From NCBI RefSeq assembly GCF_000377785.1, contig NZ_KB898733.1, positions 3,622 to 67,621 of the forward strand: 64,000 nt of DNA. Direction: 5' to 3'. Shown piece by piece: positions 1 through 64,000 of this stretch; the stretch's first letter is position 1; each line of letters opens with the position of its first letter. The stretch comes from Thioalkalivibrio sp. ALJ24 (GTDB lineage: Bacteria > Pseudomonadota > Gammaproteobacteria > Ectothiorhodospirales > Ectothiorhodospiraceae). A program made the position numbers and the translations under genes. The notes below the pieces were generated by a model. The model was not told the origin of the DNA, searched no databases, and saw nothing but the letters and a program-made list of their open reading frames with translations.

Positions 1-1277
1 CCGCGGAGGCGGGGACCACGATCACGCTGACGGACGACGAAGGCGAGGAAGTCGCCACCACCGAGACCGATGCCGATGGTGAATGGTCGATCCCGGCCGA
101 GGATTTTCCGGCCGAGGATCCGGCCGGTTTCGAGGGCGAGGTGACGGCGACGGATGACGCCGGGAACGAGTCCGAACCGACCGAAGTTGAATTTTCGGAT
201 ACGCCGCAAGAGCCCGAGGTCACCCAGGAGAACAGCATTGCCATCGCGGGCGAAGCGGGGCCGCTTGCTACGGAAGTGGAACTGCTGGCTGATGACGGAG
301 AGGTGCTGCTGACTTCGGAGGTGGAGAACGGTACGTGGGCCTTTGAAGAAGACGACTTCGAAGATGTCGACGATGAGGAGATCCTCGGTTACGAGGGGGC
401 GGTCCGGGCGCTGTCCGAAGACGGGTTTACTTCGGACCCTGTGGACGTCGCCGTGAACTCGATCTTTGCTCGGGATCTGGGAGGCGTCTCGGAAGTCGAG
501 GTGACGGGTCTGGAGGATCAGTTTGAGGTCGAGGAACTGGACGATCTGGTGCTGGAAGGGGGCTTGCTGGGTATCGGTGTCGAAGACAGCGATTCACTGA
601 GGTTCGCGATTGAGGATGGGGATGTGGGTGCGCTTCAGTTCGAAGCGTCCTCCGGTTCGGTCCTGTCGCTGCTGAATCAGGGCTTCGAAATTGAACTTTC
701 CTATCGTGAGGATTCCGACGAGGAATTCGAAACGCTCGGAACACTGGAGGAAGACACCGGGCTGCTGGGGCTGGACCTCCTTGGCCTTTTCGGAACGGAC
801 GAGGATGTCGCCTCGGCCGGATTGGAGTCCGGGGAGTATGAGCTGGAACTGCGCCGCCAGGGAGGCGTGGAACTTCTCAGCGGGGATGTGGCCCTGGAGA
901 ACATCGAGCTTCTGACGGTTGACCCGGACGAGCAGCTGGACCCGTCCGACGGTGAGGTCGAAGGAGTTGAATCGTATGAAGGTGATCTCGCATCCATGGT
1001 CGATGTGCGTGGCGACCCGGAGTTTGAAGATCTGCTGGTGGGCGTCCGCTTGGCGGGGAACGGCGATCTCGAGGAGCTCGACGATGGGTCGGTCGAACTG
1101 GAGGGTGAGTTCGGCACCCTGACCGTGGAAGACGACGGGAGCCTCGAGTATGTGGCGGAGGAAGAGGCCGGCAACATCGGCGAGACCGACGAGTTTGAAT
1201 ACCGGGTGGAAGATCCCGACACGGGAGATATTGACGAGGGGCGAATCGACATGGAAGTCGGCTTCTATGTGACGTAA
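1..1277 (+). CDS. Large Ig-like repeat adhesin, C-terminal part (5' end outside window)
   Basis: The frame is open from the first bases, so only the last ~425 residues are present. The start of the fragment reads as the end of a bacterial Ig-like repeat, with the pattern DADGEWSIPAEDF and TATDDAGNES. The middle is a very acidic region containing LLGLDLLGLFG. The end holds a VCBS/cadherin-like strand pattern (GTLTVEDDGSLEYVAE) and finishes GFYVT. This layout matches BapA/LapF-type biofilm adhesins, which leave the cell through type I secretion. The three genes that follow (TolC, ABC, HlyD) encode exactly such a system, supporting the call. The strong acidity fits a halophile. No RTX nonapeptides were seen in the part present. 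Full length cannot be judged. Confidence 0.8.
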   Translation, partial: AEAGTTITLTDDEGEEVATTETDADGEWSIPAEDFPAEDPAGFEGEVTATDDAGNESEPTEVEFSDTPQEPEVTQENSIAIAGEAGPLATEVELLADDGEVLLTSEVENGTWAFEEDDFEDVDDEEILGYEGAVRALSEDGFTSDPVDVAVNSIFARDLGGVSEVEVTGLEDQFEVEELDDLVLEGGLLGIGVEDSDSLRFAIEDGDVGALQFEASSGSVLSLLNQGFEIELSYREDSDEEFETLGTLEEDTGLLGLDLLGLFGTDEDVASAGLESGEYELELRRQGGVELLSGDVALENIELLTVDPDEQLDPSDGEVEGVESYEGDLASMVDVRGDPEFEDLLVGVRLAGNGDLEELDDGSVELEGEFGTLTVEDDGSLEYVAEEEAGNIGETDEFEYRVEDPDTGDIDEGRIDMEVGFYVT

Positions 1278-1337
1278 GAGCCCGCTCCGTCCGGGTTGTG
1301 GCGGCAGGGTTCGGTTGTGCCCGAAAAGGGGGGAGCA

Positions 1338-2690
1338 TTGAAAAAGACGGGAATTGCGTTGGTACTGTTTCTGGTACCGGCGTCGTTGGTGATGGGACAG
1401 ACGGATGGGGCGGCGGGCGCCGATGCGGTAGCGGCCCCGGGTTCTTCGGCATCCAGCGAAACTGGCCCCCCTGGCGAGGTCCGCCGTGCGCAAGGGGCCA
1501 CGCAGTTGCCGGCACTCGCGCGGGAGGCCGTGGACCAACACCCGGACGTGCGGCGAGCGCGGATCGACATGGAGCGTGAGCGTGAAGAGGTCACGGTGGC
1601 ACGCTCCCGGCGCTGGCCACAAGTGACCGCCAGCACCCGTTCGGAATACCAGAGTTCGCTCGGGCGCAATGTCGATGTAGCGAGCGTGAATGCCTCGCAG
1701 CGACTGTATGATTTCGGCGAAGTGAGCAGTGACATCGAGAGGGCCCGTGCCGGGGTGAGCCGCGCGAGGGGGGAACAGCACGCGACGCGGGAGGAGGTCG
1801 CGAGTAGTGCGCTTCAGGCCATGATCGATATGCAGCGTTATCAGGCCATGGAAGCGATTGCCCGCGAGCAGATCGAGTCCATGGAACGAATCGGTGAGCT
1901 TGCCCAGCGGCGCTCGGATCTCGGTGCGGCTGCACGTGCCGATACCCGTGCGGTCGAAGCACGGACGGAACAGGCACGCCTGGTACTGGCCGATGTTCGG
2001 GCGGACCGGGAGAGTGCCCGGCGAGAGCTGCATGAATACATTGATGTGGCGTCGGGGATGCGGATCGACGACGCCTTTCCGGACGACTGGGCCGCGAGTT
2101 GCAGGGGTATCGACCGGGAGGGGCTTGACGCCGCACCGAGTCTGAAGGTCGCGGCAGCACGACAGGAAGAGGCCAGGGCGCTGCGCGAGCGTGAACGGGC
2201 CGCTCGCTGGCCGACGGTGTCAGTGGATTTCCAGAGTGATTATTTCTTCGACAGCGATCTCCCGAATCAGAGTGAATCCACGGTTCTGTTAAATGTCACC
2301 GCCGATGTATTCCGTGGCGGCAGGAACCGCGCGCGTGAGCGAGCAGCCGAGCTGGGCAGGGATTCGGCCGCGGCGCGGCGTGAATCGCTGAGGGCCGCGT
2401 CGGCACGAGCAGTGGATGAAGCCGCTACGCGGCTGGACGATCTGGAGACCCGGATCGTGGGTCTGGAACGGCGCCTGGAGTCGCTGGACGATCTCCGCGG
2501 GTTGTATGAAACGCAATATGTGGGTGCCGGAACGCGGACGCTGCTGGACCTGCTGAGCGCGGAACAGGATTATTTCCAGGCGCGCTTCGATCTGGTGGAT
2601 GCACGTCATGACCGGCGCCTGCATGCCGTGCGGTGTCTGGAGCAGGGCGGAAAGCTCAGCGCGCTGCTGGGTCTGGGGGCGCAGGAATGA
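1338..2690 (+). CDS. TolC family outer membrane efflux protein of the adhesin type I secretion system
   Basis: I place the start at TTG 1338, which follows GGGGGGAG at a good distance and gives a signal peptide (KKTGIALVLFLVPASLVMG); an upstream in-frame start would put extra residues before it. The mature protein of ~430 residues is mostly helical with repeated Arg/Glu/Ala-rich segments, and has the two OEP halves typical of TolC, including NVTADVFRGGRNRARERAAE and YVGAGTRTLLDLLSAEQDYF near the end. TolC trimers form the outer membrane channel. The stop codon overlaps the ATG of the next gene (ATGA), indicating translational coupling. It is one of two TolC-type genes within 6 kb; the other serves the split MacB system. 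Confidence 0.9.
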   Translation: MKKTGIALVLFLVPASLVMGQTDGAAGADAVAAPGSSASSETGPPGEVRRAQGATQLPALAREAVDQHPDVRRARIDMEREREEVTVARSRRWPQVTASTRSEYQSSLGRNVDVASVNASQRLYDFGEVSSDIERARAGVSRARGEQHATREEVASSALQAMIDMQRYQAMEAIAREQIESMERIGELAQRRSDLGAAARADTRAVEARTEQARLVLADVRADRESARRELHEYIDVASGMRIDDAFPDDWAASCRGIDREGLDAAPSLKVAAARQEEARALRERERAARWPTVSVDFQSDYFFDSDLPNQSESTVLLNVTADVFRGGRNRARERAAELGRDSAAARRESLRAASARAVDEAATRLDDLETRIVGLERRLESLDDLRGLYETQYVGAGTRTLLDLLSAEQDYFQARFDLVDARHDRRLHAVRCLEQGGKLSALLGLGAQE

Positions 2691-4873
2691 AGGGCACGGC
2701 GCGCGACGCGGGGGCGTCCGCGACTGCTCATGGTCTGGAAGAGTGGCTGGAGGCCCTGCTGCATGTGGCGCGCTACTACGAGTGTCCGTTTTCCGAGGAA
2801 CATGCAAGATCGCTGGTTGCATGGGCCGGAGATGCGGAGCCCGACGCCAGCCAGCTGGCGGCACTCGCACGGCAGCTGGGTCTGGAATTGGCGGAATCTC
2901 CGGATCGACGGGTGCTCGACAGGCTCGATACCTGGAAGTTGCCGCTCCTGGTGGAACTCGAAGGCGGTGATGTGGGGGTCGTCGATGGAATAACCCACGA
3001 CAGTAGCGCGTGGCAGGTGGCCTGGGCAGGTGAAGGTGATGTGCGCAGCGCGCTGGTGACGGAGGCGCTGCAGGCGGAGGTACGGCGTGTTTTCGTGGTG
3101 CGGCCCCTGCGAAATCAGGTAGACCCCCGGATCGACGAATACATCAAGCCCTATCGGCAGGACTGGTTTCGAGGCATCGTCTTTCGCGATCTGCGGCCCT
3201 ATGGCCATGTCTTCGTGGCGTCGCTGCTGGCGAACGTGCTGGCGCTGGCCGGCCTGGTGTTCGCGATGCAGGTTTATGACCGGGTGATTCCGGCGGAGTC
3301 GTTCCCGACGCTGTATGTGCTGTTCGGTGGTGTAGTGCTGGCGCTCCTGTTCGAGTTCGCGATGCGGGTGGCGCGCCTGCGTATCATCGACGTGCTGGGC
3401 AAAGATGCGGATGTCCGCATTTCGGACCGGGTATTCGGGCATGCCTTGAGGATCCGCAATTCGGAGCGTCCGCGGTCGACCGGGAGTTTCATCGCGCAAT
3501 TGCGCGAGCTCGAGCGGGTGCGCGACTTCATGACCTCAACAACGGTGTCCGTGCTGGCGGACATGCCGTTTTTTCTCCTGTTTCTGGTGGTTTTCTGGTA
3601 CATCGCCGGCAGTCTGGTGCTGGTGCCGGCGCTGGCCCTCGTCGCGCTGGTTCTGCCGGGGCTTTTGCTGCAGGGGCGTCTGAGCCGTCTGGCCAACGAG
3701 GCCATGCGCGAGGCGTCGCGGCGCAACGGCATGCTGGTCGAGTCGATCCAGGGGGGAGATGACATCAAGACGCTGCAGGCCGAGCCGCGGTTTCAGAACC
3801 AGTGGAACCATTACAACGCGGTCACCACCGAGGTGAATCTCCGCCAGCGCCTGCTGACCAATTCGCTCACCGCCTGGGGGCAGACGGTACAGACCGGATC
3901 GTTTGCGGTGGTGATCCTGTTCGGGGCGCCGATGGTGATGAGCGGCGATCTGACAACCGGGGCGCTGGTCGCTGCCTCCATCCTGGCGTCGCGGATGCTG
4001 GTTCCCATGGCACAGATCAACCAGGTCCTCAATCGCTGGCAGCAGGCACGGGTGGCGCTGAAGGGACTGGATGGCGTCATGCGCCGGTCCGTGGATTATC
4101 CCGAGGGTGAGCGTCGGGTCCATCGCTCCCTGCTGCGTGGACATTACCAGCTGGAGCGGACCAAGCTCATCTATTCACGTGAGGATCCACGTCCGGCACT
4201 GACGATCGGGCGTCTGGAGATTCAGCCGGGCGAACGGGTTGCCGTAATCGGGCGCAGCGGAGCAGGGAAGTCCACATTGCTGCAGGGACTCGCCGGTCTG
4301 CTTGATGCCGCCGAGGGCGAAGTCATGCTCGATGGCGTGCATCTGGCCCATCTGGATCCGGCCGATGTGCGCCGGGATGTGGGTCTGGTCAGTCAGAGCG
4401 CCCGGTTGTTCCATGGTTCGCTCAGAGAAAACCTGACGCTGGGCGCGCCCGGCGCCACCGATGATGAGATCCTTCGGGTGCTGGGACGGATCGGCGCTCG
4501 CGACTTGCTGAAGCGGGTACCGGACGGGCTGGACTACATGGTGAGCGAGGGGGGTGCGGGGCTGTCCGGTGGACAGCGTCAGGCGATTGTACTGGCCCGG
4601 GTTCTTCTGCGGCGTCCTTCGGTGCTGTTGCTGGATGAGCCGACCACTGGCATGGACGATCGGGCCGAAGCTGCAGTGATCGGCGATCTGGCGCATTTGC
4701 CGCCGGGCAATACGCTGGTCGTGGCCAGCCACCGCCGGAACGTGCTCAACCTGGTCGATCGTGTCATCGTTATCGACGCAGGGCGCGTCGTTGCGGACGA
4801 CGAACGCGACCGCGTGCTCGCGAAGTTGCGCCAGGGGAACGATGTGGCGGCTCGGGATGGGGCGCAGGGATGA
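2687..4873 (+). CDS. Type I secretion ABC transporter, LapB-like, with degenerate C39-like N-terminal domain
   Basis: The ATG at 2687 overlaps the upstream stop; 728 residues, the usual length for LapB/HlyB exporters. Residues ~15-140 form a C39-like domain. A Cys is present near residue 33, but the usual Gln before it and the catalytic His motif are missing, so it is probably a non-cleaving substrate-binding domain as in LapB. A membrane region of about six spans follows (from ~residue 170), then an ATPase domain with Walker A GRSGAGKST, signature LSGGQRQA and Walker B VLLLDEPT. It forms the inner membrane motor for the upstream adhesin, with the HlyD-like gene whose start overlaps its stop. 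Confidence 0.93.
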   Translation: MKGTARDAGASATAHGLEEWLEALLHVARYYECPFSEEHARSLVAWAGDAEPDASQLAALARQLGLELAESPDRRVLDRLDTWKLPLLVELEGGDVGVVDGITHDSSAWQVAWAGEGDVRSALVTEALQAEVRRVFVVRPLRNQVDPRIDEYIKPYRQDWFRGIVFRDLRPYGHVFVASLLANVLALAGLVFAMQVYDRVIPAESFPTLYVLFGGVVLALLFEFAMRVARLRIIDVLGKDADVRISDRVFGHALRIRNSERPRSTGSFIAQLRELERVRDFMTSTTVSVLADMPFFLLFLVVFWYIAGSLVLVPALALVALVLPGLLLQGRLSRLANEAMREASRRNGMLVESIQGGDDIKTLQAEPRFQNQWNHYNAVTTEVNLRQRLLTNSLTAWGQTVQTGSFAVVILFGAPMVMSGDLTTGALVAASILASRMLVPMAQINQVLNRWQQARVALKGLDGVMRRSVDYPEGERRVHRSLLRGHYQLERTKLIYSREDPRPALTIGRLEIQPGERVAVIGRSGAGKSTLLQGLAGLLDAAEGEVMLDGVHLAHLDPADVRRDVGLVSQSARLFHGSLRENLTLGAPGATDDEILRVLGRIGARDLLKRVPDGLDYMVSEGGAGLSGGQRQAIVLARVLLRRPSVLLLDEPTTGMDDRAEAAVIGDLAHLPPGNTLVVASHRRNVLNLVDRVIVIDAGRVVADDERDRVLAKLRQGNDVAARDGAQG

Positions 4874-6126
4874 AGGCGGGCACGTGGCGGGCGGATCTTG
4901 GGCAGGCCGTGCGACGCTGGTGGCACGGACGCCCTACACCAAGGGGCACGGTGTCGTCCCAACCGGTCCATTTCCCCGGCGAGGAAGGGCGGGCACCGAC
5001 GGCCGTCCGCCTGGTGTCGCTGGTGTCTCTCCTGCTCGCGGCGTTCGGGATCTGGGCCTTCCTGGCGGAGGTGACCCAGGTTTCGACCGGGCAGGGTACG
5101 GTCGTCCCGCAATCCGGGTCGCAGGTGATTCAGTCGATGGAAGGCGGAATATTGCGCGAGCTCTACGTCCGGCGGGGCGATTCCGTCGACGTGGGCCAGA
5201 AACTGGCGGCCCTTGATCCGGTACAGACACGGGCGGAGAAAGAAGAGGTGGAAGCGCGCTATCTTGGAGCGCTCGCCCGAAAGAGCCGCCTGGAAGCCGA
5301 GGTCACCGGGGCGCCCGAAATCGATTTTCCGGACGCGCTGGAATCCGCACCCGACGTTACCGCACCGGAGCGCGCTCTGTTCGACAGTCGCCGGGAGGGT
5401 TTCGAACGCAGCCTGCGAAACATCGAGACCGCGATCGATCTTGTGGAGCAGGAACGGTCGATCACGGCCGAGCTCGTGGACGCCGGGGCCGCCTCGCGGG
5501 TCGAACTGCTGCAGCAGCGGCGTTCCATGGCGGAGTTGCGACAGCAGAAAGAGGAGCTGGAGGACGATTTCCGGGTGCGTGCGCGTGAAGAACTCGCCGA
5601 GACGCGTACTGAAGTAGAAGCTCTCCGCTCGGCGTTAAGAGGGCATGAGGACGCCCTGGAACGCCTGGTCCTGCGTTCCCCCGTTCAAGGCCGGGTGCAG
5701 AACCTCGAGCTCCAGACCTTGGGTGGGGTGGTCTCGCCTAATGGAAAGATCATGGAAATCGTGCCCCAGGACGAGGACCTCATCATCGAAGCGAGGATCT
5801 CCCCGCGTGACATCGCACACGTGCACCCCGGACAGAAAGCGCAGGTGGAGATCACCGCTTACGATGCTTCGCGCTACGGGAAACTCCAGGGGATTGTCAC
5901 GGATATCTCGCCGGATACCTTCCGCGACGAGGTGAACCCGGAAGAAATCTATTATCGCGTCTCTCTTGAACTGGAGGATACCTCCCTCGAGACGGATGCG
6001 GGTCGGTCAGTGGCAGTCGCGACCGGGATGATTGCCCGCGTGGATATCGAGACGGGCGAACGAACGATTCTTGAATATCTCCTGAAGCCGTTTAACCGTG
6101 CCGGCGATGCGTTGAGCGAGCGATAA
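4870..6126 (+). CDS. HlyD family type I secretion periplasmic adaptor
   Basis: 418 residues, start ATG overlapping the ABC gene stop. A short cytoplasmic N-terminus is followed by one membrane span (about residues 46-65, LVSLVSLLLAAFGIWAFLAE). A biotinyl-lipoyl-like half (GTVVPQSGSQVIQSMEGGIL), a long coiled coil (~110-270), and the returning half (VLRSPVQGRVQNLELQTLGG) with a beta-barrel region come next. This is the order of LapC/HlyD membrane-fusion proteins that link the ABC exporter to TolC. It is the last gene of the adhesin export operon. I see no clear terminator between it and the small peptide gene at 6254, although an 8-bp hairpin with a G-T pair lies at 6141-6167. Confidence 0.93.
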   Translation: MKAGTWRADLGQAVRRWWHGRPTPRGTVSSQPVHFPGEEGRAPTAVRLVSLVSLLLAAFGIWAFLAEVTQVSTGQGTVVPQSGSQVIQSMEGGILRELYVRRGDSVDVGQKLAALDPVQTRAEKEEVEARYLGALARKSRLEAEVTGAPEIDFPDALESAPDVTAPERALFDSRREGFERSLRNIETAIDLVEQERSITAELVDAGAASRVELLQQRRSMAELRQQKEELEDDFRVRAREELAETRTEVEALRSALRGHEDALERLVLRSPVQGRVQNLELQTLGGVVSPNGKIMEIVPQDEDLIIEARISPRDIAHVHPGQKAQVEITAYDASRYGKLQGIVTDISPDTFRDEVNPEEIYYRVSLELEDTSLETDAGRSVAVATGMIARVDIETGERTILEYLLKPFNRAGDALSER

Positions 6127-6253
6127 TGCGCGCCATTCTTGTCGCCCCTTAATAAAGTAGGGGTGACCGGATCCCGTGGTGTGGATATGGTGAGACTGCC
6201 TTTCGGTTTGAATCCGGGAGGTTTCCAGGAAACCCATGTAAAGGAGCGAAATC

Positions 6254-6361
6254 ATGGATGTCATTGATGGTCTGCTTGGTACTGTCCTGGGTCTGGCCCA
6301 GCCGGTGCTCGATCTGGTGAGTGAACTTCTGGGTGGCGGTCTGCTGGGCGGACTGCTCTAA
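6254..6361 (+). CDS. 35-residue Leu/Gly-rich hydrophobic peptide, unknown
   Basis: A short gene with a good ribosome site (AAGGAG, 6 nt before ATG) and its own strong terminator 25 bp past the stop. The peptide starts MDVIDGLLGTVLGLAQPV and ends SELLGGGLLGGLL: only Leu, Gly, Val and a few acidic residues, no Lys, Arg or Cys. It could form a hydrophobic helix. It has no double-glycine leader of the usual form. It lies just after the adhesin exporter and converges with the double-glycine peptide gene, whose C-terminus (LTGVLGGVL) has a similar composition. It might be a secreted or membrane-active peptide or an exporter-associated factor. No family is recognised; that it is translated rests on the ribosome site and terminator. 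Confidence 0.55.
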   Translation: MDVIDGLLGTVLGLAQPVLDLVSELLGGGLLGGLL

Positions 6362-6385
6362 GGCCCGGTTGCAGCCGGAAGTACG

Positions 6386-6417
6386 GGCGGCATGCCGGTC
6401 GGTATGTCGCCTTTTTT
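6386..6417 (+). terminator. Rho-independent terminator of the 35-residue peptide gene
   Basis: The arms GGCGGCAT (6386-6393) and ATGTCGCC (6404-6411) pair with one G-U, and CCG/CGG extends the stem inward. Six T follow directly (6412-6417). It lies 24 bp past the stop of the small gene. Confidence 0.85.
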
Positions 6418-6429
6418 GTGTTTGCACAC

Positions 6430-6465
6430 AAAAAAACAGAGGAAGGAGATCCGATCTCCTCCCTC
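6430..6465 (-). terminator. Rho-independent terminator of the double-glycine peptide gene
   Basis: On the minus strand the stem GAGGGAGGAGAT / ATCTCCTTCCTC (one mismatch, 3-nt loop, 6439-6465) is followed by TG and seven T. It faces the plus-strand terminator at 6386-6417, so the two convergent peptide genes are separated by back-to-back terminators. Confidence 0.8.
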
Positions 6466-6497
6466 TGAGCGCTCCCCCGGATGGGTAAGGGGAGCTA

Positions 6498-6530
6498 CTA
6501 TCCTCGAGACAGGGGGGCGCTCGAGGATAG
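6498..6530. repeat. Perfect 11-bp inverted repeat (hairpin) in the 3' region of the minus-strand peptide transcript
   Basis: CTATCCTCGAG at 6498-6508 and CTCGAGGATAG at 6520-6530 pair perfectly across an 11-nt loop. It has no T tract on either strand. It lies between the peptide stop (6593) and its terminator, so it may protect the transcript or be part of a small RNA. Confidence 0.6.
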
Positions 6531-6592
6531 ACCGTGTCTCTCACCCGTGACGTTCACGAATGAGAGCAATGGAGCACGCTTTGCGCTCTTTT

Positions 6593-6775
6593 TCAGAGGA
6601 CTCCGCCGAGCACTCCGGTCAGGCCAATCAGCAGGTCGTTGGTTGCTTCAGCGACCGCGGCGAGGGCCGGCATGGCGGCGTCGATGGTGATGGTGCCCAG
6701 GGCACCGAGATTGATCGTGGCATCGGCGCCACCGACGACGGTTTCCATTTCTGCAGTGTCCAGTTCGCGGAACAT
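6593..6775 (-). CDS. Double-glycine leader peptide precursor (bacteriocin-like or secreted peptide)
   Basis: The start at 6775 follows AAAGGAGG with 5 nt spacing, better than the in-frame start further upstream. The 60-residue product begins MFRELDTAEMETVVGG, a classic double-glycine leader (Glu/Leu/Met/Val pattern, Gly-Gly at 15-16). The predicted mature part is 44 residues, with no Cys or basic residue: a possibly beta-forming start (ATINLGALGTITIDA), an Ala-rich middle, and a hydrophobic tail (LLIGLTGVLGGVL). C39 peptidases cut after such Gly-Gly. A free C39 peptidase and an exporter lie on the opposite strand next door (7001-12522), so I infer this is their substrate. The mature role (bacteriocin, signal or structural peptide) is unknown. 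It has its own promoter and terminator. Confidence 0.85.
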   Translation of the reverse strand: MFRELDTAEMETVVGGADATINLGALGTITIDAAMPALAAVAEATNDLLIGLTGVLGGVL

Positions 6776-6810
6776 GCTTGCCTCCTTTGGCTGTGTCTGC
6801 TCCTTCACAG

Positions 6811-6826
6811 GTCGGCGATCACCGAC
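6811..6826. promoter_or_regulatory. Near-palindromic operator candidate at the peptide transcription start
   Basis: GTCGGCGATCACCGAC differs from its own reverse complement at one base pair and centres on GATC. It sits just downstream of the predicted -10 of the minus-strand peptide promoter, where a repressor would act. It could instead be a short hairpin in the leader. Confidence 0.4.
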
Positions 6827-6833
6827 GGGATCC

Positions 6834-6862
6834 AGTAAATACGGATCAGTTTTTTACGTCAA
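6834..6862 (-). promoter_or_regulatory. Sigma-70 type promoter for the double-glycine peptide gene
   Basis: Read on the minus strand: -35 TTGACG (6857-6862), 17-bp spacer, -10 TTTACT (6834-6839). The expected start is near 6827, giving a leader of about 50 nt before ATG 6775. Confidence 0.6.
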
Positions 6863-7000
6863 CGATCCGCGAGCTGGCAATTGGTGGACGTAGGGAAGTA
6901 TTGGGAACAGGAAGAGCGAAAAGACTAGTAGGAAACGGTACTTCGGTTCCGGACTGTCCGTTTGCATGATGTACGCTCTTTATAGTTATGGAGGCGCACC

Positions 7001-8374
7001 TTGTTTCATGCTCGGTTGAAAGAAGCGACGCGTCAGGCCCTCATGGGGCTGGGATTGAGTCTCGTGACAGCCTCCGTCCCCGTGGCGGGAGCGGACGTGC
7101 TCACCCTTGAAAGCGCAATCCAGATCGCCCTCGACAATAACCCCGAAGTCCATCGCACCCGGGCCGAGCGGGACGTGGCACAGGCCGGGGTGGAACGAGC
7201 CGAGGCGGCCTATCGCCCGCGCGTGAACGTCGGGGCGGGGGTGGACCATCTCACACTCAACAGTGCTTCCCCGGAGGAGGGGCGACCGGAGCTGGAGTTC
7301 GGTGGAGTCTCCTTGACGGTGGACGAACCGGATCGGGACATGTCGGGCTTTACCCGTTACAGCAGTGATGTCTCGGCCGAATACATCCTGTGGGATTTCG
7401 GTCAGCGCCGCAGCGAGAAGGATGCGGCGCTGGGCGACCGAGCGGCGGCACGGGCACGCGAGAACGTGGTGGAAGCGGACACGGTGCTGGAAGTGGCGAA
7501 GGGATACTTCGATCTCCTGCATGCACAGGCACTGCTTGAGGTGCACGAGGAAGCGCTCGCGCGGCAGGAAGAGTCGGCGGCGCTGGCGCGGCGGCTGCAT
7601 CAAGCAGGGCGTGCGACGTCCGGTGATGTGGCGCGGGCCGATGCGGATGTGGCGCGGGCCGAGGTGGACGTTACGGAAACCCGTAACGCGGTGGAGCGGC
7701 ACCGGCTGCGGCTGATCCGGGCAATGGGCGTCCATCCCCACCGCGCCGACTTCGATGTGGATACGCGCAGTCGCATTCGGGATCCGGGCGACTGGAGGCA
7801 GGCGCTGGAAGACACGGACTGGGCCGAGGAGCATCCGGGCGTGGTCGCAGAGGTACGAACGGTGGACGCACGGCGCGCCGAGCTGGAACGGCATCGGCGG
7901 AGTTTCCGCCCGACCTTGCAGGCTGGCGCGACGTACCGGGTGGAGAAGTTTGCCGACGGGGGCACCGCACCCAATTACACGGTCGGTGTGGAGCTTCGCT
8001 GGGAAATGTTTGACGGAGGTGCCCGGGATTCGCGGGTGGCCGAGGCACGGGCCCGGCAGCTGGCAGCGGCGGCGGCGCGTGAACAACACTATAACGAAGT
8101 CGTTACGCAGGCCCGGGAGGCCGAAAACGACCTGGTGGAAGCCGAAGAGCGGATCGAGCTGGCTCAGCGTGCCCTGGCGGCGTCGGAGGAGGATCTGCGC
8201 AACGCCAGGGGTGGCTACCGTGAGGGCGTGCGGAGCTTTTCGGATTTGTCGGATGCGCAGGTGGATGTGGCGGAAGCCCAGGCGCGACTGGAAGGTGCGC
8301 GGTTTGATCGCCAGAAAGCTCTGGCGAGTCTCTACTGGGCGCTCGGGTCTATTCCGACCGACACGCTGCGCTAG
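7001..8374 (+). CDS. TolC family outer membrane protein of the split MacB exporter
   Basis: Start TTG 7001 follows GGAGG with 6 nt spacing. The first ~30 residues are a signal peptide ending near PVAGA. The 457-residue product has the two OEP repeats: LESAIQIALDNNPEVHRTRA at the start, YILWDFGQRRSEKDAALGDR in the middle and YREGVRSFSDLSDAQVDVAE near the end. It would give the outer membrane channel for the adaptor, ATPase and permease encoded just downstream (10 bp to the next start). It is separate in sequence from the other TolC at 1338. First gene of a six-gene operon that reads away from the double-glycine peptide gene. Confidence 0.9.
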   Translation: MFHARLKEATRQALMGLGLSLVTASVPVAGADVLTLESAIQIALDNNPEVHRTRAERDVAQAGVERAEAAYRPRVNVGAGVDHLTLNSASPEEGRPELEFGGVSLTVDEPDRDMSGFTRYSSDVSAEYILWDFGQRRSEKDAALGDRAAARARENVVEADTVLEVAKGYFDLLHAQALLEVHEEALARQEESAALARRLHQAGRATSGDVARADADVARAEVDVTETRNAVERHRLRLIRAMGVHPHRADFDVDTRSRIRDPGDWRQALEDTDWAEEHPGVVAEVRTVDARRAELERHRRSFRPTLQAGATYRVEKFADGGTAPNYTVGVELRWEMFDGGARDSRVAEARARQLAAAAAREQHYNEVVTQAREAENDLVEAEERIELAQRALAASEEDLRNARGGYREGVRSFSDLSDAQVDVAEAQARLEGARFDRQKALASLYWALGSIPTDTLR

Positions 8375-8383
8375 GGCGGCCGG

Positions 8384-9562
8384 GTGATACGCGGCATGTT
8401 CCAGGGGCGTAACGGCAACCAGATCTTTGCCTTGCGGTTGGGACTGGTGGCTGCGGTGGTGCTTGCGTTGCTGGTGGCACTCATTGTGTTGCCGGATGAC
8501 GGGGGCCTGCCGGACGGTGCCGTGACTGCGCCGATTCCCGAACGCGTGGTCAGGGCCGAGGTGCGCGCGGATGGGGAGTTGCGGGCCAGCGGGCAGCGGG
8601 CCCTTTTTGCCCGGGTCCCGGGCGCGGTGGTGGAGATTCCTCGGGGGCGCGGTGAGGTCAGCAAAGGCGATGTGCTGGTCGAGCTGGATGACCGCCAGGT
8701 TCGGCATGAGCACCGCGAGGCCGAAGCGGCAATTTGGAGTGCCAAGGCAGAAGAGGCCACCGCGGTGAGCCGGTATGAACAGGCGCGCAGCAGCAAGGAG
8801 CGCGCCCGCCGGCTGGCGAACCAGGACCTGATCCCGCGCGAGGAGTTCGAACAGGCGCGGGCAGATTATCTGGAGGCCCGAGCGGCACGGGAAAGGGCCG
8901 AAGCAGAGGTCGAACGTGCCCGTGTGCACCTGCAGCGTACCAGTGAGGATCTTGAGAACACCCGGATCAAAAGTCCGTTCGACGGGGTCCTGTTGTCGGT
9001 GCACGCAGAGCCGGGGCAACCCGTTTCGTCGAGTACTTCGACGCCTTTGGCAGAGGTCGCTCCTTCCCTGAATGAAATACGCGTGTTCCTGGATGTGCAT
9101 GAGGCGGACGTCGGTCGAGTAGAAGCCGGGCAGGAAGTGCAGTTTTCCATCGAGGCGCGCCCCGGCGAGGACCACCGCGCCACTGTGGAGGAAGTCGAAC
9201 GGGGTGCTCGGAACAGCGATGGCGTGCGGCATTACCGGGTGATTGCCCGGACGGCGAATGAGAATGGGGCTTTCTACCCGGGCATGAGTGCCCGGGCGCG
9301 GATCGACGTCGGTGACAATCGGGAACGCCGGGCGGTGCCGGTCGAAGCCCTCGCGTATCAGCCGCCGTCGGAATTCCAGGGCGAGCACGAAGAGAGAGTG
9401 AAGTCCCTCAGGGACAAGGACTTCACGGTCATCTGGGTGGTCGACGATGCGGGGCGCGTAGAGCCCGCTGGCGTGCAAATCGATTTTCAGGATGACGAGT
9501 ACGCGGCCCTTGAAGATGCGGATGGGGACCTGGCGAACGTTCGCGTCCTGCTGGACGAGTGA
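8384..9562 (+). CDS. MacA/HlyD-like periplasmic adaptor (RND/ABC3 type)
   Basis: 392 residues from GTG 8384; an ATG at 8396 is an alternative. One membrane span lies near residues 15-35 (GLVAAVVLALLVALIVLP). Half of the lipoyl domain (GAVVEIPRGRGEVSKGDVLV), a coiled coil (~110-190) with the second half (TRIKSPFDGVLLSVHAEPG-like, here NTRIKSPFDGVLLSV), and a beta-barrel domain follow. This is the order of MacA. It should bridge the MacB-like permease to the TolC encoded just upstream. Its stop lies 8 bp before the ATPase start. Confidence 0.9.
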   Translation: MIRGMFQGRNGNQIFALRLGLVAAVVLALLVALIVLPDDGGLPDGAVTAPIPERVVRAEVRADGELRASGQRALFARVPGAVVEIPRGRGEVSKGDVLVELDDRQVRHEHREAEAAIWSAKAEEATAVSRYEQARSSKERARRLANQDLIPREEFEQARADYLEARAARERAEAEVERARVHLQRTSEDLENTRIKSPFDGVLLSVHAEPGQPVSSSTSTPLAEVAPSLNEIRVFLDVHEADVGRVEAGQEVQFSIEARPGEDHRATVEEVERGARNSDGVRHYRVIARTANENGAFYPGMSARARIDVGDNRERRAVPVEALAYQPPSEFQGEHEERVKSLRDKDFTVIWVVDDAGRVEPAGVQIDFQDDEYAALEDADGDLANVRVLLDE

Positions 9563-9569
9563 AGGACCC

Positions 9570-10277
9570 GTGTCCGAAGTCCTGGCACTGGACAAGGTGG
9601 AGAAGGGGTTTTCGGTGGGCGGCCACCGGGTCGAGCCCCTGCGGGGTGCCAGCATCACGGTGGCGCGCGGGGATTACGTCTCGATTGTCGGTCCCTCCGG
9701 CTCCGGCAAGTCCACGCTGCTCCACGTACTGGGCTGTCTGGAACGCCCCGACCGCGGTGTGGTGCGGGTGGAAGGGACGGAAACGTCGTCCCTGTCGGAC
9801 GAGGCCCTGTCCACTTTTCGCGGCAGGGTTCTGGGGTTCGTTTTTCAGCGTTTCCACCTGGTGGACCGCATGAGCGCACTGCGCAACGTGGCGATGCCGC
9901 TGGATTATCGCGACGATCTTACGCTGCGGGAGAAAACGGAACGGTCGCAACACGCGCTAAGTCAGGTTGGACTCGACTCGCATGCCGAACATCGACCGCG
10001 TCAGCTCTCCGGGGGACAGCAGCAACGGGTGGCGATCGCGCGGGCGCTGGCGGTGCGCCCGCGGATCCTTCTGCTGGACGAGCCGACCGGCAACCTGGAT
10101 CCGGAAACGGGTGCGTCGGTGATGCGGATCATCGAAACGCTGCAGGGCCAGGAACCGGACCTGGCGGTCATTCTCGTGACCCATGACATGGACCTGGCTG
10201 CGCGGGCGACTTTCAGTTATCGGCTAGAACAGGGGCAGCTGCGTCGGGTTCCGCCGGTCGGGGAGGGCATCCGCTGA
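9570..10277 (+). CDS. MacB/LolD-type ABC transporter ATPase
   Basis: 235 residues from GTG 9570, the first in-frame start consistent with the family ([17 protein letters not shown]). Walker [11 protein letters not shown]-loop region [18 protein letters not shown], signature [16 protein letters not shown], Walker [13 protein letters not shown] and the switch His (VILVTHDMD) are all present. In classical MacB this domain is fused to the permease; here it is a separate gene overlapping the permease start by one base, as in LolCDE. It powers a mechanotransmission-type exporter with genes 7001-11506. Confidence 0.93.
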
Positions 10278-11506
10278 TGCATGTCCGGCTTGCCGAGTTC
10301 CTGACCAGCCTGGGGGATGCGCTCGCCCTGTTGCGCGAGCACAAGGTCCGTTCCGCACTCACCATTCTGGGGATTGCGGTCGGCATCTGGTCGGTGGTGA
10401 CACTCATCGGCATTGGTCTGGGTGCCAAGAACTACATCGAGGCCCAGGTGCAGGTGCTGGGGTCGGATCTGCTGGTGGTGACCCCCGGGAACCCCGAAGA
10501 CCCGACGTCATTCTTCGATCCGCGGATCGCGGAAAGCCTGCATGCCAGGGATGCGCAGGAGATCGCATCCGGGATCGAACATGTCCGTGATGCGGCCCCG
10601 GTCTATCAGATCCGTGGCGAGCTCCGGCGCAGTGACCGGCGTGCCGTGGGCACGATGGTGGGAACGACGCCCGGTTACTTCGCTATGCGGGACATGGAAA
10701 TCGCGCGCGGGCGGGGCCTGACGGAGAGCGATGCAAACCGGGGTTCGGCGGTCGGGGTGATAGGTGCCGAACTGGCGGACCGTCTGTTCGGTAACCGACC
10801 GGCCCTGGGGCGCGTCGTGCAGTTTCAGGAGCGCTCGGTCGAGGTGGTCGGGGTGCTTGCGGAACGCGAGGATGCGGCTCTGGGCGACGGGCAGGATACC
10901 GAACTGCTGGTGCCGGTGAGCTTTGTCCAGCGGCAGGTGGAAGGGGTGCAGCACGTGCAGCACATCCTCGTGGAGGCGGACCGCGAGTACAAGGACGCCG
11001 TAGAGCGTTCGATTGAACTGTATCTGATGTCGGCGAAGCGCAACCTGGCACGTAACGGTGCGGCCCACAGCGTGACCGATTTCGGCGAGATTGCGAGCCT
11101 TGCCGGGCGCATCGTTGATGCGATGACCTGGATTCTGGTCAGCATTGCCGGAGTGAGCCTCGTCGTGGGTGGAATCGGCGTGATGAACGTGATGCTGGCC
11201 TCGGTCAGCGAGCGGGTCAGCGAGATCGGGATCCGGCGCGCCGTGGGCGCGACGGCCGGACGGATCCGAATGCAGTTTCTCGGGGAAGCGGCGATGCTGA
11301 CGGTCGTGGGTGGATTGATTGGCCTGGCGCTGGCCGGCCTTTCGCTGCTGCTGGTCGCGCAGTTTCTGCCGTGGACGCCGGAGCTCGACTTGCTCATTGT
11401 TCTTGCGGTGGTGTTGTTCTCGGCGTCGATCGGCGGTTTTTTCGGGTATTACCCGGCGCAGAAGGCGTCGACGCTGTCCCCGATGGAAGCGTTGCGCTAC
11501 GACTAG
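10277..11506 (+). CDS. MacB-like ABC3 (FtsX family) permease
   Basis: 409 residues. One span near residues 22-50 (SALTILGIAVGIWSVVTLIG), then a ~220-residue periplasmic core domain of the MacB type (MacB_PCD), then three spans from about residue 280 (MTWILVSIAGVSLVVGGIGV) with the conserved EIGIRRAVGA loop. It ends YYPAQKASTLSPMEALRYD, typical of MacB. It starts within the ATPase stop codon (TGATG). Such permeases do not move substrate through the inner membrane but push periplasmic substrate through TolC. A matured peptide would therefore need either another route to the periplasm or an unusual mechanism. Confidence 0.93.
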   Translation: MHVRLAEFLTSLGDALALLREHKVRSALTILGIAVGIWSVVTLIGIGLGAKNYIEAQVQVLGSDLLVVTPGNPEDPTSFFDPRIAESLHARDAQEIASGIEHVRDAAPVYQIRGELRRSDRRAVGTMVGTTPGYFAMRDMEIARGRGLTESDANRGSAVGVIGAELADRLFGNRPALGRVVQFQERSVEVVGVLAEREDAALGDGQDTELLVPVSFVQRQVEGVQHVQHILVEADREYKDAVERSIELYLMSAKRNLARNGAAHSVTDFGEIASLAGRIVDAMTWILVSIAGVSLVVGGIGVMNVMLASVSERVSEIGIRRAVGATAGRIRMQFLGEAAMLTVVGGLIGLALAGLSLLLVAQFLPWTPELDLLIVLAVVLFSASIGGFFGYYPAQKASTLSPMEALRYD

Positions 11507-11530
11507 TTGGACCAATGACGCGAGGGAAGC

Positions 11531-12013
11531 ATGGCATCACTTTACAGCAAACTGGCGCGCCGCCCTCTGGGGGTGCTGGAAGAGCTCGAAGGAGGCGTCG
11601 CGGAATGGCTGCAGGGGATAGGGCTCCTGCTAGTGATCGTGGTGCTCAACACTGCACTCAGCCTGCTGGCCGGTGCAAAGACGCCCGTGGAGGAATTCCT
11701 TGAGGCGTTGCAGGCGGCGGTCTCGTTCTCTGTGCTGCTTGCGGCCAGCGTCTGGGTGGTTCTGGCTCTGGTCCTCGGCCGGACCGAGTCGCCGCTGAAG
11801 ATTCATGCAGCCAGTATCATCATCATGCTACCGCTGATCCTCGGGCCCGTTCCGGTGATGGGGTTGATCGCCGTGCTCGTGACCTTCGGGCTGGTCTATG
11901 TGCTGCTGCACCAGATCGCCCGCCTGAGCCGGGGGCAGGCTGCGGGCCTGATGCTGCTGGTCTGGGCCATCATCGCGGTGGTGGCCGTTGCCTATGCACG
12001 GTTGTGGGCATGA
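11531..12013 (+). CDS. Small multi-spanning membrane protein (Yip1-like fold), possible accessory or immunity factor
   Basis: 160 residues with about four to five hydrophobic segments, among them GIGLLLVIVVLNTALSLLAG, VSFSVLLAASVWVVLALVLG, IIIMLPLILGPVPVMGLIAV and LMLLVWAIIAVVAVAYARLW. The N-terminus contains an amphipathic stretch. The spacing of spans resembles Yip1-type membrane proteins. It sits between the permease and the C39 peptidase, with its stop overlapping the peptidase ATG. In bacteriocin operons such small membrane proteins often give self-protection; a role in transport is equally possible. No catalytic motif is seen. Confidence 0.65.
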   Translation: MASLYSKLARRPLGVLEELEGGVAEWLQGIGLLLVIVVLNTALSLLAGAKTPVEEFLEALQAAVSFSVLLAASVWVVLALVLGRTESPLKIHAASIIIMLPLILGPVPVMGLIAVLVTFGLVYVLLHQIARLSRGQAAGLMLLVWAIIAVVAVAYARLWA

Positions 12014-12522
12014 GCCGCGGCGAACGGGTAGTGCGGCAGACCCATGCCCGCACCTGCGGCGCGGCGGCCCTGGCAACCCTCCTGCGGGAGGTGCTGGGCC
12101 AGCCCGCGGACGAGGCCGGCATCCTGCGTAAACTGGGTACCCGGAAGGCGGTGGACATGGATCGACTGCGGCGCTGCGCGGCGGGTCTGGGGCTGCGGGC
12201 ACATGGCTATGCGCTGGATACCGCGACGCTGGGGCGTGTCGGACGGCCCGGGATTCTGCATCTGCAGGGCTCGCGTGAGCTGGGCCACTATGTCGTGCTG
12301 CGCGGAGTGGATGCGGAGAACATACGCCTCGCTGACCCCGCGCGCGGTGATCGGTATGTAAGCCGTGACGCATTCGAGGTGCTGTGGACCGCCGGGCGCG
12401 GCGAAGGCCGCGTGCTGTACGTGGACCAGGCGGATTCGGACTGGCTGCCCCTCAAGGGCCCGGAGGATCTGCCCGGTCGCCGGGCCGAATCCTCACCGCT
12501 GGACTGGTTCCCGCCCGCTTAG
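12010..12522 (+). CDS. Free-standing C39 family peptidase
   Basis: 170 residues from ATG 12010, which overlaps the upstream stop (ATGA). The triad of bacteriocin-processing C39 enzymes is intact: Gln10 and Cys16 in QTHARTCGAAALATLL, His93 in GHYVVLRGV, Asp109 in LADPARG. No signal peptide or membrane span, so it is probably cytoplasmic. C39 domains normally form the N-terminus of PCAT exporters and cleave after Gly-Gly leaders; here the domain is separate, and the local transporter is of the MacB type. The nearest double-glycine precursor is at 6593-6775. About 40 residues after the domain are of unknown function (ends LDWFPPA). Confidence 0.92.
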   Translation: MSRGERVVRQTHARTCGAAALATLLREVLGQPADEAGILRKLGTRKAVDMDRLRRCAAGLGLRAHGYALDTATLGRVGRPGILHLQGSRELGHYVVLRGVDAENIRLADPARGDRYVSRDAFEVLWTAGRGEGRVLYVDQADSDWLPLKGPEDLPGRRAESSPLDWFPPA

Positions 12523-12528
12523 GAATAC

Positions 12529-12550
12529 GCGCCCGGATGGTCCCGGGCGC
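12529..12550. terminator. Hairpin terminator between the convergent C39 and prepilin peptidase genes
   Basis: GCGCCCGG (12529-12536) and CCGGGCGC (12543-12550) form a perfect 8-bp stem with a 6-nt loop. It sits between two convergent stops (12522 and 12553). The T tract is poor on both strands, so efficiency is uncertain. Confidence 0.55.
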
Positions 12551-12552
12551 CT

Positions 12553-13065
12553 TCAGGCCGGCCACGCCAGCGGGAACGCGTAGACGACGAGCCCGGCGGC
12601 GAAGCCGACCCCCAGCGGGATGCGGCGCAGATCGGCGGTCGCGACCCCGCGACCGAGCCGCTGCACGCTGGCAGGCAGAGGCAGAGTGGTGACTGCGGCC
12701 GAGCGCCCGGCGAGGGTGGTACCCAGCAATAAAACCGCCAGCCCGCCTGCCCCGAGGACGGCCGCCAGCACGGCGGGGAACCCGCCGAGCAGTGCCACCG
12801 CCACCAACATCTTCACGTCACCGCCACCCAGCTTGCCGAGCAGGTAGCCCGGCAGGGCGAATGCCAGCGCCAGACCGATGCCGCCCAGCGCATGGGTCCA
12901 GGGTGCCTGGCCCAGCAGGGTGAACTGGAACGCCACCACATAGACGGCCCCCGCCAGCATGGCGGGGGCCGTCAGGGCGTTGGGGATGCGTCGTTCACGC
13001 CAGTCGAGGGCGGCGCAGGCGAGCGCCCACAGGGCAAGGCCGATGGCTGTCAGCAAAGGCCACAT
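12553..13065 (-). CDS. tadV: A24 prepilin peptidase (TadV/CpaA)
   Basis: 170 residues, almost all hydrophobic spans. The two catalytic Asp motifs of the A24 family are present: LDWRERRIPN near the start and GGGDVKML near residue 83. The short form without the N-terminal methylase domain is typical of TadV/CpaA, which cleaves Flp prepilins and pseudopilins at the inner membrane. It lies directly downstream of the Flp pilin gene on the same strand (44 bp between them) and divergent from the Tad assembly operon. Confidence 0.92.
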   Translation of the reverse strand: MWPLLTAIGLALWALACAALDWRERRIPNALTAPAMLAGAVYVVAFQFTLLGQAPWTHALGGIGLALAFALPGYLLGKLGGGDVKMLVAVALLGGFPAVLAAVLGAGGLAVLLLGTTLAGRSAAVTTLPLPASVQRLGRGVATADLRRIPLGVGFAAGLVVYAFPLAWPA

Positions 13066-13108
13066 CGCGGGTCAGCATGCCTGTCCGATCACGTTGTCAT
13101 CCGATCCC

Positions 13109-13279
13109 TCAGGTCTCGGGCATGTGACCACTGATGGTTTCAAACAGATCACTAATGTGCCCGCCCAAAACCTCCGCTGTTCCAGCAATTGCCACGGCGA
13201 TCAACGCGGCGATCAACGCATATTCGATGGCAGAAGCTCCTTCTTCGTCGTTCCAGAGGTTACGGATGAAATACTTCAT
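13109..13279 (-). CDS. flp: Flp/Fap family type IVb pilin
   Basis: 56 residues from the ATG at 13279, which has AAGGAG 7 nt upstream; a start seven codons earlier lacks this. Leader MKYFIRNLWNDEEG, predicted cleavage after Gly, then ASAIEYALIAALIAVAIAG with the Flp Glu at +5 and following Tyr. A short C-terminal tail (HISDLFETISGHMPET) ends it. This is the major Tad pilus subunit, cut by TadV and polymerised by TadA/TadB/TadC. It is transcribed away from cpaB across a ~300-bp intergenic region. Confidence 0.95.
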   Translation of the reverse strand: MKYFIRNLWNDEEGASAIEYALIAALIAVAIAGTAEVLGGHISDLFETISGHMPET

Positions 13280-13580
13280 GGCGTACTCCTTGATGTCCAC
13301 AATTCACGGGCGGGTTATTCCATTCATGCTGAACCCGTAAGGAATTTCCGCGAGCGGCTTGTCCGGGGCAAATACCCATAAATTGAAAGGTACATAAGCA
13401 AACACTTACGAAAGAACTAGCACCTAAGTATGATTGCCGCCGTCGCTATGCGGAAACCATCGTGTAGGCCATACGGCGGGGCGACGGTCTCGAGGGGGAC
13501 GTGGAGTCCGGGCGGTCATACCGGCCATGTCGGCGGAGCATGGGACATGACGCCGGAACGAGGCAAAAGGAGAAGAGTTG
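13280..13580. promoter_or_regulatory. Divergent intergenic region between flp and the Tad assembly operon
   Basis: About 300 bp, with an AT-rich patch at 13370-13430 unlike the surrounding DNA. It must hold promoters for both directions. I could not pick a convincing -35/-10 pair or a sigma-54 site. The cpaB start has AAAGGAGAAG before it. A short inverted pair CGGGTT/AACCCG lies near 13312-13339. Confidence 0.4.
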
Positions 13581-14561
13581 ATGAGCAGCCGATTGCTGAT
13601 GGGGCTGGCCGTGGTGTTTTTCGCGGCGGCGCTGGTGCTGGGCTGGCTGGGGATCCAGTTGTCCACCACGCCGGACGTGAGCGAGCCGGAGATCGAAGCT
13701 CGTGAGGAAGAAGAGCCGGACCCCCGAGAGGACGCTGAAGATTCGGTCGACGAGGACCGGGTGGACGTGGTGTTCGCCAGCCGGGATCTGGCCGCGGGCG
13801 AGCTGGTACGGGCTGAGGACCTGCACGTGGAACGCCTGCGCGAGGTTCCTCCCCTCGCCTTTGGGAAGAAGGAAGAGGTCGTGGGGCGGATGCTCGCGAG
13901 CCGGGTGCGCGCTCACGAGCCCCTGACGGAAGCGCGCTTTGCCCGGGCGAGTCAGCTGACCCGTTCGCTGGGGCCGGGGGAGCGGGCCGTGGCCATCAGT
14001 GTCAATGATGAAACGGGCGCTGGCGGCTTTCTGCGGCCGGGCGATCGTGTGGACGTGCTCCTGCATCTGCCGGGCGAACGGCGGGCCGATGTCGATGAAT
14101 CGGCGCAGCATGCCCACCGCAATCTCCGTGTACTGGCCTATGGCAAGGATCTGGCGGTCCCGGCCGATGGCGTTGTCGATCGTGACGAGGACGACGAGGG
14201 CAGCCGGCGTCGCGGAGCCAGTACCGCCGTGCTGGCGGTGCCGGACGAGGAGGCGACGCGTCTGATGCTGGCTGATCATGCCGGTTCGTTGCGTCTGGCC
14301 GCGCGGCCGGCGGTGGAACGGCGGCCCGACTTCGACCGCGAAGCCTTCAACGAATACGACGAGCGCGAGCGGCAGGACCCGTTGACCCTGGACGTGCTGC
14401 GAGAACCCGGAGACGAAGACGGGGACCGCGGTCTGCTGGCGCTGGACGATCTGCGGCCGGAACCGCGGCGCGAGGAAGCCGAACCCGGCGCGCCGGAGCC
14501 GCCGCCGGTATTTTTGCACCGTGGCGGCGATTCCGAAGCGATTCAACCATCCGAGCAGTGA
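13581..14561 (+). CDS. cpaB: Flp pilus assembly protein CpaB/RcpC
   Basis: 326 residues from ATG 13581. One N-terminal span (LMGLAVVFFAAALVLGWLGI) anchors it. An acidic linker (residues ~35-55), then a SAF domain (VVFASRDLAAGELVRAEDLH), and the RcpC segment with RAVAISVNDETGAGGFLRPGDRVDV follow. CpaB/RcpC works in the periplasm with the secretin. The C-terminus is an unusually long charged tail (RPEPRREEAEPGAPEPPP). It opens the Tad assembly operon, and the secretin gene follows 10 bp after its stop. Confidence 0.9.
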   Translation: MSSRLLMGLAVVFFAAALVLGWLGIQLSTTPDVSEPEIEAREEEEPDPREDAEDSVDEDRVDVVFASRDLAAGELVRAEDLHVERLREVPPLAFGKKEEVVGRMLASRVRAHEPLTEARFARASQLTRSLGPGERAVAISVNDETGAGGFLRPGDRVDVLLHLPGERRADVDESAQHAHRNLRVLAYGKDLAVPADGVVDRDEDDEGSRRRGASTAVLAVPDEEATRLMLADHAGSLRLAARPAVERRPDFDREAFNEYDERERQDPLTLDVLREPGDEDGDRGLLALDDLRPEPRREEAEPGAPEPPPVFLHRGGDSEAIQPSEQ

Positions 14562-14571
14562 GGGGGTAGTG

Positions 14572-15849
14572 ATGCACGCAATGACAGGGAAGCCGGCCGG
14601 CGCGCCCGGGCCCCGGCGCATGATGAAGCTGGTGGCGGTGGCTGCGCTGGCGTGGGCGGTGGCGGCGCCGGCAACAGCGGGTTGTGATCGCGTTAACGAG
14701 ATCATGCCGCACATGCAGCATATGGATGAAGGCACCCAGAAAAGGATCGAGTTTCCTACGCGGATCGAGAGAGTCGCGGTCGGCGACGACGCGGTGGCGG
14801 ACGTGGCCGCCGTGAATGGCAACGAAGTCCTGGTGACGGGGGTGGGGGGCGGCCTGACATCGCTGTACGTCTGGACCTCCTGCAACCCTGATCCGGAACG
14901 TTCGCTGGTGACGGTATCCGCCAGTGAGGCGTTGAAAGTTCATGAGCGCGAACATAGCCGCGAGGAGGTGGCGGATCTCCCGATGCAGGTGCAGGCGGAT
15001 ATCCGGCTGGTGGAAGTCAGCCGTTCCAAGCTGCGGGAACTCGGGGCTTCGTTCCTGGGCCGCCGGGGTTCTTCGAACTTCCTGTTCGGTACCCCGGGGG
15101 TCGTGGATGGTCGCGGGGTGCCCGGGGGGATTGCCGGTGCCTCATCGGGCATCCCGGGGTCGGAAGATGGTTTCAATATCTTTTATGGCGGAGGCGGGGA
15201 CCGTTTCCTTTCGCTGATCAACGCGCTGGAATCCAGCGACTTCGCCTACACCCTCGCCGAACCCAGTCTTGTCGCCCTGAGCGGGCAGAACGCGACGTTC
15301 CACGCCGGGGGCGAGTTCCCGGTTCCGGTCCCGACGTCGGGGTCCGATTCGGTGAACGTGCAGTTCAAGGAGTTCGGCGTCCGGGTCTCGCTGACACCGA
15401 CGGTGATCGACGAGAACCAGGTGACCCTCAAGGTGGCCCCGGAGGTGAGCGAGCTGGATCAGTCGTCGGGTGTGCAGATCGAGGGGACCATGGTGCCCGG
15501 TATCCGGGTTCGGCGAACGGATACGACGGTCTCCCTGGGGGACGGCGAGAGTTTCGTGATTTCGGGGCTGGTGAGCAGCAGTACCGCGTCGCAGGTGGAT
15601 CGCCTGCCGGGACTGGGAGAGATTCCGGTGCTCGGGGCCTTTTTCCGCAACTCAATGGTGGAAGAGGATGATCGAGAACTGCTGATGATCGTGACCCCGC
15701 ATCTGGTGCAGCCGATGTCGCGAGACGCGGATCTCCCGGATCTCCCGGGGGAGGCGTATCGGGAGTATTCGCCGAATGCGGCCGAGCAGTTCTTCCTGGA
15801 GGACGGCAGTTTCGATCGTCTCCGGAGCGGCAGCGGAGAGGCCCGGTGA
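14572..15849 (+). CDS. cpaC: Tad secretin CpaC/RcpA
   Basis: 425 residues from ATG 14572 (preceded by GAGGGGG); a signal peptide runs to about residue 38 (MMKLVAVAALAWAVAAPATA). An N-terminal BON/pilus-assembly domain (FPTRIERVAVGDDAVADVAA) precedes the secretin domain, with VQADIRLVEVSRSKLRELG, ALSGQNATFHAGGEFPVPVP and the VPGLGEIPVLGAFFRN-type motif (here LPGLGEIPVLGAFFRNSM). It forms the outer membrane pore for the Flp pilus. The tadZ start overlaps its stop. Confidence 0.93.
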   Translation: MHAMTGKPAGAPGPRRMMKLVAVAALAWAVAAPATAGCDRVNEIMPHMQHMDEGTQKRIEFPTRIERVAVGDDAVADVAAVNGNEVLVTGVGGGLTSLYVWTSCNPDPERSLVTVSASEALKVHEREHSREEVADLPMQVQADIRLVEVSRSKLRELGASFLGRRGSSNFLFGTPGVVDGRGVPGGIAGASSGIPGSEDGFNIFYGGGGDRFLSLINALESSDFAYTLAEPSLVALSGQNATFHAGGEFPVPVPTSGSDSVNVQFKEFGVRVSLTPTVIDENQVTLKVAPEVSELDQSSGVQIEGTMVPGIRVRRTDTTVSLGDGESFVISGLVSSSTASQVDRLPGLGEIPVLGAFFRNSMVEEDDRELLMIVTPHLVQPMSRDADLPDLPGEAYREYSPNAAEQFFLEDGSFDRLRSGSGEAR

Positions 15850-17063
15850 TGACGGAAGAACCGAGACTGGATGCGCCTTCCCGTTTCGTGGCGAGTCTGC
15901 TGGGTGGCCGCGAGCTGGAGTGGCTGAAGATGAGTCTGGGTGACCTCGGCGCAGTTGTTCCGGCCGAATCGGATCAGCTCGACGAGGTGCTGGGGCTGCT
16001 GGACCTCGGCGATGCCCGGGTGATGTTCGTCGGGGTGACGGCGGGTGATCTGAATCGTGCCTCGGCCCTGATTGAGGGAATCACGGCCGCGCGGCCGATG
16101 CTGACCGTCATCGCGGTCGGTGACGGTAATGCACGCGACGAGCTGCTGGCCGCGATGCGTGCCGGTGCACGTGACTTTCTCGCGGTCGGGACCCGGGCGA
16201 GCGAGGTACGGGCACTGGTGCGCCGGGCACTCGATCGTGTTCCGGTCCAGCAGGATGATCGCGATGATCGGGGCGTGGTGTGGGCGGTCATGAACGCCCG
16301 CCCCGATTTGTCGAATGCCTTCATTGCTTCCCATCTGGCGGTTGGTCTGCGGCACGAGAAACCGTCCTCGCGGGTGCTGCTCCTGGATCTGGGCGTGCCG
16401 TCCGGTGATTGCCTGACACTCCTCGGTCTGGAGTCGTCTTTCACCTTTTTTGATGCGATGCGCAACCTCCGGCGCCTCGACCAGACGTTGCTGGAGAGCG
16501 CGTTGCCGTCCGACGGCTCGGGGGTCCACGTGCTGTCCATCCCGGAAGACGGCGATGGGGAAGAAGAGGTTTCCACCGCCGAGTTGTATCTGCTGCTGGG
16601 CACCCTGAAGCGTCATTACTCGCATGTGGTCGTGAATCTGGGGGGGCTTCCGCAGGGCGCCTTCCTCCATGTGATGCTGAATAATGCCGATGAGGTGCTG
16701 CAGCTGGTGGACCAGAGCGTGCCCAGTTTCCGACAGAACGTGAAACGCCTGGATCAGATGCGCACGGCCGGGACGCAGATCCGCTCGTTGCGCGTGGTGG
16801 TTGACCGTGTTCAGTCACGGTTGGCCCCTGATGCGGATACGGTTGCTGAACGGATCGGGGCGCCGTTGTTGGCAACGCTCCCGGGGAATGGTCTGCAGCG
16901 GATGCGGGCGATCAATCTGGGCAAGAGTCTGTTCGAGATGGCGCCGCGGGACAGCCTGGTTGCGGGCATCCGGACGCTGATCCGCCGTCTGGATGCCCAC
17001 CAGGGTGACCGCCCCGGGGGGGTCCGCGAGTGGCTGCGCGGCATGACCAGGAGGAACGGATGA
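15849..17063 (+). CDS. tadZ: TadZ/CpaE-like pilus localisation protein, Walker A degenerate
   Basis: 404 residues from ATG 15849. Residues ~30-125 look like an atypical receiver domain (MFVGVTAGDLNRASALIEGI), followed by a MinD/ParA-like domain. Where the P-loop should follow the first strand (VVWAVMNARPDLSNAFIASH) there is no Gly-rich Lys motif. Later parts of the fold (SRVLLLDLGVPSGDCLTLLG, HVVVNLGG, LRVVVDRVQSRLAPDADTV) are kept. TadZ normally targets the Tad machine to the cell pole. This copy probably does not hydrolyse ATP. Its start and stop overlap both neighbours. Confidence 0.85.
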   Translation: MTEEPRLDAPSRFVASLLGGRELEWLKMSLGDLGAVVPAESDQLDEVLGLLDLGDARVMFVGVTAGDLNRASALIEGITAARPMLTVIAVGDGNARDELLAAMRAGARDFLAVGTRASEVRALVRRALDRVPVQQDDRDDRGVVWAVMNARPDLSNAFIASHLAVGLRHEKPSSRVLLLDLGVPSGDCLTLLGLESSFTFFDAMRNLRRLDQTLLESALPSDGSGVHVLSIPEDGDGEEEVSTAELYLLLGTLKRHYSHVVVNLGGLPQGAFLHVMLNNADEVLQLVDQSVPSFRQNVKRLDQMRTAGTQIRSLRVVVDRVQSRLAPDADTVAERIGAPLLATLPGNGLQRMRAINLGKSLFEMAPRDSLVAGIRTLIRRLDAHQGDRPGGVREWLRGMTRRNG

Positions 17064-18307
17064 AGATAGGGGTGGCCCGCGGAGGGGTAGCGGTACGCGA
17101 CCAGGGGGACGAGCAGGATCTGAAGCTGAACCTGCATCGGTACCTGGTCGAGTCCATCGAGGAAGATGAGGTGGAACTCTCGTCATGGGTGCGAGGTGCA
17201 GTCCTCGAATACGTACGGGAGAAGGTTGCTCAGTACGTCGCCGGACATCAGCTGCCGCTGACCCAGATGGATCTCGACCGACTGGCCGAAGATCTGGTGG
17301 ACGAACTGACCGGGCTGGGGCCGCTTCAGGCGCTGCTGTCGGATCCCTCGGTGTCGGAAATCCTGGTCAACGGTGCCCAGCACATCGTGGTGGAACGTGA
17401 AGGACGTCTGGAGGAGACGGATCGGCGATTCATTGATGACGCCCATGTGCGTCGGGTAATCGAACGCATTCTCGCTCCGCTGGGTCGCCGGCTGGATGAA
17501 GCGAGCCCGATGGTGGACGGACGGTTGCCGGATGGCAGCCGGGTTAACGCGGTTATCCCGCCGGTCGCGATGGACGGGCCCTCCATCTCCATTCGCAAAT
17601 TCAAGGCAGATCCTCTTCAGGGAAGGGACCTGGTCGTCTACGGCACGCTCAACGAGGAACTGCTGTCCTTTCTCCGCAACGCCGTCGAGCGGCGAGCCAA
17701 CATCCTGGTGAGCGGCGGTACCAGCACCGGCAAGACGACCCTTCTGAACGTACTGAGTGGATTCATCGGCGACTCGGAGCGCGTCGTCACCATTGAGGAT
17801 ACGGGGGAGCTTCAGCTGGGCCACCGCCATGTCGTTCGTCTGGAAACCCGTCCTCCGAACGTCGAGGGTTTCGGCGAAGTAACGGCGCGCGATCTGGTGA
17901 AGAACGCCCTGCGCATGCGTCCTGATCGAATCGTGCTGGGTGAGGTCCGCGGCGACGAGGTGATGGACATGATGCAGGCGATGAATACCGGCCATGACGG
18001 CTCCATGTCCACGATTCATGCCAACAGCGCCAGTGATGCATTGCTGCGCATGGAAGCCCTGTTCGGCATGGCCGGTCGCCAGATCCAGGAGGCGACCGTG
18101 AGGCAGATGATCGGGGCGGCCGTCGACGTGATCGTTCAGCTGGTGCGGTTGCCGAATGGACGTCGCTGCATCAGCGAGGTCGCGGAGGTGGTGTCGGTGC
18201 GTGACGGTCATTACGTCACCAACGTGCTGTTCGAACTGGACCGTGCCCACGACCGGATCGTGCACCGGGAAGGTGCGCCGGCGTCCGGCAAGCTGCGGAG
18301 AAACTGA
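17060..18307 (+). CDS. tadA: Tad pilus assembly ATPase TadA/CpaF
   Basis: 415 residues from ATG 17060 (AGGAGGA before it, start overlapping the tadZ stop). It has the N-terminal domain of the family ([20 protein letters not shown]), then the VirB11-type ATPase: Walker [16 protein letters not shown], Asp box [12 protein letters not shown], Walker B region [20 protein letters not shown], His box [18 protein letters not shown]. It drives Flp pilus assembly from the cytoplasm with TadB and TadC. Confidence 0.96.
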
Positions 18308-18346
18308 AGGGATGGCCCCGGGAGCGCCAGGCCAGGGGAGGGGGCG

Positions 18347-19240
18347 ATGATGGAACCTCAGGGATACCTGTTTCTGGGAGCAGCGGTGGCGATGCTTGCC
18401 GTGGGTGTGCTGGTGCTGCGCGCGGGCTGGACCCGGGTAGACAACGCGGCAATCGATGAACGCCTGAGGACTGCGGGGAGCGTGGCCAACGGCGATCCGA
18501 CGCATCGTCGGTCCGGGCTGGAACGACTGTGGCTGCGGGCCGGAATGGGTGAAAGCCGCCTTCCTGCCGCCGCGCTCGCGGCGCTGTGGCTGCTCGTGAT
18601 CCTGACGGGCAGCGTGCTGGGAGGCTGGCCGGGTCTGCTGGGCGGAATTGTCGCGGGGCTGGGGATGAATTACGCCGTGCTGACCTGGTCGGCCCGGCGG
18701 CGACGTGAATTCCTCCAGCAGCAGCTTCCCGGATTTGCCGAACACGTGGTGCGGAGTCTGCGTGCCGGCCGGACGCTCCCGGCTGCAGTGACGAGCGCGG
18801 CGGCGGAGATGCGTGCCCCGCTGGGGGAGGTTCTGGCGCGGGTCGTGCGGGAGGTCGATCTGGGCGTGAGTCTGGGCGAGGCGATGGAGAGTGTCGCCGA
18901 GGACTATGATCTGCGTCCGCTGCGGCTGTTGGCCCTGGGGGTCCAGTTCAACATGCGTTACGGCGGCAGTGCCGTGGAACTGATGGAGCAGGTGGTGCGC
19001 ATGCTCCGGCAGCAGGAGCAGGCGCGCCGTGAATTGCGTGCGCTTACGGGCGAGACGCGGGTGAGCGCGCTGGTCTTGGCGGTGCTGCCGATCGGACTGG
19101 CGGGCTATACGGTCTCCATGAACCCTGATTACTACGCTGCAATGCTCGAAAGCACCGCCGGTACCGCGGTCCTCGTGGGAGCGATCGTCTGGCAGGCACT
19201 GGGCGTTCTGATCCTTTGGCGCATGCTGCGAAGTCTTTGA
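18347..19240 (+). CDS. tadB: Tad inner membrane platform protein TadB
   Basis: 297 residues. One N-terminal span (FLGAAVAMLAVGVLVLRAG), two more near residues 75-110, a T2SSF domain (QQLPGFAEHVVRSLRAGRTL ... VREVDLGVSLGEAMESVAED) and two C-terminal spans. This is the layout of TadB, one of the paired platform proteins above the TadA ATPase. It is separated from tadA by 39 bp and from tadC by 10 bp. Confidence 0.93.
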   Translation: MMEPQGYLFLGAAVAMLAVGVLVLRAGWTRVDNAAIDERLRTAGSVANGDPTHRRSGLERLWLRAGMGESRLPAAALAALWLLVILTGSVLGGWPGLLGGIVAGLGMNYAVLTWSARRRREFLQQQLPGFAEHVVRSLRAGRTLPAAVTSAAAEMRAPLGEVLARVVREVDLGVSLGEAMESVAEDYDLRPLRLLALGVQFNMRYGGSAVELMEQVVRMLRQQEQARRELRALTGETRVSALVLAVLPIGLAGYTVSMNPDYYAAMLESTAGTAVLVGAIVWQALGVLILWRMLRSL

Positions 19241-19250
19241 GGGGTATGTG

Positions 19251-20195
19251 ATGACGCTCGGCATGTGGTTGCTACTGATGGCGGTCCTGCTGCTTCTGGG
19301 CGGCGGTGTCATGACGGCATGGCTCTGGTGGCAGGGGAGCGGGGAGCGCGACGCCATCACCGCGCGCCTGGAAGGAACAACGGGGGCGGAAGCGGTGAAC
19401 TACGGCTCGGCCGCTGGGGTGGAACGCCCGGCAAGGGCCCGTACACGCCCGTCCGCTGCGGGGCTGGTCGCAAGATTGCGGGGCTCGGACCCGGAGCTGG
19501 CGCGGCTTCTGCGGCGTGCAGGTCTGATCCGGCCGGCGAAGCGGCGGGCCACCGCATTTATGGTCCAGTTCGCTCCGATCGTCCTGGTGGCTGTTCTGTT
19601 TTTGCTGCTGGCTGCCACCGGGGATGGCCTTGAGGGAGGCGACCTCCTTGTGGTCGGGGCCGGTGGACTGGCGGCACTGATGTTGCCCCGGCGGGTGATT
19701 GCGGCGGTGGCGAACGAGCGCGGACGGCGGATCGGCGATCAGGTCAACGTGATGGTTCAGCTTCTGCGGATGCTGTTTGATTCCGGCCAGTCGGCAGACG
19801 GGGCCCTGCGCGTGGTGGCGACGGAGAGCCGCGCGTTGATCCCGGATCTTGCGGCGGAGCTTGACGTGGTCCTGCAGAAGGTTGGCACCGGGGTCTCGCT
19901 GGCGCAGGCCCTCGGTGACATGGCAGAGGGACTGGAAGTCGCGGAGCTGGATGATGCGGTCCTGATCCTGAAACAGCTGGTGGAACAGGGCGGGGATGTG
20001 AAGGCACCGCTGCAACGGCTGTCGCAACTGATCGAAGACCGTCAGCGGACCCGGGTGCAGGAGCGGGTGAACAAGATGTCGGCGCGCATGAGCGTGGTGA
20101 TGATGCTGTTTCTGTTCCCGGCCCTGCTCGCGGTGCTGGCGGCGCCAGGATTCATTGGCCTGATCGACGCACTGGGGGGAGTCGGTGATGGATAG
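19251..20195 (+). CDS. tadC: Tad inner membrane platform protein TadC
   Basis: 314 residues from ATG 19251 (a GTG lies just before it). N-terminal span, two spans at about residues 105-150, a T2SSF domain (NVMVQLLRMLFDSGQSADGA ... LQKVGTGVSLAQALGDMAEG) and a C-terminal span pair (MLFLFPALLAVLAAPGFIGL). It pairs with TadB. Its last 8 bases overlap the tadD gene. Confidence 0.93.
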   Translation: MTLGMWLLLMAVLLLLGGGVMTAWLWWQGSGERDAITARLEGTTGAEAVNYGSAAGVERPARARTRPSAAGLVARLRGSDPELARLLRRAGLIRPAKRRATAFMVQFAPIVLVAVLFLLLAATGDGLEGGDLLVVGAGGLAALMLPRRVIAAVANERGRRIGDQVNVMVQLLRMLFDSGQSADGALRVVATESRALIPDLAAELDVVLQKVGTGVSLAQALGDMAEGLEVAELDDAVLILKQLVEQGGDVKAPLQRLSQLIEDRQRTRVQERVNKMSARMSVVMMLFLFPALLAVLAAPGFIGLIDALGGVGDG

Positions 20196-20979
20196 AACGC
20201 GACATCGGATTGCAGGTTCATTGGCGGTGATCGTGACGTCATTGCTGCTGCATGGCTGTGCGGCGCTGCCCACGGGCGGTGGCGGTGGCGATGGAGCTGA
20301 GCAGCATACTGCTGCGTTGGACTGTGCCTCCGATCTGGGGACCGAAACGCGTATGGCGATGCAGATGGCCGAGGAGCAGGCGATGGAGGGCCGCTGGTAT
20401 GCGGCCCTGGCCGAACTTGATGCCCTGGGCACGCAGCACGACGAGGTGGTTCTGGCCCGTGGCCAGATACTGAGTCGTATTGGCCACGAGGATGCACGGG
20501 ATGCCTTCAGGCAGGTGAAGAATGATCCTTGCCACCGAGGGGCAGCCCATCACGGCCTGGGCATTCTGTCCCTGAGGAAGGCGGATTATGCAGCGGCGGA
20601 GGAGCACCTGCGCGAGGCGCGGATGGCGCTGCCCAACGTCTCGGACGTGCGGAATGATTACGGGTTCGTGCTGATGTTGCTGGGAAAAGACCACGATGCC
20701 GAGTTCGAGCTCAGGACCGCCCTGGAACTGGATGACGGGCGCTCGAGAGCACTGGAGAACCTCATGCTCCTGTACCTGAGTCGGGGCGAGACTCGGCCGC
20801 TGGATGACCTGGTCCGCGAACACGGGGCGGACGCGGAGATGGTGTCCCGCCTGAACGATCGCGTCGATCGGCTCGAGGCCACTCGTCTCGAGGCACAGGG
20901 CGAGATCATCTTGGGGCAGCCTCTGGATGGCACGGCCGACGAGTTTGAACTCGGAATCCCGAACGAAGGAGTGGAGTGA
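20188..20979 (+). CDS. tadD: TadD-like TPR lipoprotein
   Basis: 263 residues from ATG 20188. Signal peptide with lipobox (SLLLHGC, Cys near residue 25), then at least three TPR-like repeats: RWYAALAELDALGTQHDEVV, AHHGLGILSLRKADYAAAEE and VRNDYGFVLMLLGKDHDAEF. TadD is thought to help the secretin in the periplasm or outer membrane. The C-terminal ~60 residues lack TPRs. Its stop overlaps the ATG of the next gene. Confidence 0.88.
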   Translation: MDRTRHRIAGSLAVIVTSLLLHGCAALPTGGGGGDGAEQHTAALDCASDLGTETRMAMQMAEEQAMEGRWYAALAELDALGTQHDEVVLARGQILSRIGHEDARDAFRQVKNDPCHRGAAHHGLGILSLRKADYAAAEEHLREARMALPNVSDVRNDYGFVLMLLGKDHDAEFELRTALELDDGRSRALENLMLLYLSRGETRPLDDLVREHGADAEMVSRLNDRVDRLEATRLEAQGEIILGQPLDGTADEFELGIPNEGVE

Positions 20980-21287
20980 TGAAGGCATTAAGCGTGTTTT
21001 CGGTGGTGAGCGGCGGACTGTTCCTCGTGATGGGGATGATGGCCGGGCCTGTTACGGCCGGGACTGAGGTCGGTTCACGGGCAGTGGCGGACGCCGGGGT
21101 TGATTCATCCCCGTCGGCCGGGGCCCGCGACTGGCTGTCGATGCAGCGCGGCGGCGAGCAGGCTTCCGGCCATGTTCAGGGACTGTCGGAAGCGGCACGG
21201 ACCCGGGCACTGCGGCGTTACCTGGACAGCTTCAGCCACCCCATTCCTCCGCATTACATCGATCGGGATTCGTTCAGCGCGGATTGA
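20979..21287 (+). CDS. DUF3613 family exported protein of the Tad locus
   Basis: 102 residues from ATG 20979. Signal peptide ending near PVTAG. The conserved C-terminal motif reads WLSMQRGGEQASGHVQGLSE then RRYLDSFSHPIPPHY, which is the DUF3613 signature seen in Tad loci of many proteobacteria. The role is unknown; position suggests a periplasmic helper of pilus assembly. The gene overlaps tadD and is followed directly by the tadG-like gene. Confidence 0.82.
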   Translation: MKALSVFSVVSGGLFLVMGMMAGPVTAGTEVGSRAVADAGVDSSPSAGARDWLSMQRGGEQASGHVQGLSEAARTRALRRYLDSFSHPIPPHYIDRDSFSAD

Positions 21288-21304
21288 GCCGCGTCGGGGG
21301 CCAT

Positions 21305-23167
21305 ATGTTCACGTTGCGCTCGGGAAGCGGCATCCGCCGGCGAGGAACACCGCGGCATCAGGGCGGTGCTATTGGACTGATGGCGGCGCTGGTGCTGTTG
21401 CTGGTCATGCTCACCATGGCGCTCGCGATCGATGCGGGGCGCCTTTACATGGAACAGCGCGGCCTGCAGCGGATCGCGGACATGGCGGCCCTGGAGACTG
21501 CCCGTCACCACACTGGCTGCCAGGCCACCTCGGTGGATGCGGCTGAGCGTGCGCAGCGGAGCGCGGAGCGCAACGGTTTTTCCGGGGACCTGAAGGCCGG
21601 TGACGGACAGGTGCAACTGGGGGCGCTCGAAGTTGTGGACGGACTTCGGGTATTCGAGCTCGGCAGTGGCGATCCGGATGAAGTGCCGGAGGCCGTGCGT
21701 GTGGTGGCGACGGAGGAGGTGCCCTCCAGCGTTGTGCTGGGGGGGCTGCTGGGCGGGACGACCGCCCTGTCGGCCGAGGCCGTGGCACAGCGCCAGAACA
21801 TGGCCGGAATCTCCGCGGGTTCCTGGGCGGCACGGATCTCCGCTGAAGATTCGGTCCTGCTGAATCTGCTCCTAAACGAATTGCTGGGCAGCGATCTCGA
21901 TCTCGATGCGGTGGCCTACCGGGGGCTGGCCGATACGTCGATCACCCTGCTGCAGCTTGCCGACGACCTCAGGGTCGCGGGCGTGGATCTGGCGGTCGGG
22001 ACGGTCGACGAACTGCTGACCACCAGCGTGTCGGTCCTGGAGCTGGTCGAGGCGTCGATTTCGGCTGTGGACCGGCAGGACGTGGCGGATGTGGACCTCT
22101 CGGTACTGGAACAGCAACTGCTCGGCCTGAGAGTCGATGAGCTCGAGCTGGAGCTCGGGGACTTGCTTCACGTAGAGGCGCCCTCAGACCCGGAGGCTGC
22201 TCTGGATGCCGAGCTCAACGTGCTGGAGCTCATCCTGATGTCGGCCCTGACGGCCACCGGGGAGGACGCCCTCAACCTGGAACTTGAACTGCCGGTGGAT
22301 GTGCCCGGACTGGCCATGGTCGACGCAGGGGTGTCGATTGAGCTGGTCGAACCGCCGCAGATGGCGATCGGGCCACCGGGTGTCGTGCCCGGGAGTTCGG
22401 CCGGCGATGCCCCTGCCGACCGGTGGCGGACGCATCTGGAGACGGCTCAGGCGAGGATTCAGGTGGACCTGGGGCTGGGCATCCTGGGCGGACTGGAGGA
22501 TGGCGAAGGGCTGAATCACGATATCGAACTGGATCTGGGGCTGGCGGTTCAGGCCGCTCAGGGCGAAGCGTGGCTGGAAGGGGTCTCGTGCCCGGATGGA
22601 AACGGGGATGGAACCCGCGTGGATGTAGGGGCTCTGCCCGGACTCGCCAGCGTGCACATCGGGCGGTTCGCCAGCAGCGAGTCGGACGAATTGGAACCCT
22701 CCCGGCTGAAGATCCTCGGATTGGCCGAGGTGGATCTTCAGGCGGAGGTCCCCGTCGGGTCGAGCGGACCCGAGACCCTGGAATTCCTGGTGACCGATCG
22801 GTCCGAACTGCCCACGGAGCCGCTATCCACGTCGTCCGGCGTGGGGGATTCACTGGGGCACGGGGTGGAGACCCTGGGTGAAGAGCTAATTCTCGAAGTC
22901 CGTGTCCTCCCCACGTTTGAAGGGGAAGTGTGCGACGGGCTTCTCGGGGGGCTGTTATGCGGGGTCGCGGATCTGGTCAACGAGGTCCTGGCGGTTGTGG
23001 TAACCCCGATCCTGCGCGCCCTGCTGGCGGACGTCGTGGCGCCACTGCTCAACGTGGTGGGCGAAATTCTCATCGACCCGCTCCTGGATATTCTGGGCGT
23101 GAAGGTTGGCGGAATGGATGTCCAGGTGGTGGAGTTGCGTGAAGGTGGCGTTGATCTGGTGCGGTGA
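21305..23167 (+). CDS. tadG: TadG-like protein with Tad_N domain and long Leu/Asp-rich region
   Basis: I chose ATG 21305; a TTG at 21284 overlapping the previous stop is also possible. The N-terminus is RRRGTPRHQGGAIGLMAALV followed by a span and IDAGRLYMEQRGLQRIADMA, the Tad_N domain of TadG-type pseudopilin-anchored proteins. The rest (~residues 200-620) is acidic and rich in Leu, Val and Asp, unlike the von Willebrand domain of classical TadG. Near the end are hydrophobic stretches (LLGGLLCGVADLVNEVLAVV). No D-x-S-x-S MIDAS motif was found. It may be an extracellular component tuned to high salt. Confidence 0.8.
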   Translation: MFTLRSGSGIRRRGTPRHQGGAIGLMAALVLLLVMLTMALAIDAGRLYMEQRGLQRIADMAALETARHHTGCQATSVDAAERAQRSAERNGFSGDLKAGDGQVQLGALEVVDGLRVFELGSGDPDEVPEAVRVVATEEVPSSVVLGGLLGGTTALSAEAVAQRQNMAGISAGSWAARISAEDSVLLNLLLNELLGSDLDLDAVAYRGLADTSITLLQLADDLRVAGVDLAVGTVDELLTTSVSVLELVEASISAVDRQDVADVDLSVLEQQLLGLRVDELELELGDLLHVEAPSDPEAALDAELNVLELILMSALTATGEDALNLELELPVDVPGLAMVDAGVSIELVEPPQMAIGPPGVVPGSSAGDAPADRWRTHLETAQARIQVDLGLGILGGLEDGEGLNHDIELDLGLAVQAAQGEAWLEGVSCPDGNGDGTRVDVGALPGLASVHIGRFASSESDELEPSRLKILGLAEVDLQAEVPVGSSGPETLEFLVTDRSELPTEPLSTSSGVGDSLGHGVETLGEELILEVRVLPTFEGEVCDGLLGGLLCGVADLVNEVLAVVVTPILRALLADVVAPLLNVVGEILIDPLLDILGVKVGGMDVQVVELREGGVDLVR

Positions 23168-23197
23168 CGCTCATCGCGCCGCGGATGGAGAGACCGG

Positions 23198-23665
23198 ATG
23201 GAATCGAACAAGGCGTTTGCGAGGATGCGTCATGGACGCCGCAGGTCGCGTCAGGGCGGGGCGGTGGCGATCGAATTCGCGCTGACTTTCGTGATTTTCT
23301 TCGCGGTGTTTTACGCGATTGTGTCTTATTCCTTTCCCCTCCTGCTCATGCAGAACATGCACACCGCCGCTGCGGAAGGCGTGCGGGTTGCCATCCAGGT
23401 CGATCCGGCGGCGGATGATGCAGTGGAGCGGATGGAGGTGCTTTCGGCCGAGCATGCCGAGCGCATCATGGAAGACGCCCGGATGCTTGCCCTGTTCCCG
23501 GGGGATTTCGAGATCACGGCAGACATGGATGAGGACGTGCTGGAAGTTACGATCGTCTATGACTACGCGCAGGCGCCCTTGCTGGTGCCCATCGAACTGC
23601 CGGGGATCGGCCCTGTGCCCAGAATGCCGGGGGACTTACGCGCGCAGGCATCGATTGACATGTAG
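23198..23665 (+). CDS. tadE: TadE-like pseudopilin
   Basis: 155 residues. The N-terminus RSRQGGAVAIEFALTFVIFF is the TadE prepilin-like segment, with Gly-Gly before the hydrophobic stretch and the Glu after it. A periplasmic domain of ~100 residues follows. Cut by TadV, such minor pilins join the Tad pilus base. It closes the structural part of the operon; the regulator gene follows after 13 bp. Confidence 0.9.
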   Translation: MESNKAFARMRHGRRRSRQGGAVAIEFALTFVIFFAVFYAIVSYSFPLLLMQNMHTAAAEGVRVAIQVDPAADDAVERMEVLSAEHAERIMEDARMLALFPGDFEITADMDEDVLEVTIVYDYAQAPLLVPIELPGIGPVPRMPGDLRAQASIDM

Positions 23666-23678
23666 GCAGGAGGGGACG

Positions 23679-24101
23679 ATGGACGATTTGAAAAAGGTGT
23701 TGCTCGTGGATGATGACGCGGATATCCACGAGGAGTTGCGGGAGGCCCTGGAGGCCGGTGGTTATCAGGTGTGGCACGAGGCGAACGGTGAGGGGGCGCG
23801 GAGTGTTCTCGGAAAGCACCCGGGAATCCGCATCGTCCTTCTGGATCTGCGACTGCCGGGCGAGGACGGCATGGCAATCCTGGAGTCGATTCGGCGTGAC
23901 TTCGGCGACGCTCATGCGGTGATCATGGTGACCGGGCACGGCAGCAAGGACACGGCAATCACGGCGCTGAGGCAGGGCGTAACGGATTTTCTGGAGAAAC
24001 CGGTGGATCCCGATTCGCTGTTTTCCGCGCTGGAGCGCGCGGAAAGGCTGCTAATGGAAAAAGACTTGCAGGTGCATTCCGCGGATGGTTGTGACGGGTA
24101 A
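23679..24101 (+). CDS. Single-domain response regulator (CheY-like receiver)
   Basis: 140 residues from ATG 23679, with AGGAGGGG before it. Receiver fold: acidic pair VLLVDDDAD, phospho-acceptor in IVLLDLRLPGEDG, Thr in IMVTGHGS, Lys in FLEKPVD. There is no output domain, only ~20 extra residues. It lies between tadE and a PAS histidine kinase on the same strand, so it is probably the kinase's partner or a phosphate relay toward the LuxR-type regulator at 26609-27382. Confidence 0.9.
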   Translation: MDDLKKVLLVDDDADIHEELREALEAGGYQVWHEANGEGARSVLGKHPGIRIVLLDLRLPGEDGMAILESIRRDFGDAHAVIMVTGHGSKDTAITALRQGVTDFLEKPVDPDSLFSALERAERLLMEKDLQVHSADGCDG

Positions 24102-24188
24102 GCGTGCGCGCCGGACCGATTTTGCGATCGGATGGTGATGACAGGGGCATAAGCGGCCTGTGCCGGACCGGCCGGGCAGGAGTACAGC

Positions 24189-26594
24189 ATGCTGATGGAC
24201 GCAGAGTCTGTTGAAGGCGTACGGCAACACGGAGAAGACCCTCGGAACGCGATTGATACGTTGATCCGCTCGATGATGGTGACGCCGCTCGTTCGGCAGG
24301 CGGAAGGGCGTTATCTGGATCGGGTGCTGGCGGACCTGGGGCGGATGATGGCCGCGGACCGGGCCCTGCTTGTGGTACGAGAGGAACAGGGCCGGGGGGA
24401 CGGGCGGATTGAACGAAGCTGGGTGCTTCATGAAGGCATGGTTGCGCCGGCGGGAGCGGATGAACCCCGGCGTCTTCTGGAGTGCGCCGCCGTACGCGGC
24501 GAGATCGAACATGGTCGTGTGGTTTTTCTGGAAGGTTCGCGCGAAGACTGTGCCGGCAGGGTGCTTGTACGCCGTGGTGTACGGTCGCTGGTTCTGCTTC
24601 CATTGCTGGCCGGCGGAAGGGAATGGGGGGCCGTGCTGGTAGAGTCGCTGTCGGATCGGGCGGACTGGGCTACGTGGTCGTCAGGTCTGGCCCCGATTGC
24701 CGCCATGCTGGGCGGAATTCTTGCGGCGCGTCAGGAAACTGCGCGGGTTTCGCTCACGCAGAGCCATGCGGATGCGGTTGAAAGGGTCGAAGCGATGGGG
24801 TCGTGGACTTTTGACCCCGAGGCCCGGCGACTCTGGCTTTCATCGGAGGCCCGTCGGCTGGCTGCCGATCCCGAAGGTCCGGATCTGGCTGAGGCGTTTG
24901 GCGTGATCGCCGAAGATCGAAGCCGCCTGAAGGCCTGGGTCGAGTCGCTGTGCGGGTCAGCGGGAATGGCGCCGGCCGAACTGACCGTCAGGGCTGCGGG
25001 AGGCGGTCAAGGGTCCTCCCTGCGTTTGCGTTTCCGTGGAGTATGTGCCCTTGGTGATGGCTCCGGCCATGTGCGGAGGGGAACGGTTACGGATGTCAGT
25101 GCACGTGACGAAGGAGACCGGCGTCACCAGGAAACGAATGAGCTGTTCGAGGTGTTGCTGGAGTCGGCACCGGTCTTGGTGTATCTGGGCCACCTTTGGG
25201 TTGGAGGATTGCGCGTAACGCATGCGAGTGCGTCGTTGTGGAGCATCACCGGCAGTCAGGATCCGGCCTGCCTGGAAACCGCCAGCCTTGCGTCCAGGAC
25301 TCACCCCAACGATCTTGCAGTGGTGCGGGAGCGGTTGGAAAGGCTGGAATCGGAAGGTCGTTTCGAAGGAGCGTATCGGCTGAGGAATGCGGACGGCGAT
25401 TACTCCTGGGTTTATGAGGAAATCCGCCTTACGGGTCCCGGGGCGGACAGTCGTTTGGTGGGGATCCTTCTGGATATTACTGAACGAAAATCGTTCGAGG
25501 CCAACGTGTATGCCAGTGAGCGTCGCTACCGGGCTATCGTGGAGGATGCCCCCGTATTTATCGTGCGGTTCGGTGCGGATCTGAAGCTGAATTTCGCCAA
25601 TACAGCATTCGTGGATGCATTCGGTTTTGAGCCCCAGCAAGGCCCGGAGGGCCATTCGTGGCCAGAGTTTCTCGGTGAAGACGAAATCCGACAGCTAGGG
25701 ACGCGTCTCGCCGGACTGAGCCCCTCAAACCCTACGGTGGGTCATGAGATGGAGATGGTCCTTCCGGAACTCGGAGTTCGGTCGGTAGTGTGGTCGGAAC
25801 GCGGCTTTTTCGACGATCGGGGCGATCTCGTCGAGGTGCAGGCGGTAGGACGAGACAACACGGAGATTCGGGAGGCGCGTGAGAAGCTGATTCATGCCGC
25901 CAAGATGGCGACACTCGGAGAAATGGCCACCGGTGCGGCGCACGAAATCAACCAACCCCTCAATGTCATACGCATGGCTGCCCACAATGCCCGGCGGCTT
26001 CTGGACAGCAGGGAAGAGAACCCGGAGCCGTTGCTGGCCAAGCTCGACCGAATCGAAGGGCAGGTATCGCGGGCCGCGAGTATCATCGACCAGATGCGGA
26101 TGTTCGGACGACGCAGCGACCGGACCCCGGTTCTTTTTTCTGTGCGGGAGGCGGTTGATAACGCATTGGTCTTGGTACGGGAGCAGTTTGGAAACAATGG
26201 CATTGATCTGCAGCTCGATACGGAGATCGAGGTGTCGGATAACGTCCTGGGTCACCGTGATCAGCTGGAACAGGTATTGATGAACCTGATGGTCAATGCG
26301 CGAGATGCCATCGTGTCTTCTGGAAGTGAGTCCGGACACTCGATCCGGATCCGACTGGCAAGCACGGATGATGGCGGGACTATCTTGCTGGAGGTTTCGG
26401 ATACGGGGGGAGGCGTCGACGAAGGGGTTCAGGACAGGATGTTTGAGCCGTTCTTCACAACCAAGGAAGTCGGGAAAGGGACCGGTCTGGGGTTGTCCAT
26501 CAGTTTCGGAATCATTCAGGAAATGGGGGGGCGGTTAACGGTGACCAATCAGGAAAGGGGTGCTTGTTTCCGTATCGAGCTGCCCGCCGGATAG
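24189..26594 (+). CDS. PAS-domain sensor histidine kinase
   Basis: 801 residues from ATG 24189 (AGGAG before it). A GAF-like N-terminal domain (~20-190) and several PAS segments (HTNDLAVVRERLERLESEGR-like region near 380, here HPNDLAVVRERLERLESEGR; and RYRAIVEDAPVFIVRFG near 440) come first. The kinase core has the H-box MATGAAHEINQPLNVIRMAA, N-box NLMVNARDAI, and G-boxes VSDTGGGVDEG and GTGLGLSISFGII. No membrane span is visible, so it is a cytoplasmic sensor. It converges with the LuxR-type regulator, 14 bp away, and probably controls the Tad locus (inference). Confidence 0.92.
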   Translation: MLMDAESVEGVRQHGEDPRNAIDTLIRSMMVTPLVRQAEGRYLDRVLADLGRMMAADRALLVVREEQGRGDGRIERSWVLHEGMVAPAGADEPRRLLECAAVRGEIEHGRVVFLEGSREDCAGRVLVRRGVRSLVLLPLLAGGREWGAVLVESLSDRADWATWSSGLAPIAAMLGGILAARQETARVSLTQSHADAVERVEAMGSWTFDPEARRLWLSSEARRLAADPEGPDLAEAFGVIAEDRSRLKAWVESLCGSAGMAPAELTVRAAGGGQGSSLRLRFRGVCALGDGSGHVRRGTVTDVSARDEGDRRHQETNELFEVLLESAPVLVYLGHLWVGGLRVTHASASLWSITGSQDPACLETASLASRTHPNDLAVVRERLERLESEGRFEGAYRLRNADGDYSWVYEEIRLTGPGADSRLVGILLDITERKSFEANVYASERRYRAIVEDAPVFIVRFGADLKLNFANTAFVDAFGFEPQQGPEGHSWPEFLGEDEIRQLGTRLAGLSPSNPTVGHEMEMVLPELGVRSVVWSERGFFDDRGDLVEVQAVGRDNTEIREAREKLIHAAKMATLGEMATGAAHEINQPLNVIRMAAHNARRLLDSREENPEPLLAKLDRIEGQVSRAASIIDQMRMFGRRSDRTPVLFSVREAVDNALVLVREQFGNNGIDLQLDTEIEVSDNVLGHRDQLEQVLMNLMVNARDAIVSSGSESGHSIRIRLASTDDGGTILLEVSDTGGGVDEGVQDRMFEPFFTTKEVGKGTGLGLSISFGIIQEMGGRLTVTNQERGACFRIELPAG

Positions 26595-26608
26595 AAGCGG
26601 GCGACGGA

Positions 26609-27382
26609 TCAGGAGAGGGGGTGGCGGGTTGCGGCAAGCGCGAGCTGGGTGCGGTTCGATAGGCCCAATGTGTGCAGGATTTGTGATACGTACAACTTGA
26701 CGGTATTCTCGGTAATGCCAAGCTCGTAGGCAATCTGATAGTTGCTGTAGGCATTGGCAACCAGCGCCACAACTTCCCGCTGGCGGGCGGTCAGCTTGCC
26801 AAACTCGGGCCGGTCGAGGTTTACATTGGATTCGGGTCCGGATCCGCTCTCGGGGGTGTAAGTCGGGAGTCCCAGCTGGTTTCTCAATGTTGCGAGGTCG
26901 TTGGAAACACTGGCAATGGCGTGGTCGAGAGAATCCAGCTGAGGAGAAATCCGGGCCGAGCGGGTTTCGTCGCGCCGCTTCTGAACCCGATCCTCAAGTT
27001 GCTGGATGGACGCGGATACGGCCCGAAGGTCCAGCGGCTTCTGAAAATAATCGCGTACGCCGTCTCGCAGGGCACGGATCGCGGTGTCGTGGGAACCATG
27101 ACCGGTAATGATGGCCGTCTCGAAAATGCGATCGCCTTCGTGCTGATCCAGGAGCCATTCAATGAACTGGAATCCGTCTTCGGTGGGCATTTTGATGTCC
27201 GTGAGGACGATTCCAATCGATGGATCTTCGCTAAATTTTCTGCGAGCCGCGCGAGCACTGAAAGCAGGTTCACAGGAGTAGCCGTCAGCCTCCAGGCTTT
27301 CCTGAATTTCCTCGACGATGTCGGGTTCGTCGTCTACGACCAGAATGCGAACCGCGGAAACTTGGGGCGTAGTGGCCGACAT
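26609..27382 (-). CDS. NarL/LuxR-type response regulator
   Basis: 257 residues. Receiver domain: ILVVDDEPDIVEEI, phospho-acceptor VLTDIKMPTEDG, Thr in AIITGHGS, Lys in YFQKPLD. A helical linker with a coiled-coil stretch (~120-170) leads to a LuxR-type HTH (LTARQREVVALVANAYSNYQ, ITENTVKLYVSQILHTLGLS). It should bind DNA and control transcription, plausibly of the adjacent Tad operon, under the kinase at 24189. Convergent with the kinase gene. Confidence 0.93.
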   Translation of the reverse strand: MSATTPQVSAVRILVVDDEPDIVEEIQESLEADGYSCEPAFSARAARRKFSEDPSIGIVLTDIKMPTEDGFQFIEWLLDQHEGDRIFETAIITGHGSHDTAIRALRDGVRDYFQKPLDLRAVSASIQQLEDRVQKRRDETRSARISPQLDSLDHAIASVSNDLATLRNQLGLPTYTPESGSGPESNVNLDRPEFGKLTARQREVVALVANAYSNYQIAYELGITENTVKLYVSQILHTLGLSNRTQLALAATRHPLS

Positions 27383-27469
27383 CGCCGGGACTCCTGTCTC
27401 AATGTGGTATTAATTATGCCAAGGTGATTGGAACTAGGAAAGGTATGTCCGGTGTCCACGGTCCTTTAA

Positions 27470-27635
27470 GGAAGCGCTGATTAATGGCTCTGCATCCGGC
27501 TCCAATTCCCGCTACCGCATTGTAGGAAGGACATCGGGCCGGGGCGGCCTTTTGGGTGCCCTGTGACCGCCGGTTTTGGCGGTCACAGGGGCGTTGATCG
27601 ATCCTGCGGACGCACTACCCCTGTGGCAGTAGCCC
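27470..27635 (-). mobile_element. Solo IS5-family right-end remnant
   Basis: The reverse complement aligns with 38410-38578, the 3' end of the intact IS5-type element, at roughly 80% identity by eye. It includes the last transposase codons (GLLPQG-stop against GLLTQG-stop), a transcription-terminator-like hairpin (27559-27590) and the terminal repeat. The rest of the IS copy is missing, replaced by the palindrome and McrB gene. Confidence 0.75.
27559..27590. terminator. Hairpin inside the left IS5-end remnant
   Basis: CCCTGTGACCGCC and GGCGGTCACAGGG pair perfectly (13 bp, 6-nt loop). The same hairpin occurs at 38456-38489 in the intact IS with one G-C pair changed to A-T on both arms. Confidence 0.6.
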
Positions 27636-29531
27636 CACTGCTGTCCCACTTAATTCAACGAGATAGCCCGATTCCTCGTTTCGATTCAACGTTTTGTGGT
27701 GAAACCATTGTATCGAAAACGGCTCAGGAATCGGGCTATCTCGTTGAATTAAGTGGGACAGCAGTGAGTCCACCCCTGGGCCCGCTCGTAGGGTCTGGAG
27801 CTTCTGCCGCAGATCGGCGCCGGCTTCATCCCAGTCTCCCGTGAAGAACCAGCGGCCATTGGCGTTCTTGTCGAAGATCAGGGGAGAACGCCGTCCTTCA
27901 ATGGACACCTTGACGGTTTCGGATTCCTGTACGGCGTGGGTCTGCAATGAGTTCCAGCAGGTGGAACGCAGGTTCGGATTCCCGATTTGACCCTGGATCC
28001 GAGCCTTGGCCTGAAAGAACCGGTTTTCGATCAGCTCGTTGACTGTGGCTTCACCCCCAAGGTCGGCAAGGGCCAGGGCCACCGCTTCCCACCACGGGGT
28101 GCCGGCCATCTGTTCGACAAGCCACTCGTCCTCGCTCATGTCTTCGGACCGGCTTTCGTAGTACGGCATCAAATTTTTCTGCAGGTAATACGTCTTGCCG
28201 GTGCCGGGAGGGCCATAGTAAATCGCATTCGTGGCACGCTGGATGGTGATCGCTTCCTGCTGGGGTGAGTCAGGCTCTGCGTCAGCGGTGCTGGGCTTTC
28301 GGAGCTTGCCCCAGAGGGTGCCGACCTGTTTCGCCACGGCGGGCTTGATCTCGATACCCGATTGCTGAGGAGTCCATTTCTGGTCCGAATTGATCTCGGT
28401 CTCCAGGCGGTCCAGTTGAAGAATGTCGTCCGAGTCGGGATCGCGCAGATCCGTCAGTGTGATGTCAACGAATTGGGTTTTCTCCCCTTGTTTGGCGCGC
28501 TCCGGATCCCAGTGCTCGGCTTGATACGGGGCGCTGGCGATATTGCCCTGAGCGATCAACCCGCGCGGCTCCGCACCCAGACGCATGATGTAGGCGGTAT
28601 CCCCTTCGCCAACCTGCCCCGAGGCCGTGCTCCAGCGTTTGGTGACGCTCTCGCCCTTGGCGACCCGGAGCCGATCGTCACGGAATTCGTCCCAGGGCCA
28701 TTTTTGGGGGTTCCAGGCCAGCAGCCAGACCTTCTGCGAAGGCTGCCATCGTTCCTTCCAGGGCGATTCATGAAACGCGAAGGGCTGGCCCGCTTCCTCT
28801 TCGAGCCGTTGGCGCAGCTCGAAGAGGCGATGGTCGATTTCCTCGAGCGACATATTCCTCACGCGGGCGGCGGGCAGCTCCTCAAAGTGCTGCACGATGG
28901 CCCGTTTGTCGCGCCCGGTGGTGAAATTTTCGAAGGTATCCGGGAACAGCAACCAGTTCAGCATATGGCGCAGTTGCCGGAAGCCTTCGCGGGGAACTTC
29001 GGCCAGCCAGCGGGCGAATACCCACGGATCGGAGAGAACATGCCGCCGTCCGTCCCGTGGCTGCTCTTTCATCGCCTTGGCGATGTTGATCAGGTAAGCG
29101 AGTTCACGCCACCGATGCGTATTGAATGCCGTGCCGGCGTGGCCGGCGCCACAAAGGACCTCATCCGTGAGGGCGGGATGATCCGCGGATAATGGCGTGC
29201 CACCCAGTTCCCAGATCTCGAGTACCTGCTGACGCTTGGTTTCCGGCTTGATGTTCGCGGGGAAGAGCAGGAGCACCCAGTTCAGCTCGGCCATCAGCCG
29301 GGTAGCGGTCGGCGGTGCATCGGCCAGTTGGATCTTCAGTTTTTCGGCGTAACTCTCGCTGCCTTCCTGCGGGTTCTGTATGAAGGCGCGGTCAAGGATC
29401 GCCAGATTGTCAGCGGTCCAGAGAGTCTCGTCACCAAAGATGCTCCCGTCATCGATGAGGCAGGTGTCGCGCCACTGCTCCACCGTTTCCAGAAGGGCAG
29501 TCGTATCCGCGTGGGGGGTGTATCGGCTCAT
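27615..29531 (-). pseudogene. Truncated EVE-McrB type restriction GTPase
   Basis: I place the start at ATG 29531 (AAGGAAAAGG before it); 638 residues remain. Residues 1-250 are an N-terminal helical domain. Residues ~267-395 match an EVE/PUA-like domain (KVWLLAWNPQKWPWDEF, DTAYIMRLGAEPRGLIAQGN), which in McrB relatives reads modified bases. A McrB-type AAA+ domain begins with Walker A YYGPPGTGKTYYL (~438-450), followed by an inserted winged-helix-like segment. The frame then runs into the 41-bp palindrome and the IS5 remnant, and stops as GLLPQG. Walker B, the sensor residues and the arginine finger are absent, and no McrC gene is present. Modified-DNA restriction is therefore almost surely lost. 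Confidence 0.82.
27636..27766. repeat. Perfect 41-bp inverted repeat with 49-bp spacer
   Basis: The arm at 27636-27676 (starts CACTGCTGTCCCACTTAATT) is an exact reverse complement of 27726-27766 (ends AAGTGGGACAGCAGTG). It sits exactly between the McrB fragment and the IS5-end remnant, and it is translated as the last codons of the McrB reading frame. No target duplication is evident around it. It could be a small non-autonomous element, or an inverted duplication created when the left IS copy was deleted. Confidence 0.75.
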
Positions 29532-30332
29532 GCCTTTTCCTTGTCTGCGTCCTGTGCGTGTCGCCTCGCTAGCCGGAACAAATGCCTCAGGCCTAGTGAA
29601 CGATCGGTCGAGCTGGAGGCGAAAAAGGTATCGTTGGTCGTGGGGCTTAGGGAAGCACCTCTGATCTGTGCAGCCGGCGGCAGGGTCAAGAAGCGGTTCT
29701 GAGCGCGGTACGCATTGACGGGGCTGCGGGTCATTCATGGTGGCAAGGGTGCTCAAGACGCACTCACGCGCGTCAGCTTCGGAGCCGATCAGGCTGCGGC
29801 GTTGGACGGATATCGCGTTCTCCGCGCGGCCGCTGGGGCTCATCGAGCTGTTCATTCTCCGGTCCGCCGATTCCCGCTCCGGCATCCCAGTCCACATGGC
29901 CACCCACGTTATTGATGGTCAGAGCGATTTCCTTGGGATCCTTTCTCGCTATTGGAGAGTGAGTCGCCAGCGGCCCCACACGATCCTCGGTCGTCAAAAA
30001 GAATCGCTGAATGGGGAGAGTGCCTCGCATGACGGACCCCTCCTATCAAGCACGCATCAACTTGTCCACAAAAGCGGGCCAAACTCACGGGTGACCGATA
30101 GCATCCCGATTGGTAGATTCGCGGTATGTTTGCGTGGCCGTGCTCGATGCATCCAGCGTCGCAGCTAGTCCCCGGTCTCATCACGAGCCGCCAGCTAGTT
30201 TTGGCCGTGGGCAACCAGAAGCGATGGCTAAGGGTGCGTTCTCACTCCTTTGGGCGGCTTTCTCCCGGTCTCTGATATAAGGGGAATGGAGTCGATGCCA
30301 TCACTTACGACACCGACCAACTAATGCTCGAA
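29532..30332. other. 800 bp without a recognisable gene
   Basis: Several short open frames exist on both strands, but none has a family motif, good codon pattern or clear ribosome site. It may be decayed coding DNA between the McrB gene and the low-GC small gene. Confidence 0.4.
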
Positions 30333-30587
30333 TCACCTGAAACAATCTTGTAGTCGAACGTCGTAGTGCCGTTGTAATAGATTCAAATGTTCAGCCGTTT
30401 GCCCTTCGAGTTGCCCATCTAGGTAGCGATCGATTAGGTAATGTGATTCTAATGTGTTTCCTGGGGCGGCTTCAACAATATGTGTGCAGGTGGAGTGTTT
30501 GCGCTGCTCGGCCCAATGGTACGATGCCGCACCTGCTAAAATAACCGCTGCAATAACAATTGAAACTGGGACAGCTTTTTGATCCAT
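30333..30587 (-). CDS. Small membrane-anchored hypothetical protein
   Basis: 84 residues. One N-terminal span (VSIVIAAVILAGAASYHWAE), then a short soluble tail with two Cys (HSTCTHIVEAA and LQDCFR). No family recognised. It lies 140 bp past the 213-residue gene, on the same strand. The surrounding DNA (30280-31370) is clearly lower in GC than the rest of the window, which suggests separate acquisition. The ribosome site is weak. Confidence 0.5.
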   Translation of the reverse strand: MDQKAVPVSIVIAAVILAGAASYHWAEQRKHSTCTHIVEAAPGNTLESHYLIDRYLDGQLEGQTAEHLNLLQRHYDVRLQDCFR

Positions 30588-30727
30588 TTCGCGTATTAAT
30601 CGAAAGTTTTTATCCGGTCGGCGTTGTGTTTTTATAAAACCTGGGTGCGTATTGGCGATGGTTGTTCACCTTTCTAGCAACTGCGTCAGTCCGAGTTCTG
30701 GAGAGGTGCTCGAACGTTACCTTGGAA

Positions 30728-31369
30728 TTAATCGTTGGTCTGCAAATGTCGCGCAAGTATCCCTAGCTGTTCTACCGCGGACTCGAGGATTGTGGCCTGT
30801 TCGTCCGTTTGAAGCTCACGCGGGACCTTATCGCCATTTCCTCGTAGGGCATACTCGAGGTCTGTGTCTAGTCCTTCAACTTTTATAGGTATGTTTGCAA
30901 GGTCTCGTCCCTTTAGGCGGATTCGGTCGCCCGTCTTAATCTCGATAGAAATCAGAAGCTTTGGGTTCTTGAGCCTTAATGGCTGTGGCATTGGGTCTTC
31001 ATCGGGCCCAGAACGCGATGCTTCGATGGGTCCAGAGGGCTTGATACCATCGAGTTCCATTTGGCCAACGAGCTCATTGGCTTTCTTTTTTTTCTCGTTG
31101 CGTACCTTCCACGATCTCCTTGTCGACTCCCGTGCCTGGTTCTCCAGCAAATCCCGATAGTTGTTCGCGGCTTCTGTGGTCCCGAAGCGCAAAGTGGCTT
31201 CGATGTGATCATCGTTTGTTTCGAAGGTTTGCGATGTGGGCATCTCGTCAAGGCCTAGCTGCTCAATTTTTGATCCTTTTATGAACTCCGTTATCACGCT
31301 CCAAGCTTGTTTCTTATTTTCGAGTGGAAGTTTTATAAGAACTTCGTTTTTCTCGCTCTCTACATCCAT
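30728..31369 (-). CDS. Hypothetical protein, partner of the giant recombinase
   Basis: 213 residues, no signal peptide or span. The middle is highly charged (RSWKVRNEKKKKANELVGQM), and the last ~80 residues look like a compact domain (LLISIEIKTGDRIRLKGRDL). I recognise no family. It begins 14 bp after the stop of the 1557-residue recombinase-like gene on the same strand, so the two probably share a transcript and a function. The lower GC content matches the small gene downstream rather than the recombinase. Confidence 0.6.
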   Translation of the reverse strand: MDVESEKNEVLIKLPLENKKQAWSVITEFIKGSKIEQLGLDEMPTSQTFETNDDHIEATLRFGTTEAANNYRDLLENQARESTRRSWKVRNEKKKKANELVGQMELDGIKPSGPIEASRSGPDEDPMPQPLRLKNPKLLISIEIKTGDRIRLKGRDLANIPIKVEGLDTDLEYALRGNGDKVPRELQTDEQATILESAVEQLGILARHLQTND

Positions 31370-31383
31370 GTCCTGTTACCTTA

Positions 31384-34300
31384 CTAGTCCTCGCTGTCCA
31401 TGGTCCCGTACGTGATCAAGACGAGTGCGACGCATCGGCGCCGGATATCCCCTACGCGCGGTATCTCGAGCGTATCAGGGATGTAGTGCGCAGTATAGCG
31501 TAGGACGACAGAATGGGGTTCCGTCGCGTGTAACAACGCGTGTCCGAGGCTTACCATTCGACCGACCGGCATATGGTCAGCAAGTTCCGTGAGCAGATAT
31601 ATCAGGGCCTCGGTCCGACTTTTTCGGTGTAGGGCTCCGCTACCATGGAGGTAATTAATACCCCAATCCGCATCGACATCCTCGAGTAGGGTAATGTCCG
31701 CTTGGACCATGTGGAGGGGGCGGTCCTGGACGGCAGCGATGTCATCGGCAGTGCGTCCTTCTCGGTGTGCGATAGCCGTAGTCGCCAATAGGCGGATACG
31801 TCCGGGTTGCTCTTTGGTGGTTTGTGATGAGACTACCGATGCTGTGTCATCAGTCTGGTCGCTGGCCGGTCTGAATTCCGTGATCTCGTAATGATCCAGG
31901 AGGCTGGGCAGGTCAAGTCGGCCGACAAGTACCGTATCTACGGGGTTGCCCCTATTTTTTGCCCGGTGCATGGCTTGGCGGAGGCTTGCGGTCGTGACCC
32001 CGACCAATGATGCCAAGGTCTCGGTCGAGGGCGTACGCCAACCTTGATGCACGTCTGTCATCAGCGGGATGGCATGATCGTAGTGCGTGAGTGTCGTCTC
32101 CGGATGCCCGTGTCCCAACTGGCGGGCGTGATGGTATTTTTCGCCGCGTAGGGACCATCGCGGGGGGAACCGGTGTGTTGCTTGATCATACGGCAAATCG
32201 AAGAAGACGTGAGGGTAATGGGCCGGAAGCTGGTGGTAGCTGTGTGCAGTCGCAGCGCTATGGCGAAACCCGTGGGGCCGTATTGGAGGAGTGTCCTTGT
32301 TGAACAGTTTGGCGGCCGTAGTGGCGAACCGGATATTGTATTTCCGAAGCCAATCTGTGGGGTGCTGTCCCGGTGGTGTCGGGCACAGTGACACCTGTTG
32401 AGGTTGATTGGGCGTTTGAGTGCCGTGGATCAATCGAACGGGGTGGGCGATATCTTCTGACTCTTCCTTGGTCAATCGAGAGACGGCCAGGCGCTGAGAT
32501 GCGACGCGTTTCAGGGGCAGATGTACCCGTGGATGGACCGATATGAGCATTCGGTAATGACCAGCGAAGTAATCCGCATAGGTGATGTTGGCCAGTTCGC
32601 GGGTGCGCAATGAAAAGCGGGACTGGATGCGGTAGGCGAGCGCGAGGACGGTGTCGTGGTGGGCGGGTCGGTCGGGTAATCCACTGCAGACGGCCGGGGT
32701 GAATCCATGACGGATGGCAGCGCATTCGGCCGACGTGATTGGGTCTCCGGCTCTAGGACTGGCGGTGGCCGGGGCCTCCTCGATGGCGCGGATTAGGTCC
32801 AAAAAATCGGATGGGAGGAGACGATGGGCGACTCGTCGGGCGATCCACAGTGCGGGACTGGTATTTTCATCTTGGTAGATACGGCGTTCCAGCCACTGCG
32901 TGAGGAGGCTGTCTGTGGTGTCCTTCGCGGTCTCGGACTGGTCCAGTGCGTCCATGGCTTCGGTGATGATATCCGAGTACGCGGTGACATACCCGTAGAT
33001 GGTGGACGGTTTAAGTCGCTTACTTTTTGGGACGTCCAGTTCCGCTTGGAGAGCAATCGCGACGATGTATGGTAGGGAGTCTTCGGGCGAGGACGTAGAG
33101 AGATGTTCTGCGGCCTGCAGGGCAGAGTCGCGTCGACGGGCATCATCGGGCTGTTGGCGCCACCGGTTGAGTGACTTCCGCATTTGGTCATAGAGATGGT
33201 GCGGGGTTTTGCCGAGATATCGCGTGTGGGACGGTAGGTCCCACTCAGGGTCCGTGGCGACGACGCGCATCCCGGTTGCCATGGCAATGAGTCGATCGGG
33301 GCGCGGGCCGCTACATGAAAGTGCGCCTCGCTCCCATGCCGCGCGGTGGCCGGGGGCCGTCATTCGTCTGGCCAGGCTGGACAATCGGCAGATATGCTCG
33401 AGGGCGGCTTCATCGGCGATTAATCCCCTGGCTGCCTGCCGATATTCATTCAGCGGATTCGTGGAGGCTGAACGGTACCAATCGATGGCTTTGCGCAGGA
33501 CGAGTGTCTGGTGCGCGGACAGTAGCTGCGCGCCGTGGATGGTTTGAGCTGGCGGTAACGTGAGGACTGCTGCCGTGGGGAAATGAGGGAGCTGGTAGAG
33601 TTCCCCTGTCTCCAGAATCGCGAGGATGCGATCGACGCTGGTGGTGACTCCCCACAATATCGACAGGATGACGCACGCTACGCCTGAATCCTGCCGCCCT
33701 TTGCGGAGGGCGTCCAATGCTCGGTCCTCGATTTGTTGGGCTAGGCGATAGGCCGCGATGTGCGCAGGGCCGATTTCTGATCGTGGGATGCCATCCGGAC
33801 GAGATTCGGCGTCCCCCGGCCCATCCGCCAGAGACAAAACCCTGCTGATGTTCAATGGGGCGCCCCATTCCCGCCGTCGAGCCGTGCGTACGGAGCCCAT
33901 AAACTCCAGCCCGATGTCATCGAGATAGTGCTCTAGAGCCTCGTCCAGACGGCGGGCGAAATGCCAGGGGGAATCGGGGTCGATATGGGTGTATGGCTCT
34001 CCGTCGACCCGGTGACCCATCTGCTGCGCTATGTCGGCCGAGGAGTGGGCGTCCAGCTCTTCCGCTCGTGTGGCATACCAGTGCCGCAGCTTACGGATAT
34101 CGACCGCACTGCCCAGGTGATCTTGTAGTTTGCTCCGCGTGATGGGGCGGACCCGACGTGCGTCCAGATCAATTGTGAAAAACAGGGGCCCCGAGCCGGT
34201 CAGAGCCCCGTCGATCCGGTCCCGTACCCGGCTGGGCAAGAGGGGGATGGACGTTCGGACGTGTTCCAGAACAGCGAGCATCTGGTCAACTTGTCGGCAC

Positions 34301-36057
34301 AACCGCGTCGGCATCGCGGCGATACGATCCATACCCTCGTGCCTCTTGTCGCAGACGTATGCGACCCCGGGTCCGGCCTCGAATCGGACCATGTTCATCA
34401 GTTTCGTCCCGGGTAAATCGAAGGTGAGCCGATGGGCGGTCGCCGCCGCGAACATCAAAGCTGTATGAATTGCGATCGCATTGAATCTTGTCACAGCGGA
34501 AGGTTGGCGGCTGCGTTTCTGGACGGTCATGGTGGCAAGGCGTATCGCCGACCGAAGGGCCTCCCTGTCTACCATTGCTGAAGCCGATCCCACTCGGATG
34601 TGTCCGTCGGCCTCGACGTCCCCGGTGTCAATGTCGGCGGCGGCCAGCGCGCGGGCGTAAGCCTCCGCCATCGTCGATTGCGCGGGGCAGTAATACGCCA
34701 ACGGAGCTGCGGAACGGTATCCATCCGTCCCAATCAGTAACTGCGCCGACCTGGGATGCCCCGTCGCGTGGTACACCAATGCCGGCATCGTCCGGCGCAA
34801 GCGTTCGAGGGTCAGCCTGGGCACGTGGTTCTTGGCAGCCGTAATGCGGTCACGGAATACAGACTCGGGAAGATCTCGAATATCTCTCCGGCCTGCGATG
34901 TCTTTCAGAACGGCGACGGACTCTTCGGTCTTCTTGCCGAACCTAAGCACGATGTCTTTATCGTGGTTATCACCCTCGTCGCCCGAAGCGGTGATCGCTT
35001 CGAGGCCGGGACCGGGTCTCGATATCCATCCAACCGGCAGTACTTGGATATTGAGTTCGTCTTCAAACTGTGATCGATCGTGTTGAAATTGGTTAGCAAG
35101 TGCGTGAATGATGCTCGCTGCATCGCGTGCGGTTAGGAGCATCAAAAGAAGTACCAAGTCCGCCACCACCTCATCATCCGATCGGCCATCATTGGGCCTC
35201 GTCAGACAGTGATATAGGAACCTTGCTTCGTCCGCGGACAACGAGGCCTCGATATCGGTGGTGAGCTGGCCATCGATGTGCAGACGTGGGTCCGGTCGTC
35301 GGAGCTGTAGGGAAGGGCGCGGGTGCTCTGGCTCGCCGTTAGTCGATTCGGCCGGTGAAGCGTCTGGCAAATCAAGAGCAGCCGTTTTTTCCTGCGCGAG
35401 GCCAGGCGCTTTCGAGGTTGCCTGCGCGGTTTCGGCACTCGCCCGGGAACGCAATAAGCCGCGTAACGTCTCGATGGCGATACGCCTTCCGGGGTTACGG
35501 CGAAAACCGAGTTCTGTGGCAATCTCTTCTGTTGTTTCGGCCGTTAAAGATTCGTCATCCCGTAGGGCCAAACATAGTTTGTCGAAAACAGGCGCCGGTT
35601 CTTCTTGTCGCGCTATCGTATGCGCCAAGCGACGGATTAACTGACCTGAATCCTTGTCTGAGTTGTGACGCAAAGATCGTATGGCGGAGAATAGTACCAC
35701 CCGCATCCCGGCGACGCGGTCTCCAGTGAGATGAGGATGCAGCGCTTCGAAGATATGGGAACAGTCGCCGACACCCCAAAACGGTCGGTTCCTGCGCGGG
35801 GAATCGTAGGGTTGACCATACTGTTCGCAGGCGTCACACAGGGTTTGGAGATCCTTCAGATACCCGGCGGGTAAGCGTCCGCCATAGGTGTGGAGCGAGT
35901 CGCGGATCGATTCGGCAACCTTGGCGCCGTGCGGGATGTAATGGCCGCGAACGAGTGGCACGACCATATGTGGATGGTCGGCCATTTGTGCATACCGGTC
36001 GTCTTCATCCGGTGGATAGCACAGGATTGAGTTGGGACCCCAGCATCTGCGTCTCAT
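31384..36057 (-). CDS. Giant protein with two tyrosine-recombinase-like domains
   Basis: 1557 residues in this frame. Two stretches carry tyrosine recombinase motifs. The C-terminal copy looks complete: Arg in FSLRTRELANITYADYF (~1150), PHGFRHSAATAH (HxxR, ~1260), and ARQLGHGHPETTLTHYDHAI (~1320) with the Tyr. The inner copy has TAHRLTFDLPG (~540), VCDKRHEGMDR (~570), RKLRHWYATRAEE (~650; the first His of HxxR is Arg) and QQMGHRVDGEPYTHID (~685). Residues 1-450 and the last ~200 are unassigned. Single-domain integrases are 300-450 residues, so this is exceptional. It may drive movement of the block. The true N-terminus may lie upstream behind a frameshift (see findings). Confidence 0.75.
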   Translation of the reverse strand: MRRRCWGPNSILCYPPDEDDRYAQMADHPHMVVPLVRGHYIPHGAKVAESIRDSLHTYGGRLPAGYLKDLQTLCDACEQYGQPYDSPRRNRPFWGVGDCSHIFEALHPHLTGDRVAGMRVVLFSAIRSLRHNSDKDSGQLIRRLAHTIARQEEPAPVFDKLCLALRDDESLTAETTEEIATELGFRRNPGRRIAIETLRGLLRSRASAETAQATSKAPGLAQEKTAALDLPDASPAESTNGEPEHPRPSLQLRRPDPRLHIDGQLTTDIEASLSADEARFLYHCLTRPNDGRSDDEVVADLVLLLMLLTARDAASIIHALANQFQHDRSQFEDELNIQVLPVGWISRPGPGLEAITASGDEGDNHDKDIVLRFGKKTEESVAVLKDIAGRRDIRDLPESVFRDRITAAKNHVPRLTLERLRRTMPALVYHATGHPRSAQLLIGTDGYRSAAPLAYYCPAQSTMAEAYARALAAADIDTGDVEADGHIRVGSASAMVDREALRSAIRLATMTVQKRSRQPSAVTRFNAIAIHTALMFAAATAHRLTFDLPGTKLMNMVRFEAGPGVAYVCDKRHEGMDRIAAMPTRLCRQVDQMLAVLEHVRTSIPLLPSRVRDRIDGALTGSGPLFFTIDLDARRVRPITRSKLQDHLGSAVDIRKLRHWYATRAEELDAHSSADIAQQMGHRVDGEPYTHIDPDSPWHFARRLDEALEHYLDDIGLEFMGSVRTARRREWGAPLNISRVLSLADGPGDAESRPDGIPRSEIGPAHIAAYRLAQQIEDRALDALRKGRQDSGVACVILSILWGVTTSVDRILAILETGELYQLPHFPTAAVLTLPPAQTIHGAQLLSAHQTLVLRKAIDWYRSASTNPLNEYRQAARGLIADEAALEHICRLSSLARRMTAPGHRAAWERGALSCSGPRPDRLIAMATGMRVVATDPEWDLPSHTRYLGKTPHHLYDQMRKSLNRWRQQPDDARRRDSALQAAEHLSTSSPEDSLPYIVAIALQAELDVPKSKRLKPSTIYGYVTAYSDIITEAMDALDQSETAKDTTDSLLTQWLERRIYQDENTSPALWIARRVAHRLLPSDFLDLIRAIEEAPATASPRAGDPITSAECAAIRHGFTPAVCSGLPDRPAHHDTVLALAYRIQSRFSLRTRELANITYADYFAGHYRMLISVHPRVHLPLKRVASQRLAVSRLTKEESEDIAHPVRLIHGTQTPNQPQQVSLCPTPPGQHPTDWLRKYNIRFATTAAKLFNKDTPPIRPHGFRHSAATAHSYHQLPAHYPHVFFDLPYDQATHRFPPRWSLRGEKYHHARQLGHGHPETTLTHYDHAIPLMTDVHQGWRTPSTETLASLVGVTTASLRQAMHRAKNRGNPVDTVLVGRLDLPSLLDHYEITEFRPASDQTDDTASVVSSQTTKEQPGRIRLLATTAIAHREGRTADDIAAVQDRPLHMVQADITLLEDVDADWGINYLHGSGALHRKSRTEALIYLLTELADHMPVGRMVSLGHALLHATEPHSVVLRYTAHYIPDTLEIPRVGDIRRRCVALVLITYGTMDSED

Positions 36058-36233
36058 AGCCGATCAGCTCCTGATACGGTGCTTGGCGGACCAGGACTTC
36101 TTGTTGTAAACGCATCCATGCGTATTCCCTCCTTCGTGTACCGTTTAATCACGGTACGGGCGTATGGTGAGTTCTGCAACCCCCTGTTTGTATAAGCTTG
36201 TGTTGGGTGGGCCCTTAGTTAAGCCCGCATCTA

Positions 36234-37406
36234 ATGTCCTTTAACATTAGTTCGTTATAAAATAGAGGCCATGGGTTGATCTCCATTTGAGAGGGGGCTT
36301 TATGGCTCAACGTGGCCGCAAACCGATCAAGCTGGAGCTGTCGGACTCTGAGCGTGCCGAGCTACAGCGGTGGGTGCGGCGCCGCAAAACGCCAGCGGCC
36401 GAGAAGCAACGCGCGGAGCTGATCCTGGACAGTTCCGAAGGTCTTCCGGGGCGAGACATCGCGGCCCGGCACAGGGTGTCGGTACAAACGGTTTCCAAAT
36501 GGCGAAGGCGTTTTGAGCGTTATCGGCTTGCTGGGCTGACGGACGCTCCGCGCTCGGGACGGCCGAGGACGATCGACGACGACAAGGTGGCGCAGGTCAT
36601 TGAAAAGACCCTGAAGGAGAAGCCCAAGGGCGCCACCCACTGGTCCACGACCCTGATGGCGAAGGAAACCGGGCTCAACGCGATGGCCATCAGCCGGATT
36701 TGGCGCGCCTTTGGGCTCAAGCCACATCGGCTCGAGACCTTCAAGCTCTCGACCGATCCGCACTTTATCGACAAGGTCCACGACATCGTTGGGTTGTACA
36801 TGCAGCCGCCCGATCGCGCGCTGGTACTGTGCGTCGACGAAAAGAGCCAGATTCAGGCCCTGAATCGGTCCCAACCGGCCTTGCCGTTAACGTTTGGCCA
36901 TCCTGAGACCCGCACGCATGACTACCTGCGCCATGGCACGACGACCTTGTTCGCGGCACTGGATGTCGCCACCGGCGAAGTCATCGGCAAACTCCAGAGA
37001 AGACATCGCGCGAAGGAGTTCCTGGCGTTTCTCAACGAGATCGACCGTCAGGTTCCGGCCGACCTCGACGTCCATCTCATCATGGACAACTACGGCACCC
37101 ACAAAACCGAAAAAGTGCGTGCGTGGTTCGCGGCGCGGCCGCGTTACCATGTGCACTTCACGCCCACCTCGGCGTCATGGATCAACCTGGTCGAACGCTT
37201 CTTCGCGCTCATCTCGGAACGCTGGATCAAACGCGGTTCGCATCGCAGCACTCGGGAACTCGAGGATTCCATCCGCGAATACCTGGAGACATACAACGAT
37301 GAACCCCGACCATTCATCTGGCGCAAAACCGCCGACCAGATCATCGCGTCCATCGCCCGTGTAAGCGAGCGCCTCAACGATAATGCGAACTAATGTTAAA
37401 GGACAC
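36234..37406 (+). mobile_element. IS630-family insertion sequence
   Basis: 1173 bp. The ends are inverted repeats: left ATGTCCTTTAACATTAGTTC and right, reversed, GTGTCCTTTAACATTAGTTC, identical after the first base. TA flanks both sides (36232-36233, 37407-37408), the usual IS630 target duplication. It carries one transposase gene and is the best-preserved element in the block. Confidence 0.9.
36302..37393 (+). CDS. IS630 family transposase
   Basis: 363 residues from ATG 36302, with GAGAGGGGG before it. An N-terminal HTH ([20 protein letters not shown]) and a second winged segment precede the DDE domain: first Asp in [14 protein letters not shown], second in [14 protein letters not shown], Glu in [16 protein letters not shown]. 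All three catalytic acids are present and the frame is unbroken, so it may be active. Confidence 0.95.
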
Positions 37407-37463
37407 TAGGGAGACACTGATTTAATTCGCTGCCGCTCCCGCCCGGTACGCGGCTCTGGGATA

Positions 37464-38432
37464 ATGGCAGCCGGTTTCCGCCCCGAGGTAAGGTTCCATG
37501 TCGCAGCGCAGTTTTCCGATCTCGAGTATTCCGCCAGGCGCAAGCAGACGCGGCGCGACCGGTTTCTGGGCGAGATCGACGCCATCACGCCCTGGGCGGC
37601 CCTGGTGGAGGCGATCGAGCCGCACTACCCGAAGGGGAAGCGCGGCCGCCCGCCGATCGGTCTGGAGCGGATGCTGCGGATGTACGTGGCGCAGCAGTGC
37701 TTTAACCTGTCGGATGAAGGGATCGAGGACGCGGTGTACGACAGCCAGGCGATCCGGCGCTTTGTCGGGATCGACCTGAGCCGCGAAGACGCCCCGGATG
37801 CCACCACCCTGCTGCAGTTCCGTCGCCTGCTGGAGCGCCACGACCTGACCCGGGTGATCTTCGAGCGGATCAACGCCCATCTGCAGGAACGGGGCCTGCT
37901 GCTGCGTGAGGGAACGGTCGTGGATGCCACGCTGATCGCCGCCCCACCGTCGACGAAGAACGAGAACAAGGCGCGTGACCCGGAGATGCACCAGACCAGG
38001 AAAGGCAAAAAGAGGAACGTGGTCACGGGCCTGGTCCACACCGTGAAGGGGACGGCGGCGAACGTCTCGGACGTGTCGCAGGTGCCGGACCTGCTCCATG
38101 GTGAGGAAGACAGCCTGCATGGCGACGCCGGCTACATCGGTGCGGAGAAGCGGCTGGACGGGCATCGTCCCGAGACGCACATCGCCTGCAAACGCGGCAC
38201 CGTGCGCGCGATGCCGGAAGGCCCGGCGCGCGAGCGGGTGCGCGCCGCCGAACGGCAGAAGGCGCAGTTGCGTTCGATCGTCGAGCATCCGTTCCATGTG
38301 GTGAAGAACCTCTTCGGCTACCGCAAGGTCCGCTACCGCGGCCTCACCAAGAACACCGCGCAGCTGCACAGCCTGTTCGCCCTGGCGAACCTGTATCGCG
38401 CGCGAAGGTGGGGGCTCCTCACGCAGGGATAG
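37464..38432 (+). CDS. IS5 family transposase, N-terminus probably shifted
   Basis: 322 residues in this frame. Core: GRPPIGLERMLRMYVAQQCF, first Asp GTVVDATLIAAPPS, second Asp LHGDAGYIGAEKR, Glu VEHPFHVVKNLFGYRKVRYR. These are the DDE residues of IS5. Family members usually begin MSQ-R/Q-SF followed by (S)DLEYS and KRKQTRR. That start exists at ATG 37498 but in another frame (MSQRSF), and the frame needed for DLEYSARRKQTRR begins upstream at 37464 instead. One T appears to be missing from the run at 37512-37515. The element may therefore be inactive or use an altered N-terminus. Confidence 0.85.
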   Translation: MAAGFRPEVRFHVAAQFSDLEYSARRKQTRRDRFLGEIDAITPWAALVEAIEPHYPKGKRGRPPIGLERMLRMYVAQQCFNLSDEGIEDAVYDSQAIRRFVGIDLSREDAPDATTLLQFRRLLERHDLTRVIFERINAHLQERGLLLREGTVVDATLIAAPPSTKNENKARDPEMHQTRKGKKRNVVTGLVHTVKGTAANVSDVSQVPDLLHGEEDSLHGDAGYIGAEKRLDGHRPETHIACKRGTVRAMPEGPARERVRAAERQKAQLRSIVEHPFHVVKNLFGYRKVRYRGLTKNTAQLHSLFALANLYRARRWGLLTQG

Positions 38433-38455
38433 TGTGTCTGCAGGACCGGAAATCG

Positions 38456-38489
38456 CCCCTGTAACCGCTCAAAACGGCGGTTACAGGGG
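38456..38489. terminator. Hairpin after the IS5 transposase stop
   Basis: CCCCTGTAACCGC and GCGGTTACAGGGG form a perfect 13-bp stem. It lies 24 bp past the transposase stop and probably ends its transcript or blocks read-in. A structurally conserved copy lies in the left remnant. Confidence 0.6.
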
Positions 38490-38582
38490 CCAAAACAGGC
38501 CGCCGGGGCCCTGATGTCCTTCCAAACGCGCTTCGGCGGGATATGGAGTCGGATGCAGGGCCATTGATCAGTGCTTCCTTAA

Positions 38583-39012
38583 GCATCGTGTGTCTCCTTC
38601 GGCCAGATTCTGGCTTTGTTGACCTCGAATGCAACGATAACGGGCGGTGCGGAAGATGTCCGGGCCGGCAACCTTGCGGGACTCGTCAGCTCCGGGCGAC
38701 GGAGAGTGTTCGACTGCCGGCCCGTCCACGTTTGTTTGCCGCGCATATAGCCCCGATGCCGGCCAGATTTCCCCGGTTACGAATCTGACCGGCCCGTCGC
38801 AAAGCGCTGCATGCGCATCTCATTCAGCGTGACCCCCGTGAACGAAACGGGAGGTTGCCCTCGTCCGATTGCGGCATTCCCGCTCGATATGTAGGTTTCG
38901 GCCGGGATCGACAAGGTTGTCGGTCGAGGAGGCGGTCTAGCAGGTCGGGATGCGGTAACGCTATCGGTATGCACTGCAGACCGAATTGCGAGGAAAACGA
39001 TAAGGAGGCGAC
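38583..39012. other. 430 bp between the mobile block and the lipoprotein gene
   Basis: No gene, tRNA or repeat recognised. The last bases hold the ribosome site (AAGGAGG) of the next gene. A promoter for it is expected here, but I could not identify one with confidence. Confidence 0.4.
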
Positions 39013-40428
39013 ATGAAGCGGACTCTTCTTGTGGCGGGCGTCAGTACGGCGCTGGCGGTGCTGGCGACCGGCTGCGACTCGTATCCCACGGAGGCCGAGA
39101 TCGACTTCGACGCGGTGGACTCGGAGGAGCGTGCAATGGCCCGGACGATGTGGGCCGAATTCGAGGAAACGGTCGAAACGGGCTGGTCGTTCATGCTTTC
39201 GACCGAGGTCGAGGCGGAGCTGGAGCCAGTGGCCGCTCATCTCGAGGAACTGTCCGATTATCTGGACACCCCCGGTGACGGTTCGAAACCCGAATTGCTG
39301 CACGATGGCCCGGAAAGCGAGGCCCTGCGTGCGGCGCACGCCGAGTACCTGGAAGTCCGGCGCTCGATCAAGGCCGAACAGGAAGAGGAACTCGAGGCGC
39401 GGCGGGAGGAGCTCTCGCAGGAGCTGTCGTCGATCGAGGCCGATCTTGCGGAAACGGAGGAGGCGATCGAAGCGCGCGAGGCAATGCTGCAGGACGAAGA
39501 AGAAGCGGTGAGCGAGCTCGAGGACGAGATCGAGGAAGCCGAACAGGAGTTCGAAGACATCCGCGAGAAGGTCCGCCAGGAACTGAACGAGGCGATTGAG
39601 GCGGAAGATCTGCCGATCAACACGCTGGATAACCTGCGTCGTTATTCGTGGCGTGACTGGGAGAGGGAGCCTGGCGAGGAGTGCCCGAACCCGGACGATG
39701 CGCGGACCGTGGATGCTCGGGATTCCCACGGTGTGTGCCTCCTGGCAACGCCGACCCCTTACCGCGATGGCGAAGGGATCAACGAGGTTCTGGATCCAAT
39801 CCTGGCCTCGAGGCTGCTGGAGGCATTCGAGGTGTCCCGGAAGCTCGGCCCTCTGGGACGCAATGCACCCGAGGACAGTCTCCGCGGCCAGCGTCGTCAG
39901 GCCCTGGAAACGCTATCCGAACGGGAGAATGAGGCGGACGCGAAGCATGGAAGTGCACGCGATCTAAACCGGAAGCACTCACGTTCCGAACGCGAGCGAG
40001 AGCGTGTTCAGGGGCGCCTGGACAGAGTGGAAGGTGCGGAACCGAACGTGCGGTCCTCGGAGGTTCGGGAAGAGCAGCAGGCTCTCCAGCGGTCGCGTCG
40101 TGAGTATCGCGATGCGTTGATCCGGACAACCGTGGAAGACCACGCCCAACCGGCGGGGGAGATGACCGACGAGGGGACGTTCCCGGTTGAGGGCGAGGAA
40201 GGCATGGTCGTGGCCGTGATGGCTGCTCAGGATGCGGTTGCCTCGCAATCCTGGGAATGGTCGATCTCCTTGTTCAAAACCCAGCTTGAAGAAGAGATGG
40301 CCGACCGGAACCGAGTGCCGCTCGATCCCCACGAAGGCGAAGCCGGTCGGGCCGTGTTCGACGATAAAGACCGGGACACGATGACCCGGGAGGCCTATCT
40401 GGAGATCGGCCAGCAATTGATGGATTGA
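39013..40428 (+). CDS. Coiled-coil lipoprotein, unknown function
   Basis: 471 residues, AAGGAGG before the ATG. Lipobox LATGC at residue ~21. A strongly charged coiled coil spans ~115-200 (EEELEARREELSQELSSIEA), a second charged helical part lies near 290-370, and a small domain lies at the end (VVAVMAAQDAVASQSWEWSI). There are two Cys near 225-245 (GEECPNPDDA, HGVCLLATP) that could pair. The protein is acidic. No family recognised; membrane-anchored stalk or envelope roles are possible. Followed after 100 bp by the lipidated subtilisin gene. Confidence 0.7.
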   Translation: MKRTLLVAGVSTALAVLATGCDSYPTEAEIDFDAVDSEERAMARTMWAEFEETVETGWSFMLSTEVEAELEPVAAHLEELSDYLDTPGDGSKPELLHDGPESEALRAAHAEYLEVRRSIKAEQEEELEARREELSQELSSIEADLAETEEAIEAREAMLQDEEEAVSELEDEIEEAEQEFEDIREKVRQELNEAIEAEDLPINTLDNLRRYSWRDWEREPGEECPNPDDARTVDARDSHGVCLLATPTPYRDGEGINEVLDPILASRLLEAFEVSRKLGPLGRNAPEDSLRGQRRQALETLSERENEADAKHGSARDLNRKHSRSERERERVQGRLDRVEGAEPNVRSSEVREEQQALQRSRREYRDALIRTTVEDHAQPAGEMTDEGTFPVEGEEGMVVAVMAAQDAVASQSWEWSISLFKTQLEEEMADRNRVPLDPHEGEAGRAVFDDKDRDTMTREAYLEIGQQLMD

Positions 40429-40529
40429 TATCCGAACGCGGTCATCGGTCCGTGTGATACGAAAAAAGAAACCCGGGCCAGCCCCGTGCCACACGGCTGA
40501 GCCCGGCGATAATCAGGGAGAGCCGAATC

Positions 40530-42875
40530 ATGATGATTTCAATAGATCGTTTCCGTCCATCTCTCGTCGCCGTGGCCGTCTCGGCTACGTTGCTGGCGCT
40601 GTCCGGCTGTGCGAGCAGCGGGGGTGGCAATGGTGGTGGAGGTGGTAACGGAGATAGTGAGGAGGACGATGCACCTCCGCCTCTGCCGTCGAATGACCAG
40701 CAAACGATCCTGGATGATGACGGGGATGTGGTAGAAGTTCAGGTCGCGGTTATCGATAACGAGTTCCGGCCGAGCCACGACGAATTTGACGGCCGCTTGA
40801 CGGGGACCAAGACAATCGGTGTACGCGATAGCGTTGAGGCAGAAGAAGATGAAGATGGTGACCCGAAGTACGTCCACGGAACGCCTGTAGCCGCTCTAAT
40901 GGGCGGCGAAAAAATTGGGATCAGTGGGAATGCACGAATGGAGCTGGTAACCGCGGCGAACGATAGCGGAACCCTGTTTGGCAGTTGGATCCGGGAAGGC
41001 GTAGAGCATGCCGTAGAAAAGGAGGCACGGGTCATCAACGCGTCCATTGAGGATCAGTGGGAGACTTGGGACAACGAAGAGACGGTCGGGCAACTGCAGG
41101 AGGTGGAGTACGAGAAGCCGCAGGAAGATGATGATCCCAAAACTATCGAGGTGGGAACCGCTGCAGTGTTTGCTGCCGGTAACGATGGAAACAATCTGAG
41201 CAAGGATGATGTAACCGAAGATGGAGAAAATGGGTATATCAATCCGGATGATCTCGAATACCTGGGTGAGGTCTGGGATCAAATCTTGATTGCGGGCGGT
41301 TCGCGAGGCTGGGAGAAATACTCGCGCAGCAACTACCCGGGGCAGGATGGAGAAATCCAGGATCGATTCCTTGTCGCGCCTTACACGGCCCGAACGGCAA
41401 CCAATACCAGCGATGACGCCGAGGGGACTTTCTCTGGAACCTCGTTTGCTGCCCCTCAGATTGCGGGCATGGTGACGGGCATCATTGCGAAGTGGCCACA
41501 TCTGGACGCATCCGAGGCTACTGGGCGTCTGCTCGAGACGGCCAGCCAGGAATCGGAGCTTTATGAAGAAAGCGACTGTGGCCCGAACAAAGACCAGAAC
41601 TGCGGCAAGTACTACCTCGGCCAGGGGCACGCGGACCTGGAAGAGGCACTTAAGCCCAAAGGAGAAGCGTCGGTCGCATCCGGCGATCAGGTCGAGGATC
41701 CGGAAAACCAGAAGGTCACCGAGAGTCAGGCCCAGTGGTCGCATGCGTTCGGCAACGATTTTCAGGCGGACGAGGAACTGTTCGAAGGCGCTGTAGCTTT
41801 CGACGAGCTGGGTCGTGATTACGAGGTGGACTTCTCGGGGCAGCATGCCGGAAGCAGCAACCTCAACACGCACCTGCGTCAGCGGATGGAAACGCACCTG
41901 ACGAATGCATCGGTCGCCGGGGATGAGTCTGTTGAAGTCGCCGAAGGGGTGAGCATAAGTGCTCGCCATACGGATTCCGGTGAACTGGTGACGGGTCGCT
42001 TCGACATGGAATTCGGTGATACCCGCATGTCCGCGTTCGGTTTCCAGGGCGGTGAGGAGAACCCGATGGACAACGTGCTGGAGGATGCGGACACCGCCAT
42101 GCTGTCCAGTACTACGCCGCAGTTCACGCACGGTCTGGACGACGTGGCCGGCGTCGCCGCTGAGGTCGGGCTGACTGATACGTTCAGCATCAGCGCGGAA
42201 TACTGGTCCGGTCGCTCGGGCGAAGATCCGGCCGAGCGGGTGCTGAGTGAAGACACCGTGGGCCTGTCGGATTACGGCGTGGACCGCCAGGACGTCGCGC
42301 TGCACATGCAGGCCACCGACGATCTGCGGCTGTCGGTGGGACAGGGCATGCTCCGCGAGGACAACGGCATGCTGGGCTCTCGTGGCTATGGTGCGTTGAA
42401 CCTCGGTGACGAGCACGAGCTGCATGTCACGAGTTTCGAGGCGGAGTACGCCGTGACCGGAAACCTGGGCTTGACCGGCCAGTACGAATACGGTCAGGGG
42501 CGCATGGAAGGCGGTGCCGGCATGATTCGGGGTATCGACAACCTCCGCACCGAACAGGCGACCCTGGGTGTGGCATGGGACGGCGACGATCATCAGGTGG
42601 CACTCATGGCAAACCAGCCGATGCGGGTCACTGGCGGGGACATCGAGGCCAGCGTGCCGGTCGGCCGCACCGTGGATGGGGAGGTGATCCGCGAGGATCG
42701 TACCGCCAGCATCGGCACCGAAGGTCGGCAGACGGATGTGGAACTGGGCTACAGCTTCATGCCCGACCGTGACAGCCGGATCAATGCGAACCTGCTGTAC
42801 ATGGATCAGCCGAACCACGACTCGAACGCCTCGGGTGAGCTGGCCGGTGCCGTGACCTACGCGGTGCGGTTCTGA
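40530..42875 (+). CDS. Lipidated subtilisin (S8) autotransporter protease
   Basis: 781 residues. Signal peptide with lipobox LALSGC (Cys27), then a Gly/Ser/acid linker. S8 triad: Asp76 (VAVIDNEFRPSH, where most relatives have DSG or DTG), His116 (YVHGTPVAAL), Ser305 (FSGTSFAAPQIAG); Asn218 in AAGNDG can form the oxyanion hole. Residues ~500-781 resemble an autotransporter beta-barrel, with alternating strands and a terminal aromatic residue (GAVTYAVRF). A lipidated subtilisin with its own barrel recalls NalP and SphB1, which trim surface proteins. It is very acidic. It could process the large adhesin or other surface proteins (inference). Confidence 0.87.
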   Translation: MMISIDRFRPSLVAVAVSATLLALSGCASSGGGNGGGGGNGDSEEDDAPPPLPSNDQQTILDDDGDVVEVQVAVIDNEFRPSHDEFDGRLTGTKTIGVRDSVEAEEDEDGDPKYVHGTPVAALMGGEKIGISGNARMELVTAANDSGTLFGSWIREGVEHAVEKEARVINASIEDQWETWDNEETVGQLQEVEYEKPQEDDDPKTIEVGTAAVFAAGNDGNNLSKDDVTEDGENGYINPDDLEYLGEVWDQILIAGGSRGWEKYSRSNYPGQDGEIQDRFLVAPYTARTATNTSDDAEGTFSGTSFAAPQIAGMVTGIIAKWPHLDASEATGRLLETASQESELYEESDCGPNKDQNCGKYYLGQGHADLEEALKPKGEASVASGDQVEDPENQKVTESQAQWSHAFGNDFQADEELFEGAVAFDELGRDYEVDFSGQHAGSSNLNTHLRQRMETHLTNASVAGDESVEVAEGVSISARHTDSGELVTGRFDMEFGDTRMSAFGFQGGEENPMDNVLEDADTAMLSSTTPQFTHGLDDVAGVAAEVGLTDTFSISAEYWSGRSGEDPAERVLSEDTVGLSDYGVDRQDVALHMQATDDLRLSVGQGMLREDNGMLGSRGYGALNLGDEHELHVTSFEAEYAVTGNLGLTGQYEYGQGRMEGGAGMIRGIDNLRTEQATLGVAWDGDDHQVALMANQPMRVTGGDIEASVPVGRTVDGEVIREDRTASIGTEGRQTDVELGYSFMPDRDSRINANLLYMDQPNHDSNASGELAGAVTYAVRF

Positions 42876-43165
42876 TGGCCGGGCGTCGCACGATGCCCCT
42901 CATGGCGGCCCTGGCCGGGGTCGCCATGCTGACTGCCTGCGCCGGGGGTGGTCAGAATGGGGTAGACCATCAGGAACCGGCGCACGACGCCGGGGAGCCC
43001 AAGGTTCGCTACGTTCCCATCGGGAAGGACGAACAAGGGTGCATGCAATATCGCCCGGAACCACTGAAGGACGACCTGGCGGTGCCGGCGGCCATCTATT
43101 TCTGGGATGGCGAGGGATACACCACGAATCGCGATCAGTGCGTGCCGGAGGACTCGAACCCGTGA
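42875..43165 (+). CDS. Small lipoprotein, unknown
   Basis: 96 residues; the ATG overlaps the last base of the subtilisin stop (TGATG), so it is translationally coupled. Lipobox LTAC (AMLTACAGGG) at ~22. Two Cys remain after it (EQGCMQYRPE, RDQCVPEDSN), likely a disulfide. It may be a partner or inhibitor of the protease encoded upstream, by position only. Confidence 0.7.
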   Translation: MAGRRTMPLMAALAGVAMLTACAGGGQNGVDHQEPAHDAGEPKVRYVPIGKDEQGCMQYRPEPLKDDLAVPAAIYFWDGEGYTTNRDQCVPEDSNP

Positions 43166-43331
43166 GCGAAGCCGTCGAAAAAGGGTGGTCTCGTGATCGT
43201 CCGGAGCCACGGATTCGTCAGTGTCGGGTGGATGCGACCATGGAAGGCAGGACTTCGCTCGTGCGGATGCGAGATGGGTGAGGTTGGCGTGAAAGAAATA
43301 TGGGACGCCAGGAGCGGATCGAGGCGTACGC

Positions 43332-46300
43332 ATGAGCGAAGAAGAATTTCCGGGGAATCCACGCACCGGCGATCTCTTCGCGGACTTCCTCGCGGAGCCG
43401 CAGGAGGTTGCGGGTGACTGGCCTCCGGCTGATCGCTTTCCCCTGAATGTTGCTGGGCGTTCGGTGCGGCGGAGGGTGGTGGCCGATCTGGCCGATGCCG
43501 ACTCGCCGTTGATCGTGACCGGCTATGCGGGACTCGAGCAGCTCATCCGTCTGGAGGGTGATCTGGGTGAAGCACGACACCTTCGAATCCTGTTCGGCAA
43601 CGAGCCGAGCGCAGGCGAGGGCGGTTGCCGGAGCCTGCATCCGCCGAGCCTGCCGGAGGAAGTCGAACAGTACTGGCTGGATCAGGGCGTTTCTCTGTAC
43701 CTGTCGGCCCGCCTGATCCATTTTCGCGAACGGGTTCGTAACGGCTGCGTCGAAGCACGTTATTGGCCGGGGACTCAACAGCGCCCATTGCACGCCAAGC
43801 TCTACCTGGGGCGCGATGCAGTCACTCTGGGTTCGAGCAATTTCAGCGCGAGTGGCCTGGAAGGTCAGCACGAGGCCAATGCGCGGTTTACCGCGGCCAG
43901 CGAGCCGCGGCGTTATCGGGAATCGGCCGCCCTGGCGGAGCAGTACTGGTCTCTGGGCTGCGATTACACTGAAGGGTTGCTGGCGCTGCTGGATCGGCTC
44001 CTGAGCGTGGTGGGCTGGCGGGACGCTTTGGCTCGCGCCTGCGGTGAGCTGCTCGAAGGAGAATGGGCCCGCGGCTTTTTGCGGCAGATGGACCGTGAGG
44101 CGTTTCAGGCCCTTTGGCCCGCCCAGCGTCAGGGGATCGCGCAGGCCCTGTACCTTTTGGATCGTCAGGGGGCTGTTCTGATCGCTGACGCCACAGGGTC
44201 GGGTAAGACACGCATGGGCGCGCACCTGCTGCGCGCTCAGCAGGCACGGATCCAGGGGACGAAGGGGCTGCCCCGTGCTTTGATGTTGGCGCCCTCGGCC
44301 GTGGTTGAGGAATGGGAGCGAGAGCTCTCCCAAGCCGATTCGGTGGTGGCGGTTTTCTCTCAGGGGCTGCTCAGTCGTGGAGGCCGCAAGTCATGGCGGC
44401 TCGAAGAATCTCGGCGCCGGGCGCGCCTGTTGGCTGTGGATGAGTGCCACAATTTTCACAATCCGCTTTCGCGCAGAACGCGCAGCTTGCATAACCATCT
44501 GGCCGATGACGTGGTCCTGTTCACGGCCACGCCCATCAATCGCAATGTGGATGATCTGATCCGCGTCGCGGATTTGCTGGGAGCCGATAACCTCCGCCAG
44601 AGCACCCTCGATGCGCTGGGCCGGTTGCGGCGGACGGGCCGTCACCTGGCACTGGGCGAAGAAGAAGTGACCCAACTGCGCGAAGAGATCCGGACGTTCA
44701 CCGTGCGGCGAACCAAGCGCATGTTGAACACCCTCATTGATCGCGAACCCGAGAATTATCGGGACCATGTGGGTCGTATCTGCCGATATCCCGAACACCG
44801 GTCGTACAGCTACCTACTGAACGAACCGGAAAGCGACCGCCGCCGTGCTGCTTGGATCCGGCAGCGCCTGACAGAGCTCTACGGCGTGATGCAGATACCG
44901 GCCACCTTGCAGGTTAGCTCGGTGCAGAGGAACAGGGGCCTGAACGAGGATCGTTACCGGGACAACCTGCTGGTGGTAGCGCGCAAGCTGGTCGAGCACC
45001 GGATACTTGCGGCGCTGCGCTCCTCGCGCGCCGCATTGGTGGAGCACCTCTGCGGGACCGAGGTGGCGCGAAGCGAGTTTGGTCTGGGCCGTTACACGAA
45101 GGGGTCGGACACCGGGGATGTGCTCGGGCGACTCGCCGCGCCCGGCCCTCCTCCCAAAAACAAATTGACGGTACCGCTTCCGGAGTGGCTTACGGAACCG
45201 GACGGCTGGAACGCCGCTCACGCGCATGACCACCGGATCCTCTCCGAAGTCCTGGAGGAGGTTCGCCGGATGAGCCCGGCGCGCGAGCAGGCCAAGGCAG
45301 CCCACCTTGCGAGCCTGGCCAAACGTCACGAACGTGTCCTGGCTTTCGATAGCTGGCTGATCACGATCGCGGTGCTGCGAGATGAGTTGGAACGTCTGGT
45401 ACCAGGTCTGGAGATACTGCAGGCCACGGGCGGAGATGGTCGGGACCGTCAGGCCGTGCTTCGTGCTTTCCGGCCGGGGGAGGAGCAGGGTGCCGGTGTC
45501 GCGCTGTGTTCGGACAGCCTGTCTGAAGGGGTCAACCTGCAGGCAGCCTCGGCGTTGGTCCATCTCGACATGCCATCGGTCATCCGTACGGCCGAACAGC
45601 GCACGGGTCGGGTGGACCGGCTGGACAGCCCTCATGCTGAGGTGGAGGTCTGGTGGCCAAGAGACGCAGAGGAGTTCTCGCTGGGGGCGGATTCGCGTTT
45701 CAAGGAACGGGTAGAGGCAGTCACTGATCTTCTCGGTACAAACCTTCCGCTACCGGACGAGCTTCGGAACACGGCACGAATGTCCGTGGATGCCGATACC
45801 CTGGTTTCCGAATATGAGCGCGATGCTCGATCGGCCGACGAAGCCGAGCCCGAGGACGCGTTTGCGGGTGTTCGGGGGCTGGTCGAGGGAGAGGCCGCAT
45901 TAGTTGGCCCGGATATCTATGAGTATTACCGTCAGAGATCGGTCAAAGTTCTGTCCCGGGTTAGCGTGGTGGTTAGCGAGTCGACGTGGGCCTTCTTTTG
46001 CCTCGCCGGGACAGCGGAAAGATCGCCACGGTGGTTCTTTTTCTCCGACCCCGACGCCGAACCGCTGGCTGCGCTGGACAAGGTTTCTTTGGAACTCCGC
46101 CGGCGGCTATCGGAGGATCCGCCCATCGGAGAGATAGACGAACCGGCCTCGCAGTGGCTGAAACACTTTGCCCGAAGGCTGCCCGAGGCCGAGCGTGCTC
46201 AGTTACCACTGCGCAAGCAGCGGGCCCTGCAGGAAATGAAGCGCGTCGTTGATGGCTTGTGCCACCATGCGGCGAGCCAGCAGGCTCAAGAGCGTCTGGA

Positions 46301-46595
46301 TAGCTATCTCCGACTGCGCGAGCTGTTTGACCATAGCGTCGATGACCCGGAGCAAAGTGAGCCAGACTGGGAAGCCGTCGCGCATAGATGGCTGGATCTG
46401 ATACGGCCGTACTGGTACCAGCGACTGACACAGGACCGACGTGCGCTGCTACGGCTCCGGGATCTCCGCCAAGATCTGATCGAGGCCGAACCGGAGTTCG
46501 GTCCGCAGGTATTGGAAGCTTTTTCGACTCTGCCATTGCACAACGCTGCGGAGCATCGAGTCGTCGCCGCGATCCTCGGCGTTCCTGACCGGTAG
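43332..46595 (+). CDS. PLD-domain SNF2-type helicase, candidate defence protein
   Basis: 1087 residues. An N-terminal phospholipase D-like domain carries one HKD motif (HAKLYLGRD, His154/Lys156/Asp162, then GSSNFSASGL). A superfamily 2 helicase follows: Walker A ADATGSGKTRMG (~288), motif II VDECHNF (~370), motif III-like LFTATPINRN, motif VI EQRTGRVDRLD (~757). The C-terminal ~250 residues are unassigned. PLD nucleases joined to SNF2 or DEAD helicases occur in bacterial immunity systems (for example DISARM and Mokosh components); this N-terminal PLD order differs from the Mokosh type II fusion as I know it. No partner genes lie beside it. An RNA/DNA repair role is an alternative. Confidence 0.85.
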   Translation: MSEEEFPGNPRTGDLFADFLAEPQEVAGDWPPADRFPLNVAGRSVRRRVVADLADADSPLIVTGYAGLEQLIRLEGDLGEARHLRILFGNEPSAGEGGCRSLHPPSLPEEVEQYWLDQGVSLYLSARLIHFRERVRNGCVEARYWPGTQQRPLHAKLYLGRDAVTLGSSNFSASGLEGQHEANARFTAASEPRRYRESAALAEQYWSLGCDYTEGLLALLDRLLSVVGWRDALARACGELLEGEWARGFLRQMDREAFQALWPAQRQGIAQALYLLDRQGAVLIADATGSGKTRMGAHLLRAQQARIQGTKGLPRALMLAPSAVVEEWERELSQADSVVAVFSQGLLSRGGRKSWRLEESRRRARLLAVDECHNFHNPLSRRTRSLHNHLADDVVLFTATPINRNVDDLIRVADLLGADNLRQSTLDALGRLRRTGRHLALGEEEVTQLREEIRTFTVRRTKRMLNTLIDREPENYRDHVGRICRYPEHRSYSYLLNEPESDRRRAAWIRQRLTELYGVMQIPATLQVSSVQRNRGLNEDRYRDNLLVVARKLVEHRILAALRSSRAALVEHLCGTEVARSEFGLGRYTKGSDTGDVLGRLAAPGPPPKNKLTVPLPEWLTEPDGWNAAHAHDHRILSEVLEEVRRMSPAREQAKAAHLASLAKRHERVLAFDSWLITIAVLRDELERLVPGLEILQATGGDGRDRQAVLRAFRPGEEQGAGVALCSDSLSEGVNLQAASALVHLDMPSVIRTAEQRTGRVDRLDSPHAEVEVWWPRDAEEFSLGADSRFKERVEAVTDLLGTNLPLPDELRNTARMSVDADTLVSEYERDARSADEAEPEDAFAGVRGLVEGEAALVGPDIYEYYRQRSVKVLSRVSVVVSESTWAFFCLAGTAERSPRWFFFSDPDAEPLAALDKVSLELRRRLSEDPPIGEIDEPASQWLKHFARRLPEAERAQLPLRKQRALQEMKRVVDGLCHHAASQQAQERLDSYLRLRELFDHSVDDPEQSEPDWEAVAHRWLDLIRPYWYQRLTQDRRALLRLRDLRQDLIEAEPEFGPQVLEAFSTLPLHNAAEHRVVAAILGVPDR

Positions 46596-46897
46596 GGCCA
46601 GCGGATCTCGATCCACTGGGAACGAAGCGGGCAGGAGGGCGAGGTTTGCCGGGCAGGCAGGTGGAGCCAGGGAGTCGCGGCGCCGTACGGGCCTGTGACG
46701 AACGGCCCGCTCATTGAGTAGGTAGGCGTCCGGTGATGACACCGCATTGATGGACTATTTGAGGTAAACCGTTATATCCTGTGCAATGCTTTCAATCGAC
46801 AAAACAGTAACTTAGACGGTCCCTGGAAAGAATTAAGGCGTCCTGATACCTGCTAAGCCCTATCGCAGACAGTGGGCTTATTCTGTCTACGAACCAG
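46596..46897. other. AT-richer spacer upstream of the tRNA fragment
   Basis: No gene seen. 46740-46890 is lower in GC than its surroundings. AGACAG (46867-46872) and CTGTCT (46882-46887) form an inverted pair just before the tRNA fragment, which could be recombinase arm sites or chance. Confidence 0.35.
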
Positions 46898-46925
46898 GGA
46901 GGTTCGAATCCTCCCGGGCGCGCCA
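46898..46925 (+). other. 3' fragment of a tRNA-Arg gene (attachment-site candidate)
   Basis: T-arm GGAGG-TTCGAAT-CCTCC, acceptor 3' strand CGGGCGC, discriminator G and encoded CCA are intact. The matching 5' part (GCGCCCG and D-arm) is not present upstream or elsewhere in the window. A 5' acceptor GCGCCCG and G discriminator are typical of bacterial tRNA-Arg genes. A natural terminator follows. Such 3' fragments mark one end of elements integrated into tRNA genes. Confidence 0.75.
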
Positions 46926-46937
46926 TTATTTAGAGAG

Positions 46938-46974
46938 AGGGATCAGTGACTTGCGCTCACTGGTCCCTTTTTCA
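46938..46974 (+). terminator. Terminator after the tRNA fragment
   Basis: AGGGATCAGTGA (46938-46949) pairs with TCACTGGTCCCT (46957-46968) with one mismatch, followed by a T run. It is probably the original terminator of the tRNA gene. Confidence 0.75.
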
Positions 46975-47005
46975 TTTGGGGTGCGTCCGGACGGTGGGGC
47001 ACGGC

Positions 47006-48010
47006 ATGCAATCATCTTTCAAGGCCCTGGTCCTGGAGCAACAGGAAAACGGCCCGGTGGCTTCCATCCGGGAGCTGACCAACGAGGATCTTCCGGCGGG
47101 CGACGTGCTCGTGCAGGTCGAGTATTCCAGTCTCAACTACAAGGACGGGATGATCCTGAACGGCCGGGGCGGCCTGGTCCGGCACTATCCCCACGTGGCC
47201 GGCATCGACCTGGCCGGCACCGTGCTGGAATCCTCCGACCCTCGCCATAGGCCGGGCGATGCCGTGATTCTGACCGGTCACCGGGTCGGCGAAACCCACT
47301 GGGGAGGATACGCGCAGCGCGCGCGGCTGCACGGCGACTGGCTGATTCCGCGGCCCGCGGGCTACAGCGCGCGTCAGGCGATGGCCGCCGGCACGGCCGG
47401 CCTCACCGCAATGCTCGCGGTGCAGGCCCTGGACGATCACGGGCTGCATCCGGACGCCGGGAAGGTCCTGGTCACCGGCGCCTCGGGGGGCGTGGGCAGC
47501 CTGGCGGTGCGGCTTCTGGCCCGGCTGGGCTACACCGTCGCCGCAGTGACCGGCCGGCGCGAGAACGTGAATTATCTGCACCAGTTGGGGGCGCAGGAGG
47601 TGCTGCCGCGCGAGGAGCTGGCGACCGGGCCGGCGAAGCCGCTGTTGAGCGAGCGCTGGGCCGGCTGCGTGGACACCGTGGGCGGGGACACGCTGGCCCA
47701 CGTGCTCGCGGGCATGGCGTATGGCCGGTCCGTGGCGGCCTGCGGTCTTGCCGGCGGGGCGGAGCTGCACACCACGGTCCTGCCGTTTCTGCTGCGCGGC
47801 ATCTCCCTGCTGGGGATCGATTCGGTGCTGTGCCCCGCGGACCGGCGTCTGGCGGCCTGGGAGCGTCTCGGCGAGACCCTGCCCGGACCCGAGCTCGACG
47901 CCATTACGCACGAGATCGGGCTGGACGAAGTACCCGCCCATGCGGAGCGCATCCTGCAGGGGCAGGTCCGTGGCCGTGTGGTGGTGCGGCTGGATCCTGA
48001 CGATCGCTGA
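47006..48010 (+). CDS. acuI: Acryloyl-CoA reductase / YhdH-type quinone oxidoreductase
   Basis: 334 residues from ATG 47006. Medium-chain reductase fold without zinc ligands: SSLNYKDGMILNGRGGLVRH, PHVAGIDLAGTV, then the NADPH-binding VTGASGGVGSLAVRLLARLG. SLNYKD and the ILTGHRVGETHWGGYAQRAR stretch are typical of AcuI/YhdH, which reduces acryloyl-CoA to propionyl-CoA with NADPH. In bacteria that use DMSP or 3-hydroxypropionate this prevents acryloyl-CoA toxicity. It stands alone, just right of the tRNA fragment. Confidence 0.88.
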   Translation: MQSSFKALVLEQQENGPVASIRELTNEDLPAGDVLVQVEYSSLNYKDGMILNGRGGLVRHYPHVAGIDLAGTVLESSDPRHRPGDAVILTGHRVGETHWGGYAQRARLHGDWLIPRPAGYSARQAMAAGTAGLTAMLAVQALDDHGLHPDAGKVLVTGASGGVGSLAVRLLARLGYTVAAVTGRRENVNYLHQLGAQEVLPREELATGPAKPLLSERWAGCVDTVGGDTLAHVLAGMAYGRSVAACGLAGGAELHTTVLPFLLRGISLLGIDSVLCPADRRLAAWERLGETLPGPELDAITHEIGLDEVPAHAERILQGQVRGRVVVRLDPDDR

Positions 48011-48090
48011 GGCGTGGTGGATCTCACTCCCTATGGCGGACCGGGTTCGAACCCGGGTATCGTGCGGAAACCGAGGCTCAGGAGACCCGC

Positions 48091-48435
48091 ATGACCGAAC
48101 TTGCAGCCCGACTGCGCAACGTCCGTGACCAGCTCTCGCGCCTGGAGGCGCTGACCCGTGACGACCCGGCGGCCGCCCGGCAGCTGGTAACGGAACTGAC
48201 CCGCGAGCTGAATCAGGCGCTCGATGCCGCGGAGGAACAGGACGGCGCCGGGGCCGCGCGCAAGCCCGAAGAGCCGCGACCGCCGCGCGACCCGATCGAG
48301 AAATGTCCCCGCTGCACCCTGCGCGGGTTCACTTTTCAGGAAGGCACCATCCGCGAGAGCGCGACGCGAGCGGGGCACTACGAGGCGCTTTACCACTGCA
48401 TGAGCTGTGGCTACGAGGCGTGGCGACCGCTCTGA
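48091..48435 (+). CDS. Zinc-ribbon protein with N-terminal helix, unknown
   Basis: 114 residues. Residues 1-55 form a helical, possibly coiled-coil stretch (LAARLRNVRDQLSRLEALTR). A zinc ribbon follows: KCPRCTLRGF and YHCMSCGYEAW, two CxxC pairs about 33 residues apart. It probably binds nucleic acid or protein. No specific family is recognised. Confidence 0.7.
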   Translation: MTELAARLRNVRDQLSRLEALTRDDPAAARQLVTELTRELNQALDAAEEQDGAGAARKPEEPRPPRDPIEKCPRCTLRGFTFQEGTIRESATRAGHYEALYHCMSCGYEAWRPL

Positions 48436-48453
48436 GCCCATCCCCTCGAGGGG

Positions 48454-48975
48454 TCATCGCTCTCCGGGATCGTCCCGAGCGACCGCGTGCCATTCCACGG
48501 GATCACCGACCTGGAGGATCCCGCCCTTCAGTGGACGCAGGCAGATGCCGCTGTCTTGGCGCAGGGCGGCCGCAAGGTTGTAGCCGACGACCTGGTTGAG
48601 CCAGCCGCAGGGCGGCCGTGGGCGTTCGATCACGAAGCGCGTTTCGCCGATCCGCAGCTCGCCCTCCCGCGGGCTGCGCCCCAGGCCGGATACCACCAGA
48701 TTGCGACGGTGTTCGCCGGGTGCAGGCTCGGCGGGCTGGCGCAGGCGCCGGGCGCGGCGCGCGGCCCGTTCGAGCTCCTCGGCGCCGATCAGGGTGACGC
48801 GACAGGCTTCGACCGTGTGCCAGTGGCCCCGGCCGTGGCGGTAGCGATCCCCCTGCAGGCCGGTGAGGTCGACTTCGATGCGGTCGCATGAGGTCATCGG
48901 CGCGCCGGCGTGATCGGCGATCCAGATGGCGTCCAGGGTGCCGTTCGCGGTGCGGCGGCGGAAGAGGGTGAACAT
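48454..48975 (-). CDS. MOSC domain protein
   Basis: 173 residues. Features of the MOSC (molybdenum cofactor sulfurase C-terminal) fold: GLQGDRYRHGRGHW near residue 40, EHRRNLVVSGLG near 88, and the Cys motif RPRPPCGWLNQVVG near 120. MOSC proteins bind sulfur or the molybdenum cofactor. Convergent with the zinc-ribbon gene, 18 bp away. Confidence 0.88.
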   Translation of the reverse strand: MFTLFRRRTANGTLDAIWIADHAGAPMTSCDRIEVDLTGLQGDRYRHGRGHWHTVEACRVTLIGAEELERAARRARRLRQPAEPAPGEHRRNLVVSGLGRSPREGELRIGETRFVIERPRPPCGWLNQVVGYNLAAALRQDSGICLRPLKGGILQVGDPVEWHAVARDDPGER

Positions 48976-49037
48976 GGCTCAGGTTTTCCCGTGCACCGCC
49001 GGATTCCTCCGGCGGCAGGATGACAGCGCCGGGCGCG

Positions 49038-49250
49038 CTATTCTTCTTCGTCCTCGTCTTCCTCGCCGCTGGGTGTAATGGTGCGCCCCAGGGCGGCGGC
49101 GGTGCTGCCGGTCGCCTTGACCGTGCCGGTGGTGACGCTGACGGCGGTGCTGGTGGCGGAACTGGCCACGCCGATGGCGGTGCAGCCGCCGGCCAGGGGA
49201 ACCACGAAGGCGATGAGAAGCAGTGGGCGCGCGCAGTGCTTGACGTGCAT
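49038..49250 (-). CDS. Small lipoprotein
   Basis: 70 residues from the ATG at 49250. Lipobox LAGGC (FVVPLAGGCTAIG), then a Ser/Thr/Val-rich low-complexity stretch (SSATSTAVSVTTGTVKATGS) and an acidic tail of Glu/Asp. No family recognised. Probably an envelope lipoprotein of the NF-type seen widely in gammaproteobacteria. Confidence 0.65.
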   Translation of the reverse strand: MHVKHCARPLLLIAFVVPLAGGCTAIGVASSATSTAVSVTTGTVKATGSTAAALGRTITPSGEEDEDEEE

Positions 49251-49332
49251 GGGCGGTCGCTCCGTACGGGATGAAAGGAAAGCCTGACCGACCGGGCCAC
49301 CCCCTGACAAGGATGAGCAGCCGCGGCCCGGT

Positions 49333-50076
49333 TCAGGGGCGGCGCCGGCAGACCATGAAGACTTCCTCCACGCCGTCGGTGGCGACCATGCCCGGGTGCA
49401 GCTTCAGCGGTTTCTGCAGGCGCAGGCCCAGGGGCATCAGGAAACGGTTGTACACCTTCATGGCCACGGGCCGGTGACGGTCGAGGAACCACATGCCCAG
49501 ATCGTTCAGCCGCGAGGAGCGGGGTTTCATGCCGAAGATCGCGCTTTGTTCGATCTCCAGACCGTGGCGATCGAGCAGGTCCATCAGGCGATCGGGTTCG
49601 TAGCGGCGGTAGTGGCCGACGATGTCGTCGAACGGCGTCCAGAATTCGGGGTGCAGCGGGGTGGAGAGCAGGACCCGGGCGTCGGGGGCCGCCACGCGCG
49701 AGATCTCGGCCAGTGCGGCCTCGTCGTCCTCCACGTGCTCGATGATGTCCAGGGCGCTCACCAGATCGAAGCCGTCATCCGCGAGAGGCAGGTCCGAGAC
49801 CGGTGCCGCATGGGTGATGCCGCCTTCCTGGCCGAGGGTCTCCAGGGCCGGCGGACTGATGTCGACGAAATGGGTGTCCCGGATCGGCAGACGCGGGCGC
49901 ATGCCCGGCCCGACTTCGAGACGGCGGTCGCGGGTCTCGGCCAGTCGGGAGATCAGGTCCCAGGTGTTGAAGCGCTCGGGGCGCACCAGTCGGCTGTCCG
50001 CCCATAGCTGGTCGTAGAAGCGCTGGTTGACGTCGCTGACCTCCGATGACGAGAGGGAGGCGGGATGGTGTGTCAT
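49333..50076 (-). CDS. Class I SAM-dependent methyltransferase
   Basis: 247 residues from ATG 50076; a longer frame upstream looks non-coding. Motif I is RRLEVGPGMRPRLPI, then THFVDISPPALETL, then LVSALDIIEHVEDDEAALAE, as in the Methyltransf_11/UbiE-like group. The substrate is unknown. The YNRFLMPLGLRLQKPLKLHP segment near the end may be a membrane- or lipid-facing surface. Confidence 0.82.
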   Translation of the reverse strand: MTHHPASLSSSEVSDVNQRFYDQLWADSRLVRPERFNTWDLISRLAETRDRRLEVGPGMRPRLPIRDTHFVDISPPALETLGQEGGITHAAPVSDLPLADDGFDLVSALDIIEHVEDDEAALAEISRVAAPDARVLLSTPLHPEFWTPFDDIVGHYRRYEPDRLMDLLDRHGLEIEQSAIFGMKPRSSRLNDLGMWFLDRHRPVAMKVYNRFLMPLGLRLQKPLKLHPGMVATDGVEEVFMVCRRRP

Positions 50077-50356
50077 GGGGCGGGCCGTTGCTGAATGTGT
50101 GGCCCAGTGTAGTCGCCCGGGCCGGGGGATGCAGGTAACGGAGCCGGTCACCGGTGGCAAGAAGGGCAGTGTGTCACGTTCCAGTTCACCAATGCGCACG
50201 CGGAAGTCGTGCGTTGGCGTTCAGCAGAACCCGCCTGCGATCAGGGTGGCTGCGGAAAAATCGGAGTTTCGAGAGGGTCCCCGCTCGTGCGTATGATGGG
50301 AGCCGCACTGCCCACAACATTTTTTATGCGGGCGCCGTCCCGCCGGAGGCCAGCGG

Positions 50357-53002
50357 ATGAACGTTCGGACCATCGACGAACTCCTCGCCTCGCGCGCCCC
50401 CGAGTCGGGGCGCGAGGCGGTGGTGGCCATGACCCGCGATGGCCACGAGACCACCGAGCGGGCTGAGCTGCTGGAAAGGGCGGCGAGACTCGCGGCCGGG
50501 CTGCGCGAGGCGGGCCTGGAACGCGGGGACCGCGTGGTGCTGCTGGCCCCCAACAGCCCGGACTGGATCGTCTCGGCGCTGGGCGTGATGAATGCCGGCG
50601 GCAGCGTGGTGCCCCTGGATACGCAGATGCCGTCCGAGGACCTGCGCCACGCCCTGACGGATTCGGGCCCGCGCTTCATCTTCACCACCTCGGGGCTGGA
50701 AGAGCGGCTGGCGGATGTCCCCGGTGACTGGCAGGTCCGCCTGTTCGACGCCGCAGAGGATGCCCCGAATGCCTGGGCGAGCCTGCTGCAGGCCGAGCCC
50801 GCCGACTCGATGGCTCAAGCCGGGGATGTGGCCGCGGTGTTCTACACCTCCGGCACCACCGGTCCGCCCAAGGGCGTGCCGCTGACCCACCGCAACCTGG
50901 CCAGCAACGTGGAGGCCCTGTGCGCCGAAGAGGTCGCGGACCATAAGGATCGGGTGCTGGTGCCGCTGCCGTTCCACCACGTGTATCCGTTCACGGTCGG
51001 CATCCTCGTGCCGCTGACCCTGGGGGCGTCCATCATCGTTCCGTTTTCGCTGGTCGGGCCGCAGATCGTGCGCGGCCTGCGCGATGGCGAGGCGACCGTG
51101 ATGCTGGGCGTGCCGCGGCTCTACGAGGCCGTGTGGAAGGCGCTGCAGGATCGTGTCGCCGGCCGCGGGCGGGTGCCGGCGCTGCTGTTCCGCGCGATGC
51201 TGGGGCTGTCGAAACAGGCGCGCCAGCGCTTCGGTCTGCGCCTGGGCCGTCGCCTGTTCGGGAGCCTGCACCAGCGCCTGGCGCCGCGCCTGCGCATGGT
51301 GGTGGCCGGGGGCGCGGCGCTCGACCCCGGGCTGGGGCGCAACCTGCAGGCACTGGGATGGGAGGTGGCGACCGGCTACGGCCTCAGCGAGACGTCGCCG
51401 ATCCTCACCTACAACCCGCCGGAGCGGGTGCGTCTGGACGCCGCGGGGGTGGCGCTGCCGGGGGTCGAACTGGCCATCGACGACGGCGGCTCCGGCGATG
51501 GCCGCGGCGAGGTGATGGCCCGCGGGCCGAACGTGTTCGCCGGCTATCTCAATCTCCCGGAAAAGACCGCGAAGGTGCTGGACGCGGACGGCTGGTACCG
51601 TACCGGAGATACCGGCGAGATCGATGCGGATGGCTTTCTTTATCTGCACGGTCGTGAATCCGCCATGATCGTGCTCTCCGGCGGCGAGAACATCGATCCC
51701 GAACGCGTGGAGGGCGCGCTGCAGTCGGCCGAAGGGATCCGCGAGGCGGGCGTGCTGGAGCATGACGACCGGCTGGCGGTCGTGGCGGTGCCGGATGCAG
51801 GCCTGATGCGTGAGGCCGCCGGCGAAGAGCTCGAACGGCGAACCCGCGAGGCCGTCAACGAAGCGGCGAAGTCCCTGCCTACCCATCATCGCCCGGGCGT
51901 GGTGCGCGTCGCGTTGGATCCGCTGCCGCGGACCCGGCTGGGCAAGCTGCGCCGGCACAAGCTGGAAGAGCTGTTCGAGGAGCTGGGGCGCGAGGACGCG
52001 GTCTCGCGTGCCCGTCCGGAGCCGGTCTCGCCGGAATCCATGGCTCCGGAGGACCAGCAGCTGCTGTCCGACCCGGGCGCGGAACGCACGTGGAACTACC
52101 TCGCCGAGCGTTTCCACGACCGGCGCCTGACCCCGGACACCGGGCTGGCCGAGGAGCTTGGCATCGATTCGCTCAGCTGGGTCGACCTGACCCTGGCGCT
52201 GCAGGACCGCGCCGGGATCGATCTGGACGACTCGGCGATCGAACGGGTCGAGACGGTGCGCGATCTGCTGCGGGAGGCGGCGGCCGCGGGCGTGGCCCGC
52301 GAGGGGCAGGCCGACCTGAAGGCGCAGCTCGCCGATCCGGAGTCGCTGCTGGAGGCCGACCAGCAGACCGCGCTGGAACCACCCGGCCCGCTGCGCCGCG
52401 CCGCGGGGATGGTGGTGCTGGCCGGCGCGCGGGTGCTCTCCCGGCTGCTGATGCGCGTGGAGGTGCACGGTCAGCTTCCGGCCAGTGCCCCGTACGTGAT
52501 TGCCCCGCGCCATCTGAGCTTCGTCGATGCGCTCGCGCTGCTGCCGGCCCTGGATCGGCAGCGTCTCGAGTTGCTGTACTGGGCGGGACTGCAGGGCTAT
52601 CTGTTCACCGGCCCGTTGTCGCGGGCCTTCAGTCGCACGGCGCGGATCCTGCCGGTGGACCCGGGGGCCGCGCCGCGTCGCAGCCTCGCCCTTGCGGCGG
52701 CCAGTCTGCAGCGCGGCCACGGTCTGATCTGGTTCCCCGAGGGCCAGCGCTCGCCCGACGGAAGCCTGCAGCCCCTGCGTCCCGGCATCGGGCTGGTGCT
52801 GGCCGCGCAGCCCGTCCCCGTCGTGCCCGTGTGGATCGAGGGCACCCGCGAGGTGATGGCCCCGGGGCAGCGTCTCCCGCGGCCGGGCAAGAAGGTGCGC
52901 ATCGTGATCGGGGACCCGGTGGATCCGACGGCTGCCGGCGGGGATGAACGGGCCATCGTCCGCGACCTGCAGGCGGCCCTGGAGGCACTGGGGCAGGAAT
53001 GA
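50357..53002 (+). CDS. Fusion of AMP-dependent acyl ligase, acyl carrier domain and PlsC-type acyltransferase
   Basis: 881 residues. Residues 1-555 are an acyl-activating enzyme: P-loop VFYTSGTTGPPKGVPLTH, A5 GYGLSETSPI, A7 GWYRTGDTGEID, A10 lysine region RTRLGKLRRHKL. An acyl carrier domain follows (~575-650) with the carrier Ser in LAEELGIDSLSWVDL. The C-terminal ~200 residues are a PlsC acyltransferase: HxxxxD in APRHLSFVDAL, and FPEGQRSPDGSLQPLRPG. The enzyme could load a fatty acid on its own carrier and pass it to a lysophospholipid, as bacterial Aas does with a separate ACP. The order differs from Aas, where the acyltransferase is N-terminal. Confidence 0.88.
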   Translation: MNVRTIDELLASRAPESGREAVVAMTRDGHETTERAELLERAARLAAGLREAGLERGDRVVLLAPNSPDWIVSALGVMNAGGSVVPLDTQMPSEDLRHALTDSGPRFIFTTSGLEERLADVPGDWQVRLFDAAEDAPNAWASLLQAEPADSMAQAGDVAAVFYTSGTTGPPKGVPLTHRNLASNVEALCAEEVADHKDRVLVPLPFHHVYPFTVGILVPLTLGASIIVPFSLVGPQIVRGLRDGEATVMLGVPRLYEAVWKALQDRVAGRGRVPALLFRAMLGLSKQARQRFGLRLGRRLFGSLHQRLAPRLRMVVAGGAALDPGLGRNLQALGWEVATGYGLSETSPILTYNPPERVRLDAAGVALPGVELAIDDGGSGDGRGEVMARGPNVFAGYLNLPEKTAKVLDADGWYRTGDTGEIDADGFLYLHGRESAMIVLSGGENIDPERVEGALQSAEGIREAGVLEHDDRLAVVAVPDAGLMREAAGEELERRTREAVNEAAKSLPTHHRPGVVRVALDPLPRTRLGKLRRHKLEELFEELGREDAVSRARPEPVSPESMAPEDQQLLSDPGAERTWNYLAERFHDRRLTPDTGLAEELGIDSLSWVDLTLALQDRAGIDLDDSAIERVETVRDLLREAAAAGVAREGQADLKAQLADPESLLEADQQTALEPPGPLRRAAGMVVLAGARVLSRLLMRVEVHGQLPASAPYVIAPRHLSFVDALALLPALDRQRLELLYWAGLQGYLFTGPLSRAFSRTARILPVDPGAAPRRSLALAAASLQRGHGLIWFPEGQRSPDGSLQPLRPGIGLVLAAQPVPVVPVWIEGTREVMAPGQRLPRPGKKVRIVIGDPVDPTAAGGDERAIVRDLQAALEALGQE

Positions 53003-53207
53003 CCCGGTTGCCGCATGCCGAATGCCGGAAGTGATCGGCAAGGGTGCTCCGGGGATACTGGAACGATCCGGGGGTGTGTGCGGATCCGGGTCGCCGCATG
53101 GAGCGGCTTGACCGTGGTCGGGAAGATTCTGGCATGCGGTTCGCTTGGCAGGGTTGCCCCGGCTCCGTTCATGCGGAGCGGGAAAACCTTTCGAGCAGGA
53201 GCACGCC

Positions 53208-53780
53208 ATGATCAACAGTATCGGCCCCAATCCGGCCACCATGGCCCAGACGGCGGGCATGAACGGACCGAATGGCGCCGGGAACCAGGGCCCCGCGGCC
53301 GCGGCCGGGCAGAACCCGGCGGGCCAGGCGACCGGGCAGGCCGCCGGTATGGCCGCGGCGCAGCTGGCCCAACCGGCCCGGGCGGGCGCACAGGGCGGCA
53401 TGCAGGCGGCGCAGCCGGCTCAGGCCGCGGCCAGCCCGGCCATGGGACAGGCCCAGCCCGCACAGAACGCCACCCAGGCGGCCGCTACCCAGAGCCCGGC
53501 AGCTCCGACCGGTTCCACCGGCAACACCGGGAGTACCTCCGCACTCGGTGGCACCGAAGCGACGCAGTCCGCGGGCGAGATCGATACCGGACTGTCCGTC
53601 GATTCGGAGATGCAGGCGGGCGACTCCTCGACGGACACCGGCTCCGGTAACCCGGATAACGGCGCCGCGCAGGACGAACCGGGCGCCGAGGAAGAGATGG
53701 GCTCCACCTTCATGGCGGACGGCAGCCTGGCCAGCACGGGCCCGGACACCACCGGGTCCAGCGTCAACATCCAGGCCTGA
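53208..53780 (+). CDS. Ala/Gln/Gly-rich disordered protein
   Basis: 190 residues from ATG 53208, with CAGGAG before it. The first half is repeats of Ala, Gln, Pro and Gly (GQAAGMAAAQLAQPARAG); the second is Ser/Thr/Gly and acidic (TGSTGNTGSTSALGGTEATQ). It has no signal peptide or span and is probably disordered. The initial MINSIGPNPATM is the only distinctive part. Function unknown; the codon pattern and ribosome site support a real gene. Confidence 0.6.
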   Translation: MINSIGPNPATMAQTAGMNGPNGAGNQGPAAAAGQNPAGQATGQAAGMAAAQLAQPARAGAQGGMQAAQPAQAAASPAMGQAQPAQNATQAAATQSPAAPTGSTGNTGSTSALGGTEATQSAGEIDTGLSVDSEMQAGDSSTDTGSGNPDNGAAQDEPGAEEEMGSTFMADGSLASTGPDTTGSSVNIQA

Positions 53781-54012
53781 TCGACCCGCAGACCTGGCCG
53801 TTCCCGGAGTGGCCGGCGATTTGCTAGCCCTCCGGCATGGACTGCCCAGGGACAGATCGAATTCGCGGGCGAGCCCGGCGGCGACGCCGTACGGTACGGT
53901 ACGGCCGGCGTGGCAATCTGCCACATGGGTCGCGCGGATCCGTCGCGTTTCGACACAGCGCCCCGAACTTCGAGCTCGGGGCCGAGTTTGCTGGCGCGAG
54001 CAGGGTGGCCGC

Positions 54013-55098
54013 ATGACCGCCGTCTCGGCATCGCGCCTGGAGGGCCTGGATCTGGCCCGTGCGCTGGCCGTGGCCGGCATGCTGTCGGCGCATGTGGGGC
54101 CGGTGGGCCTGGAAACGCTCGGCGGGCAGCTGTACGCGTTGCCTCAGGGTCGGGCGTCGGTGCTGTTCATGCTGCTGGCCGGGGTGGGCGTATCTTTCCT
54201 GGCCGCCTCCCGGCGTCCGCGACGCGGCGGGTCCGAGGCCCAGCTGCTTTGGCGGGCCGCGCTGCTGTTCCTGATCGGGCTCGGGCTGCAGGCCCTGGAG
54301 CCCGACGCCATCTACGTGATCCTGCCGGCCTACGCGGCACTGTTCGTGCTGGCGATCGCCATGCTGCGCCTGCCGTCACCCGGACTGCTGGCCATCGCTG
54401 CATTGATGCTGGCCGTCGGTCCGGCGATCTTTCTGCACGGGCAGCTGACCAGCCCCGAGGTGTTCGACCGTTCGCCCGTGATGCCGGGGCTTGCCGCGGG
54501 CGAGATGCTGCACCGTCTGGTGCTGTCCGGCCCGTACCCGCTGGTGACCTGGATCGTGCCGTTTGCGGTCGGGATGTGGCTGGGCCGTCTTGATCTGCGC
54601 AGTACCGCCGTGCGCCGGCATCTGGTCGTGGTCGGGGCGGTGGGGACAGCCGGGGTGCTGCTGGCCAGCGTCGGGCTGCAGCGGGCGCTGGGAGTGGATG
54701 CCGACGACTGGGGCTGGAACCGGTTGCTGGTCACGCAGCCTCACAGTCAGATGCTGTTGTGGCTGGCCGGCTCGGTGCTGACCGCCGGCGCGGTGCTGGG
54801 GCTGTGCCTGCTCCTCGCCGATCGGGCGCGCCGCTGGCTGTGGCCCCTGATCGCGTCCGGGCAGCTGGCGCTGACCTTCTACGTGACCCACCTCCTGGTG
54901 CTCTGGCTGCTGCGGGAAACCCTCGAGAGTTCGGGCCTGGACGACCACGTGATGGACTCCCCCGCGATCGCGACCGTGGTGACCCTGCTGGCGATGGCGG
55001 CCTTCGCCGCCTTCGGGGTCCTGTGGCGTTCACGGTTCCACCGCGGTCCGCTGGAGAGCCTGCTGTTTCTGCCGTGGCTCGCGGGGCGGCGTGGATAG
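54013..55098 (+). CDS. Multi-spanning membrane protein of the DUF418/DUF1624 (acyltransferase-like) group
   Basis: 361 residues with about nine to ten hydrophobic spans. The start RLEGLDLARALAVAGMLSAH resembles the R-x-x-x-x-D-x-x-R-G start of DUF1624/DUF418 and heparan glucosaminide acetyltransferase-like proteins. Near the end TFYVTHLLVLWLL is also typical. It may transfer acyl groups to sugars or lipids at the membrane; the substrate is unknown. Confidence 0.7.
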   Translation: MTAVSASRLEGLDLARALAVAGMLSAHVGPVGLETLGGQLYALPQGRASVLFMLLAGVGVSFLAASRRPRRGGSEAQLLWRAALLFLIGLGLQALEPDAIYVILPAYAALFVLAIAMLRLPSPGLLAIAALMLAVGPAIFLHGQLTSPEVFDRSPVMPGLAAGEMLHRLVLSGPYPLVTWIVPFAVGMWLGRLDLRSTAVRRHLVVVGAVGTAGVLLASVGLQRALGVDADDWGWNRLLVTQPHSQMLLWLAGSVLTAGAVLGLCLLLADRARRWLWPLIASGQLALTFYVTHLLVLWLLRETLESSGLDDHVMDSPAIATVVTLLAMAAFAAFGVLWRSRFHRGPLESLLFLPWLAGRRG

Positions 55099-55412
55099 GT
55101 CAACACCAATGAATCCGGTCGAATCCTCGCGGGGAGATCGGCTGCCTCCGTGACCCCGACGGGGGCGCGTGACCGCCAGTCCGGGAGTGGTGGAGGCTCG
55201 TGACGGGGATACTCACGAAACCCTCATCGCACGGGCGGACGTCGCCCCGTACGCGGCCAGGTCCGGAGGCCGCAATCGAGTGGAACGAGGCTGACCCCCA
55301 CGGCTCTCGCGTTTCGTGTATAGTGCGCAGCTGACCGTGTGGTCATTCCTTTTCGCCGGGCCCGGGGCACGCCAGTGCCATCGCTGTTTCCGGCCCGTGT
55401 GAGTACTGTGTG
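55099..55412 (+). promoter_or_regulatory. Long leader region of the DEAD-box helicase gene
   Basis: 314 bp without a gene. TATAGT at 55319-55324 is a possible -10, about 90 bp before the start, with no strong -35. Long 5' leaders are usual for deaD/csdA genes, which are often cold-regulated. No fold was identified here. Confidence 0.3.
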
Positions 55413-57320
55413 ATGTCCGAATCCCCCTCCTTTGACCAGCTCGGTCTGTCCGAGTCGCTGGTCCGTGCCCTGTCGAATCTGGGCTTTGCCACTCCCACCG
55501 CGGTCCAGGCCGCCTGCATCCCCGCCCTGCTGGGTGGTCGCGACGTGCTGGGCGAGGCCCAGACCGGCACCGGCAAGACCGGTGCGTTCGGCCTGCCGCT
55601 GATCGACCGGGTGGAGGCCGACCACCGCGCCCCGCAGGCGCTGGTGCTGGCCCCCACCCGCGAACTGGCCGGCCAGGTGGCCGACGCGCTGACCGGTTTC
55701 GCCGCCGGGCGTGACGGCATCGAGGTCCTGCCGGTCTACGGCGGCCAGCCGATGGGCCAGCAGCTGCGCGCCCTGCGCGACGGGGCCCAGGTGGTGGTCG
55801 GCACGCCCGGCCGCGTGGCGGATCACGTCCGTCGCGGCAGCCTCGATCTGTCCAGCCTGCGCATGGTGGTGCTGGACGAGGCCGACGAGATGCTGCGCAT
55901 GGGCTTCGTCGAAGAGATCGAGTGGCTGCTGGAGCAGACCCCGGCCGAGCGCCAGACCACGCTGTTCTCCGCGACCATGCCGGCGCCGATCCGGCGCATC
56001 GCGCACCGTCACATGCGCGAACCGGAAGAGATCCGCGTGGGTGCGGGCAACGAGGCCGGCGTCGACATCGACCAGAGCTACTGCCTGGTCGATCAGCGCA
56101 ACAAGCTCGAGGCCCTGACCCGTCTGATGGAGACCGAGCCGGACCTGGATGCGGCAGTGGTCTTTGCCCGTACCAAGGCGGCGACGGTCGAGATCGCCGA
56201 TCGGCTGGGTGCCGCCGGCGTGTCCGCGTCGGCCCTCAACGGCGACATGGAGCAGGGCGAGCGCGAGCGCGTGGTCGCCAACCTGCGCGACGGTCGTCTG
56301 GACGTGATCGTGGCCACCGACGTGGCCGCACGCGGCATCGACGTCCCGCGCATCAGCCACGTGTTCAACTTCGATGCCCCGGGCGATGCCGAGGTCTACG
56401 TGCACCGCATCGGGCGTACCGGCCGCGCCGGGCGCAAGGGTCGTGCGATCCTGTTCCTTGAGCCGCGCAAGCGGCGCATGCTGAAAGACATCGAGCGCCT
56501 GACCGGCAAGTCCGTGCGTGAACAGGCGGTGCCCGACCGCGAGGCGGTTCGCGCACGCCGCGAGGATCGCTTTGCCGAGCGCGTGCGGGCCGCCATCACC
56601 GAGGATGCCGGCGGCCGCTACGCGGACCTGGTGCAGCGTCTGCTGGCCGATGGCGAGACCTCGCCGCAGGACCTGGCCGGTGCCCTGGTGGCGCTGGCCA
56701 CCGAGGGCTCCCCGCTGGACGCCTCCGCCACCGCCGGTGCCGACCCGCTGGCCGGCGCGGCCCGCGCCGGCCGCGACGACCGCTCCGGCGGCCGGGATCG
56801 CGGCGAGCGCAACAACAAGCGCCGCGAAGGCGGCCGTCAGGGCGATCGCGACGCGGGTCCCGAATCCGGCATGGTGCGCTACTACATGCCGGTGGGCCGC
56901 ACCCACGGCGTCGCGCCGGGCGCGATCGTCGGGGCGCTGGCGAACGAGGGCGGCCTCAACGGCCGCGACATCGGCCGCATCGGCCTGCAGCAGGAACACT
57001 CGCACGTGGACCTGCCGGAGAGCCTGGACGAGGGCGCGATCCGCAAGCTGGGCGGCATTCATGTCGCGAACCGTCGCCTCGGCCTGACGCTGGAGATCCC
57101 GGCGCCGCAGGGCCCGGGCCACGACGCGCCGGCGCGCAAGTCGAAGCCTGTTTCCCGCAAACCCGCCGGTGGCAAGCCGGCCACCGGCAAGCGTCCCGCG
57201 TACCAGGCGGCGGGCAAGCCGGCCGGTCGCGGGCCGGGCAAGGGCGCGGGCAAGGGCAGTGCCGGCGCGTCCCGCGCCCCCGGAACGCTGGGCATCCGCC
57301 GCAAGGCCGCCAACGGCTGA
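55413..57320 (+). CDS. deaD: DEAD-box ATP-dependent RNA helicase DeaD/CsdA
   Basis: 635 residues from ATG 55413. Helicase motifs: AQTGTGKTGAF, PTRELA, VLDEADEMLRMGF, FSATMP, VFARTKA, ATDVAARGIDVP, HRIGRTGRAGRKG. After ~residue 440 there is a C-terminal extension with an RRM-like DbpA-type domain (MVRYYMPVGRTHGVAPGAIV ... GGIHVANRRLGLTLEI) and a Lys/Pro/Gly-rich tail. This is the DeaD/CsdA layout, which remodels structured RNA and helps ribosome assembly, especially in the cold. Confidence 0.93.
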   Translation: MSESPSFDQLGLSESLVRALSNLGFATPTAVQAACIPALLGGRDVLGEAQTGTGKTGAFGLPLIDRVEADHRAPQALVLAPTRELAGQVADALTGFAAGRDGIEVLPVYGGQPMGQQLRALRDGAQVVVGTPGRVADHVRRGSLDLSSLRMVVLDEADEMLRMGFVEEIEWLLEQTPAERQTTLFSATMPAPIRRIAHRHMREPEEIRVGAGNEAGVDIDQSYCLVDQRNKLEALTRLMETEPDLDAAVVFARTKAATVEIADRLGAAGVSASALNGDMEQGERERVVANLRDGRLDVIVATDVAARGIDVPRISHVFNFDAPGDAEVYVHRIGRTGRAGRKGRAILFLEPRKRRMLKDIERLTGKSVREQAVPDREAVRARREDRFAERVRAAITEDAGGRYADLVQRLLADGETSPQDLAGALVALATEGSPLDASATAGADPLAGAARAGRDDRSGGRDRGERNNKRREGGRQGDRDAGPESGMVRYYMPVGRTHGVAPGAIVGALANEGGLNGRDIGRIGLQQEHSHVDLPESLDEGAIRKLGGIHVANRRLGLTLEIPAPQGPGHDAPARKSKPVSRKPAGGKPATGKRPAYQAAGKPAGRGPGKGAGKGSAGASRAPGTLGIRRKAANG

Positions 57321-57367
57321 TCGCGGTCGCCCCGTCCGCGTAGCGGATGGGGCGCATGGCCGGGGCT

Positions 57368-60300
57368 TCAGTCGCCGGTTTCGTGTTCCAGGTGGTCGAT
57401 CAGGCGCTGGATGTCGCCCGGGTCGGCATCCGCGGGCACGCGTTCCAGGACGTACTGGCGGCGCTGCTCCGGGGTGAGCGGGTCGCGCTCGTCCAGCAGG
57501 CCGTGTTCCTTCAGCCAGGACTCCAGCTGTTCACGCTGCCGGGTCCGCAGGCGCTGCTCGGTGCCGCTGGCCATGGTGATCGGATCCTGACGCAGGCCCT
57601 CCAGCAGCGCTACGGGGTCACCCCCGGTTTCTTCCGCACGTCGCACCACGCCCTCCAAGGTGTTGTCGGTCAGCACGCCGTCCGCGTGCGCCTGTTCCAG
57701 GATCCCCCGGTTTACCGTCTGGCCATGGCCGATCCGCCAGGCGTCCAGCCAGTGCTCCAGGGCGATGCTGCGATGGGCGAGGGCGGTGCGCCGGCGTGCC
57801 TCGGGCAGGGCGCGGGCGGCGATCCGACTGTCCAGCAGACTGCGCAGCGGCCCGACCCGGTCCACCCGCCAGTCCTGCATCAGGCTCCGCACGGTGGCGG
57901 GGTCGTCGAACAGCACGTGCAGCAGGTGGACCTCTTCGGCCGGAGCCGTCGGGTCCGGGCGCGGGACCCCAAGCTCGCGGGCCCAGCTGGCGATGTCCCG
58001 GTCTCCGGGCTCCGGGATGGTCGGTGCGGCGGGAAGACGGAAACGGGCCGGAGTCCGCCCCGAGCCTTCCCCGGACTTGTCCATCGCGATCCCGCGCACG
58101 GCCTGCAGGTCCACCCGGTGAGGTGACTCGCCGGTGGCCTGCTGCCACAGCTGCACCTCGTAGTCGCTGGCCGCCAGATACAGGATCTGTCGATCCTGCG
58201 CGAGTTCGCGCAGGGTGCGGAACATCACGACGGCGCGTTCGGGGTCGGTAGTGGCCAGGGCCTCGTCGATCAGCAGCGGCCAGCGCCGTGTCCCGTCGCC
58301 GGCCTCGCGGGTCTCCACGCGGGCCAGACGCAGGGCCAGCAGCAGCTGCATGCGGGTAGCGGTGGAAAGCTCGCCGGGGGTGCGCAGGGCCCCCTGCACG
58401 CGGTCCTCGCCGAGGAAGCCGTCGTCCTCGTCGCTCAGCCGCAGGGCCCACTGGTGGTGGGTAAAGCGGGCGAAGGCCTCGCGCGCACGACGCAGCAGCT
58501 CGGGTTCTTCCTCGCGGCGGAACTCGTCCTGGATGTCGCCCAGCAGGAACCGGCCGGCGGTGCTTTCGAGGGCCCTGGCGCGGTGCTGCTCCAGCGCCTC
58601 GCGCGCGCCCTGCTCGGCCGCCATGGCCCGTTCGCGTTCCCCCTTGAGCCCGGTCTGGCGGATGCGCTCCCGAATCTGGCTGCGTTCCTCGCGCAGCTCC
58701 TCCAGCCGGGCGGCGCGGTCGACCGCCTCGGCGTGGCGCCGGGTCAGGGTGTCGCGCTCGCCGGGGGAATCCTGCGTGCCGGCCAGGGCGAGCAGGTCCG
58801 GACGGGCCTCCAGTTCGCGCGCCAGGTCGTCGCGGCGCCGGCGCTGTTCTTCTCGCTGGTCCCGCAGTTCGCGCCACGCCTCGTGCTGTTCCAGGCGCTG
58901 TTCCAGGGTGCCGCGCTGATCCGGCCCCAGGCCGACCTCGGCCAGCTCGCGGGCGGTTTCCTGCTCGATCTCCTCCAGCGTCTCCCGCAGCCGCCGCGCC
59001 TCGCGTTCCTTCTCGGCGGCCTCGCGTTCGGCCTCCGCGGCCTCGTCGGCGCGCTGGCGCAGGGCGGCCACGGCGGGCGCCAGATCGACGTGGGCCGGGG
59101 ATGCGTCGCCCGGGGCGTCGGTCTCGGTGCCGGGCCAGCGGGCGAGGGCCTCGCGAAGTTCCGTGGTCAGGGCCCGGACCCGGCCGGCGGTGTCCGCCCG
59201 CCGGGCTTCGGCCTGCTGCAGGGCCAGTTCAGCCTGCTGCAGCTCGCGGGTGCGCTGGAGGAAGTCGTCGAGCCGCCCGGCAAGCGTCGGGTCGAAGCCG
59301 GCCTCGCGCGCGAACACGGCCTCTTCCTGTTCCAGTTCCTGCAGCTGCCTGTCCACGCTGTCGCGCTCGGCGCGCAGCGTGCGGGCTTCTTCGAAACGCT
59401 GGCGGTCCAGCCGCAGCGCATCGCGTCGGCGTTCGATGGCCTCGAGACAGGCGCGCACGCCGGCCGGGTCCCACGGCGCATCGGGGGTATTGTCCAGGCC
59501 CAGTGCCGCGAACTCCCGGGTCAGCTGGTCGCGGCGGGCCTCAAGGGCCAGCGCTTCGGCCGAGCGGCGCAGACGTTCCGGCAGGATCCCGGAGACCATC
59601 CCGGGGAACCGCAGCGGCAGCAGCGCCAGCAGCATCACCCCGCCACCCACGACAGCCAGCCAGCCGGGGCCGACGAGGCCGCCAACGACCGCGATGATGG
59701 CGCCCAGGCCAGCCCCGATCACGGTCGGGAGGACGGGACGCTCGCGGTGGTCCGGCGACGGCAGGGCCAGCCAGTCATACAGCAGCCGCGCGCCGCGTTC
59801 GTGGCGTTCCAGCTCCTCTTCGGGCGAGGACTCCGGCGCACCCTGCACCCGGGTCACGAGGGCCGTGCGGCGGTCTTCCAGCTCGCGCCGACGGCGGGCC
59901 AGATCGTGCGCCCGGTCGAGGCTGGCGTCGTCCAGTTGTGGCAGTTCGCGGGCGGAGTCCTCGCGGCCGGCGAGCCGGGCGAGGGCCCGGTCGCGCGCGG
60001 TACGCGCGTCGGTACAGGCGGTGTCGGCGTCGGCCAGTGCCCGTTCCTGCTGGTGCAGGGCCTCCAGACGCCCGCGCAGGCGTTCGAGTTCGGCGGGATC
60101 CGGTCGGGCGTCCTCCAGGCCGGTGCGTGCCAGCCGCTCGACGGCCTGCCGGCGGGCCTGCTCCGTGCGGGCGAGTTCCTCGCGGGCGTGCTCGCGGCGG
60201 CGGTCCAGCGCGGCGAGGCGTTCCGGTTCGCGGCCGGTCAGGCGCTCCATGTCGGGCGGGAATTCTTCCAGGCGTGCGGCGGTCCCGCGCAGCACCTGTT

Positions 60301-60937
60301 CGGTGTCCAGCAGGCGCAGTGCGGTCTCCAGGGCCTTCTGCTCTTCCTGCGCCTCCATGGCCTGCGCGATCTCGCGGTCCAGCTCCGGCAGGTGCTGTTC
60401 CCCGGCGGCGGCCTGGCGCTGTTCTCGCTCGACCTCCTCGCGCTGCTGCCGGGCCCGCTCCAGCGCCTGGCGCTCGCGGTGTCCGGCGCGCGGGGCATGC
60501 GGGAACAGCTCGTCGCGCAGTGCGGGCAGATCCAGCCCGCTGTTGAGTTCCCGGCGCAGCTGGCGGGCGAGAGCCTGCTCGCCGCTGCCCTGGATCTGCA
60601 CCAGGTCCTCGACGCCGATCAGGTAGCTGTCGAGCAGATCCGGCGGTGGCGGGGCGGGAGGTTCGGCCGGGCGGCCGTCGCACTGCCACGCCACATGCGC
60701 GCCGTTGCGGTCCACGGTCCACAGATGGCGCCCGTCGTGGAAGCCGGCGGTCAGCGACAGCTGGTGCGGGTCGCCCGGGCGATATCCGGCCAGCAGATGG
60801 CGCAGGGCGCGGATCAGGCTGCTCTTGCCGGAGGCGTTCGGCCCGGTGACGAAGTTGACCGCCGGGTCCAGGGCGTCGATGACGAAGCCCCGGTCGATCC
60901 CGGGCAGCCGGCGGATCTCGATGGACTGCAGTTTCAC
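57368..60937 (-). CDS. SMC/Rad50-like ATPase, YhaN type
   Basis: 1189 residues. N-terminal half ATPase with Walker A VTGPNASGKSSLIRALRH. Very long coiled coils surround a central hydrophobic segment (two spans near 390-440, e.g. VIGAGLGAIIAVVGGLVGPG), as in YhaN-family proteins. The C-terminal half ATPase has the signature LSTATRMQLLLALRLA and Walker B RRWPLLIDEALATTD. The partner phosphoesterase gene overlaps its start, as SbcD does with SbcC. It is likely a DNA end-processing or membrane-linked repair ATPase. Confidence 0.88.
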   Translation of the reverse strand: MKLQSIEIRRLPGIDRGFVIDALDPAVNFVTGPNASGKSSLIRALRHLLAGYRPGDPHQLSLTAGFHDGRHLWTVDRNGAHVAWQCDGRPAEPPAPPPPDLLDSYLIGVEDLVQIQGSGEQALARQLRRELNSGLDLPALRDELFPHAPRAGHRERQALERARQQREEVEREQRQAAAGEQHLPELDREIAQAMEAQEEQKALETALRLLDTEQVLRGTAARLEEFPPDMERLTGREPERLAALDRRREHAREELARTEQARRQAVERLARTGLEDARPDPAELERLRGRLEALHQQERALADADTACTDARTARDRALARLAGREDSARELPQLDDASLDRAHDLARRRRELEDRRTALVTRVQGAPESSPEEELERHERGARLLYDWLALPSPDHRERPVLPTVIGAGLGAIIAVVGGLVGPGWLAVVGGGVMLLALLPLRFPGMVSGILPERLRRSAEALALEARRDQLTREFAALGLDNTPDAPWDPAGVRACLEAIERRRDALRLDRQRFEEARTLRAERDSVDRQLQELEQEEAVFAREAGFDPTLAGRLDDFLQRTRELQQAELALQQAEARRADTAGRVRALTTELREALARWPGTETDAPGDASPAHVDLAPAVAALRQRADEAAEAEREAAEKEREARRLRETLEEIEQETARELAEVGLGPDQRGTLEQRLEQHEAWRELRDQREEQRRRRDDLARELEARPDLLALAGTQDSPGERDTLTRRHAEAVDRAARLEELREERSQIRERIRQTGLKGERERAMAAEQGAREALEQHRARALESTAGRFLLGDIQDEFRREEEPELLRRAREAFARFTHHQWALRLSDEDDGFLGEDRVQGALRTPGELSTATRMQLLLALRLARVETREAGDGTRRWPLLIDEALATTDPERAVVMFRTLRELAQDRQILYLAASDYEVQLWQQATGESPHRVDLQAVRGIAMDKSGEGSGRTPARFRLPAAPTIPEPGDRDIASWARELGVPRPDPTAPAEEVHLLHVLFDDPATVRSLMQDWRVDRVGPLRSLLDSRIAARALPEARRRTALAHRSIALEHWLDAWRIGHGQTVNRGILEQAHADGVLTDNTLEGVVRRAEETGGDPVALLEGLRQDPITMASGTEQRLRTRQREQLESWLKEHGLLDERDPLTPEQRRQYVLERVPADADPGDIQRLIDHLEHETGD

Positions 60938-62256
60938 GCGCCGGCCTCCGTGTCGGTCTCGGCGTCCGTCTCGGCCAGCAGGCGTTCCAGCAGGCGGCTG
61001 CCGGTGTCGATCAGGTGCTCGGCGATGGCTTCTTCATTCAGTGCCGCCGCGGGCAGGCCCTGCCAGCGGGCGTCGTCGGCGACCGGTGCCAGCGCGTCGC
61101 GTGCGCGTTCGATCAGCGCCCGGCGGTCGGGGTCGTCGGCCGGGCGGTGCAGGTCGCGCAGCCGGCGGGCCAGCAGCCCGGCGTGGTCCTGCCGGCGGGC
61201 CAGCTCGTCCAGATCGACCGGCGGCCGGGTATCGGCGAGGATGCGCTCGATGAAGGTGAAGCGCTCGGGGCTGGCGGCGATGCTTTCCTCGCGATGCCCG
61301 TCGAGCTGGTTTGCGACCTCGCCGGCGAGGGTGGTGGCCCCAGTCAGGCGCAGGCGCAGGCCCAGCGCGCGCGGCGGGAGGGGGCGGGCGTCCAGTCCCG
61401 CTTCCAGCTCGCGCAACTGCTGCAGCAGGCGGGTGCGGGCCTGTTCGGCGGTCTCGAGGCCGGTCAGGTCGAGATCGACGCGGGCCCAGTGCAGCGGGGC
61501 GAGGCACTGCTGTTCCAGCGACTGGATGCGGCCCGCCTCCACGGTCAGCAGCCACGGCCCACGCGCGCCGTGTTCGCCGGGGTGCAGGCCGGTAATGGAG
61601 CCGAGGTAACCGCCGGTGTAACGTCCGGCTGTACCCGCCGCGTCGAGGGCGTCCGGGCGATGGATATGCCCCAGCAGCCAGGCATCCAGTCCGGCGCCGG
61701 CCAGTTCGGCCGAGCGCACCGGGGCGTAGTGCGAGTCGCGTGCGTCGCGGTCGGCGTGCAGCAGACCCAGCTGAACGCCGGCCGCGGCCCCTTCGTTCGC
61801 GTGGAAGTCGTGTCCGGCGAGCGGGCTGGTGGTCACCCGCCGCGACGGGAACGACCAGCCGTGCAGGGTCACGCGGTCTTCGCCGGTCCCCAGGGTGACG
61901 CTTTCCCAGGTCCCGCCACGGCCCAGCAGGTGGAAGCCCTCGAGTTCGTCGGCCAGACGCGGCAGCACGGCCACGTCGTGGTTGCCGGCCACGCCCGCCA
62001 CGCGGATGCCGGCCCCGGTCAGGCGGTCGATGCCGGTGCGCAGCTGGCGGTAGGCCTCGAAGAAATCGTCCTCGCGCTCGACCAGGTCGCCGGCCAGCAC
62101 CACCGCATCCACTTGCCGTTCGATCGCGAGGCGGACACAGCGCTCCCAGGCCTCGGCCGGGCCCAGTTTGGCGCCGTCGTCGGCCAGTGCGGCCGGCAGG
62201 CGCGCCGGCTGGCGGCCCAGGTGCATGTCGCCCACGGCGAGGATCTGAACGGGCAT
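60934..62256 (-). CDS. Metallophosphoesterase (SbcD/YhaO-like nuclease)
   Basis: 440 residues from ATG 62256. Calcineurin-like phosphoesterase motifs: GDMHLGRQ, VLAGDLVERED, VAGNHDVAV, GHDFHANEG and LGHIHRPD. A C-terminal capping region contains helical parts. Paired with the overlapping YhaN-like ATPase gene downstream, it forms an SbcCD/Rad50-Mre11-like pair. Confidence 0.9.
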   Translation of the reverse strand: MPVQILAVGDMHLGRQPARLPAALADDGAKLGPAEAWERCVRLAIERQVDAVVLAGDLVEREDDFFEAYRQLRTGIDRLTGAGIRVAGVAGNHDVAVLPRLADELEGFHLLGRGGTWESVTLGTGEDRVTLHGWSFPSRRVTTSPLAGHDFHANEGAAAGVQLGLLHADRDARDSHYAPVRSAELAGAGLDAWLLGHIHRPDALDAAGTAGRYTGGYLGSITGLHPGEHGARGPWLLTVEAGRIQSLEQQCLAPLHWARVDLDLTGLETAEQARTRLLQQLRELEAGLDARPLPPRALGLRLRLTGATTLAGEVANQLDGHREESIAASPERFTFIERILADTRPPVDLDELARRQDHAGLLARRLRDLHRPADDPDRRALIERARDALAPVADDARWQGLPAAALNEEAIAEHLIDTGSRLLERLLAETDAETDTEAGA

Positions 62257-62406
62257 GGGTTCCCCAGTGCGGAAATCGGGGGTACATGGTGGCACCGGCC
62301 GGGGCGGGCGAGAAGCCCCGATCATCCCCTCCATCCGGAGGGGGACATGCCGTACGTTGTGCGCGATGCTGTCGGGGTCTTTCCACGAGTTCCGGGAGCC
62401 GATGCC

Positions 62407-63498
62407 ATGAAAGACTTCAGCATGCGGGAGACCCTCGGTCTGCTGCGCAGTACCGCGCCGTTCCTGGTGTTCCGGTTCATCATCTACGTGGGCATAACCC
62501 TGGCGTACGTGATCGGCACCGGAGCCGGTGCCGGGATCGGCTACGGGATCGGGTATATCGGCGACAACCCCGGGGTGTTCGGCCTGTGGGGCGGCCTCAT
62601 CGGCTTCGGGCTGGTGGGCGCGGTGGTTTATTTCTTCCGTGAATACCTGCTCTACATCGTCAAGGCCGGGCATATCGCCGTGCTGGTGGAGCGCATGGAC
62701 GGCCAGGAGCTGCCGCAGGGCCGCGGCCAGATCGAGCATGCGCGCGAGGTGGTGCGCGAGCGTTTCGCCCAGGCCTCGGTGCTGTTCGCGGTGGATCAGC
62801 TGATTAAGGGCGTGCTCAAGGTCTTCAACCGGGCCTTCTTCAGCATCGCGGCGCTGATCCCGCTGCCCGGGACCAGGGGGCTGGCGAGCTTCATCAACAC
62901 GGTCATCAACCTGTCGCTGACCTACCTGGACGAGGTGATCCTCGCCTACAACATCCGCACCCGGGCCGAGAACCCGTGGGCAGCCAGCCGCACCGCGCTG
63001 ATCCTGTACGCGCAGAACTACAAGGCGTTCCTGAAGAATGCATTCTTCCTCGCGTTCTTCATCTGGGGCATGACCTTCGTCGTGTTCCTGATCATCCTCG
63101 CGCCAATCGCCGGGCTGGTGGCGCTGATCCCGGCGCTGGCCGGCCCGCTGACGGTGATCATCGCCCTGGTGTTCGCCTGGGGCGTGAAGCAGGCAGTGAT
63201 CGAGCCGGTGGGCATGGTCGCGCTGATGCAGGTGTTCAACCGCGTGACCGAGGGTCAGGACCCCGATCCGGAATGGGAGGCGCGGCTGGAGAAACTGACC
63301 GGCAAGTTCGGCGAGATGCGGCAGAAGGCCGCCGCTTGGACCGGCGGGTCCGGGCGTTCCGATGAGACGGACGACATGGCGACGGCCGGTGCCACCAGCG
63401 GTGGTGGTGAGGGGGCTGACCGTGATGCCCCGACAACTGGCTCGGGCGAGCAGGCCCCCGAAGATCGTGGTCGGGACGACCCCGGATCGGGGCGTTAG
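62407..63498 (+). CDS. Multi-spanning membrane protein, unknown
   Basis: 363 residues from ATG 62407 (GGGAG 8 nt before it); an in-frame ATG at 62347 next to GGAGGGGG is an alternative. Spans near residues 16-36, 40-50, 64-85, 215-240 and 245-270 (FLAFFIWGMTFVVFLIILAP). Between them lie cytoplasmic-type regions (YLDEVILAYNIRTRAENPW). The C-terminus is a charged, low-complexity tail. I do not recognise the family with certainty; it is related in pattern to bacterial choline-transporter-like membrane proteins. Confidence 0.6.
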   Translation: MKDFSMRETLGLLRSTAPFLVFRFIIYVGITLAYVIGTGAGAGIGYGIGYIGDNPGVFGLWGGLIGFGLVGAVVYFFREYLLYIVKAGHIAVLVERMDGQELPQGRGQIEHAREVVRERFAQASVLFAVDQLIKGVLKVFNRAFFSIAALIPLPGTRGLASFINTVINLSLTYLDEVILAYNIRTRAENPWAASRTALILYAQNYKAFLKNAFFLAFFIWGMTFVVFLIILAPIAGLVALIPALAGPLTVIIALVFAWGVKQAVIEPVGMVALMQVFNRVTEGQDPDPEWEARLEKLTGKFGEMRQKAAAWTGGSGRSDETDDMATAGATSGGGEGADRDAPTTGSGEQAPEDRGRDDPGSGR

Positions 63499-63547
63499 GT
63501 AAACGCCGATTCAGCGAACCGGGTTTCGCCGAGGCACACGGATGTGC

Positions 63548-63590
63548 CCCGATCAGCCGACCCTGCGTCTGGAGGGTTCGGCTGATCGGG
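63548..63590. terminator. Bidirectional terminator hairpin
   Basis: CCCGATCAGCCGA (63548-63560) and TCGGCTGATCGGG (63578-63590) form a perfect 13-bp stem with a 17-nt loop, between two convergent stops. Confidence 0.7.
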
Positions 63591-63600
63591 ACTTAGTGAC

Positions 63601-64000
63601 TCAGTCGTCGGCCCGCCAGACGATCTCGCCGTCGGTGTCGAAATACGCCATCACTGCGTTTTCGGCAAACATCTTGCGGTGCTCCTTGTTGGTGTCCACC
63701 GCGGGCCCGCATCCGGAACCGTCGGAGGCATGGATCAGGGCCGGGGCAAGGCCGTCGCGATACGGCAGGATGGTGCACAGGTCATCGCGTTCCAGCACGG
63801 CGGACAGCGCGGTCCGGCCATCCGTGTCGATGAACCGCTCGGCCCGGGTGTCGTCGTCGGTGACCAGGGCGATCCCCTGATCGAAGGGCGAGGCATCGCG
63901 ATAGCCTTCGTCGAGGACTATTTCGCCTTCGCGGTCGATGTAGGCCCAGTGCCAGGAACCGATTTCCACGGCGGCCAGACCGTCGGAGAAGGGTGTGGTC
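63601..64000 (-). CDS. WG-repeat protein, C-terminal part (continues past window end)
   Basis: The frame is open to the window edge, so the 5' end lies outside. The visible ~130 residues hold WG (KWG) beta-rich repeats: PFSDGLAAVEIGSWHWAYID, REGEIVLDEGYRDASPFDQG, FIDTDGRTALSAV and a final AYFDTDGEIVWRADD. Such repeats form a propeller-like surface. No signal is visible in this part. Confidence 0.8.
   Translation of the reverse strand, partial: TTPFSDGLAAVEIGSWHWAYIDREGEIVLDEGYRDASPFDQGIALVTDDDTRAERFIDTDGRTALSAVLERDDLCTILPYRDGLAPALIHASDGSGCGPAVDTNKEHRKMFAENAVMAYFDTDGEIVWRADD

Follow-up and report, generated by a model that had tools for sequence, protein, structure and literature searches.

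Two tyrosine-recombinase-like domains in one giant protein of Thioalkalivibrio sp. ALJ24, and its split and fused relatives

The window analysed here is a stretch of 64,000 nucleotides from the draft genome (2.81 Mb) of Thioalkalivibrio sp. ALJ24. Near its centre lies a giant gene, a single ATG-started open reading frame of 1557 codons that contains no internal stop. Its G+C content is 59.6%, compared with 49.1% for the gene that follows it and 64.8% for the window as a whole. The features of the locus are as follows.

27615 to 29903, minus strand: 762-aa protein downstream of the giant gene, with matches to EVE (E 0.005) and AAA_19 (E 0.098), neither of which reaches its curated cut-off; candidate cargo
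30728 to 31369, minus strand: 213-aa gene downstream of the giant gene; a 220-aa counterpart lies beside the giant in three genomes of the same genus
31384 to 36057, minus strand: 1557-aa two-domain tyrosine-recombinase-like protein, fused A-B
32023 to 32640, minus strand: second (B-type) recombinase core, approximately residues 1140 to 1345, with the complete R/K/H/R/H/Y set
33958 to 34470, minus strand: first (A-type) recombinase-like core, approximately residues 530 to 700, with R/K/R/H kept and a nucleophile that is not conserved across the family
36231 to 37409, plus strand: insertion with inverted repeats and a DDE_3 match, which we take to be IS630-like, 174 bp ahead of the giant start codon
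37464 to 38432, plus strand: second transposase gene (DDE_Tnp_1 and DUF772), presumably IS5-like
43332 to 46595, plus strand: 1087-aa helicase of SNF2/PLD type that partly matches defence helicases of the DpdE/DrmD type; candidate cargo
46887 to 46925, plus strand: tRNA-Arg(acg), 3′ part only, starting at the anticodon loop; probably marks the edge of an island

The initial annotation had proposed that two sets of tyrosine-recombinase motifs sit in one chain, and this is borne out by the intact frame and by motif columns that are conserved across the family. The inner set comprises R543, D570-K571, R578, R655-x-x-R658-H659, G681-H682 and Y689, and the C-terminal set R1151, K1183, R1189, H1262-x-x-R1265-H1266, G1315-H1316 and Y1326. 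The two sets are not a product of chance, since most motif columns are invariant or nearly so in the 18 (inner) and 20 (C-terminal) aligned sequences, the exceptions being the inner box-II His column and the inner Tyr column. The C-terminal set is complete, as originally described, with R1151, K1183, H1262, R1265, H1316 and Y1326 all present, so that the second domain carries the R, K, H-x-x-R, H and nucleophilic Y that define a tyrosine recombinase. Likewise, the first His of the inner HxxR is indeed Arg in the window protein, while relatives in the same genus have His at this position. The tyrosine is found 7 residues past the box-III His in the first domain of the window and same-genus proteins and 10 residues past it in the second domain. 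Family libraries return little for the window giant: in Pfam, PF00589 alone (residues 1246 to 1278, E 0.64), in NCBIfam a single match to the inner domain (E 0.45) and in PADLOC no match.

Genomes with a match to the giant at E ≤ 0.001, some of these matches being weak or partial, numbered 5 of 192 relatives, 6 of 369 in the class, 6 of 30 in the genus and 6 of 398 in the phylum, the ALJ24 genome being counted each time. The giants of genomes G001 and G020 are 35–36% identical to the window protein over nearly the whole length, whereas that of G022 matches from residue 95 onwards and its gene is in two pieces at contig ends. Three of the relatives are Thioalkalivibrio records. The giant of G061 (1767 aa) is 27% identical, G216 encodes one of 1762 aa, and more distant giants occur in G521 (1763 aa) and twice in G639 (1862 and 1941 aa); weak matches in G388, G496 and G579 were left out of the family. 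When GTDB contigs were searched with the window protein alone no relative was recovered, and a three-row alignment recovered the three same-genus loci only. By tblastn the window protein gave no match in the plasmid (E 1e-3) or phage (E 1e-2) collections; the giant of locus L045 had no match in the plasmid collection, an A protein none in the phage collection, and scans of IMG/VR returned no relative.

Other matches covered the first half of the giant only. These are proteins of 821–888 aa, directly followed by proteins of 1053–1090 aa and preceded by a gene of 165–186 aa, at loci in G029 (and, by a shared block, G021), in G504 and in the ALJ24 genome itself. The ALJ24 locus (L048, G000:C13:6708-12983) is a second, split copy of the module, with proteins of 186, 837 and 1090 aa followed by one of 1137 aa. 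A plasmid search with two B proteins recovered the same order of small gene (137–209 aa), A and B, with most of the genes overlapping or lying close together, in Vibrio cyclitrophicus, Dinoroseobacter, Ketogulonicigenium, six Acinetobacter plasmids and one Aeromonas record; the exceptions are L050 and L029, in which the B protein is preceded only by a protein of 307 and 415 aa, respectively. In other Acinetobacter plasmids the form is fused, with one gene of 1682–1683 aa behind a small gene of approximately 220–225 aa. This fused giant was matched over at least 80% of its length in 42 of 72,556 plasmid records, all Acinetobacter: 27 in a single aligned piece and 15 split into between two and eight, with an insertion sequence lying inside several of these 15. 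Judged from sequence, the giant corresponds to two genes, A (725–888 aa) and B (947–1128 aa), that are adjacent behind a small gene in many Proteobacteria.

This correspondence was examined by all-against-all BLASTP (E ≤ 1e-3) of 10 giants, 9 A, 11 B and 4 Gamma-Mobile-Trio (GMT) proteins. The N-terminal halves of giants were matched by six of the nine A proteins and the C-terminal halves by all eleven B proteins, and within this set no A protein matched any B protein and no GMT protein matched A or B. The direct link of the window giant to the A family is through A_L043 (E 2e-6), and its C-terminal half is linked to B proteins through L013 and L027 only. In a tree of the B region the fused forms do not make up one clade, yet a single clade is not rejected (AU p 0.43).

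Residue counts distinguish the two domains. They were made on an alignment of 18 rows for A proteins and first domains and of 20 rows for B proteins and second domains, with near-copies (L018, L019 and L047, and L055, which is a near-copy of L052), the giants of L078-L083, the trios of L077 and L088-L090 and the short first proteins of L029 and L050 set aside. In the B family, R, E, K, R, the box-II R and the Tyr are present in 20 of 20 rows, with the box-II His in 15, the His that follows in 19 and the box-III His in 19. In the A family, all 18 rows keep the first Arg, the Lys and the Arg that follows it, the Arg of box II and the His of box III, but the first position of box II is N in 13 rows, R in two, P in two and H in one (the Asn being invariant in an eight-row alignment of separate A proteins), and the nucleophile column holds F in six, Y in five, W in four, L in two and H in one. 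The first domain therefore has no conserved nucleophilic tyrosine, although the window protein is among the five rows that carry one. The A half shows a dN/dS of 0.29–0.33 in all four Acinetobacter pairs, which are not independent since sequences are shared between pairs; the second half of Acinetobacter pairs gives 0.13–0.77, with few changes. Comparison of L046 with L047 gives 0.15 for A and 0.18 for B. Both halves thus appear to be under purifying selection in relatives and, from the conservation counts and dN/dS together, the second domain looks active throughout, whereas the first looks like a maintained pseudo-recombinase. As the window and same-genus rows carry Tyr in the first-domain column, the first domain may have activity there.

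Evidence on the fold is likewise stronger for the second domain. The B profile (11 proteins) matched XerA best among solved structures (5hxy, E 1.7e-6), other recombinases also being recovered, whereas the A profile found no solved structure better than E 1.5. Alignment to ordinary integrases with hhalign was good for the B profile (97%) and weak for the A profile (39%), and the two profiles did not align with each other by hhalign (probability 7% or less). PF00589 matched a stand-alone B protein (L043, E 4.9e-12) over the curated cut-off, the second domain of L027 (residues 1329 to 1470, E 3.2e-5) under it and the first domain of L045 (residues 725 to 787, E 3.9e-6) slightly over it; at E ≤ 0.1 only two of eight A members were matched. 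AlphaFold models of the two domains, four close rows for each, had mean pLDDT values of 34.1 and 42.6, too low to show a fold. For the first domain, the order of its motifs, their invariance and the weak family matches suggest a recombinase fold.

The frame of the 213-aa gene starts 14 bp past the end of the giant frame, and the initial annotation saw in it a likely partner. In favour of this, a 220-aa counterpart lies behind the giant in three same-genus relatives, the one pair that was compared showing 24% identity (E 3e-10). Against it, the 268-aa gene behind the G061 giant, which is convergent with the giant, has no similarity to the 213-aa protein. The giant of G216 has a neighbour of 234 aa, and in the Acinetobacter giants and split trios a small gene, which may or may not be related to the 213-aa gene, is located upstream. 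Behind the giant of G020 (L008 340-1345), and also of G001, two similar small frames occur in tandem, the second of which resembles, by eye, the C-terminal part of the 220-aa protein. A weak match to the ParB N-terminal domain (Pfam E 0.02) is seen in the small gene that belongs to the G504 split trio (L043 10771-11313).

Module ends were examined in nine Acinetobacter loci out of the 42 records. Pairwise BLASTN revealed a common left limit approximately 818 bp before the giant gene and 150 bp before the small gene, outside which the DNA is mostly unlike between loci. The left flank is common to L052 and L080, so that these two are not independent, and in L055, where an insertion sequence lies inside the module, the left limit is shifted outward. 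One module-free plasmid record has 1963 bp of flank (98.7%) in common with an occupied one, a shared stretch that stops 7 bp or less from the left end. The right side of the module fades at differing points, and BLASTN between 42 kb of an occupied plasmid and 12 kb of a module-free one detected no point at which the flank picks up again. The look at conserved ends around homologues, proposed earlier, gave an exact left end in nine loci; no right end, target duplication, excised circle or restored empty site was found. When the left end was compared with 42 kb of one plasmid, the best inverted copy agreed at no more than 23 of 38 letters and the second-best direct copy at 24. A 23-nt piece of the left end occurs in 9 of 12 plasmid records, two of which hold two copies in the same orientation.

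These direct copies (L081, approximately 4985-7230, and NZ_CP026423.1, 7820-10905) are spaced by 2.2 and 3.1 kb, as if DNA had been inserted at the module end. In one of the two records the extra copy spans approximately 125 bp; in the other, a piece of the small gene is also present ahead of the left end, like a partial tandem copy.

In the genus of the window, a 7.9-kb block holding a split trio is common to L046 and L047 (97% alike) and is bordered by differing DNA on both sides. The left limit of this block in L047 falls within a tRNA-like sequence (tRNA-Val by eye). A tRNA motif scan of 25 loci placed one motif in L047, and a tRNA 3′ part in each of L043 and L054, no more than 250 bp ahead of the small gene. 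In three same-genus genomes the giant occupies the same place, and therefore no movement is seen there.

Taken with the residue counts, we consider that the giant drives the recombination of a DNA module that is mobile or carried on an island, with an active B half and a pseudo-recombinase A half working together, and give this reading a probability of roughly two in three. The setting of the window gene bears on it. The window contains no ordinary integrase among 19 Pfam-scanned frames, nor among frames of at least 80 aa searched with an integrase profile, and between the tRNA part and the giant lie the helicase, a subtilase and the two transposase genes. On another contig of the same genome (L084, G000:C5:6303-8415), an intact tRNA-Arg(acg) is accompanied by an excisionase-like gene and a 413-aa integrase related to those of L013, L042, L043 and L054, and a type I methyltransferase is found on that contig too. 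Window region and contig C5 may well be one island split by assembly. An island of this kind could be moved by the integrase and excisionase beside the tRNA at its other end, leaving the giant as a passenger with a role in, for example, regulation or defence. The tRNA 3′ part that closes the window island matches the intact tRNA on C5, and related integrases lie in the stretches examined for the four loci just named (near the G061 giant, for one, both a related integrase and a tRNA-Arg(acg) occur); the integrase profile was built from these four, so only the integrase on C5 is an independent find. On an A. schindleri plasmid, an annotated ordinary integrase (L100 22606-23805) also follows the fused giant at a distance of about 14 kb, and defence-like genes near giants would suit a passenger. 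However, at E 1e-6 the integrase profile found none in the stretches examined of L046/L047 and of Acinetobacter L052, L055-L057, L059 and L077-L083, yet L046/L047 and nine fused loci have sharp module boundaries, and the B half keeps its Arg, Lys, Arg and Tyr in every one of 20 sequences, so that we regard the passenger explanation as unlikely.

The genes that accompany the module are varied. The 762-aa EVE/AAA protein of the window has no PADLOC match. The SNF2/PLD helicase is also encoded near the giant in G001 and G022, at 71% DNA identity. As a raw tally from 19 annotated plasmid loci, three (L057, L081 and L088) have BREX genes after the module, L077 has a type I restriction gene before it and L089 has the PADLOC candidate PDC-S37 after it. 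Beside the G061 giant (L013 16584-18631) are arrays of short, near-identical repeats (ASMRPWRNAKEF or NSLALRQGLIEA in frame) that by eye look like a CRISPR array.

On several Acinetobacter plasmids, rep or par genes are found at most a few kb away from the module, and a tyrosine recombinase of unstated role, which may or may not be the giant, is listed as a core gene in a report on GR13 plasmids (PMC9455709). Both observations would accord with an enzyme of plasmid or island maintenance, acting in the resolution of dimers or cointegrates rather than in transposition. Such a role seems improbable to us, since the left end is precise while the flanks mostly differ between plasmids, and other genomes have copies on long contigs, for example one of 5.4 Mb in G639.

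The state of the window copy is a separate matter. The IS630-like element ahead of its start codon may have severed the giant from its left end and promoter, leaving a dead relic, an outcome compatible with a recombination engine in the relatives. The second transposase gene behind that element points the same way, as do the two pieces of the G022 gene, one of which lies by an IS3-like fragment, but the frame of 1557 codons is intact and all catalytic residues of the second domain are present. We judge a relic possible but less likely than not.

The Gamma-Mobile-Trio (GmtY, GmtZ and GmtX) resembles the split trio in combining two recombinase-type proteins with a small one. Unlike A and B, GmtY has 438 and 491 aa and GmtZ 910 and 836 aa at the two loci compared. 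In the comparison with the gamma-mobile-trio recombinase suggested at the outset, GMT proteins gave no BLASTP match to A or B at E 1e-3 and weak profile similarity only (best E 0.04 in a search of 1000, GmtY to B). The GmtY model NF040693 has a cut-off of 340 bits, and its best match in the ALJ24 genome reached 25.6 bits at another locus; we therefore do not count the giant as a GMT. GMT elements are described as rich in defence cargo in the accessible parts of two reports (PMC12039261; PMC12715929).

Strand-biased circularizing integrative elements (SEs) encode IntA, Tfp, IntB and Srap and, in what is accessible of their descriptions, a recombinase-fold protein that has lost its catalytic residues (Tfp) stands beside IntB, a large and active recombinase, and a small protein, much as A adjoins B (PMC10214605; PMC9345347). 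In contrast to the module described here, the SE operon has an extra, ordinary IntA and, according to the same partial sources, Tfp is said to be without the RHRY set, whereas A keeps R/K/R/H (PMC10214605; PMC9345347); A and B are moreover fused in the window protein. We found no profile similarity of A or B to Tfp or IntB of SE-6945. SEs have imperfect inverted repeats of 13–19 bp at both ends and form a strand-biased circle without an empty site; of the present module the left end is known, in Acinetobacter, and 42 kb of one plasmid showed no clear inverted copy of it. Membership was rejected on gene content, as there is no intA-tfp-intB operon with a separate IntA.

GInt islands (ginABCD), compared by description only, likewise place several recombinase-like proteins and a small protein at one island end with variable cargo, and the available portion of their report describes GinC as being without one catalytic Arg (PMC5385486). 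There, ginA, ginB and ginC are separate genes with no fusion (PMC5385486), and three integrase genes plus ginD differ from two recombinase-like units in one gene. Tn554 and RIT elements have adjacent recombinase genes, with a long N-terminal extension on one of them in Tn554 relatives, as far as the accessible text describes (PMC3414803; PMC10214605). Both Tn554 recombinases carry RHRY by that description, on which our comparison rests (PMC3414803; PMC10214605), and a complete TnpA and TnpB plus TnpC do not correspond to a first domain without a conserved nucleophile. The statement in the initial annotation that RIT elements use separate genes agrees with the accessible description, our only basis of comparison, of three adjacent recombinase genes (PMC3414803), in contrast to the single gene here. 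BIM elements were also considered; their second protein is described there as SMC-like (PMC3414803).

Our best reading places the giant among the known multi-recombinase mobile modules (SE, GInt, GMT, Tn554), with the active and inactive proteins fused. The C-terminal, B-type half would be an active tyrosine recombinase that cuts and rejoins strands at the module end. The N-terminal, A-type half would be a pseudo-recombinase that, by its motifs, retains the fold together with the Arg, Lys, Arg and His that bind phosphate but has no conserved nucleophile; its most likely role is to bind or shape the half-site of the partner and to hold or activate the B domain. The earlier suggestion of one active and one structural unit is supported in this sense, with a full active site in the second domain and a first domain that is probably structural. 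Such an active-inactive pair would replace the active subunits of ordinary systems, and fusion would lock A and B at a one-to-one ratio. If so, we infer that the chain would bind DNA and exchange strands, that the module may be mobile at present and that the window copy may still work.

Flp protomers share an active site in trans. By analogy, we tentatively raise the less probable idea of a distinct class of mobile element, the engine of which is an obligate pair of active and pseudo-recombinase, encoded by neighbouring genes or fused, where the pseudo domain might lend its phosphate pocket (R, K, R, H) to the Tyr of B, or might block the second strand exchange and so leave a one-strand reaction at the left end.

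Several recombinase-like proteins acting together are already known from SE, GInt, GMT and Tn554 elements, and a defective one from SE and GInt. What is new, as far as the open-access literature shows, is the fused active-plus-pseudo chain and the wide family of split and fused forms; in that literature, which leaves most subscription papers and bioRxiv preprints outside its scope, we found no chain with two tyrosine-recombinase domains like the giant and no A-B trio. If our reading is correct, one family would supply natural split and fused pairs of active and inactive recombinases, and, as both versions occur in one family, the role of the 'dead' recombinases in SE, GInt and like elements could be tested with one protein. 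BREX, restriction and other defence genes would also gain one more recombinase module as a carrier, including on Acinetobacter plasmids.
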